Virus record (IMG/VR): IMGVR_UViG_3300021197_001883
Location: 1 to 28,248 of that record
From: a virus
Reading direction: 5' to 3' (one strand)
Length of the DNA: 28,248 nt
The notes under the pieces were generated by a model. That model saw nothing but the letters and a program-made list of their open reading frames with translations. It was not told the origin of the DNA and ran no database searches. How positions within the stretch are numbered: position 1 is the stretch's first letter; each line of letters begins with the position of its first letter. A program made the position numbers and the translations under genes. Positions 1-28,248 of this stretch are shown one piece after another.

Positions 1-24
1 AAACTAAAACAAACATAGGCACAA

Positions 25-33
25 TAAAGGAGG
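25..33 (+). promoter_or_regulatory. Strong ribosome binding site of the gp32-like gene
   Basis: The bases TAAAGGAGG match the anti-Shine-Dalgarno complement almost perfectly and end 8 bases before the ATG at 42. This is one of the strongest ribosome sites in the window and fits a protein that must be made in large, stoichiometric amounts. Confidence 0.8.
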
Positions 34-41
34 CTTACATT

Positions 42-1037
42 ATGGCATCATTGGCTGAAATAAGAGCGAAGTTGAAATCTCAAGAAGTGAATCGCTCCAC
101 TTCCAACACAGGCGGAGACAACGCCATCTATCCACATTGGAATATATCAGAAGGATCAGAAGCAGTGATCAGATTCTTACCCGATAAGGATACAAACAAT
201 ACATTTTTCTGGACTGAAAGAAACATGATCAAACTACCTTTCGCGGGTATCAAAGGTCAGACTGATTCTAGACCAGTTACAGTGCAAGTACCTTGCATGG
301 AGATGTATGGCAAGACTTGCCCAGTACTAACAGAAGTTAGACCATGGTTCAAAGACAAGAGCATGGAAGACATGGGCAGAAAATATTGGAAAAAGAAAAG
401 TTACATTTTCCAAGGTTTTGTAACAACGAATCCATTAGCAGAGGACTCAACTCCTGAGAACCCAATCAGAAGATTCATAATTGGACCTCAGATCTTTAAC
501 ATTATCAGAGGAGCATTGATGGATCCAGAGATGGAAGAAATGCCAACTGATTACGTGAAAGGTGTGGACTTCAGGATCACTAAAACAACTAAAGGTGGTT
601 ATGCTGACTACTCAACATCAAAATGGTCAAGAAGAGAACGTGCATTAGATGAGGCAGAGAGAGCCGCAATCGAAACACATGGTTTACACAACCTAGGTGA
701 CTTCAGACCAAAAGAGCCAACAGAAGCAGAGGTTAAAATAATCGCAGAATTATTTGCGAAATCTGTGGAAGGTGAGGCCTATGATCTTGAGCAGTATGGA
801 CAGTACTTCAGACCGGCGGGCGTGGCTTACCAAGGTAAACCACAGGTAGCAGTACCAACAGCATCGGCTCCAGCGGCAACACCAGTGGCAGAGGCGGCTC
901 CTACAGCGGCACCTGTGACTGCAACTGCACCAGCACCACAACCTGAGGCGGCACCAGCAGTGGTGGCTCCAGCAGGCGACAGTGCCAAAAGAGCAGAAGA
1001 TATCTTGAAGTTGATTAGATCAAGACAAGCAAAATAA
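42..1037 (+). CDS. 32: Single-stranded DNA-binding protein, T4 gp32-like
   Basis: This 331-residue protein coats single-stranded DNA during phage replication, recombination and repair. In T4 it works with UvsX, UvsY, the helicase and the polymerase. The N-terminal basic segment and the core, with C85 and a C-P-V turn at C93 followed by an LTEVRPWF stretch, resemble gp32 of marine T4-like phages. T4 gp32 binds zinc through one His and three Cys. Here the Cys-Pro-Val-Cys turn has become Cys-Pro-Val-Leu, and no His precedes C85 at the expected place, so the zinc site looks degraded. Residues about 265-312 form an Ala/Pro/Val-rich low-complexity linker, and the protein ends in a short charged helix finishing in basic residues rather than the acidic tail of T4 gp32. 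The start is fixed by the strong ribosome site. The uvsX-uvsY neighbourhood supports the call. Confidence 0.9.
   Translation: MASLAEIRAKLKSQEVNRSTSNTGGDNAIYPHWNISEGSEAVIRFLPDKDTNNTFFWTERNMIKLPFAGIKGQTDSRPVTVQVPCMEMYGKTCPVLTEVRPWFKDKSMEDMGRKYWKKKSYIFQGFVTTNPLAEDSTPENPIRRFIIGPQIFNIIRGALMDPEMEEMPTDYVKGVDFRITKTTKGGYADYSTSKWSRRERALDEAERAAIETHGLHNLGDFRPKEPTEAEVKIIAELFAKSVEGEAYDLEQYGQYFRPAGVAYQGKPQVAVPTASAPAATPVAEAAPTAAPVTATAPAPQPEAAPAVVAPAGDSAKRAEDILKLIRSRQAK
834..980 (+). repeat. Low-complexity Ala/Pro/Val-coding tract in the gp32-like gene
   Basis: Imperfect repeats of GCN, CCA and GTN codons encode a disordered Ala/Pro/Val linker between the DNA-binding core and the C-terminal helix. It resembles the flexible linker of bacterial SSB more than the acidic tail of T4 gp32. 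Spurious reverse-strand open frames arise here because of the base bias. Confidence 0.7.
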
Positions 1038-1044
1038 TCTGACA

Positions 1045-1851
1045 ATGTTATACGAGATCGACGGCAAACCCGCATTTCGTATCGACCTTTATGATCACAC
1101 CGTCGCCCATAAATGGAAAAAACTGATTGAATCCATTTATGTTGGCGATGGTGAGGACATAGACCATGTAAGATCGTTCTTTGGTTTACGTACACGTGAT
1201 GAGATCAAAGACATGTTGCTAGATTCTGTTACGAGCATCAACAGTTTTTTAAAAAAGCATTTTATACAAATACCAAAGGAAATTGATTGGGATGACCAAA
1301 ACTTGTACAACACCTTGCACATAGCATTTGAAAAACTATCCGGAGAGTTTGACAATACTACTAAACTTATGAAAATTGCACCTGAAGATATAAAAGAGGA
1401 CATTAGAAATTTAAATTTTTGTGTACATGCATTAGAACATGAACCAAGCAAAAACATATTACCTATACAGTGGACTAAAAAAAGAGAAATAATGCCACGA
1501 ATCAAACTAACTGATGATGAGTATGATTTAATACAATTTCATACAACAAAAAACGAAGTATATCTAGCATACAACGAGCTAGGGAAAAATTATATTGATC
1601 TATGGCGAGATAACTTACCAGTTGATTACAATGCAACAAAAAATAATCATTACATAGGTGCTGACATCCAAATTTCACTCGCAGACAAAGAAAATATTTT
1701 TGATAAAGAATTTATAGATTGGTGTAAGGATAACAAAATCAATCATGAAGAGAAGAAAAACGGAATTGGTTTATTGCCAATTGGTAAAATAGAGTCTATG
1801 AACATAGAACATTTGACAAAAGAGAGCAAAGCAGATATAATAATAAGATGA
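1045..1851 (+). CDS. Conserved phage protein of unknown function between gp32 and uvsX
   Basis: I do not recognise a family for this 268-residue soluble protein. It is rich in Lys, Asp, Glu and Ile, has no signal peptide or membrane segment, and looks mostly helical in its middle (about residues 45-130). It begins 7 bases after the gp32 stop with no clear Shine-Dalgarno, so it is probably co-transcribed with gp32. Its last codons carry a perfect sigma70-like promoter (1813-1841), and its TGA overlaps the ATG of the next small gene. The position suggests a role in DNA metabolism, but that is inference from neighbourhood only. Confidence 0.75.
   Translation: MLYEIDGKPAFRIDLYDHTVAHKWKKLIESIYVGDGEDIDHVRSFFGLRTRDEIKDMLLDSVTSINSFLKKHFIQIPKEIDWDDQNLYNTLHIAFEKLSGEFDNTTKLMKIAPEDIKEDIRNLNFCVHALEHEPSKNILPIQWTKKREIMPRIKLTDDEYDLIQFHTTKNEVYLAYNELGKNYIDLWRDNLPVDYNATKNNHYIGADIQISLADKENIFDKEFIDWCKDNKINHEEKKNGIGLLPIGKIESMNIEHLTKESKADIIIR
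1813..1841 (+). promoter_or_regulatory. Perfect consensus sigma70-type promoter ahead of uvsX
   Basis: TTGACA at 1813-1818 is separated by exactly 17 bases from TATAAT at 1836-1841, matching both consensus hexamers fully. Transcription would begin near 1848, at or beside the ATG of the small membrane peptide and about 109 bases before uvsX. It lies wholly within the 3' end of the preceding coding sequence. I infer an early, host-polymerase promoter for the uvsX-uvsY group. Confidence 0.8.
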
Positions 1852-1946
1852 AAAAGAAAATACAAAAGGCTGTCGAATGGATATTGTACAAACAAATACC
1901 TGCATGGATGTTGATTGTAGCGATTATCCTTTGGATAGTATTATAA
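1848..1946 (+). CDS. Small single-span membrane peptide upstream of uvsX
   Basis: This short frame encodes 32 residues: a basic start (MKKKIQK), a short amphipathic stretch, then a hydrophobic C-terminal segment of about 14 residues (roughly 18-32, ending in WIVL) long enough to enter a membrane. Its ATG overlaps the previous TGA as ATGA, a junction used throughout this genome, and its stop is 10 bases before the uvsX ATG. The predicted start of transcription from the consensus promoter falls at its first codon, so it may be translated leaderless or from the longer upstream transcript. It could be a membrane-acting phage peptide or a leader affecting uvsX translation. No function can be assigned. 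Confidence 0.5.
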   Translation: MKKKIQKAVEWILYKQIPAWMLIVAIILWIVL

Positions 1947-1956
1947 GGAAAATAAA

Positions 1957-3051
1957 ATGACAAAAGTATTCGACGCAACAAAATTTAGAAAGAGCATAAC
2001 AAAATCAATCCAAGGATTGGGTATTGGATTCAGCGATCCCACAGATTGGATCAGCACAGGAAATTACGCATTGAACTATTTAATGACCAGTGATTTCAAC
2101 AAAGGAATTCCGCTAGGTAAAGTAACTGTACTTGCAGGCGAATCAGGAGCAGGAAAAAGTTACATAGCATCAGGTAACATAATCAAGAATGCACAGGACC
2201 AAGGCATCTTTGTCATCTTAATCGACACAGAGAACGCACTAGACGAGAAATGGTTACAGGCATTGAAAGTGGACACATCGGAAGACAAACTTTTGAAGTT
2301 AAGCATGTCCATGGTTGATGACGTGGCAAAAACTGTTTCCGAGTTCATGAAAGGTTACAAAGAGCAACATGCAGACAACAAAGAAGGTGCACCTAAAGTG
2401 CTATTTGTCATAGACAGTTTGGGCATGATGCTTACACCAACAGACGTTAATCAGTTTGAAGCAGGTGACATGAAAGGTGACCTGGGTAGAAAACCCAAGG
2501 CTTTGACAGCACTTGTGAGAAACTGTGTGAACATGTTTGGTAGTTGGAACGTGGGACTTATAGCAACCAACCACACATATGCATCACAGGACATGTTTGA
2601 TCCAGATGACAAGATATCAGGTGGACAAGGATTTATCTATGCATCAAGTATTGTTGTTGCAATGAAGAAACTTAAATTAAAAGAAGACGAAGCAGGTAAT
2701 AAAGTTACCGATGTGAGGGGTATCAGAGCCGCTTGTAAAGTTATGAAGACTCGATATGCAAAACCGTTTGAAGGTGTACAAGTCAAGATTCCGTATGAAA
2801 CAGGAATGAATCCGTACAGCGGACTTGTAGACTTGTTTGAGAAAAAGGGTCTATTAGTTCAACAAGGTAACAGACTGAAATACATTGACAAGACAGGTAA
2901 AGAACACATTGAATTCAGGAAAGCATGGGTAGGTGATAAATTAGATATGATAATGGCAGAGTTCAAAGAAGAGGTACCTACAGAAATAGAAGACACGGAC
3001 GCCCCTATCGAGGTCGAAACAGAAACAAAGACAAAGAGTAAAAAAGAATAA
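1957..3051 (+). CDS. uvsX: RecA-like recombinase UvsX
   Basis: This is the 364-residue phage strand-exchange recombinase. It forms ATP-dependent filaments on ssDNA and drives recombination-dependent replication. The P-loop GESGAGKS is at residues 61-68 and the Walker B strand ends in VIDSLG at about 151-156. A TNHTYAS stretch after the second core strand corresponds to the DNA-binding loop region of RecA folds. The length is slightly below T4 UvsX (about 390). An AAGGAAA ribosome site precedes the ATG. The C-terminus (after about residue 340) is an acidic then lysine-rich tail, possibly for contacts with gp32 or UvsY. The stop overlaps the next gene as TAATG, and UvsY follows one gene later. 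Confidence 0.95.
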   Translation: MTKVFDATKFRKSITKSIQGLGIGFSDPTDWISTGNYALNYLMTSDFNKGIPLGKVTVLAGESGAGKSYIASGNIIKNAQDQGIFVILIDTENALDEKWLQALKVDTSEDKLLKLSMSMVDDVAKTVSEFMKGYKEQHADNKEGAPKVLFVIDSLGMMLTPTDVNQFEAGDMKGDLGRKPKALTALVRNCVNMFGSWNVGLIATNHTYASQDMFDPDDKISGGQGFIYASSIVVAMKKLKLKEDEAGNKVTDVRGIRAACKVMKTRYAKPFEGVQVKIPYETGMNPYSGLVDLFEKKGLLVQQGNRLKYIDKTGKEHIEFRKAWVGDKLDMIMAEFKEEVPTEIEDTDAPIEVETETKTKSKKE

Positions 3052-3284
3052 TGATAGACTTTAAGCATGAAGACGTAGAACGTTTATGGAATTCCATTGT
3101 GCATTACGTACCAGAAAGACAAAAACTAGACATGGCTATTGACTTCATTGCTACCCTCGAAGATATTGGTGTGGAGCACGATGTCTTAAAGGGATCTGCA
3201 GAGCTTGATCCAAAACTAGAGGAAGCCGTCAACACTGTGTTCGAGGAAGACGAAGAGTCAGACGGATACGGCGAAGATGATTAA
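3051..3284 (+). CDS. Small acidic protein between uvsX and uvsY
   Basis: This 77-residue protein is strongly acidic, ending in a run of Glu and Asp (about residues 66-77). Its helical body starts with a basic/aromatic stretch. It is coupled at both ends: its ATG overlaps the uvsX stop (TAATG) and its stop overlaps the uvsY start by 8 bases. The coupling suggests equimolar production with the recombinase and its loader. I know of no function; an acidic DNA-mimic or UvsX-binding role is speculation. Confidence 0.7.
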   Translation: MIDFKHEDVERLWNSIVHYVPERQKLDMAIDFIATLEDIGVEHDVLKGSAELDPKLEEAVNTVFEEDEESDGYGEDD

Positions 3285-3738
3285 TTGGTACAACGAAGTC
3301 AGCAGGAACCTAGACAAGATACCAGACTGCGTGGCATACTTTGACAAGGAATTGATCGAGGCTAAAAAGCAGTGCAAGATATACGGTAACCTAGAGAGGG
3401 CCAGTGCATCATTGCCTGGAATAGTGGAAGAAAGATTTAGCCAACTGCAACAACTGGAAGCGATCCTGGAATACCTAAACATAGAATTACGTAGATTAAG
3501 ATCAAAAACCTTCAGGAAATATTTAGAAAATTACAACAGAGCACTATCAAGCAGAGATGCAGAGAAGTACGTGGACGGCGAAGATGATGTCGTGGACATG
3601 GACAAAATTATAAATGACTTCGCACTGATAAGGAATCAATGGTTGGGCATCACCAAAGGCTTAGATCAGAAACAATGGCAGATAACCAATATCGTCAAAC
3701 TGAGGGTCGCGGGAATGGAAGATGCCGACATCAAATAG
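3277..3738 (+). CDS. uvsY: Recombination mediator UvsY-like protein
   Basis: UvsY loads UvsX onto ssDNA covered by gp32. This 153-residue protein is close to T4 UvsY in size (137) and shows the family's helical character. A central segment at about residues 79-98 with an FRKYLENYNRALSSRD core, followed by an acidic loop and a second helical part with NQWLGITKGL, matches my memory of UvsY homologues in marine phages. It sits just downstream of uvsX, as expected. The start ATG at 3277 lies inside the end of the preceding gene, and its own end overlaps the HAD gene by 17 bases. Confidence 0.8.
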   Translation: MINWYNEVSRNLDKIPDCVAYFDKELIEAKKQCKIYGNLERASASLPGIVEERFSQLQQLEAILEYLNIELRRLRSKTFRKYLENYNRALSSRDAEKYVDGEDDVVDMDKIINDFALIRNQWLGITKGLDQKQWQITNIVKLRVAGMEDADIK

Positions 3739-4348
3739 GATAATACTCACAGACGTAGACGGTGTGCTGTTGGAGTGGGAACACCACTTCACTAAATGGA
3801 TGTTGCAACGAACACTGTTTGACGAGAGAGGTGCGAGATATCACCCACACAAACTACTACCAGACAAACAGAACACATACGAAATGGCAGAACGTTTTGG
3901 TGTGACCAAAGACGAGATCAGGAAGCACATCAGGGAGTTCAACAGGAGTGCTTGGATGGGAACACAGAGACCGATACTGGAGTCACAGACTTGGGTAAAA
4001 CTGTTGGCGGCCGAGGGGTGGACGTTTATACCGATCACGTCCCAGACATCTGACATACCAGCACAACAGTTGCGTAAGAGAAGACTGGGAGAACTGTTTG
4101 GGGATCATGTCTTCACAAATTACCATATTCTAGGCACAGGTGCTGACAAAGACAGTGCTTTGGCGGAGTTCCATGCTACCGGACTGTATTGGGTAGAGGA
4201 CAAGCCAAAGAACGCTGTAGCCGGGCTCAAATACGGTTTAAAGCCCATATTAATAGACCACCCATACAATCAAGATTTCAATCATCCTGACATTATACGT
4301 GTAAGTAATTGGAAAGACATACACCAAATAGTTTCAGGAAGAAAATGA
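3722..4348 (+). CDS. HAD-superfamily phosphatase
   Basis: This 208-residue protein has the haloacid dehalogenase fold motifs. Motif I is DVDGV with the nucleophile D11 and acid/base D13; motif II is the ITS at 105-107; K143 fits the motif III lysine; and an ED pair at 159-160 fits the Mg-binding motif IV. A helical cap insertion lies between motifs I and II (about residues 20-95). Such phage HAD proteins are often nucleotidases or sugar-phosphate phosphatases. The substrate cannot be read from sequence. It overlaps uvsY by 17 bases and the next glycosyltransferase by 4 (ATGA), so it may serve nucleotide metabolism or the glycan island it adjoins. Confidence 0.8.
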   Translation: MPTSNRIILTDVDGVLLEWEHHFTKWMLQRTLFDERGARYHPHKLLPDKQNTYEMAERFGVTKDEIRKHIREFNRSAWMGTQRPILESQTWVKLLAAEGWTFIPITSQTSDIPAQQLRKRRLGELFGDHVFTNYHILGTGADKDSALAEFHATGLYWVEDKPKNAVAGLKYGLKPILIDHPYNQDFNHPDIIRVSNWKDIHQIVSGRK

Positions 4349-5019
4349 AAATTTACGTAGGGCACGACAGCAGAGAAGACATAGCATACCAGGTTTGCGA
4401 ACATTCGATCAAGCGTAGAGACCCGTCAGCAGAAATAATTCCCCTCAAACAAAAACAGATGCGAGACCAAGGACTGTATACCCGGCATGTGGACAAATTG
4501 GCGTCAACTGAGTTCACATTCACTAGGTTCTTCGTGCCATACATGAACGACTTCAAGGGATGGGCGGTGTTCTGTGACTGTGATTTCCTTTGGAAGATAC
4601 CAAGCCATGAGCTTGTGAAATACTGTGACGACTCAAAAGCAGTTGTTGTAGTACAACATGACTACACCCCAAAAGAAACAACAAAGATGGACGGACAGGT
4701 GCAAACTTCATATCCCAGGAAGAACTGGTCAAGCATGGTATTATGGAATTGTGAACATCCTAAGAACAAAATACTAACACCTGAATTACTCAACGAAGAA
4801 TCACCAAAGTTCCTACACAGGTTCAGTTGGCTAGATGATAGCGAAATAGGATCATTACCTTTAGAATATAACTGGCTAGTAGGCTGGTACAAAGAACCAA
4901 AAGATGGTGTACCTAAAATACTACACTACACAGAAGGTGGTCCATGGTTTGATGGTTACCGAGACTGTGAGTACAGCGATGACTGGAAGAAAGAACTAAT
5001 AAACTTATTCAGTTCGTGA
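4345..5019 (+). CDS. GT8-like glycosyltransferase
   Basis: This is a 224-residue GT-A fold transferase. The N-terminus (MKIYVGHDSRED) matches the first strand and nucleotide-binding loop of glycogenin-like GT8 proteins. The FTRFFVPYM stretch (59-67) and the metal-binding DCD at 78-80 follow in order, and a late HYTEGGPW segment supplies the C-terminal His-Gly pair typical of the family. I chose the ATG at 4345 because it forms an ATGA overlap with the HAD gene; an earlier in-frame ATG at 4309 would bury 36 more bases in that gene. It would add a sugar from a nucleotide-sugar donor to an unknown acceptor. It is the first gene of the glycan island and converges on the next gene with a 15-base overlap. 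Confidence 0.75.
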   Translation: MKIYVGHDSREDIAYQVCEHSIKRRDPSAEIIPLKQKQMRDQGLYTRHVDKLASTEFTFTRFFVPYMNDFKGWAVFCDCDFLWKIPSHELVKYCDDSKAVVVVQHDYTPKETTKMDGQVQTSYPRKNWSSMVLWNCEHPKNKILTPELLNEESPKFLHRFSWLDDSEIGSLPLEYNWLVGWYKEPKDGVPKILHYTEGGPWFDGYRDCEYSDDWKKELINLFSS

Positions 5020-5718
5020 TTCTATAAAAGATTTCAAAGCACTGACATCTGCATTTAATGTCCTGTCTCTCACTTTTGTCCATACAAATTGATCTCTTTC
5101 AGAAATATTAAAGTTCTTACGTATTTGTTTACCTGCATTATCGTCTAATATTTTTTTAGCCTTGAATTCTATCGTTGGCAGATAAAGACATCTGTTTAAT
5201 TTACGTGCCACTTTTTGTGTGTATGAGTCAACATGCCAATGCCAAAAATATACAGGTGCAAGATATCCTAATGTGTTAATCCAGTTTTTATGCACGGCAA
5301 AGTGAGCGGCTGGTAATTTCGTGTCACCCCATAATGTAGGAGCATCTGCTAGATCCTTATTCTTTGCCCTACCATCATATGGTACCGCCATCAATATTTT
5401 GTCATCGTAACGATCGAATTCATCAGCAATCATTTTATCCCAATTTTGTGTTCTTACTTGCACGTCATCGCCCATAAGCATCACAATATCGTATGATGCC
5501 TTCTCAGCCATTAAGTTCCAACTATAACAAGTAGATTGATTTGGTCCAATGGTATAATGTTTTTCGTCGAGTAAATCTTTATACTGTTCTAACTTTTCAT
5601 CGTCGTCGTTTAGATAAAATAGAAACTCTGTATCACCTTTTTGCGTTTCTGTTGCACTGTCAACCAATCGTTTTGCTAGTTCGGGCCTACCTCTTGATGG
5701 ACAACAAAAAGAAATCAT
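5005..5718 (-). CDS. GT2-like glycosyltransferase (GT-A fold)
   Basis: This is a 237-residue protein with the GT-A layout: an N-terminal MISFCCPSRGRP strand and loop, a YLNDDD acidic patch at 35-40, and VMLMGDDV at 79-86 in the place of the DxD metal site. A KHYTIGPNQS loop lies between them. The start at 5718 is preferred over a TTG at 5736 because it forms an ATGA overlap with the epimerase and has GGAAGAAG just upstream. It is the last gene of the leftward glycan operon. The donor and acceptor are unknown. Confidence 0.7.
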   Translation of the reverse strand: MISFCCPSRGRPELAKRLVDSATETQKGDTEFLFYLNDDDEKLEQYKDLLDEKHYTIGPNQSTCYSWNLMAEKASYDIVMLMGDDVQVRTQNWDKMIADEFDRYDDKILMAVPYDGRAKNKDLADAPTLWGDTKLPAAHFAVHKNWINTLGYLAPVYFWHWHVDSYTQKVARKLNRCLYLPTIEFKAKKILDDNAGKQIRKNFNISERDQFVWTKVRDRTLNADVSALKSFIESRTE

Positions 5719-6719
5719 ATCAATTTCTTCTTCCAAGTATCTGGGGTCTGGTCATTAATAATTTCCAATGGTAGGTGATATTGAAATTTCTTTGTGCCTC
5801 TAGTCCTAATGTACTCTGCTGTCTTTTTTACTGACTGTCGCATGTTTGTTGCTGTACTGTAACCTAATAATTCTCTTGCTTTGTCTGACGAACACACTGC
5901 TAGTTTGACTTCTTTAGGCCTGTCTTTGTGGTGTATAGGATCTAAATTAAGTCCTGTTTCGTTTGCACAGGCTTCTGCTAACTCATTGATTGTTATAGGT
6001 TCTTCGTCTGGGCCTATGTTGATTACTTCACCAACTACGTTGTCTTGGAACGCAAGTGCATTCAAACAATACAAACAATCATCTATGTAACTGAAACATC
6101 TTTGCTGTTTGCCATCTCCGTATATGATTGGTTGCTTACCTTGTAACATTCTGTTCAACATGATAGACATAACGTTTCTAAAAGGGTCATCATACTTCTG
6201 TCTTGGTCCAACAATGTTGTGTGGCACAGCGATCACATACTCAACTCCGTGTGTCTCACATAAATTTTTAAGCACATCTTCCCCAGCCTTCTTTGCGATA
6301 CCGTATGGATCCTGGGGACGACACTCGTGGGTTTCTTTGTACGGCATTTCGTCATGATGCCCGTACCTTGCCATACTTGAACAATACACAATACGTTTGA
6401 CTTTGTTCCTTATGGCCGCTGTAATAGTTGTTACCGATGCTTCAAATATATTTCTCGTAACAAGCACAGGAGAAAATACTGACAGTCCTTCGTATGCCGT
6501 TGCGGCAGTATGATAAACTATGTCACAGCCTTCCATGGCCTTGGTCATGTTTTCTAAATCGCAACAATCCACTTGATGGAACTCAACGTTCTGTGGGACA
6601 TTGTCTGTGTATCCACCGATCATGTTATCATTGCCAGCCACTGTGTGACCTTCTGATAGCATCAAATCTGCTAGATGAGAACCTAAGAATCCTGCTACGC
6701 CTGTGATAAAAATTTTCAT
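5715..6719 (-). CDS. NAD-dependent sugar epimerase/dehydratase (extended SDR)
   Basis: This 334-residue enzyme has the extended short-chain dehydrogenase fold acting on nucleotide sugars. The dinucleotide-binding glycine motif GVAGFLG is at residues 7-13, the active-site serine region YCSSM at 112-116, and the catalytic YGIAK with Y139 and K143. The substrate-binding half carries a conserved GDGKQQRCFSYIDD block at about 204-217, as in UDP-glucose 4-epimerase and related enzymes. Length is typical of the family. It probably makes or rearranges a UDP- or GDP-sugar used by the neighbouring transferases. No clear Shine-Dalgarno precedes the ATG, and its stop overlaps the next gene by 4 bases. 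Confidence 0.9.
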   Translation of the reverse strand: MKIFITGVAGFLGSHLADLMLSEGHTVAGNDNMIGGYTDNVPQNVEFHQVDCCDLENMTKAMEGCDIVYHTAATAYEGLSVFSPVLVTRNIFEASVTTITAAIRNKVKRIVYCSSMARYGHHDEMPYKETHECRPQDPYGIAKKAGEDVLKNLCETHGVEYVIAVPHNIVGPRQKYDDPFRNVMSIMLNRMLQGKQPIIYGDGKQQRCFSYIDDCLYCLNALAFQDNVVGEVINIGPDEEPITINELAEACANETGLNLDPIHHKDRPKEVKLAVCSSDKARELLGYSTATNMRQSVKKTAEYIRTRGTKKFQYHLPLEIINDQTPDTWKKKLI

Positions 6720-6738
6720 TTGGAGTATTTAATTTAAG

Positions 6739-7365
6739 TTATACACGGTAAAAAACTTTATCTGGCCAATGCTCCATTAACACTTTGAATCCTAGTGAAT
6801 CCATATACTTCTCTATGTCAATATTGCTACTTCCATATTTTTTAGTATTGTTGTTTAATTCTATCATTAGATACTGTACACTCTCTAAAGTCTTTGTTGC
6901 ACCTTTCAACACTTCCATTTCATATCCTTCAACATCTATCTTTATCAGGTCAACCTTTTCATAATTCAAATAATCTAGTGTGATCATCCTGATGTTTCCT
7001 TCTTTATTGACTCTTTTTGCCTGTGTAAAATCGTCCTCGGTCAATGATATTTCTTTTATTTCTGAACCAACGGCCTCCATTCTTGGATCGCAATTGATAG
7101 TACAGTTACGTTGTAAACATTCAAAATGTATCTTGTCTGGTTCGAAAGCAATCACTTTTTTTGCATATGGTTCAATGGCCTTTGTCCATGTTCCACACCA
7201 CGCACCTATGTCGATCACTGTGTTAAATTTTTTATTCTGACTATCGCAGTAATCTATGAACTTCATTAGACATTTATTTTGGGTGAATGGTTGGCCTGCC
7301 TTCCATTGTTCTAAGTGTATATCATTTGATGGCACCCATAAACCGTTTACCTTTTCTATATTCAT
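6739..7365 (-). CDS. FkbM-family methyltransferase
   Basis: This is a 208-residue SAM-dependent methyltransferase. Motif I reads VIDIGAWCGTWT (50-61), the acidic residue that binds the SAM ribose is in FEPD (74-77), and the FkbM-type block LIKIDVEGYEMEVLKGA follows in the second half. FkbM proteins O-methylate sugars or polyketides, and in glycan clusters usually methylate sugar hydroxyls. It overlaps the upstream gene as ATGA and lies two genes before the end of the leftward operon. Methylation of a terminal sugar is a likely role but remains inference. Confidence 0.85.
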   Translation of the reverse strand: MNIEKVNGLWVPSNDIHLEQWKAGQPFTQNKCLMKFIDYCDSQNKKFNTVIDIGAWCGTWTKAIEPYAKKVIAFEPDKIHFECLQRNCTINCDPRMEAVGSEIKEISLTEDDFTQAKRVNKEGNIRMITLDYLNYEKVDLIKIDVEGYEMEVLKGATKTLESVQYLMIELNNNTKKYGSSNIDIEKYMDSLGFKVLMEHWPDKVFYRV

Positions 7366-8174
7366 AGTATTCCCTTGTCCATCAGTATTTCTACTGCTGT
7401 GCCATTTTCAATCTCTTCTGGTGTGAACTGTTGATATGCCAGACTGTACAACCAAGGTTCTGGCCCGCCGTAGTAAGGATTCTCAATGTCTGCTAGTTCA
7501 ACGTTGCCAACATCGACTGCAAAACTCTTATCATCACAGAACACAGGTATTCCCTCACACATTGCCTCCACTGCCGCGATCGAACAACTGGTTACCACAC
7601 ACCAGGCCTCCTTGAGGTCCTCGGATAGGGGTACTTTCGCTTCACTTGGTCCTGATGTACCCCTCCCCCTAGGCTTGTGTCGAAGTCGGATAGGTCTGTC
7701 CGTGTATCTCTTTACCTGCTCTATGGTCTCGTTTGTCCAATTGGGTCGACCAAGGTAGTTGTGTATGCCTGTGCTACTAGGACATACTAAAACATACTTG
7801 CCAGCGAAATTTGGTGCTTTGATCTTCATTCCAAACTTTTCAAATCTATCGGCCTTGCAATTTTTAATGTAAGGAACGTGAATGGCATTCTTGCACACAC
7901 GCCAATAATGATTGTCAGGTTTCAGGTTATTGTTATCAAATCTTCCAAAGTAAGGTGTGTCTGTGAACCAGTAGTTGTGATTACGTGCTTCCGACTTCTT
8001 GACCATTTCTCTGTTGTTGCCAACGAACCCCCAGAACATGCTGTTGCTTACAGGATCTGTTTCGGTTGCGTTGTCTAATTTTGTTATCTGATCAGGCCAT
8101 GACTTCTCGACACCGTTGAACACTTCCCATGCTTTGCTATTTTTATTATTAAATGGTGCGTAGATTGTTAGCAT
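7362..8174 (-). CDS. GT-B-like glycosyltransferase, island paralogue 1
   Basis: This 270-residue protein is one of four related proteins in the island. It has TDRPIRLRHKP (158-168), TSCS (195-198), GIPVFC (208-213) and a tail LAYQQFTPEEIENGT (245-259), each matched in the same order in the genes at 10677, 11476 and 15096. The arrangement of a T-D/S-R-x-I-x-x-R-x-x-P block, then an S/N-S helix start and a G-I/V-P strand, resembles the C-terminal half of GT-B capsule enzymes of the KpsC/KpsS and glycerophosphotransferase type. The His of the RPHP block is displaced (RHKP). It is closest to the 10677 protein, sharing a YF-x-D and YF block followed by HYW and KN near residues 68-96. It overlaps the SGNH gene by 26 bases. 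Confidence 0.65.
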   Translation of the reverse strand: MLTIYAPFNNKNSKAWEVFNGVEKSWPDQITKLDNATETDPVSNSMFWGFVGNNREMVKKSEARNHNYWFTDTPYFGRFDNNNLKPDNHYWRVCKNAIHVPYIKNCKADRFEKFGMKIKAPNFAGKYVLVCPSSTGIHNYLGRPNWTNETIEQVKRYTDRPIRLRHKPRGRGTSGPSEAKVPLSEDLKEAWCVVTSCSIAAVEAMCEGIPVFCDDKSFAVDVGNVELADIENPYYGGPEPWLYSLAYQQFTPEEIENGTAVEILMDKGIL

Positions 8175-8811
8175 CTATAAATTCCATAAGTTGTTCAGCC
8201 CACTGCCTGTGACCTTCTGCCGATGGATGAGGATCACTTTTACTGCTTATCATTCCTTTGTCTAAAATAAATTCGTATTGACTGAGATTAGGGCTAAAAA
8301 ATCTATTCATGTTTATGGAGTCTTTGATAATTTGGAAATCAAACATGGCAGACCCAAAATCATTTGGCAGAGAATTGTACATCACATATGGTATTTTCTT
8401 CCTTTCAAAATAGTTTTGCAGATCAAAAACACTATCCAAGAATCTCATTGTCATGTTATTTTCAATATCCCAACCTGTGTTTTTCCTTACGAAATCAACA
8501 TTGTCTAGAGTTTTCCAGGTACGCCATGTAAGGTTAGTTCCAGGCATCCTGCCTTTTTTATGTCCGTCGTTGGTAACGTAGTCATTTCGGCTGGCACTGG
8601 ACCAACCTATGACAGCGAAGTGCTTATCACGTTTGTGACGTTCCAACCACACCTTGGTGGTGAAACTAATCCTGTCATTTCCTCTGCCGCCCATAGCAAA
8701 GTTGACCAAAGGCATGTCATATTTTTCTGCAAGTATTTTCGTGGTAAATGTGTCAACACCGTCTTTGGGACGACTTGTAAGAAAACTGCAACCATTTGAA
8801 AATAAAAACAT
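8149..8811 (-). CDS. SGNH/GDSL-like hydrolase
   Basis: This 220-residue protein has the ordered SGNH signature. NGCSF (6-10) carries the candidate nucleophile S9, GGRGND (41-46) supplies the Gly/Asn block, and DPHPSAEGH (193-201) supplies the C-terminal Asp/His pair. The family hydrolyses esters or transfers acyl groups, and in glycan loci often adds or removes acetyl groups on sugars. Phage members with an NGCS block are usually uncharacterised. It is the first gene of the leftward operon, reading from a divergent promoter region 9-38 bases upstream. The acyl substrate is unknown. Confidence 0.7.
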   Translation of the reverse strand: MFLFSNGCSFLTSRPKDGVDTFTTKILAEKYDMPLVNFAMGGRGNDRISFTTKVWLERHKRDKHFAVIGWSSASRNDYVTNDGHKKGRMPGTNLTWRTWKTLDNVDFVRKNTGWDIENNMTMRFLDSVFDLQNYFERKKIPYVMYNSLPNDFGSAMFDFQIIKDSINMNRFFSPNLSQYEFILDKGMISSKSDPHPSAEGHRQWAEQLMEFIDANNLRTI

Positions 8812-8824
8812 AGTAGTGTATTAT
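8796..8824 (+). promoter_or_regulatory. Candidate sigma70-type promoter, rightward half of the glycan island
   Basis: TTGAAA (8796-8801) and TATTAT (8819-8824) each match five of six consensus bases with a 17-base spacer. The predicted start near 8831 leaves a leader of about 12 bases before the ATG at 8843. Its -10 box overlaps that of the leftward promoter. Confidence 0.55.
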
Positions 8825-8849
8825 AACATAATTATTAATTAAATGTTAG
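8820..8849 (-). promoter_or_regulatory. Candidate sigma70-type promoter, leftward half of the glycan island
   Basis: Read on the minus strand, a perfect TATAAT lies at 8825-8820 and CTAACA (four of six) at 8849-8844 with an 18-base spacer. Transcription would start about at the ATG at 8811 or a few bases before it. The overlap with the rightward -10 means polymerase could not occupy both at once. Confidence 0.45.
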
Positions 8850-9931
8850 CAAAAAACATAAACTCGCTGAAGTATTTCCTGAATCGTTGGGAAACAGTAG
8901 ACCCCGAGTACGACTACACAGTACCGTACCATCCAGCGATTGATCCGCACTTCACAAGTTTACCAACATTTGTAGCGGAGTTTCATAATTGTAGAGTGCA
9001 TACGTGCCCATTGTTGTTGACTAGGGAAAATAAGTTAATCACAGAACACGTGTGGAAACTGACGCACAAGAGCAGACACAAGCCACACAAGAGCCACAAG
9101 CTCTGGACCGAATGGGATGACAACGTAGATTTAGATCTACCACCTGCTACTCAATTTTTCCATGAGAAAGACACCTACGTATGGCTACCTGTGGACGATG
9201 ACAGCAAAAGTAATCCATGGCACATCTGGATTGATGTCATATCTAAGTTCAGGTTGTTAGAGAAAAGATGGTCAACGAACTTCAGTAGGTACTGTTTTAT
9301 ATTGGCAAATCACAGTCCGTATTTTGAAAAGGTATGCAAAGAACTTTTCCCAAACGTCAAGATAGTCGTAATGAAAAAAGGTGAGACATGGCAATTCAAA
9401 CATCTCATAGTGCCCAGCATGAGTAATGTGAGAGATGGTATAACAACGCCGGCTCTTGCCCCGTGGTTACGACATTTCAAAGGATTGGCTAATATCAAAG
9501 GAATCAAACCCCATCGGAAAATAGTCGTACTGAGACCAGGTGCTGTCACTAGAAGAATACAAAACTCTGACGAATTGCTATTGAACCTCAAAGGATGGGA
9601 GACTGTGGTATTGGAGAAAATGTCCATCCGAGAACAAATAAAAACATTCGCCGAGGCTTCACACGTGGTGGCGGCACATGGTGCAGGCCTCACTAATTTG
9701 TTATGGTGCCAGCCCGGAACCAAAGTATTAGAGATAAATCAAAAAAGCGAAATACACAAAAAGGTTTACCCATTGCTGTCACACAATCTAAATCTAGAAC
9801 ATAAATTATATCTAGCAGATGTGGTGCCAATCCCTAAAGAAAATGGGAAAAAACCCAAAGGCATTAAAAGATTCAGTGACATGATAAAATTTAAAATTAA
9901 CATACCCGAAATCATGGAGCACTTAGAATGA
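8843..9931 (+). CDS. GT61-like glycosyltransferase (DUF563)
   Basis: This 362-residue protein carries the hallmark C-terminal block of family 61 transferases at about residues 273-296: an A-A-H-G-A-G-L-T-N-L segment, then a P-G-T-K-V-L-E-I strand. That block forms the nucleotide-sugar pocket of this GT-B group. An upstream VVLRPGAVTRRI segment matches the strand with a conserved Arg, and FHEKDTYVWLPV in the N-terminal half matches the early domain. Family members add xylose, GlcNAc or other sugars. The ATG follows a candidate promoter and opens the rightward operon. Its stop overlaps the next gene as ATGA. Confidence 0.85.
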   Translation: MLAKNINSLKYFLNRWETVDPEYDYTVPYHPAIDPHFTSLPTFVAEFHNCRVHTCPLLLTRENKLITEHVWKLTHKSRHKPHKSHKLWTEWDDNVDLDLPPATQFFHEKDTYVWLPVDDDSKSNPWHIWIDVISKFRLLEKRWSTNFSRYCFILANHSPYFEKVCKELFPNVKIVVMKKGETWQFKHLIVPSMSNVRDGITTPALAPWLRHFKGLANIKGIKPHRKIVVLRPGAVTRRIQNSDELLLNLKGWETVVLEKMSIREQIKTFAEASHVVAAHGAGLTNLLWCQPGTKVLEINQKSEIHKKVYPLLSHNLNLEHKLYLADVVPIPKENGKKPKGIKRFSDMIKFKINIPEIMEHLE

Positions 9932-10677
9932 ACCTATCAGTGTTACAAAAGAAACCTGAACTTGTACTAGAGCCTTATCCACATTTCGTGATCGAGGACG
10001 CACTACCCCAAGATGTGTACGAACAACTTGAGAAGGAATGGCCGGAACAACAACTGCTGTCCACCGAGCCATTTGATTCGGGTATATGTTACAGGTTGAA
10101 AGCAGATGAGATGTTGAAGCCGGGAAAAGTATCCAATCTATGGAAAAAATTTACCGAGTATCACACTTCTATTGAGTTTTATAAGGAAATGACAAAAGTG
10201 TTTGGCGAGTTGGTCCCACATGTCGACGACCTTACGTTGAGTCCAAGAGGCTGGGACACAGGCAATGACAAGATAGGAACCGACTGTCAGACAGTGATGC
10301 ACAAGCCCATCGACTTCAGTTCAAGGACTGCACACATAGACAACCCTAGGGAGATATACGCGGCCTTACTTTACATGCCTTACATGGATGATAAGAGCAC
10401 CGGTGGTGACTTTCAAATACACGAAACACATGATAACATTTTGGAAGTGAATAAAAACGGCGGAAGAGAAGTAAATGAAAAAGCAGGAAAAGTTGTCAAG
10501 ACAGTTCCTTATAAACCCAACACATTAGTTGTATTTTGCAACAATTCAACAAGGTGTGTACACAGTGTATCCTCTAGAAAAGATGCCGTGCTACACAGAA
10601 GGAGCGTTAATATAATTGCTGAATTTAACAGAGCCGCGAAATGTAAAATGTTTGAAGTAAAGGAAAACAGGAAGTAA
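9928..10677 (+). CDS. 2-oxoglutarate/Fe(II)-dependent oxygenase-like protein
   Basis: This 249-residue protein has the double-stranded beta-helix metal triad: H136 and D138 in AHIDNP, and the distal H212 in RCVHSVSS, with an R-R pair at 224-225 placed to bind 2-oxoglutarate. The GGDFQIHE strand (159-166) and the PNTLVVF strand (197-203) are typical of prolyl-hydroxylase-like 2OG enzymes. The N-terminal PYPHFVIEDALP motif is common in phage and cyanobacterial members found with glycosyltransferases. It likely hydroxylates a sugar, lipid or protein acceptor in this pathway; the substrate is unknown. Its stop overlaps the next gene as TAATG. Confidence 0.8.
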   Translation: MNLSVLQKKPELVLEPYPHFVIEDALPQDVYEQLEKEWPEQQLLSTEPFDSGICYRLKADEMLKPGKVSNLWKKFTEYHTSIEFYKEMTKVFGELVPHVDDLTLSPRGWDTGNDKIGTDCQTVMHKPIDFSSRTAHIDNPREIYAALLYMPYMDDKSTGGDFQIHETHDNILEVNKNGGREVNEKAGKVVKTVPYKPNTLVVFCNNSTRCVHSVSSRKDAVLHRRSVNIIAEFNRAAKCKMFEVKENRK

Positions 10678-11486
10678 TGCTGTCAGGTATACACACAACC
10701 AAACCACGTACACAACGGTATGTAGATGCCTTTGTTAATGGTTCGGGCAAGGGAAGGATTTATCAGTTTCGTGACCTGAAAGGGTTACCAAAAGAAAATC
10801 TGACCATGTACGGCATACTGGCAGGATCTGGTGAAGTGTATAAATGGTGTGAGAAGGATAAAAGAGATTTTTATTTCATGGATCACGGATATTTTACAAA
10901 TGCACATGACAGTCCACACTGGTTACGTATAACCAAGAACAAACACTGTCAGAATATATTACAACAGAGACCCACAGACAGGTATGAGAAACATTTCAAA
11001 AGAGATATTAAACCATGGAACAAGGGTAAGAAAATTCTTGTCCTGCCACCCACCAATGCAATAGCGAACTTCTTTGATGCCACCGACTGGTTGGACAACA
11101 CAGTGAAGATCCTTAAACAGAACACTGACAGAGAAATAGACGTAAGGGAAAAACCATACAATCCAACAATTGAAATTGATCATGTTGGTGCAACGGTAAA
11201 AGTGGACAGGCCAACTGTACACAAGGGCAATATCAATTGGGGCGATTACCATGCAACAGTGACCTACAACTCCAACACCATGGTGGCCAGTTTGACTAAC
11301 GGAGTACCTGTGTTCTGTGATCCAGAGAACAGTGCGGCCGCACCCATATCTGAAACAGATTTCACAAAAATAGAAACACCTAAATACGGAGACAGGATTG
11401 CATTATTTTCAAGTCTAGCGTATAATAATTGGACACTACAAGAAATGGCCAACGGAACAGCGTGGAGGATGTTAAATGAAAGTTGA
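10677..11486 (+). CDS. GT-B-like glycosyltransferase, island paralogue 2
   Basis: This 269-residue protein belongs to the same family as the genes at 7362, 11476 and 15096. It has TDREIDVREKP (150-160), YNS (197-199), GVPVFC (209-214) and LAYNNWTLQEMANGT (247-261). Its N-terminal FYFMDHGYF and HWLRITKN (about 65-88) pair with those of the 7362 protein, so these two form the closest pair. The R-E-K-P form lacks the His seen in the 11476 and 15096 members (R-P-H-P). No membrane segment or signal peptide is visible, so it is probably a cytoplasmic transferase. It overlaps the following paralogue by 11 bases, suggesting local duplication and divergence. Confidence 0.65.
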   Translation: MLSGIHTTKPRTQRYVDAFVNGSGKGRIYQFRDLKGLPKENLTMYGILAGSGEVYKWCEKDKRDFYFMDHGYFTNAHDSPHWLRITKNKHCQNILQQRPTDRYEKHFKRDIKPWNKGKKILVLPPTNAIANFFDATDWLDNTVKILKQNTDREIDVREKPYNPTIEIDHVGATVKVDRPTVHKGNINWGDYHATVTYNSNTMVASLTNGVPVFCDPENSAAAPISETDFTKIETPKYGDRIALFSSLAYNNWTLQEMANGTAWRMLNES

Positions 11487-12459
11487 GATATTTAGAAGGA
11501 CAGTGAAGGATCGTAAACGTGGCAACAGTTACGAGTTGCTTTACCATCTCAAGGAAGGCATAGAGGCCGCGGGCGATGAAGCGGTCATAGTCAATGAGAA
11601 CAGGTCCGGACCAACTGTAGAAGGCGAGATGACTCCTACTGCACCCATGGCGGCCATGTTTGGATATGGTGGCGACAAGCAGATGCATCACACCAAAGGC
11701 AGACGTAGGGAACTTGCCAATAATTGTAGAGAAAAGAAAATTCCATTGATAACATTTGACGGAGGACTTTTATCTAGTTTTGGTAATGTGTCAACATCAC
11801 CTGATCATCATTTCAGGGTGTCTTTGTACACACCCATGAACGACGGTAACTTTCTATCTGACAACAGTCCAAGCGATCGTTGGGAAATGATGGTGAAAAA
11901 ATTCAAAGTTAAGTATGAACCATGGAGGAAGTCTGATCAAGACGATCCTGTAATATTCGTACTGCAACCAAAAGACAACTGGAGCATGAACGAGTTGGAT
12001 CCCATAGAATGGTTTAACAAAGTTTATGAAAGGCTTAGACCTGCCACTGATAGGAAGTTCATAGTCCGTCCGCATCCAAACCATGTCGCATCCATTGTCG
12101 CACGAAAGGATGACTTTCCAGATGATGTTGAACTTCAGTACACACATCAACATTTTGCGGGAGATGAAAAGAAGTTTTACAGATTCCATTTCCAGGAAGC
12201 GATCGCGAATGCACACGCTGTGGTTACGCACAACTCCACTGCCAGTGTTGACAGTTGCATAAGGGGAATACCAACTTTTTGCACATCAGATCTTGCACTG
12301 TGTTGGGAAGTGTGTAACAAGGATCTTAACGATATAGAAACACCCAAGAGGCCAGACAGGACACAGTGGGCATACGACCTAGGATATAAACTGTGGAGCA
12401 TACAAGAGATAAGAGACGGCACAGTTTACAAAAGGTTCAAATCAAAACTGGGTCTGTAA
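11476..12459 (+). CDS. GT-B-like glycosyltransferase, island paralogue 3
   Basis: This 327-residue protein is the longest of the four island paralogues. The extra length is mainly in the N-terminal domain, which has a Lys/Arg-rich start and a glycine loop GYGGDKQMHH (63-72). The C-terminal half has TDRKFIVRPHP (191-201) with the complete R-P-H-P block, THNS (251-254), GIPTFC (264-269) and LGYKLWSIQEIRDGT (302-316). The R-P-H-P plus H-x-S-x-x-x-x-x-x-x-x-G-I-P combination is typical of capsule and teichoic-acid-type GT-B enzymes, which supports a transferase role. Its stop overlaps the asparagine-synthetase-like start as TAATG. Confidence 0.65.
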   Translation: MKVEIFRRTVKDRKRGNSYELLYHLKEGIEAAGDEAVIVNENRSGPTVEGEMTPTAPMAAMFGYGGDKQMHHTKGRRRELANNCREKKIPLITFDGGLLSSFGNVSTSPDHHFRVSLYTPMNDGNFLSDNSPSDRWEMMVKKFKVKYEPWRKSDQDDPVIFVLQPKDNWSMNELDPIEWFNKVYERLRPATDRKFIVRPHPNHVASIVARKDDFPDDVELQYTHQHFAGDEKKFYRFHFQEAIANAHAVVTHNSTASVDSCIRGIPTFCTSDLALCWEVCNKDLNDIETPKRPDRTQWAYDLGYKLWSIQEIRDGTVYKRFKSKLGL

Positions 12460-14171
12460 TGTGCGGCATATACGGTATCACGGACAAAGATCCCGAATTT
12501 ATAAAACAATATATCGAAATATGTAAACACAGAGGGCCCGACGGATCAGACATATGGACATCTGACCATGTTACCCTTGGTCATAATCTACTGAGCATAA
12601 TGGCCGAGCCAAACAAATCTCAACAGCCATGGGAGACCCCAAAAGGCAATAGGCTTGTGTACAATGGAGAAATTTTTAATTACAACGAACTTGTTAAAAA
12701 ATACAAAAATTTTACAAATTCTACAGGGTGCGACACAGAACTGTTAGCATGGGGACTGGACGAACACGGAATAAATTTTATCAATGAGATCGATTCCATG
12801 CATGGCTTTGCCTATTACGACCTGCAAAGAAACACAATTACCCTGAGCAGGGATCATGCGGGCATTAAACCATTATACTACGCAGAAATAGACAAAGGCC
12901 TTGTGTTTGCATCAGAACTGAAAGGCATGCTCGACATTGTTCCCAACGCCCGAACACTTGATAACCTTGCCTGTAGTATGATGACCCGGACCGGCACAAA
13001 TCCGTTGAGAAACACCATGTTCACAAATATCAAAAAAGTTTTGCCAGGCGAAACCATTGTGTATGATTTAAAAATGAGAACTTTGAACTGTGCCCAAAGA
13101 ATATACATTAAACCGAATGCTGATAAAGATTACTCAAAAAATGAACTCAAAGAAATGTTTGCTCAGACAGTAAGGCAGTGTGCCATAGGGCAAAGGAAAA
13201 TTGGAGTGTTCTTGAGTGGTGGTTTAGATTCTTCTGTTGTGGCCTATGAACTACAACAACTAACAAACAGTGTAAACACTTTCACAAACAGAATTACCCC
13301 GGAAGTACGGGCAGATGAAGATTTCAACAGCGATTCAAAAGTAGCAAAAAGGTTTGCATCCGAACAAAATTTTAATCATCATGATGTTGTTATATCACCG
13401 TCCGAATATCTATCAGCGTGGGAAGATAGTGTATGGTACATGGAACAGCCAAACTACAATCCAAGCAATCCAATGTACTGCTACACGAACAAGTATCTAG
13501 CAGATAATGACATAGTAGTTACGTTGGCAGGAGACATGGGTGACGAACTGTTTGGTGGATACCCAAAATACAAAAACTTATATAATAGTGTAAACAAACC
13601 AAACTCCTGGAGAGAACTTTTACAACTATGGCTAGAAAGGGTTAAAAAAGGCAGTTATGTGTTGACAGAGCAACCAATCAATGACGAGACAATCCTAGAC
13701 GAACTTGAAAAATGTTACAGTGACGAACTGTGGAATCCGGCAGACCCAACTGCATCATACATGGCATTGGACTGTGTTGCACAGGTCCCAGAGTTATTTT
13801 TCGCACGAAACGATTACTATGGCATGGCTTACGGAATGGAGGGTAGATTCCCTTTGGCATCAAAAAAATTCATGCAGTATTGCTTGAACATCAAAACAAA
13901 ACACAAGTTTAAAAACAGCACCAAAGATATGGTAAAGAAAGCATACGAAAAATTTTTACCTGGATACATCGTCAACAAAGAAAAAACAGGATGGACAGTA
14001 CCGATCGGGTATTGGTTGATGGATAATGTTAGTGACCACTTGACCAGTGTCTACGACCAAGAGATAGGCAAGGAAAGGCTTCACTTACAAGGAAGGTCAC
14101 AGAAAGCAGGCAAACGTTTGATGCCGGAGTGGCAAGTAAAAAACTGGAAGGAAAAATATCAAATTAAATAA
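12459..14171 (+). CDS. asnB: Glutamine-dependent asparagine synthetase-like amidotransferase
   Basis: This is a 570-residue class II amidotransferase. The start at 12459 is chosen because it leaves MCGIYG, whose Cys becomes the N-terminal catalytic residue; the longer frame from 12393 would bury it. The glutaminase domain shows HRGPDG (24-29), NGEIFN (69-74) and the GCDTE and ASELK blocks. The synthetase domain has the ATP pyrophosphatase loop SGGLDSS (253-259) and, later, GDMGDELFGGYPKY. Length matches bacterial AsnB. True AsnB makes asparagine; homologues inside O-antigen and capsule loci instead amidate uronic acids or related carboxyl sugars. Its place between glycosyltransferase genes favours that second role, but sequence cannot decide. 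Confidence 0.92.
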   Translation: MCGIYGITDKDPEFIKQYIEICKHRGPDGSDIWTSDHVTLGHNLLSIMAEPNKSQQPWETPKGNRLVYNGEIFNYNELVKKYKNFTNSTGCDTELLAWGLDEHGINFINEIDSMHGFAYYDLQRNTITLSRDHAGIKPLYYAEIDKGLVFASELKGMLDIVPNARTLDNLACSMMTRTGTNPLRNTMFTNIKKVLPGETIVYDLKMRTLNCAQRIYIKPNADKDYSKNELKEMFAQTVRQCAIGQRKIGVFLSGGLDSSVVAYELQQLTNSVNTFTNRITPEVRADEDFNSDSKVAKRFASEQNFNHHDVVISPSEYLSAWEDSVWYMEQPNYNPSNPMYCYTNKYLADNDIVVTLAGDMGDELFGGYPKYKNLYNSVNKPNSWRELLQLWLERVKKGSYVLTEQPINDETILDELEKCYSDELWNPADPTASYMALDCVAQVPELFFARNDYYGMAYGMEGRFPLASKKFMQYCLNIKTKHKFKNSTKDMVKKAYEKFLPGYIVNKEKTGWTVPIGYWLMDNVSDHLTSVYDQEIGKERLHLQGRSQKAGKRLMPEWQVKNWKEKYQIK

Positions 14172-14175
14172 AGTT

Positions 14176-15096
14176 ATGCCCACACTAGCAGTAGTAACAA
14201 CTTTCCCGCCAAACAGATGGACAGCATATGCTAAAAGGATGTTGGAGAGCCATATTCAATTTTGGCCCGACAATGTTACCCTGTATGCATATTACGAAGG
14301 CCAGAAACCAACACTAGAACATCCAAAGATCAAATTTATCAACATAGAAGATGCCAATCCTGAATTAATAAAATTCAAGCAGAGACACAAGGACGATCCT
14401 GTGGCCAACGGTGAAGTGGATGAAATACCGGGCGGTGTGCGGAGAGATCCCAACGCAGGGAAAAATGACAGGGGCAAAGGATCTTACCTATGGGACGCTG
14501 TGAGATTCGCACACAAGACCTTTACAGTGGATCACGCAATTAAAACAATTGACACAGATTATGTTTTATGGTTAGATGCCGACACATACACATTCAGACC
14601 AATCACAATAGAGTTTGTTACTGGGCTACTACCCGAAGATAAGCTCGTGAACTTCTTAGGGAGGGGTGAAAAATATCCAGAATGTGGGTGGGTGTGCTAC
14701 AACAAGAAGCATCCAAAAATTACAGAATTCATGCAGTACTGGACAGACCTTTACATCAAGGACACCATATTCAAAGAGTTGGAATGGCATGACAGTTACC
14801 TGTTCTGGCAATGTGTCAAACGTGTGGCACCCAACGACGGGGTGGACATAGGCAAAGGTGCAGGTGCCAAAGGACATCATGTGTTCATCAACAGCGTGTT
14901 AGGAGCATACGTGGATCATATGAAAGGCAAAAGGAAAGTGCAAGGTAAAAGTAGCAAGAGTGACCTACGTGGAGACAGGAACGAGGACTACTGGAAGAAC
15001 GTGGAGAACTACGATCCGTTCAGTGGTGTGAAGTTTGATCCCAAGCAGGCAGACGACATAGTGAGCAAGGTTGCCAAAGGAAAGCAGGGCAACTGA
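14176..15096 (+). CDS. DxD glycosyltransferase (GT-A fold)
   Basis: This 306-residue protein starts with a Rossmann-like strand (TLAVVTTFPP) and carries a clear metal-binding DxD motif in VLWLDADTY (130-138). A later EWHDSYLFW block (about 204-212) fits the acceptor or catalytic loop of GT-A enzymes. An unusual Gly/Asp/Arg-rich loop (about 78-103) precedes the DxD. The C-terminal 40 residues are basic and charged. It begins 4 bases after the asnB-like stop and overlaps the next gene as TGATG. The sugar donor is not recognisable. Confidence 0.7.
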   Translation: MPTLAVVTTFPPNRWTAYAKRMLESHIQFWPDNVTLYAYYEGQKPTLEHPKIKFINIEDANPELIKFKQRHKDDPVANGEVDEIPGGVRRDPNAGKNDRGKGSYLWDAVRFAHKTFTVDHAIKTIDTDYVLWLDADTYTFRPITIEFVTGLLPEDKLVNFLGRGEKYPECGWVCYNKKHPKITEFMQYWTDLYIKDTIFKELEWHDSYLFWQCVKRVAPNDGVDIGKGAGAKGHHVFINSVLGAYVDHMKGKRKVQGKSSKSDLRGDRNEDYWKNVENYDPFSGVKFDPKQADDIVSKVAKGKQGN

Positions 15097-15965
15097 TGAG
15101 GATAGAAGCATGGCCCATGCATGGCCCATTGAACAGCAAAGACATCTTCGCAAAATTCATAAAGTCCATGCAGGACTTGGGAGACGAAGTACATGTCGAC
15201 AAGGAAACCAACGGTGACGTAGCAGTGATCTGGAGTGTGCTGTGGCGAGGCAGGATGCGAAACTACAAACAGATTTGGCAAAGATACAGACAAGCAAATA
15301 AGCCAGTGATAGTGCTAGAAGTGGGCGGAATAAGAAGGAACAAAAGTTTTAAGATTGCAATCAACGGTGTGAACAGGAAAGCAGATTTTGCCAATCAAGA
15401 TGTGGACAATACCAGATGGCCATTGTTCAATCATGTATTCAAGCCATGGAAACAGACAGGAGACAACATACTCATCTTGGGACAACACGATGCTTCTGAA
15501 CAATGGAACGGTATGCCTGGTATGAACATTTGGTTTGAACAACAAATAAATGAAATTAGAAAACACACTAGCAGACCTATACAAGTTCGACCCCACCCTA
15601 GGAATCCTATAAGTTTTAATTTTAAAAAATATAAAAATGTAAGCATAACAAGTCCTGTAATGGACAGTAACACCATAGATGACACAAACTTCAAAGACAC
15701 ACTAGAGGACGCTTGGGCTGTGATAAATCATAGTTCTAATCCTGCGATAGAGGCTGTGATCAACGGTATACCTGTGTTTGTATCTGAGGATAGCCTGTGC
15801 CATGACGTTGGCAATCATTCTCTAGCCAACATCAATGATCCTAAAATGCCCGATAGACAAGAGTGGGCAAACAAGTTGTCATACACCGAATGGTTTGAAG
15901 ATGAGATAGAAAAAGGATTACCATGGCAGAGAATCAAAAATAGAATTATTACAAATTATCTATGA
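15096..15965 (+). CDS. GT-B-like glycosyltransferase, island paralogue 4
   Basis: This 289-residue member of the island family has TSRPIQVRPHP (158-168), NHSS (211-214), GIPVFV (224-229) and LSYTEWFEDEIEKG (261-274). It lacks the Cys after the GIP strand that the other three share. The first 125 residues differ from the other members and look like a separate acceptor-binding N-domain with an IVLEVGGIRR strand and loop. The start region carries an exact 11-base tandem repeat (15108-15129). It is translationally coupled on both sides (TGATG upstream, ATGA downstream). Confidence 0.65.
   Translation: MRIEAWPMHGPLNSKDIFAKFIKSMQDLGDEVHVDKETNGDVAVIWSVLWRGRMRNYKQIWQRYRQANKPVIVLEVGGIRRNKSFKIAINGVNRKADFANQDVDNTRWPLFNHVFKPWKQTGDNILILGQHDASEQWNGMPGMNIWFEQQINEIRKHTSRPIQVRPHPRNPISFNFKKYKNVSITSPVMDSNTIDDTNFKDTLEDAWAVINHSSNPAIEAVINGIPVFVSEDSLCHDVGNHSLANINDPKMPDRQEWANKLSYTEWFEDEIEKGLPWQRIKNRIITNYL
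15108..15129 (+). repeat. Exact 11-base tandem repeat near the start of a glycosyltransferase gene
   Basis: GCATGGCCCAT occurs twice in direct succession (15108-15118 and 15119-15129), 12 bases after the first base of the start codon at 15096. Because 11 is not a multiple of three, losing or gaining one unit would shift the reading frame. Confidence 0.8.
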
Positions 15966-16687
15966 GTACAATCTCAGAAATCAAATGGAAGCCATACGAT
16001 GGAGAGATTGTAAACACAAACCTCATCATACGTAAAGGTAAAAAGATACAAGAGACTGCTTTCTTCGAGGATCGGGTAAAAGCAGTTCCACAGGGCAATG
16101 CCTACTGCATAGGGAATGGGCCTTCACGTAAAGGGTTTGATCTACGCAAACTTAAAGCCACAGGACAGACTTACGGATGTAATGCATTGTACAGGGATTT
16201 CATACCCGACTTCATATTTTCCGTAGACACCAACATGTCAATGAAAATGGTAGAGGACGAGGTTGGGTTGAAGGCCGTACACTACGCTCCGGCCTTACAG
16301 GCAAATAGGAAAGAGAGCAAAGGGATGATACACCTCATACCTAACAATCCAAACTGGATATCGGGCAATGTCGCATTCTGGACTGCAGGGGTGCATGGGC
16401 ACCGGAACATCTATCTCATAGGATATGACTTCAGGGAGTACGGCAAGGGAGAGCTAAACAACATTTACCAAAACACCGACAATTATGGCGAACGTAATGA
16501 TGATAATATATTTGATGGATGGTTGAAACAGTTTCGCGATATGTTGAAGATGAGACCTTATGTGAACTACACTGTAGTGCATGATAATCCACCGGAATAT
16601 TTGAACTATCTGCAGACAGGTACAGATTTGGGTAACAGTAAAGTTATAAGTTACACTGAGTTTGAAAAAGTTTTAACACCTAGATAG
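15962..16687 (+). CDS. DUF115-like Rossmann protein, possible sugar transferase
   Basis: This 241-residue protein has the YCIGNGPSRKGFDLRKLK block (GNGPS at 51-55) followed by GCNALYRDFIPDFIFSVD, the signature of the DUF115/MAF-type Rossmann domain. A central VAFWTAGVHGH helix and an IYLIGYDF strand complete the fold. Relatives include motility accessory factors that transfer nonulosonic acids to flagellin, and pterin pyrophosphokinases. In this island a glycosyl-transfer role is more plausible. It closes the rightward operon, and its stop overlaps the convergent SprT-like gene by 15 bases. Confidence 0.7.
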   Translation: MSTISEIKWKPYDGEIVNTNLIIRKGKKIQETAFFEDRVKAVPQGNAYCIGNGPSRKGFDLRKLKATGQTYGCNALYRDFIPDFIFSVDTNMSMKMVEDEVGLKAVHYAPALQANRKESKGMIHLIPNNPNWISGNVAFWTAGVHGHRNIYLIGYDFREYGKGELNNIYQNTDNYGERNDDNIFDGWLKQFRDMLKMRPYVNYTVVHDNPPEYLNYLQTGTDLGNSKVISYTEFEKVLTPR

Positions 16688-17149
16688 GCCGAGGCCGGCA
16701 ATTCTAAATTTGTTTTTCCAGGCAAAAAAGTTTTTATTATGGTTTGCATATGGGTCTTGTATCCAAGTCATTTGATAAAGGTGAACCATTTCATGTGCCA
16801 ATGTTTCAATAAAGTCTTTCCATTTTGGAAATTTACAATGTAATTCAATATAAAATTCTACATCAACATGATACGGGATCACACGTTGGTCACACTTGCC
16901 TTTGGGTGTTTTTCTGTTGTCCCAATTTGCAACACACCTACCCCAATCCTTGTGCAATTTTCTTATATGCAAAGGCACCATTGGTAATCTACTATTAAAC
17001 AATGCACGATTGATGTATCTAAACCACTGAAATGCTTGTTGCTCTGTTGGCCTGAATCCATTTTTATTCTTATATCTAGTCGCAGTATTTTCCAACTTAA
17101 CTTTAAGTTGTTTTTTAACATTTACCGCTTTGTTCTTTACTTTTTTCAT
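16673..17149 (-). CDS. SprT-like zinc metalloprotease
   Basis: This 158-residue protein carries the zincin motif HEMVH (119-123, zinc ligands H119 and H123, catalytic E120) and a third candidate ligand H137 in the following NHNKNF segment, with a WGRC element at 69-72 as in SprT-like domains. SPRTN-type proteases cut DNA-protein crosslinks. Many bacterial SprT proteins are uncharacterised. The first 20 residues are very Lys-rich, suggesting nucleic-acid contact. I take the ATG at 17149; an upstream TTG at 17167 would add six residues and overlap the -35 of the rightward promoter. It is a lone leftward gene between the glycan island and the replication genes. Confidence 0.8.
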   Translation of the reverse strand: MKKVKNKAVNVKKQLKVKLENTATRYKNKNGFRPTEQQAFQWFRYINRALFNSRLPMVPLHIRKLHKDWGRCVANWDNRKTPKGKCDQRVIPYHVDVEFYIELHCKFPKWKDFIETLAHEMVHLYQMTWIQDPYANHNKNFFAWKNKFRIAGLGLSRC

Positions 17150-17151
17150 GG

Positions 17152-17179
17152 TTGACAGTTTTACCAATTATGTTATACT
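17152..17179 (+). promoter_or_regulatory. Extended -10 sigma70-type promoter for the uvsW group
   Basis: A perfect TTGACA (17152-17157) is followed after 16 bases by TATACT (17174-17179), and a TGT triplet immediately before it (17171-17173) gives an extended -10. Transcription would start near 17186, about 16 bases before the ATG at 17202. I infer an early promoter for the cluster running to 22908. Confidence 0.75.
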
Positions 17180-17201
17180 ATTAATAATTATCTAAAATAC
17201 C

Positions 17202-18560
17202 ATGGACAATATGCACACAGATTTGCCAAAAACAATTAACGAAGCACTTAAAATACTAGCATATAATGATTATTTTTGGTTTGATCCATCAAAAATAGGA
17301 AATACGGCCGCAATCAAGCCACACCCCAAGGACTACGACACAGTGAGATCACTGGCAGAATCACAGTATGCATGGACAGAAAAACAGGCCAGACTAGCAC
17401 TGGTAATTCTTAAAAGATACCTGACCAAGTTCCAAGCACACGGCATGGACATTAAAAAATTACTAGATACGCCTGTGTATGATGACGACTTCCGGGTAAT
17501 CAGTTTTGACAAAGTTATAGAGAAATACACCGACGATGATAATATTAACAGAATAGAGATGAGATTCCCTTACAACAAGAAAGTGATACAACTGATACGT
17601 TGCATGAAAGACAAACGTGACTTGCCTGGAATGTATGCACTGTATGACGGTGAGAAAAAAAAGTGGACCTTCCAACACAGCGATGTCACTGCCTACTACC
17701 TGACATTGATTGCAGTGAGATATGATTTCAAATTCATGGACGAAAGTCTGCTGGACGATTACGAAGAGATAAAAAAACAAGTCATAGGACATCGTAAACC
17801 CACAGCACGATTGGTCGCTGGTGAAGTTTTATTAGATAATGCTCCTGAATCACTACAGGAATATTGGAATGAAAACTTTAAAAACAAAACGGCACTGACA
17901 CAAGTAGACTCCCTGAAGAACTTCAATATATCCACAAAAGGAATAGATGTATCAGCAGAGACCATGATAGGTCACAAGATAGCACACAACAATTACCACA
18001 AGTTATGGATAGACTCAAAAGGATTCAGCAAGAATGAAGTTGTCAAAGGACTGATAGAATTGGATTGCTTTCCATTGATAATGCCCGTAAGTGGTGACAT
18101 ACACATGGAAGATGATGTAAGAGAATTCTGGGAATGGATGAATGCATTCAAGGCACACGGTGTTGATCTGTTGAATGAATGTAGTTGGGGGTTTGATGTG
18201 AAAGAGCCTATCTATAAGAAGGACCTGGAACGTTTCAAAAGCGAAAGAACATATCTCCTAGATAATCAAAAATCAAAAGAGTTCTTTGAGAACCTATACG
18301 AGTTACATCAAATGAGCAAACAGTTCAAATTAATCAATGAACAAACAAAAATTATATTTGTGAGAAACAGGATACCAAGAGCATTGATCAAGAGCAAGGT
18401 AAAACCAAAGGCATCATTGGTCGCACTGGGCGGTGGTTATTATGCCACGGGTACAGACAACCTCAAAAGAATGCTTGAAAATCTTCCAAAAAAGTTGTAT
18501 TATAGTGATCACCAACCGAGTAATTGGGATTGGCATGATCACGTTATAGTAAAACTTTAA
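17202..18560 (+). CDS. UvsW-adjacent protein with a HARP-like segment
   Basis: I do not recognise this 452-residue protein as a whole. Residues about 118-175 read RFPYNKKVIQLI, then YDGEKKKWTF, then an alternating helical region. This resembles the HARP/SNF2-associated substrate-recognition motif, in which a hydrophobic face is followed by Y-D-x-x-x-K-x-W-x-F. No Walker A or DExH box is visible. The C-terminal 70 residues contain KIIFVRNRIPRA and an ALGGGYYATGTDNL turn that I cannot place. It is followed by UvsW after 2 bases, so the two are likely made together, and it may help UvsW recognise branched DNA. No Shine-Dalgarno is seen; the ATG is about 16 bases from the predicted transcript start. 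Confidence 0.75.
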   Translation: MDNMHTDLPKTINEALKILAYNDYFWFDPSKIGNTAAIKPHPKDYDTVRSLAESQYAWTEKQARLALVILKRYLTKFQAHGMDIKKLLDTPVYDDDFRVISFDKVIEKYTDDDNINRIEMRFPYNKKVIQLIRCMKDKRDLPGMYALYDGEKKKWTFQHSDVTAYYLTLIAVRYDFKFMDESLLDDYEEIKKQVIGHRKPTARLVAGEVLLDNAPESLQEYWNENFKNKTALTQVDSLKNFNISTKGIDVSAETMIGHKIAHNNYHKLWIDSKGFSKNEVVKGLIELDCFPLIMPVSGDIHMEDDVREFWEWMNAFKAHGVDLLNECSWGFDVKEPIYKKDLERFKSERTYLLDNQKSKEFFENLYELHQMSKQFKLINEQTKIIFVRNRIPRALIKSKVKPKASLVALGGGYYATGTDNLKRMLENLPKKLYYSDHQPSNWDWHDHVIVKL

Positions 18561-18562
18561 AT

Positions 18563-20029
18563 ATGAGCAGTTGTAAATTAGTAATAAAAGATGAAGTAAA
18601 TGTAAAGTTTGAGAACCTAAGTCTCGAATGGCGCAAGAGATTATCAAACAAATTCAAATACGAGATACCATATGCAAGACATCTGCCAGCAGTCAAGTTA
18701 GGTAGATGGGATGGCAAAGTAAGTTTCTTCGGACTCGGAGGAACCACATATCTAAACCTAGTTGACCAAATACTTCCCATACTAGACGAGGGCGGTGTGT
18801 ACATAGATGTTGAGGATAAAAGAGAGCAACACAACTTTGAATTCAAACAAGTAGACAAAAATTATCTATCACACATAACGTGGCCAGAAAATCATCCAGC
18901 GGCAGGCCAGCCAATAGTGTTGAGAGACTATCAAGTGGAAACAATTAACAAGTTCATAGAACATCCACAAAGCATACAAGAGATAGCCACCGGAGCAGGC
19001 AAGACAATCATTACAGCGGCATTATGCCAACTAGTTGAACCGTATGGTCGTACACTGACCATTGTTCCAAACAAGAGTCTTGTGACACAGACAGAAGAGG
19101 ACTTCCTTGCTTGTAACTTAGATGTTGGTGTGTACTACGGTGACAGGAAAGAGCTTGGCCGGTTCAACACGATAGCAACATGGCAGTCACTGAACGTATT
19201 AGAAAAGAAAAGCAAAGACGAACACACAACAGATTTCCTTGAAGCCATACAAGGAATCAACACAGTGATAATTGATGAGGTGCACATGGCCAAAGCAGAT
19301 GTGCTGAAAAGATTACTGACCGGTCCATTCGCACACTGTGGAATACGATGGGGACTGACGGGTACTGTACCGAAGGCAGACTACGAATTCATGGGGTTGA
19401 AATGTAGCATAGGTGATGTGTCCAACAGAATACAGGCCAGTGAACTGCAAGACAAGGGTGTGTTAGCAAACTGTCATGTAAATGTTCTACAGACACAAGA
19501 CCATCCACAATTCAAAACATACAGTGAAGAACTGAAATGGCTGACCACAGACAAAACCAGGATGAAATGGGTAGCGAATACGATTAAAGACATATCAAGT
19601 TCAGGCAACACACTGATACTCGTGGACAGGATATCTGCAGGTGAGATTTTAGAAGAGCAGATCGAGGATGCGGTGTTTGTGTCCGGATCAACCAAAAACA
19701 CAGACAGGAAGGAACAATATGATGAAATATCTACTGCAACGAATAAAGTTATTATCGCCACATATGGAGTTGCCGCTGTTGGCATTAATATTCCTAGGAT
19801 TTTTAATCTTGTTCTCATAGAACCGGGCAAGTCGTTCGTGAGGGTGATACAGAGCATAGGACGTGGGATCAGGAAAGCAGAAGACAAGGACAGTGTGCAG
19901 ATCTGGGACATTACCAGTAGTTGCAAGTTCGCGAAAAGACACCTGGGGGCAAGGAAAAAGTTTTACAAAGAGGCCAATTACCCGTATAATATAGAAAAGA
20001 TAAATTATGAAAATCCTTACACTGGATAA
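18563..20029 (+). CDS. uvsW: UvsW-like superfamily 2 DNA helicase
   Basis: This 488-residue helicase remodels branched DNA such as recombination intermediates, R-loops and stalled forks. An N-terminal small domain (1-110, with RWDGKVSFF at 49-57) precedes the Q-motif-like VLRDYQVE (119-126), Walker A ATGAGKT (142-148), DEVH box (238-241), motif III LTGT (265-268) and motif VI QSIGRGIRK near residue 430. Length is close to T4 UvsW (503). T4 uvsW is late-expressed to end origin initiation; here it lies behind an early-type promoter. Its 3' end carries another promoter, and it overlaps the next gene by 23 bases. Confidence 0.95.
   Translation: MSSCKLVIKDEVNVKFENLSLEWRKRLSNKFKYEIPYARHLPAVKLGRWDGKVSFFGLGGTTYLNLVDQILPILDEGGVYIDVEDKREQHNFEFKQVDKNYLSHITWPENHPAAGQPIVLRDYQVETINKFIEHPQSIQEIATGAGKTIITAALCQLVEPYGRTLTIVPNKSLVTQTEEDFLACNLDVGVYYGDRKELGRFNTIATWQSLNVLEKKSKDEHTTDFLEAIQGINTVIIDEVHMAKADVLKRLLTGPFAHCGIRWGLTGTVPKADYEFMGLKCSIGDVSNRIQASELQDKGVLANCHVNVLQTQDHPQFKTYSEELKWLTTDKTRMKWVANTIKDISSSGNTLILVDRISAGEILEEQIEDAVFVSGSTKNTDRKEQYDEISTATNKVIIATYGVAAVGINIPRIFNLVLIEPGKSFVRVIQSIGRGIRKAEDKDSVQIWDITSSCKFAKRHLGARKKFYKEANYPYNIEKINYENPYTG
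19962..19990 (+). promoter_or_regulatory. Candidate sigma70-type promoter inside the uvsW 3' end
   Basis: TTTACA (19962-19967, five of six) and a perfect TATAAT (19985-19990) are 17 bases apart. The predicted start near 19997 leaves a leader of about 10 bases before the ATG at 20007. It would let the downstream genes be expressed independently of uvsW. Confidence 0.6.
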
Positions 20030-20510
20030 CAGAACATACAAGTTGGAAAAGATACCTGAATGGGTTGATGAGAATTTGAGATTCGCCGTACTCGACAATT
20101 CAGATCCTGAGAATCCAGACTTCTTTTACATACCTTTGATATTCCTTGAGAGCTTCAATGCTCCAGCGGCAGTGTTAGAGATCGGTCCTCGCAAAATAAA
20201 GATGCCATTAGATTGGAAGATGTTGATAGGTGAAGCAGGACAATCTGAGATGCATGTGTTACCCATCACAAGTCTCAACGACAGAGGATTTGATGCATTT
20301 ACATTCAATCCGTTATCAAGTCCCAAACCTGATTTTTATCCCATAGATGTGGTAGACATATACACAGAAGTGAAATGGTATTTCCCAAAGATCAAATCAG
20401 GACAGATGTTAGCGGTTCCGTTACAGAATGGTCCAAAACCCATGTGTGCCTACTTTGTCAAGGATATATCGAGACAGTGTGAACAGGTGGACTATGGCTC
20501 CGTCTGGTAG
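20007..20510 (+). CDS. Phage protein of unknown function downstream of uvsW
   Basis: This 167-residue protein is beta-rich in appearance: alternating hydrophobic strands such as FFYIPLIFLESF and AAVLEIGPRKIKMP, and many Pro and Gly turns. No signal peptide, membrane span or known catalytic motif is visible. I do not recognise the family. It begins inside the uvsW end behind a candidate promoter and overlaps the next small gene by 17 bases, placing it in the replication-gene operon. Confidence 0.75.
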   Translation: MKILTLDNRTYKLEKIPEWVDENLRFAVLDNSDPENPDFFYIPLIFLESFNAPAAVLEIGPRKIKMPLDWKMLIGEAGQSEMHVLPITSLNDRGFDAFTFNPLSSPKPDFYPIDVVDIYTEVKWYFPKIKSGQMLAVPLQNGPKPMCAYFVKDISRQCEQVDYGSVW

Positions 20511-20727
20511 AAAATCAATCACAATTGATGCACCGATCCTGATAACCAGCAACAAGATTGCAGTGTGGATGGATGAAGACTGGATGTACAATTTCTTTGA
20601 TTTCATGAAGAAACACAAATTCCAATTTTCAGGTTTACAACACAAGGATAAGAAACTAAAATTAACATTTGCAACAGCGAAAGATTGTACAATGTTCGCA
20701 CTAAAATATGCCAGCAGAAAAAAATAG
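20494..20727 (+). CDS. Small basic protein of unknown function
   Basis: This 77-residue protein is Lys-rich, with a beta-like first half (SITIDAPILITSNKIAVWM) and an alpha/beta second half (FSGLQHKDKKLKLTFATAKD). I take the ATG at 20494 rather than the far upstream start at 20428, because AGGTGG lies just before it and the longer form would be buried in the preceding gene. Its size and charge would suit a nucleic-acid-binding accessory protein, but no family is recognised. It overlaps the gp62-like gene by 20 bases. Confidence 0.65.
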   Translation: MAPSGRKSITIDAPILITSNKIAVWMDEDWMYNFFDFMKKHKFQFSGLQHKDKKLKLTFATAKDCTMFALKYASRKK

Positions 20728-21160
20728 AAAATTCTTTGATCTAAGGAACGGGTTGAAAGCCGTGGACTTCAGAAACAAGGACTACTTTGACAGGATAGAC
20801 GACAAGGAGAAATCTTTGTACTCACCATACATGTTGATGAGATATGTTTCCAACGTATCGTCCAAGGATCCGTTTTACATAGAACACTACATAGAGATGG
20901 TCAACGAGTGTGTGAACAAGCACTGCTTCACATTGGGCAAACACAAGAAACTGTTATGGATACTGACCGCCATGTGTGGTGCAGAGACAACACAATTCCA
21001 TCAATGGATCAAACCAATGAAGCGTGTTCCGAACAAGAGTCTGAAGAAACTGCAACAGATATATCCAACGTGGAAGGAAGCGGACCTAGAGACATTGGAC
21101 AAAGTAATAACAGACAGAGAACTAGAGGAACTAATAGAAGCACATGGCGTCGACAAATAA
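20708..21160 (+). CDS. 62: Probable clamp-loader small subunit, gp62-like
   Basis: In T4, gp62 with four copies of gp44 loads the sliding clamp gp45. This 150-residue helical protein has the block YSPYMLMRYVSNV (about 38-50), which resembles the DYSKFMVENALSQFP region of T4 gp62, followed by long helices with LWILTAMCG and a charged C-terminal helix (LEELIEAHG). It is shorter than T4 gp62 (187), as are marine homologues I recall. The similarity is weak and gp44 is not in the window, so the call is tentative. An unrelated helical phage protein is the alternative. Confidence 0.5.
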   Translation: MPAEKNRKFFDLRNGLKAVDFRNKDYFDRIDDKEKSLYSPYMLMRYVSNVSSKDPFYIEHYIEMVNECVNKHCFTLGKHKKLLWILTAMCGAETTQFHQWIKPMKRVPNKSLKKLQQIYPTWKEADLETLDKVITDRELEELIEAHGVDK

Positions 21161-21827
21161 ATGCACATACTGTGGCAAGGAGTTTACTAAGGAGCGTACA
21201 CTACAGGTACACTTGTGTGAACCAAAACGTAGATATCTGCAAAGAGATGAGAAGTGGGTAGTAAATGCGTTCATGGTGTTCCAGAGATTCTACCAAATAC
21301 ATCAACACAACTCAAAAGAAAAAACATACGACGATTTCGTCAAGAGTCCGTACTACAACGCCTTTGTTAAGTTTGGTCGTTTCATTATGCATATCAATCC
21401 GTTGTATCCAGAGAAGTACATAGAGTTTGTACTGAAATCAAAGATCAAACTTGATCACTGGTCCAGGGATGATTTATACGAAACGTATCTCATTGAAGCA
21501 CTAAAATCGGAACCCGTGGAGGCCGCACTACAGAGGAGTATCGCAACAATGATGGACTGGGCAACTGAACAGAACGCACAATGGAGTGACTACTTTAGAC
21601 TTGTCAACACCAACAGGGCAGTGCAACACATACAGCAAGGAAAAATAAGTCCATGGCTGTTGCTAGGTTGCAACGCAGGCAAAAGGATGTTAAAATCATT
21701 TAACGACGAACAACTACAAATGATAGAAAAATTTATAAACACAAGTTTCTGGCCAAGCAAGTTGAAGAGCTATCCTGCTGATCACATGCTGGTACAGGAC
21801 ACAGCAAGGGAGGCCAAGATTGTCTAA
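21144..21827 (+). CDS. Phage protein with N-terminal zinc finger
   Basis: This 227-residue protein starts with a zinc-finger-like segment, C7-x2-C10, then H23 and C25 after an FTKERTL helix, close to a C2H2/C2HC finger but with a shortened last spacing. The rest (about 35-227) is an all-helical domain with many aromatic residues (VFQRFYQIHQHN, KFGRFIMHINPLYPEKY). I do not know its function. The finger suggests binding to nucleic acid or to a replication protein. It overlaps the gp62-like gene by 17 bases and the next TTG-start gene by 8. Confidence 0.75.
   Translation: MASTNKCTYCGKEFTKERTLQVHLCEPKRRYLQRDEKWVVNAFMVFQRFYQIHQHNSKEKTYDDFVKSPYYNAFVKFGRFIMHINPLYPEKYIEFVLKSKIKLDHWSRDDLYETYLIEALKSEPVEAALQRSIATMMDWATEQNAQWSDYFRLVNTNRAVQHIQQGKISPWLLLGCNAGKRMLKSFNDEQLQMIEKFINTSFWPSKLKSYPADHMLVQDTAREAKIV
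21807..21813 (+). promoter_or_regulatory. Ribosome site that fixes a TTG start
   Basis: AAGGGAGG lies 7 bases before TTG at 21820, a good Shine-Dalgarno at normal spacing, inside the last codons of the zinc-finger gene. No suitable ATG exists nearby in this frame. Confidence 0.65.
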
Positions 21828-22053
21828 GATCGATTTAGAAGTTTCTGACAACTTACAATTTGATGACGGCGACTGTGCAGTGATAATCAAAGAGGATGGA
21901 TCAATAGGAAGAGTGGTCATGCCAGATGTGAATAGGAAAATGATAGCGTCGGAAGGATATAAGAAATTGTTAGATGTTCTAGAAGTATTGCAACCAGGTG
22001 CACGTGATAAAATGATAAACCATGCCCAAAAAGGCAGAGGGAGTATGCACTAA
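21820..22053 (+). CDS. Small protein of unknown function with TTG start
   Basis: This 77-residue protein begins at a TTG codon. That start is supported by the strong ribosome site, an 8-base overlap with the upstream gene, and a TAATG junction with the DnaE-like gene. The first in-frame ATG (at 21919) would remove the first 33 residues. It has a short beta-like N-terminus (CAVIIKEDGSIGRVVM) and a helical C-terminus (YKKLLDVLEVLQ). No family is recognised. Coupling to the DnaE-like gene suggests the two may act together. Confidence 0.6.
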   Translation: MSKIDLEVSDNLQFDDGDCAVIIKEDGSIGRVVMPDVNRKMIASEGYKKLLDVLEVLQPGARDKMINHAQKGRGSMH

Positions 22054-22643
22054 TGCCTGATGTAGATATAGATTTCTTTGACAGAGATAATACACTAAAA
22101 CTTTTCAAACACACACCTGCTTCCATGATCAAAGATGGCAAGTCAGAGAAGCATAAGACTGGTGTGTACTTCCATGCAGTGCCAGAACATCCTGTGACAG
22201 GACATGCTTCACTGGATTACAAGCAGGCCGAAGACAGAGGATACTTCAAGATAGATTGTTTGAATGTTAACATCTACAAAGATGTAAGATCCGAACAGGA
22301 ACTTGTGGAACTAATGATACAAGAGCCCGACTGGGATATGTTGAAAGATCCAAAGATAGTGAAAAACCTTTTCCATCTAAATGGTCATTTCAACATAGTG
22401 TCCAAGTTGGAACCAAAGACCATAGAACAACTTGCGGCCGTGTTGGCCATAATACGTCCTGCGAAGAGACATCTCATGCACAAGGACTGGGTGGACGTAA
22501 TGAAGGAAGTGTGGCTCAAACCCACAGACGGATCGTATTTCTTCAAGAAGTCACACGCTGTGGCATATGCACAAGCCATAGTGGTACAAATGAATCTGAT
22601 CCTTAAAGATAAATATAACTTTAGTGTACAACAAGACAAATAA
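22053..22643 (+). CDS. Miniature DnaE-like (C-family DNA polymerase) protein
   Basis: This 196-residue protein follows the order of blocks in the palm of bacterial DnaE. PDVDIDF (2-8) matches the PDFDVDF motif carrying two catalytic Asp (D3 and D5 here), KHKTGVYF (33-40) matches KHAGGV, and YFKIDCLNV (64-72) matches the LVKFDFLGL segment with the third catalytic Asp (D68). Then come FHLNGHFNIVSKLEPKTIEQ, IIRP (133-136) and FKKSHAVAYA (164-173), the last matching FNKSHSAAYA. The PHP domain, most of the fingers (including the RRAMGKK block), the thumb, clamp-binding and OB parts are absent; DnaE is normally over 1,000 residues. It is probably not a complete polymerase. It starts by TAATG overlap and lies near the gp62-like gene. 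Confidence 0.75.
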   Translation: MPDVDIDFFDRDNTLKLFKHTPASMIKDGKSEKHKTGVYFHAVPEHPVTGHASLDYKQAEDRGYFKIDCLNVNIYKDVRSEQELVELMIQEPDWDMLKDPKIVKNLFHLNGHFNIVSKLEPKTIEQLAAVLAIIRPAKRHLMHKDWVDVMKEVWLKPTDGSYFFKKSHAVAYAQAIVVQMNLILKDKYNFSVQQDK

Positions 22644-22908
22644 AAAACTCACTAAAAAATCCAAACCCACTGTAGTAGACCTATCCAATGATGGACCGTT
22701 CTCGGTCGTGTCGTTGTCCAAGTTCCTCACGAACTACTGGAGGACCAAAGCCAAGAACACATGGAAAGTACTAAACAAAGAGGAACAACTAGATGCCCGT
22801 TGGATCAAACAAGAACTGCCCTACTGGCAAGAGCTCTGGGGAGAGCGTGGTATCAAAATTAGATGGGATCGCAGACAGCGGTCTTTTTTTTTGACTGCTA
22901 TTAAGTAG
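22624..22908 (+). CDS. Small basic protein of unknown function, GTG start
   Basis: This 94-residue protein begins at GTG inside the end of the DnaE-like gene, with no strong ribosome site, so the start is uncertain. The N-terminus is Lys-rich and unstructured, followed by a Trp-rich helical region (NYWRTKAKNTWKVL, LPYWQELWGE). No family is recognised. The final codons contain a run of nine T, and the stop overlaps the convergent minus-strand gene by 8 bases, ending the uvsW-group operon. Confidence 0.55.
   Translation: MYNKTNKKLTKKSKPTVVDLSNDGPFSVVSLSKFLTNYWRTKAKNTWKVLNKEEQLDARWIKQELPYWQELWGERGIKIRWDRRQRSFFLTAIK
22868..22892 (+). terminator. Possible weak intrinsic terminator at the end of the uvsW operon
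   Basis: A 5-base stem (ATCGC, loop AGACA, GCGGT, with one G-T pair) or an overlapping 4-base stem (AGAC/GTCT) is followed directly by nine T (22884-22892). The position, just before a convergent gene, fits a terminator. The short stem and the fact that it lies within coding sequence make it uncertain. Confidence 0.35.
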
Positions 22909-23275
22909 GTCTTCGAACTAGTTGTATAGTTCTTCGCTTTACACGTTTCTTTGAAATATCAGAAAGTCTAACAGTTGGACCATGTACTATCTCGATATCT
23001 TTGGAGTTGAGTGTGACCAAAGTTGAACGGAAATATCTGAATTCACCCTTGAGGAATATGTTGATTGGTAATTTACGATTAGATTCATGCCACCAAGTCT
23101 CACCACATTTCAGGAACTTCATCTTGTCCTGTGGCATCATAAGTCTACCATAATCATAGAAACTGATCACGTTGGTGTCCTCATTCTGCACTATGCCCAC
23201 ATACTCCAGATCGCCCTTTCTTATCAGGCTTAGGAATGGGAACTTGTCCCTCAATGTGTTAAAAATCTCGTTCAT
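22901..23275 (-). CDS. Small basic phage protein of unknown function
   Basis: This 124-residue protein has a beta-rich N-terminal part (LEYVGIVQNEDTNVISFYDYG), a central FLKCGETWWHES segment, and a strongly basic C-terminus (about 108-124, many Lys and Arg) likely to bind nucleic acid. I do not recognise the family. It is a lone leftward gene between the replication operon and the structural gene, and its 5' side abuts the late promoter at 23284 on the other strand. Confidence 0.7.
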   Translation of the reverse strand: MNEIFNTLRDKFPFLSLIRKGDLEYVGIVQNEDTNVISFYDYGRLMMPQDKMKFLKCGETWWHESNRKLPINIFLKGEFRYFRSTLVTLNSKDIEIVHGPTVRLSDISKKRVKRRTIQLVRRPT

Positions 23276-23283
23276 TCTATATC

Positions 23284-23291
23284 TATAAATA
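23284..23291 (+). promoter_or_regulatory. T4-type late promoter
   Basis: TATAAATA is the exact late-promoter box of T4-like phages, recognised by the gp55 sigma-like protein with gp33 and the clamp. It is the only perfect copy I find on either strand and sits 17 bases before the ATG at 23308 of a structural-type gene. The resulting leader would be only about 10 bases long. Confidence 0.8.
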
Positions 23292-23307
23292 CTGTTAAAT
23301 ATGTATT

Positions 23308-24111
23308 ATGCAAACAGTACAAAGGTATTTAATAAATCAGTTGGTAATAGCCTACGTAAGTGGTTATCACGGGAGGAACTCAAAAGTGTACGATAGACGC
23401 CTAACACTGCACAGAGGGGTGTCAAACCCGATCTCATTCACGTTCAAAAACGAGGATCAGAAAGCACAGGACATCACATCAAAGACTTACGAGTTCAACA
23501 TGATCGATTCTGAGAGCAAGAAAGCAGTTCTCACAAAGACACTGACCATACTCGACGACGGATCCACAGTTAGCACTAAGGGTGATGCTAGTTGCACTAT
23601 CACAGAAGGCGACCTGTTGCCTCTACATGCCAAGTTCTACAATTTCTCAGTAAGAGAAGTGAAATCAGATGGTAGCAGAGAGATCACATACGCAGACACA
23701 GGTTATGCGGCCGCCGGCACAATTGAACTGTTAGATGGTGCATATCCAGAATTTGTTGCAAGTACTAGTGTATCAAGTTTCACAGCATCAGGAGGCCCGT
23801 TAGCATACACATCAGGATCAATAGATTCCAAACCTGGTATCAACAACAACAAGGCGTTACACACTATCGCTGTGTACACAAAAAATTTCTCAGGTGCATT
23901 GAGAGTGCAAGGAACAATGAGTGCTTCACCCAGCAACACCGATTACTTTGATATTACCATGGAAGGTGCAGGATCGACAGCAAACTCTTTCACAAGTTCT
24001 ACAACAGTTACCAACTTCAACTTCACGGGTGTGTATCACAGCGTGAGATTCAGTTGGGGCAACGACACTGGTAACACTGGTGTGATTGACAAAATCCTAT
24101 ATAGGCAGTAA
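23308..24111 (+). CDS. Virion structural protein, baseplate/fibre type
   Basis: This 267-residue protein looks like a phage structural component. The N-terminal half resembles the Ig-like N-domain of BppU and related baseplate proteins: LTLHRGVSNPISFTF, then a DIT...YEFNMID strand, then a NFSVREV strand and YADTGYAAAG (about 32-138). The C-terminal half (about 150-267) is Ser/Thr/Gly/Asn-rich and beta-like, as in fibre or adhesin tips. It has its own late promoter, unlike its replication-gene neighbours. Exact location in the virion is unknown. No Shine-Dalgarno precedes the ATG at 23308. Confidence 0.7.
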   Translation: MQTVQRYLINQLVIAYVSGYHGRNSKVYDRRLTLHRGVSNPISFTFKNEDQKAQDITSKTYEFNMIDSESKKAVLTKTLTILDDGSTVSTKGDASCTITEGDLLPLHAKFYNFSVREVKSDGSREITYADTGYAAAGTIELLDGAYPEFVASTSVSSFTASGGPLAYTSGSIDSKPGINNNKALHTIAVYTKNFSGALRVQGTMSASPSNTDYFDITMEGAGSTANSFTSSTTVTNFNFTGVYHSVRFSWGNDTGNTGVIDKILYRQ

Positions 24112-24114
24112 AAT
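24086..24114 (+). promoter_or_regulatory. Candidate sigma70-type promoter for the primase gene
   Basis: A perfect TTGACA (24086-24091) and TAAAAT (24109-24114, five of six) are 17 bases apart, overlapping the last codons of the structural gene. The predicted start near 24121 gives a leader of only about 4 bases before the ATG at 24125. Confidence 0.55.
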
Positions 24115-24124
24115 AGTATAGATT

Positions 24125-25138
24125 ATGAATCTTATACAGAATACAATTCTGACTAGTCTTCCTGCGAACAGAAAGAAGACCCCAAGCGGCTGGATCAGTT
24201 TCAACGCACCTTGCTGTGTGTACAACGGTGAGACCGCTGACAAGAAGAAACGTGGAGGATTGATGACCAGTGCTGATGGCACAGTCAGTTATCACTGCTT
24301 CAACTGTGGCTTCAAGACCAGTTACGTGATTGGTCGCAAACTGTCATACAAGATGAGGCAGTTCATGAGTTACATAGGAATACCCGAGGACACCATACGT
24401 AAGTTGGCCATAGAGGCCATGCGTGAGGAAGAGGGTGATGTGAAGTACGAGAAGAAGAAATTCGTGTCATTCAAGAACAAGAATTTGCCCAAGAACACGC
24501 ACAAACTGGACGTGTGGTTAGAGAAGTATGTGGGCAATGATCTTACCGAACCACAATGGAAGAAGATAGATAGATTGTTAAAGTATTTAGAAGGCAGGGG
24601 CATAGGTGCTGACTGGTACGACTTCATGTACTCACCAGACAAGACATGGGACATCCACCAGAGATTACTGATACCTTTCTACTGGAGAGGTGAGATTGTG
24701 GGATTTACAGGTAGGATGTTCGAGGAGTCGGAGGGGGTGAAGTATTACACAGACGTATGGCCAGGGTATGTGTTCAACATGGACGTGCAGGACTGGACAA
24801 GGAAATTTGTTATAGTCACGGAAGGACCATTTGATGCAATCTCCGTTTCTGGTGTGAGCATACTAGGTTCAGAGATAAATGATACACAGCGAGAGTTGAT
24901 CAATGGTCTAGGCAGGCAAGTTATTGTAGTGCCAGACAGAGATGCTCCTGGAGAGAAACTGATAGGACAAGCAAAAGATTTTGGATGGAGTGTGGCTTTT
25001 CCCATATGGGGAGATGATGTAAATGACGTTGCCGATGCCGTAGCCAAATACGGAAGGCTATTTGTAATACAATCTATACTGAAGACAGCAGAATCCAATA
25101 AACTGAAGATAGATTTAAAAAGGAAAATGTATGGTTAG
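24125..25138 (+). CDS. 61: DNA primase, T4 gp61-like
   Basis: Primase makes RNA primers on the lagging strand as part of the primosome with gp41 helicase. This 337-residue protein matches T4 gp61 in length (342). The zinc-binding N-domain has C30 and C31, then H57-C58-x2-C61 (YHCFNCGF). The TOPRIM domain in the second half has VTEGPFDA with the catalytic Glu near residue 233 and the PDRD acidic pair near 273-276, followed by a WGDDVNDVADA segment. It overlaps the radical SAM gene by 8 bases. Confidence 0.93.
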   Translation: MNLIQNTILTSLPANRKKTPSGWISFNAPCCVYNGETADKKKRGGLMTSADGTVSYHCFNCGFKTSYVIGRKLSYKMRQFMSYIGIPEDTIRKLAIEAMREEEGDVKYEKKKFVSFKNKNLPKNTHKLDVWLEKYVGNDLTEPQWKKIDRLLKYLEGRGIGADWYDFMYSPDKTWDIHQRLLIPFYWRGEIVGFTGRMFEESEGVKYYTDVWPGYVFNMDVQDWTRKFVIVTEGPFDAISVSGVSILGSEINDTQRELINGLGRQVIVVPDRDAPGEKLIGQAKDFGWSVAFPIWGDDVNDVADAVAKYGRLFVIQSILKTAESNKLKIDLKRKMYG

Positions 25139-26033
25139 TTTTCACATAGAACCAACAAGTAAATGCACACTAGAGTGCCCGTTGTGTGATAGGACTTGGT
25201 TCTACGAAACATTTAAAAAAAGAAACTTGCATGAGATCAACACCGAACATCTTGTTAACTTTGTAGGGGTAAACGCGGATATTTTCATGTGTGGGAACAA
25301 CGGCGATCCAATATATCATTCTGAATTTCATGAACTATGTTCAAGACTGAAGCATAATAATTGTAAAATCACAATTACGACAAATGGTTCTGCAAAGACA
25401 AAAGCATGGTGGCAAAAGTTAAACAACATCCTAGATAATGATGACACATTAATTTTTTCAATAGACGGACTAGAAGACACTAATCACATATACAGAAAAA
25501 ATGCTAAATGGAATTCAATAATGGATGCCATAGAAGTTTTTGCTGAACGTAAATGTAAACTACACTGGAAATACATTGTATTCAAACACAACCAGCATCA
25601 AATAAAAAATGCCAAAGAATTGTCTGTAAAACTCAAATTTGATCATTTCCGATTGGAACACAGTGACAGATGGTTGGGCAAAAAAGATCTGATGCCTGAC
25701 AGAGAATTTGTTGACACACATTATCAACTGCAACAAAAAGTTCTTATTGATCCAAGTTTCAAAACTGACATGAAACCTGCGTGCCTTGTTGACAACAAAC
25801 CAAGCCAATTACTATACATAGATGCAGAAGGAGACTTTTATCCTTGCTGTTGGATAGGAACTTACCGATACAAGTACAAAAGTCTGTTTTCACCAAAACA
25901 GAACAAATTAAACATAGCAGACAACACAATAGACGGTATTTTGGATAAAAATGACGTAAAAGATTTCTTTGAATCAACAAAACAATTTACATCTGCTCAT
26001 GATTGTTGTAAAATACAGTGTGGAAAGAAATAA
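25131..26033 (+). CDS. Radical SAM protein with extra C-terminal cysteines
   Basis: This 300-residue enzyme has the radical SAM cluster motif C12-x3-C16-x2-C19 in KCTLECPLC, a glycine-rich GNNGDP (55-60) in place of the SAM-binding GGE, and TITTNG at 81-86, all in the usual order of the partial TIM barrel. C-terminal cysteines (C218, C239, C240, C292, C293, C297) form a SPASM-like auxiliary cluster region, including FYPCCW. Relatives modify peptides, sugars or cofactors. The substrate is unknown. It is coupled to both neighbours (8-base overlap with primase, TAATG into helicase). By eye it is more A+T-rich than either, suggesting later acquisition. Confidence 0.88.
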   Translation: MVSFHIEPTSKCTLECPLCDRTWFYETFKKRNLHEINTEHLVNFVGVNADIFMCGNNGDPIYHSEFHELCSRLKHNNCKITITTNGSAKTKAWWQKLNNILDNDDTLIFSIDGLEDTNHIYRKNAKWNSIMDAIEVFAERKCKLHWKYIVFKHNQHQIKNAKELSVKLKFDHFRLEHSDRWLGKKDLMPDREFVDTHYQLQQKVLIDPSFKTDMKPACLVDNKPSQLLYIDAEGDFYPCCWIGTYRYKYKSLFSPKQNKLNIADNTIDGILDKNDVKDFFESTKQFTSAHDCCKIQCGKK

Positions 26034-27475
26034 TGGCTGAATACACATTTGACGTACAGAAACTATACATAGAGATGCTCCTAGCAGATGCGGAATCATT
26101 CGCACGGGCACAGAACATATTCAAACCAGAGTCATTTGATCGTAAACTGCAACCCATCGCCAAGTTCGTCAAAGACTACATGGAAGAATACAAGTTGATG
26201 CCTGATGTTGAACAGGTCAATGCAAAGCATGATATAAAACTTAAATCGGCAAAAGATTTAGATCCAAGTCATTTCAATTGGTTGTTGGATGAATTCGAAA
26301 CATTCTCAAGACACAAGGCACTGGAACAAGCAATTCTTTCATCCGCTGATCTTCTCGAGAAGGGTGACTATGGTCCGGTTGAGGACATGGTCAAGGATGC
26401 AGTCAACGTGGGACTCACAAGAGATCTTGGTACAGACTACTTCGAGGATCCAAAGGGAAGACTTATGGCCCTCAAGGACAACAACGGACAGATTAGCACT
26501 GGCTGGAATAACTTAGACAAGAAACTATTCGGCGGATTCAACCGAGGAGAACTAAACATCTTTGCAGGTGGATCAGGAGCAGGTAAGAGCTTGTTCTTGC
26601 AGAATCTTGCAGTCAATTGGGCACAGGCTGGTCTGAACGTTTGTTACATATCTTTTGAATTAAGCGAACAACTTACTGCCATGAGACTAGATGCCATGAT
26701 GACAAATATCCCAACCAAGAAAGTTTTTCCTGAGATAGACAACGTTGAAATGAAAGTTAAGATGTTAAAGAAGAAGTCAGGAACGTTGCAGATCAAATAC
26801 TTGCCAAGTGGTAGCAACGTGCTAGACGTTAGGACGTATCTAAAAGAACTAGAACTAAAGAACAAGAAAAAAGTAGACTGCATACTGATCGATTACTTGG
26901 ATCTCATGATGCCTAAAAGTAAAAAGATTAGTCCAGCAGACTTGTTTATAAAAGACAAATACGTGTCTGAAGAACTAAGAAACTTGGTCGTTGAGAAACA
27001 TTGTGTGTTGGCAACAGCATCTCAGTTGAACAGGGCGAGTGTTGAAGAGATCGAGTTTGATCACAGTCACATCTCAGGTGGACTATCCAAGATACAGACA
27101 GCAGATAACGTGATAGGTATATTCACATCGAGAGCAATGAAAGAACGTGGAAGATATCAAATACAATTTATGAAAACCAGATCAAGTTCTGGTGTAGGAC
27201 AAAAAGTAGATCTAGAGTTTGACGTGGACAGTTTGAGAATCAGAGACTTGGCAGATGATCCCGAATACAAACAGTTTGACAAACAGCGTAGCACAATATA
27301 TGATTCCTTGAAACAAACATCTAAGGTATCTGCCGGTGACAGTACACCAAAAGATGCAAGACCCGATGTGCCAGATCCTCGTAAGGGTGATACCGTAGGC
27401 AAAGTAAAAGCCACAGTCGAAGGTGGCAAACTGAGACAACTTCTAAACGAACTTCACTCAGATGAAGAACAGTAA
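26033..27475 (+). CDS. 41: Replicative DNA helicase, T4 gp41-like
   Basis: This 480-residue DnaB-family hexameric helicase unwinds the fork and recruits primase. The N-terminal helical domain (1-130) is followed by the RecA-like domain with Walker A GGSGAGKS (179-186), a CILIDYLDLM Walker B strand, and the ATASQLNR segment. Length is close to T4 gp41 (475). I choose the ATG at 26033 (TAATG overlap, GGAAAG ribosome site just upstream) over a GTG at 26018. The C-terminal 50 residues are Lys/Asp/Pro-rich and likely flexible. It overlaps the next gene by 14 bases. Confidence 0.95.
   Translation: MAEYTFDVQKLYIEMLLADAESFARAQNIFKPESFDRKLQPIAKFVKDYMEEYKLMPDVEQVNAKHDIKLKSAKDLDPSHFNWLLDEFETFSRHKALEQAILSSADLLEKGDYGPVEDMVKDAVNVGLTRDLGTDYFEDPKGRLMALKDNNGQISTGWNNLDKKLFGGFNRGELNIFAGGSGAGKSLFLQNLAVNWAQAGLNVCYISFELSEQLTAMRLDAMMTNIPTKKVFPEIDNVEMKVKMLKKKSGTLQIKYLPSGSNVLDVRTYLKELELKNKKKVDCILIDYLDLMMPKSKKISPADLFIKDKYVSEELRNLVVEKHCVLATASQLNRASVEEIEFDHSHISGGLSKIQTADNVIGIFTSRAMKERGRYQIQFMKTRSSSGVGQKVDLEFDVDSLRIRDLADDPEYKQFDKQRSTIYDSLKQTSKVSAGDSTPKDARPDVPDPRKGDTVGKVKATVEGGKLRQLLNELHSDEEQ
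27276..27304 (+). promoter_or_regulatory. Weak candidate promoter inside the helicase gene
   Basis: TTGACA (27276-27281) and TATGAT (27299-27304, five of six) have a 17-base spacer. It is about 150 bases before the endonuclease III start and wholly within coding sequence. Chance occurrence is quite possible given how many TTGACA sites an A+T-rich window holds. Confidence 0.3.
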
Positions 27476-28136
27476 TGACATCGACTACATCTACGAGAAA
27501 TTAAGTTCTCTTTATCCAAACTACTCAAACAAGAAACCAAAAGCAAAAATTTATTCCAAAGCGTACACCAGTCTCATAGGTGTGATGCTGTCAGCACAAT
27601 CACAAGACAAAAGGACAGCGGTCGCTTGTAGACAACTGTTCTCACTTGCTGATACTCCAGAAGATATGTTGAAACTGTCACAGGATGAAATCATCGAGGC
27701 GATCAAACCTGCAGGTCTGTTCAATGCTAAATCTAAAAACATACTTGCAACAAGTAAAATGTTATTAGAGGAGTTCAACGGAAGTGTGCCAAGCACACAG
27801 AAAGAACTGATGACGTTGCCGGGTGTGGGTAGGAAAAGTTCCGACATCGTGATGAGATTTGTTTTTGGCGAACCACACATAGCAGTGGACACACACGTGT
27901 TCAGGATGTTATGGAGGCTTGGATGGGCCAACAGTCTAGATGAGGGCAAGGCTTCGATCACAGTCAACGATACAACGCCTAGCAAATACAAGTACGGTGC
28001 TCACATGTGGCTGATAACACACGCCAAACTTGTTTGTAAATCAAGGACGCCATTGTGCGAACAGTGTGTGATCAGTGCCGCATGCAACAAAAGAGATATC
28101 ACAATTCCTAAAAATAAACTTCGCCAAAAAGTATAA
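27462..28136 (+). CDS. nth: Endonuclease III-like DNA glycosylase/AP lyase
   Basis: This 224-residue base-excision repair enzyme removes oxidised pyrimidines and cuts the abasic site. It aligns along its whole length with E. coli Nth (211 residues): LSAQSQD (43-49), the helix-hairpin-helix LPGVGRK with catalytic K125, VDTHVFR with catalytic D143, and the C-terminal iron-sulphur loop C192-x6-C199-x2-C202-x5-C208. All key residues are present, so it is probably active. T4 uses the unrelated DenV for similar repair. The ATG lies 14 bases inside the helicase end. Confidence 0.95.
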   Translation: MKNSNDIDYIYEKLSSLYPNYSNKKPKAKIYSKAYTSLIGVMLSAQSQDKRTAVACRQLFSLADTPEDMLKLSQDEIIEAIKPAGLFNAKSKNILATSKMLLEEFNGSVPSTQKELMTLPGVGRKSSDIVMRFVFGEPHIAVDTHVFRMLWRLGWANSLDEGKASITVNDTTPSKYKYGAHMWLITHAKLVCKSRTPLCEQCVISAACNKRDITIPKNKLRQKV

Positions 28137-28153
28137 CCAAAATAATATACGCA

Positions 28154-28161
28154 GATAAATA
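28154..28161 (+). promoter_or_regulatory. Near-consensus late promoter before the last gene
   Basis: GATAAATA differs from the T4 late box TATAAATA by its first base and lies in the 73-base gap 28137-28209, 48 bases before the ATG at 28210. A matching GATAAATA also occurs inside a coding sequence near 22608, so alone it is weak evidence. Confidence 0.35.
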
Positions 28162-28209
28162 TTCCTGTCCAGAGCTTTATGCGAGAGGCGATAACAGGCA
28201 AACATAGGC

Positions 28210-28248
28210 ATGAAAAATAAAGAACTAAACGACATAACAAGGCTATAC
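28210..28248 (+). CDS. Start of a further gene, cut by the window end
   Basis: An ATG opens 13 codons (beginning MKNKELND, ending in RLY) that remain open to the last base. It follows a 73-base gap, with AGG just before the ATG. The visible part is too short to identify; a helical N-terminus is likely. Confidence 0.45.
   Translation, partial: MKNKELNDITRLY

Follow-up and report, generated by a model that had tools for sequence, protein, structure and literature searches.

A predicted promoter in the last codons of an upstream gene and a conserved 32-residue peptide ahead of uvsX in a marine T4-like phage

A 32-aa small open reading frame (smORF) directly upstream of uvsX is, judging from its conservation in relatives, a real gene, and it is best read as encoding a single-helix membrane microprotein that is translated from a leaderless mRNA. 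The window, i.e. the whole stretch of DNA analysed, is a 28,248-base virus record carrying a T4-type recombination block (gp32-like, uvsX, uvsY), with helicase and primase genes further along, beyond this block. The predicted promoter of the smORF sits within the 3' end of a 268-aa ORF, a placement absent from an earlier, sequence-only reading of the same DNA. The peptide represents a conserved gene of uncultured marine phages without a Pfam, PHROGs or NCBIfam family above cut-off.

Sequence sets

Relatives of the smORF were collected by searching viral contigs with seven aligned peptides as the query, and the best 80 of 158 confirmed relatives were taken; the relatives are at least these, as a pattern scan of contigs contributed further ones. 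Another set behind the collection of loci comprised the best 80 of at least 600 matches. Collapsing identical upstream-plus-ORF sequences gave 81 rows, the window among them. For profile matches that started at a codon other than ATG, a neighbouring in-frame ATG was taken as the start. The 81-row tables (positions, gaps and Shine-Dalgarno pairing of the smORF) predate loci added later (best 80 of 129, and 15 contigs found by promoter pattern), which enter the counts for the 268-aa gene, the UvsX tree, the arm pairs, the stem controls, the uvsX starts and the hairpins by locus. Six of the 15 promoter-pattern contigs hold the 268-aa gene; the other nine (L345, L347-L350, L352-L355) were dropped, the pattern lying in unrelated frames.

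Results

A consensus promoter within the end of the 268-aa gene

The gene order and the promoter elements of the window are listed in Table 1. The consensus TTGACA-17-TATAAT claimed by the sequence-only reading was confirmed at 1813-1841, with 12 of 12 bases matching, as was the end of the smORF 10 nt before uvsX, which starts at 1957. This promoter is the sole 12/12 site in the scanned positions 1-14000 and, on both strands of the whole window, the sole perfect match with hexamers 16-18 nt apart; 0.015 perfect sites per window are expected (400 simulations of Markov-1 sequences of the same composition). A TG before the -10 element was looked for in the window and is absent. The usual place of a transcription start is the 7th base after the -10 element, and in the window this base is the A of the smORF ATG. 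On this transcript uvsX is predicted to be the second gene.

Table 1. Features of the gp32-uvsX-uvsY region of the window.
Feature	Position	Strand	Remarks
gp32-like single-strand DNA binding protein	42..1037	+	PHROG 1192, 1e-62
268-aa ORF	1045..1851	+	last codons hold the promoter; TGA stop overlaps smORF start as ATGA
-35 element TTGACA	1813..1818	+	Leu-Thr codons (TTG ACA) of the 268-aa ORF
Spacer, 17 nt	1819..1835	+	no inverted repeat around -35; stem 2 bp (row S_L081 = window)
-10 element TATAAT	1836..1841	+	letters T-ATA-AT within codons of the 268-aa ORF
Predicted +1	1848..1848	+	A of start codon; 6-nt gap to -10
smORF, 32-aa peptide MKKKIQKAVEWILYKQIPAWMLIVAIILWIVL	ATG1848-TAA1946	+	conserved core WILYKQ(I/V)PAW
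Ribosome-binding site of uvsX, AAGGA	1945..1949	+	overlaps smORF stop; dG -6.2
uvsX recombinase	1957..3051	+	PHROG 97, 3.5e-62
uvsY recombination mediator	3277..3738	+	PHROG 231, 1.3e-16

The codons of the 268-aa ORF in the promoter region specify L-T-K-E-S-K-A-D-I-I-I-R-stop; when synonymous codons for these residues were drawn at random, a 12/12 promoter resulted in 576 of 20,000 draws. The ORF of the window had no PHROG match and no Pfam match above the cut-off. Carriers of this family of about 270 aa are the window, L003, L011, L014, L016, L173, L193, L273, L346 and L351; among the loci examined it was seen only ahead of uvsX, its carriers being scattered on the UvsX tree.

Ten distinct versions of the gene, window included, are 54-93% identical, and all ten have the perfect promoter in their last codons, with the letters of TTG ACA and T-ATA-AT invariant. 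For amino-acid-identical pairs, codon identity was 329/384 (0.86) in the promoter codons and 4346/7217 (0.60) elsewhere in the gene, with 10-codon windows just upstream of the promoter scoring equally high (0.85-0.89), i.e. the synonymous constraint extends beyond the promoter. Even with constraint reaching beyond the hexamers, the invariance of both is good evidence of a functional promoter, and the window site is best explained as a working promoter of the host-sigma70 type.

The smORF is conserved as a peptide

In 78 of the 81 rows the smORF lies at most 12 nt upstream of uvsX, with 2-12 nt between its stop and the uvsX ATG. In L064 it is 942 nt from uvsX, and in L161 and L263 the smORF is present with no uvsX found nearby. 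Pairwise comparison of 75 unique 30-codon cores, over the 2219 pairs with 70-97% identity, gave a pN/pS of 0.24 for the smORF frame, and of 0.83 and 2.5 for the other two frames of the same cores. Entropy by codon position was 0.68/0.31/1.11 (34 clusters), and residues I5, W11, L13, K15, Q16, P18, A19, W20 and W29 were invariant in 14 diverse rows. The sequence-only reading had proposed checking whether the peptide, and not the DNA alone, is conserved in relatives; it is, as substitutions are mostly synonymous. Loss of the frame in relatives, named there as evidence against a gene, gave a mixed picture: the 145 unique uvsX loci, among which the peptide searches have raised the share of carriers, comprise 80 with an intact smORF directly before uvsX and 65 without one there. 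One of these 65 (L153) is the L064 contig. Conservation of the peptide, together with the spacing that is usually kept in relatives, makes the smORF look like a real, overlooked gene.

Longer in-frame extensions occur in some rows, from TTG in L002 and from ATG in L027. Two other frames were considered and rejected. An antisense ORF at 1796-1981 (61 aa) was rejected by inference, because its sequence is complementary to the conserved sense frame, and an overlapping frame at 1877-1960 (27 aa) has residues that vary in relatives, the shifted frames having the pN/pS values given above.

A tblastn search of 50,697 phage records with the smORF peptide gave no match, with a low-complexity filter that may mask part of the query. 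Pelagiphages Mosig EXVC030M and HTVC008M and a Melnitz region were rejected as carriers, their profile matches being weak, short and unconvincing (best E 0.0026). Two matches fell in cellular bins, a Pelagibacter MAG and a Rickettsiales MAG, and may be mis-binned viral contigs. The closest UvsX proteins of isolates, from Sinorhizobium and Agrobacterium phages, are 68-69% identical.

The peptide is predicted to form a single helix

The basic start and hydrophobic end described in the sequence-only reading were found again: the N-terminal half is basic and the C-terminal half hydrophobic, with an uninterrupted uncharged, mostly hydrophobic stretch of 16 residues (17-32). AlphaFold2 predicts one continuous helix from residue 2 to 31 (mean pLDDT 87.5, pTM 0.36). 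Searches with the peptide returned no match in Pfam, none better than E 0.1 in PHROGs and none above cut-off in NCBIfam; one match to PDB sequences, at E 0.14, was not of note.

The distance from promoter to start codon falls into two classes

Across the 81 rows the gap between the -10 element and the ATG is 6 nt in 57, 5 nt in 5, 9 nt in 10 and 12 nt in 2, i.e. 5-6 nt in 62; three further rows have no promoter match, two lie in another context and two are cut off. The 57 rows with the same gap are not independent events, because the rows are related. Their 6-nt gaps comprise 22 distinct sequences, of which 20 end in a pyrimidine (T or C) at -1; the window, whose gap ends in G, belongs to the other two.

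Shine-Dalgarno pairing (dG of -4 kcal/mol or lower) was found for none of 30 distinct starts with a gap of 5-6 nt and for all eight with a gap of 9-12 nt; random AT-rich sequences gave 88 of 500. By the same threshold, uvsX starts were positive in 27 of 39 cases after a smORF and in 51 of 54 without one. No ribosome-binding site precedes the smORF of the window (dG -1.5). The lack of a Shine-Dalgarno sequence in the class with gaps of 5-6 nt fits a leaderless mRNA for this class. In the ten rows with a gap of 9 and the two with a gap of 12, the Shine-Dalgarno sequence would lie just upstream of the predicted +1. Translation in these rows would therefore require transcripts that begin earlier or that read through from upstream, and the Shine-Dalgarno sequence may act on the latter. 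Read-through mRNA would also permit coupled translation in the window, by way of the ATGA overlap.

In three rows (L027, L028, L187) no -35/-10 pair can be recognised where the promoter usually lies. Upstream of their smORF there is a GC-rich hairpin of the GTGGGG...CCCCAC type, and a TATA-like stretch before the ATG. A different variation is seen in L020, L025 and L026, where no smORF is present and a 6-nt gap separates the start of uvsX from the -10 of a promoter combined with a hairpin; given this gap, uvsX may be leaderless there. The same layout as at the smORF was also seen in an isolate, Pelagibacter phage Mosig EXVC030M (L281): on the minus strand, at about 7889-7854, TTGACA-17-TATATT has a 17-bp stem around its -35 and an ATG 6 nt after its -10, which by arithmetic is in frame, 15 nt inside the annotated small ORF Mosig_000011, the neighbour of gp45.

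Most relatives carry a predicted promoter combined with a hairpin

In most relatives the gp32-like gene directly precedes the promoter. The usual promoter of relatives, between gp32 and the smORF, has TTGAC looped out between the two arms of a 7-14 bp inverted repeat, as found in 69 of the 82 unique regions containing TTGAC. Where the smORF occurs and the 268-aa gene does not, 73 of 76 loci have a stem of at least 7 bp; where both are missing, 10 of 58 do, and of 10 loci with the 268-aa gene none does (the window, which also has no stem, being left out of this count). The stem arms change together (CAAGGCC, TTGGCTCC, GTGACTAT and others), giving 15 distinct arm pairs, a count that leans towards pairing because the arms were selected for complementarity. 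Stems of at least 9 bp with 4 G-C pairs were found at 70 of 508 distinct TTGAC sites with a -10 element, hairpin-promoters included, and at 7 of 3393 without one. An intrinsic terminator was considered for these hairpins and set aside: a T run (at least 5 T in the 8 nt after the stem) follows 10 of 52 unique hairpins. One hairpin-promoter, with a 9-bp stem and perfect hexamers (L032:4636), stands directly before what by eye is a tRNA-like gene.

The predicted promoter of the smORF is conserved in two unrelated forms, the hairpin form and the form within the 268-aa gene that is found in the window. The window reaches the same spacing through a promoter unrelated to that of most relatives, which codon choice in the 268-aa gene appears to maintain.

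Gene content of the gp32-uvsX interval varies

A quick UvsX tree with 144 rows requires 15 changes of state for the smORF, at least five of them imposed by well-supported branches, and 10 for the 268-aa gene. The arrangement of the window recurs in one other contig, L321, which is the nearest row. In the next nearest rows (L319, L299, L309 and L315) the smORF is 97-100% identical and stands behind a hairpin-promoter, and in L273 a 268-aa gene 92% identical to that of the window stands directly before uvsX with no smORF. The simplest account of these sequences is that recombination in the interval joined the 268-aa gene to the smORF, with the 6-nt distance kept. Modules change often in the gp32-uvsX interval, and the case is one of a promoter kept within the last codons of the adjacent gene. 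More tentatively, and with somewhat less than even confidence, we read it as a sign that recombination can exchange a promoter for an unrelated one in the codons of another gene while the lock on the start is kept.

Among 24 whole records chosen by hand, 12 have a single copy of the peptide, two copies occur in no record, and in the remaining 12 the part covered has no copy; its presence in half of the chosen records marks it as an accessory gene. The smORF also occurs in a second context: in L161 (4001-4099) it lies between a 64-aa ORF (PHROG 1811) and a PHROG-385 'transcriptional regulator', with a glucosaminidase endolysin about 3 kb upstream and a NifU-like gene near. The DNA flanking the smORF of L263 is similar to this context.

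Discussion

A model of expression and function

In the proposed mechanism, a promoter of the host-sigma70 type would start the transcript at the smORF ATG, or within 1-2 bases of it, and the 32-aa microprotein would be translated from the resulting leaderless mRNA, with uvsX as the second cistron, translated from its own ribosome-binding site. The microprotein is expected to adopt an N-in topology, the basic N-terminal half in the cytoplasm and the hydrophobic C-terminal half in the inner membrane. Its gene would be accessory and belong to a single lineage of marine T4-like phages. The product would most likely act early, at the host membrane or on one of the proteins in it, independently of UvsX, with takeover or exclusion of other phages as suggested roles. 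We infer the early timing from the promoter type only, and the exact role from topology and context only. In the window, the 268-aa gene would have taken the position that a hairpin-promoter usually has between gp32 and the smORF, its last codons supplying a promoter at the same 6-nt distance. Taken jointly, expression from a leaderless mRNA with its promoter at the ATG and a role at the membrane appear reasonably probable.

The location of the smORF invites an explanation in terms of recombination itself, in which the peptide would anchor proteins of recombination or replication (UvsX, gp32, UvsY) to the inner membrane and its placement in the gp32-uvsX-uvsY block would reflect this partnership. 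Its close proximity to uvsX in 78 of the 81 unique rows and the flanking uvsY and gp32 of the window agree with such a role, for which the sequence would make the basic N-terminal half available in the cytoplasm. However, an obligate partner would not be expected to change 15 times on the quick UvsX tree, to be missing from its place directly before uvsX in 65 of 145 loci of a carrier-enriched set, or to occur beside a PHROG-385 regulator as in L161, with matching flanks in L263, and we consider the anchor unlikely. The sequence-only reading had left three options for the peptide: a leaderless gene, a leader that tunes uvsX translation, and a membrane-acting early peptide. The first and last are supported jointly by the conserved peptide, the gap of 5-6 nt in 62 of 81 rows, the absence of ribosome-binding sites from all 30 starts of that class and the one helix predicted by AlphaFold2. 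A cis-acting leader, in which uvsX would be loaded with ribosomes according to the translation of the short frame, the peptide itself being inert, would account for the 2-12 nt between smORF stop and uvsX ATG and for the overlap of the uvsX Shine-Dalgarno sequence with the smORF stop in the window. It is disfavoured, and in our view quite improbable, because the amino-acid sequence is conserved (mostly synonymous substitutions, pN/pS 0.24), also in the second context; because uvsX retains a ribosome-binding site of its own, in the window (dG -6.2) and in 27 of 39 cases after a smORF; and because two contigs have no uvsX nearby, while in L064 it is 942 nt away.

A single hydrophobic helix, the endolysin some 3 kb upstream in L161 and a weak NCBIfam match to spanin2 (best E 0.022, in 9 of 14 rows, below the cut-off) would also suit a small lysis-related protein, be it a holin, an antiholin or spanin-like. 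Spanins are characterised by a periplasmic part and a lipobox, and the hydrophobic C-terminal tail of the peptide comes with neither. A hydrophobic helix can yield such weak matches, as one row matched SecE (0.025, likewise below the cut-off), and the usual site of the smORF is a recombination block behind a strong sigma70-type promoter and not a lysis cassette; a lysis function therefore seems quite improbable. That promoter match and frame arose by chance, with no transcript start and an untranslated frame, could be argued from the shortness of the frame and from the perfect promoters that arose in 576 of the 20,000 synonymous draws for the last codons of the 268-aa gene. Against the 0.015 sites expected per window, the promoter letters invariant in all ten versions of that gene and the coding conservation in 75 unique sequences, this is extremely improbable.

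Comparison with known systems

Small single-helix membrane proteins are a general class in phages and bacteria. With about 30 aa, a basic N-terminus and a hydrophobic C-terminus the smORF peptide resembles them, but it is without a Pfam, PHROGs (E 0.1) or NCBIfam match by which it could be placed in a family.

The site in the window shares with PuvsX of T4 its position directly before the uvsX transcription unit. The T4 promoter is of the middle class, its -10 perfect and its -35 weak in homology (PMC2988021); in the window both hexamers are perfect and the smORF separates the promoter from uvsX.

In most relatives the combination of a sigma70-type promoter and a stem-loop at a junction with variable gene content is reminiscent of PeSL, the promoter early stem-loop elements of T4-type phages, which are mentioned in PMC4503421 (citing Arbiol 2010, Comeau 2014). 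Candidate differences in the relatives are the -35 in the loop, the mostly absent T run and a -10 that is mostly 5-6 nt from the ATG. A literature search, with the primary PeSL papers outside its reach, returned no paper on this peptide or promoter. The window site has the sigma70-type promoter at a gene junction, and the gene content of the interval varies on the UvsX tree; there is no second such site within the window. As the stem-loop overlapping the promoter, present in 73 of 76 smORF loci without the 268-aa gene, is absent, the window site is not classed as PeSL.

The closest parallel for the predicted mode of translation is found in Caulobacter, for which leaderless mRNAs are described as common (375) and Alphaproteobacteria as able to translate them (PMC4117421). 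The likeness lies in a predicted +1 at the A of the ATG and the lack of a Shine-Dalgarno sequence; the case in the window differs in that the gene is a phage gene and its transcript start is predicted from sequence. If leaderless initiation is true, these phages offer a natural series, from gaps of 5-6 nt without a ribosome-binding site to gaps of 9-12 nt with one, in which one can ask when a phage gives up Shine-Dalgarno initiation.

Follow-up and report, generated by a model that had tools for sequence, protein, structure and literature searches.

What purpose could a long run of glycan-enzyme genes serve in the middle of a phage's core genes? In the window, the whole 28,248-nucleotide stretch of viral DNA analyzed here, 14 neighboring ORFs at 4345-16687 encode glycan enzymes, as an initial annotation had proposed, with UvsX, UvsY and a HAD-type gene on the left and SprT and UvsW on the right. 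The flanking genes belong to the phage core and are collinear with their counterparts in Sinorhizobium phage Phosso. On the left, a UvsY-like recombination mediator (3277..3738, +; PHROG 231, E=1e-16; 49% to Phosso) is followed by the conserved boundary gene, which encodes a HAD/NT5C-like protein (3722..4348, +; Pfam NT5C, 8e-5) and directly precedes the first island gene, g7, in 64/64 relatives. The right boundary is a SprT-like gene (g21, 16673..17167, −; PF10263, 4e-7), beyond which lie a conserved hypothetical gene with 128 relatives in viral contigs (g22, 17202..18560, +) and the UvsW helicase (18563..20029, +; PHROG 16, 2e-76; 54% to Phosso). No integrase was found in the 28-kb fragment. 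Assembly chimerism was ruled out, since the island was seen complete in 17 cases.

The description of the source as a T4-like phage agrees with its gp32, UvsX, UvsY and UvsW genes and one late promoter, but its nearest isolates are jumbo phages of 440-490 kb, including Phosso (469 kb) and Agrobacterium phage Atu_ph07 (490 kb). UvsW finds its best matches in Phosso, the PA5oct group and Atu_ph07, not in Straboviridae or Kyanoviridae, and the major capsid protein of one relative (G001) is 72% identical to that of Phosso. Judged by these affinities, the source phage falls outside the ordinary T4-like myoviruses and in an uncultured marine jumbo lineage. Every testable contig of this lineage carries the island (53/53 and 64/64), which measures 8.9-17.3 kb among the 17 complete islands and is absent from the corresponding site in Phosso, Atu_ph07 and SCTP-2.

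Family matches bear out the proposed four kinds of glycosyltransferase. The product of g7 (4345..5019, +), present in all islands, is a GT8/GT24-like GT-A enzyme (PHROG 28018, 1e-57; no Pfam match) whose DxD motif, CDCD, is kept in 45/45 and whose homologues are annotated as glycosyltransferases in S-SCSM2R, Mosig and DLP_6. An accessory GT2-like transferase is encoded by g8 (5005..5736, −; PF00535, 4e-4; PHROG 14945, glycosyltransferase, 9e-30). The exchanged central block begins with the GT61 gene g13 (8843..9931, +; PF04577, 6e-24; PDB match POMGNT2, 3e-5) and ends with g18 (14176..15096, +), a predicted GT-A transferase with a DxD motif. Because PDB sequence searches with the g16 and g18 families gave nothing meaningful, predicted folds were used for both; the AF2 model of g18 (pLDDT 73) matches GT-A enzymes of GT6/GT8 type. 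NCBIfam yielded no useful names for the island proteins, and a search for a mannose isomerase in the 28-kb record returned nothing.

The remaining enzymes would modify sugars or glycans. Accessory genes encode an NAD-dependent NDP-sugar 4-epimerase-like SDR (g9, 5715..6719, −; PF01370, 2e-48; best PDB match UDP-glucose 4-epimerase, 3e-41), an FkbM-type O-methyltransferase often exchanged for other FkbM alleles among relatives (g10, 6739..7365, −; PF05050, 9e-17) and an AsnB-type glutamine amidotransferase (g17, 12459..14171, +; PF00733, Asn_synthase, 6e-52; GATase_7, 5e-25; PDB 1ct9, 5e-40). The true start of g17 is the ATG at 12459 (MCGIYG, with the catalytic Cys2) and not the GTG at 12393; CGI is found in 31/31, and the Cys2 nucleophile and both domains are present, as a functional AsnB-type amidotransferase would require. 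A near-universal SGNH-like hydrolase/transferase occurs in two allele classes (g12, 8149..8811, −; DUF6071, 4e-8). Two of the initial labels fared less well. The proposed 2OG oxygenase g14 (9928..10677, +) does match PF13640, the prolyl-hydroxylase-type 2OG family, but at 1e-4, just under Pfam's cut-off. The scaffold gene g20 (15962..16687, +), called DUF115-like, encodes a GNGPS-motif protein whose MptE-like (DUF115) match of 0.013 falls below the cut-off and is equaled by that to GT42 sialyltransferases (0.013), alongside PHROG 4603 (0.002); it has GNGPS and CN..Y motifs in common with CstII in a weak match (E=0.013).

The four GT-B-like genes were correctly recognized as paralogues. The scaffold genes g11 (7362..8174, −) and g19 (15096..15965, +), the haplotype-defining g15 (10677..11486, +; identity 77-99% for A versus 39-46% for B) and g16 (11476..12459, +) form a single family (blastp E<1e-10). 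The AF2 model of g16 (pLDDT 86), which carries RPHP and HNS motifs, has as its top PDB matches the Kdo transferases KpsC, KrkA and WbbB (E 4e-7, TM about 0.5). When the family was compared with the retaining beta-Kdo transferases KpsC/WbbB/KrkA (GT99/GT107/GT140), by sequence and not by structural superposition, the QxxxD nucleophile motif after the central strand was absent from all four; the matching strand reads QPKDN in g16, QHDAS in g19, PPTNA in g15 and PSSTG in g11. A KpsC-type Kdo transferase was therefore dropped as a candidate for g16. The HP motif (as RPHP) occurs in 47/47 g16 and 45/47 g19 sequences, not in g11 nor, as a rule, in g15, and it is common to beta-Kdo transferases and CMP-sialic-acid glycosyltransferases. 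Because RPHP is present, it is plausible that g16 and g19 are GT-B enzymes of the CMP-ulosonic-acid type; we do not claim membership in a Kdo transferase family.

Comparison of relatives supports the suggestion that the island is a swapping cassette: the 17 complete islands share a fixed site and conserved flanks and vary in content. Had these been ordinary core genes in unvarying order, no cassette would be called for; the scaffold genes do belong to the core of the lineage, in constant order, but the center and the accessory genes swap, and the empty site in Phosso, Atu_ph07 and SCTP-2 rules out ordinary core genes for the region. The central block g13-g18 comes in two linked versions, haplotypes A (29) and B (28), at about 1:1. 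Linkage among g13, g15 and g18 is perfect in 54/54 loci, and g14 is confined to A among typed loci (25/27 A, 0/27 B). On the flank tree, no fewer than 11 switches between A and B are forced; parsimony gives 14 changes versus 15.7 in shuffles, and 101/500 label shuffles reach as few as observed. Island content is thus phylogenetically independent of the flanks. Between the window and one relative (L023), dS is 0.12-0.27 for g15-g20 versus 0.7-1.3 for the flanks, and this synonymous divergence shows a recent transfer involving the window's own island; another pair (L029 and L060) shares only g15-g16-g18.

The island is under strong purifying selection, with a median dN/dS of 0.02-0.06 for island genes with enough pairs. 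Together with intact catalytic motifs and universal retention, this makes it scarcely credible that the cluster is a functionless passenger or headful 'stuffer' DNA, a possibility raised for cyanophage LPS clusters (PMC3037559). A more specific, tentative reading, which we consider somewhat less probable than its converse, is that g13-g18 constitutes a balanced two-idiomorph 'serotype' locus of a lytic phage, specifying two chemically different glycans, held near 1:1 by frequency-dependent selection, spread by homologous recombination and each matched to a host surface type or set of rival phages. If so, coinfecting jumbo phages would trade surface serotypes as bacteria trade O-antigen clusters.

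The initial annotation had offered three targets for the glycan, of which the host surface fits best. We give a probability of about 0.5 to the reading that the exchangeable cassette is probably expressed early and remodels a capsule- or LPS-type surface glycan of the host; the genes present, their fixed site, the haplotypes and their exchange, the selection and the promoter type are observed, whereas the timing of expression, the acceptor and the benefit are inferred. Nucleotide sugars would come from the host and be partly converted by the phage, through the 4-epimerase and the GDP-mannose dehydratase encoded in some B islands. Eight to nine transferases would assemble a glycan in the cytoplasm, and further island enzymes would methylate, amidate and hydroxylate it and transfer or remove acyl groups. 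The island encodes no transporter, polymerase, ligase, lipid-linked initiating enzyme, flippase or carrier, and carrier, flippase and export would thus be provided by the host. The altered surface would then block rival phages, and homologous recombination through conserved flanks and scaffold genes would swap the central block, so that A and B could coexist at about 1:1.

Promoter evidence was taken only from intergenic positions conserved across relatives, a single-sequence scan being uninformative (40 sigma70 matches in the whole region versus 39.1 in shuffles). Between g12 and g13 lies a conserved, sigma70-like divergent promoter region (8796..8849): TATAAT occurs in 53/55 relatives, and at least 10/12 positions match in 58% (+) and 80% (−), against 5-7% of shuffles, while the T4-late motif TATAAATA occurs there in 0/55. 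A further sigma70 promoter (17152..17179, +; TTGACA-16-TATACT, TG) serves g22 and UvsW, with at least 10/12 in 52/52 relatives. In contrast, the T4-type late promoter TATAAATA (23284..23291, +) precedes the virion structural gene g29 in 41/43 relatives (35/36 in another count) and its homologue in Atu_ph07. This difference in promoter class favors host-surface remodeling over a serious if, on balance, unlikely rival, in which, as in mycobacteriophages, the enzymes act in the cytoplasm to glycosylate the phage's own capsid, tail or fiber proteins, and the haplotypes alter the virion surface. Virion-acting enzymes could, however, also be made early, and the entry of the glycan into the host envelope pathway is an assumption given the lack of export, ligase and initiating enzymes in the island. 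All island enzymes look soluble, with no clear membrane segment in any island protein, a trait that counts for either reading, and retention by every member suits a core function equally well as occasional superinfection exclusion. In G001, moreover, a g8-g9-g10 module lies elsewhere, behind TATAAATA, and genes of the FkbM and SGNH-like kinds come right after the one for the major capsid protein, with a weak g20-like gene nearby. Phage glycosyltransferases are established as virion glycosylators (Freeman et al. 2023, as cited in PMC12619734).

The third target, sugar hypermodification of phage DNA against restriction, is disfavored and in our view very improbable. Some viruses are known to encode DNA glycosyltransferases (Pyle et al. 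2024, as cited in PMC12619734), and the early-type promoter and the 2OG-Fe(II) oxygenase g14 would suit such a role, but g14 is missing from 27/27 B haplotypes, nucleotide hydroxymethylase, DNA methylase and TET-like oxygenase are all absent from the island, and AsnB, FkbM, SGNH, GT61 and KpsC-fold transferases belong to oligosaccharide pathways.

The island is not exceptional in size, contrary to the initial annotation: cyanophage P-SSM2 carries 24 LPS genes, S-SSM7 and S-SM2 also have clusters (PMC2984593, PMC3037559), and 76% of the marine jumbo group PGC_C encode LPS proteins (PMC9123017). Those clusters, carried by marine lytic phages, likewise combine many glycosyltransferases with enzymes that modify sugars, and their proposed role is host surface change and exclusion of other phages (PMC2984593, PMC3037559, PMC9123017). 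The present island differs in belonging to a sister lineage of Phosso and Atu_ph07, in its UvsY-UvsW site rather than one near hli03/phoH, in its presence in every member, and in its defined A/B haplotypes and KpsC-fold paralogues. In jumbo phages, polymorphic clusters for modifying capsular polysaccharide, noted to differ between related viruses, similarly contain several glycosyltransferase families, sugar-modifying enzymes, methyltransferases and 2OG oxygenases (PMC7824862, section 3.4.10); here, the variation is quantified in the form of linked haplotypes that are exchanged between the flanks, and the island's promoter class is set against that of a late gene. LPS clusters in marine jumbo phages were thus known before; what is new is the measured exchange of the cassette, its promoter class and the lineage that carries it. 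Superinfection exclusion, the explanation so far given for the glycan clusters of marine phages, has not been tested directly. A natural experiment is available in this lineage: the site is the same throughout, the backbones are closely related, haplotypes A and B are linked and about equally frequent, and the island differs from a virion gene in promoter class. It makes it possible to ask which selection favors phage-encoded surface sugars; Phosso and Atu_ph07, which lack the island at this site, can be grown.

Host-surface remodeling gains support from cellular homologues. In Rhizobium and Pseudovibrio, a g7 homologue (40-42%) adjoins a g18 homologue (34-39%); after them comes the gene for a Capsule_synth (KpsC/S)+GT29 protein and, in Pseudovibrio, an FkbM-like gene next. 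The likeness lies in the g7 and g18 homologues beside a capsule-synthesis GT-B; the bacterial group differs in that GT-B and sialyltransferase-like domains are fused in one 900-aa protein, and homologues of the island GT61 or AsnB were not found close by. Against the 900-aa Rhizobium protein, g16 aligned weakly with the KpsC-like segment (E 0.002, probability 13%) and g20 gave no match. This nearest cellular group is capsule-like and not of the protein-glycosylation kind, which speaks against virion decoration, and the GT-B fold matches, which are capsule and O-antigen Kdo transferases, agree with it. The product of the genes might instead be a small glycosylated metabolite, either secreted or kept inside the cell, a role of a kind proposed for a cyanophage cluster (PMC7824862), and AsnB-type amidotransferases, 2OG oxygenases and methyltransferases also occur in secondary-metabolite clusters; at least eight transferases, four GT-B paralogues and the capsule-like cellular group suit a polysaccharide better, and we regard a metabolite as improbable. 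By analogy, the same kinds of gene in the Pelagibacter (SAR11) phage Mosig EXVC030M are consistent with a host-surface role: homologues of g11/g15, g7, g18 and FkbM methyltransferases are adjacent there, plus a sulfotransferase, although identity within the cluster is 22-47% and the T4-like Kyanoviridae genome of 141 kb carries it at another site. Single relatives of the Mosig-type glycan cluster genes also occur in HTVC008M.

The fourteen glycan genes that the initial annotation placed at 4345-16687 (g7-g20) were borne out by family, paralogue and PDB matches, and comprise GT8/GT24-like (g7), GT2-like (g8), GT61 (g13) and GT-A (g18) proteins, four GT-B paralogues (g11, g15, g16, g19), an epimerase (g9), FkbM (g10), SGNH-like (g12), 2OG oxygenase (g14) and AsnB-type (g17) proteins and a GNGPS motif protein (g20). 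The backbone runs gp32, a hypothetical gene, UvsX, a small gene, UvsY, HAD, the island, SprT (minus strand), g22, UvsW and, further on, primase and DnaB; the 28,248-base window is the complete IMG/VR record and a fragment of a larger phage. Its UvsW is 54% identical to that of Sinorhizobium phage Phosso and 52% to that of Agrobacterium phage Atu_ph07, both jumbo phages, and its gene order is collinear with each. An 88-kb relative, G001, encodes a major capsid protein 72% identical to the Phosso counterpart, with tail sheath, tail tube and terminase homologues in matching order. The description of the phage as T4-like is therefore correct only in the broad sense of T4 superfamily membership. 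A 196-aa DnaE/Pol III alpha-like piece (22053-22643), labelled DNA polymerase in the annotations of Phosso and Atu_ph07, possibly belongs to a split replicative polymerase, and an accessory radical SAM/SPASM gene (g31, 25131-26033), absent from many relatives, is inserted between primase and DnaB.

Scanning viral contigs with g22, and again with the HAD protein, gathered 160 related loci, and the island was present wherever sequence sufficed: g18, g19 and g20 lay upstream of g22 in 53/53 loci and g7 followed HAD in 64/64. Complete islands, one in the window and 16 in other contigs, measured 8.9 to 17.3 kb; all 17 share g7, g11, g13, g16, g18, g20 and g21, nearly all contain g12, g15 and g19, and g8-g9, g10, g14, g17 and extras (GDP-mannose dehydratase, sulfotransferases, further FkbM) vary. 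In remoter phages, recovered from viral contigs and MAG bins, the island adjoins UvsY in rearranged form. At the UvsY-UvsW site the island is absent from Phosso, where few genes separate the two homologues, from Atu_ph07, which has a run of mostly small unrelated ORFs, and from SCTP-2. One contig with a g18 95% identical (L168) was binned in a Candidatus Pelagibacter MAG and others in Verrucomicrobia, Rickettsiales and Pacearchaeota MAGs; these are probably misbinned phage contigs, and the bins thus give no reliable host hint.

Identity of g15 to the window was bimodal, defining haplotypes A (77-99%; 29 loci, the window's type) and B (39-46%; 28 loci). The types of g13 and g18 matched that of g15 in 54/54 loci, and g14 was restricted to A among typed loci. 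On a g22+g23 flank tree of 48 loci, haplotype changed at least 11 times by well-supported branches and 14 times by parsimony; shuffled labels needed 15.7 changes, and 101 of 500 shuffles were as low as observed, so haplotype is uncoupled from the backbone. Synonymous divergence shows the exchange directly: between the window and L023, dS was 0.12-0.27 in g15-g20 vs 0.7-1.3 in flanking genes, L029 and L060 share g15-g16-g18 only, and the flanks of L026 and L033 are similar (dS 0.02-0.36) but their g11-g18 are divergent. Median dN/dS was 0.02-0.06 for every gene with enough pairs, g17 having one usable pair. The SprT-like g21 (16673-17167) falls into two allele classes, 56-67% vs 74-89% identical to the window, which do not track A/B.

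AlphaFold models support a predicted GT-B fold for g16 (pLDDT 86; best PDB matches the Kdo transferases KpsC, KrkA and WbbB) and a GT-A fold for g18 (pLDDT 73; GT6/GT8 matches). Despite retaining the HP motif common to beta-Kdo and CMP-sialic-acid transferases (PMC10148158), g16 and g19 were not assigned to the beta-Kdo transferase family because the QxxxD nucleophile motif was not found at the matching strand. Hydropathy revealed no clear transmembrane helix in any protein of the 17 islands, the few values barely over threshold being, in our reading, N-terminal extensions or buried strands of soluble folds; the islands therefore encode no flippase, polymerase or exporter. Scanning genomes with g18 turned up homologues (34-39%) in Rhizobium, Pseudovibrio and a marine Rhodospirillaceae. 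A g7 homologue lies directly upstream in five Rhizobium/Pseudovibrio loci (L173, L174, L175, L181, L187), and in the two examined downstream (L173, L187) a 900-aa Capsule_synth (KpsC/S) + GT29 fusion protein follows, with an FkbM-like gene next in Pseudovibrio. This bacterial glycan gene group merits description, and its resemblance to the phage set points to a putative product of capsule type and an origin in alphaproteobacteria; Phosso and Atu_ph07 likewise infect members of this class.

A perfect T4-type late promoter, TATAAATA (PMC1524935), stands at 23284-23291 between g28 (minus strand) and the virion structural gene g29 (plus strand). It precedes g29 in 41/43 loci of the lineage, is rare elsewhere, and recurs at the same place in Atu_ph07, whose g29 homologue is only ~23% identical. 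In the divergent g12/g13 gap it occurs in 0/55 loci; TATAAT occurs there in 53/55, and a sigma70 score of 10/12 or better is reached by 58% of loci on one strand and 80% on the other, vs 5-7% in shuffles, and by 52/52 g21/g22 gaps. These loci are related and the counts are not independent trials; the g12/g13 gap nevertheless ranges from 31 to 62 bases. The gap is sigma70-like and lacks the element preceding g29, which suggests that the island is expressed at an early or middle stage; as a caveat, some accessory insertions (X5 and an FkbM gene that separates HAD from g7) do carry TATAAATA. The most likely reading, to which we give a probability of about 0.5, is that island enzymes would remodel the host's surface glycan in the course of infection, cassette exchange following rival phages or host surface types. 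Its main rival, that the island glycosylates the virion, we consider less likely; DNA glycosylation appears very improbable, as a base-handle enzyme is missing from the island. That marine jumbo and T4-like phages carry LPS clusters and that these are polymorphic is already published, as is the idea of superinfection exclusion; new are this lineage and island site, the exchange measured between two haplotypes, the contrast of the island's early-type promoter with that of the virion gene, and the predicted KpsC-fold paralogues.

Further glycan genes occur in G001. On the DnaB side of the contig, a second cluster (L205, 3812-18718) has g8-g9-g10 homologues behind TATAAATA, together with radical SAM proteins, a TctA-type transporter gene, sulfotransferase, PhyH and TylF methyltransferase. 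FkbM methyltransferase and SGNH-like genes (L207, 12945-15406) come immediately 3' of the major capsid gene and share its strand, and a gene weakly resembling g20 lies close by; this arrangement raises the possibility of a virion-linked glycan function.
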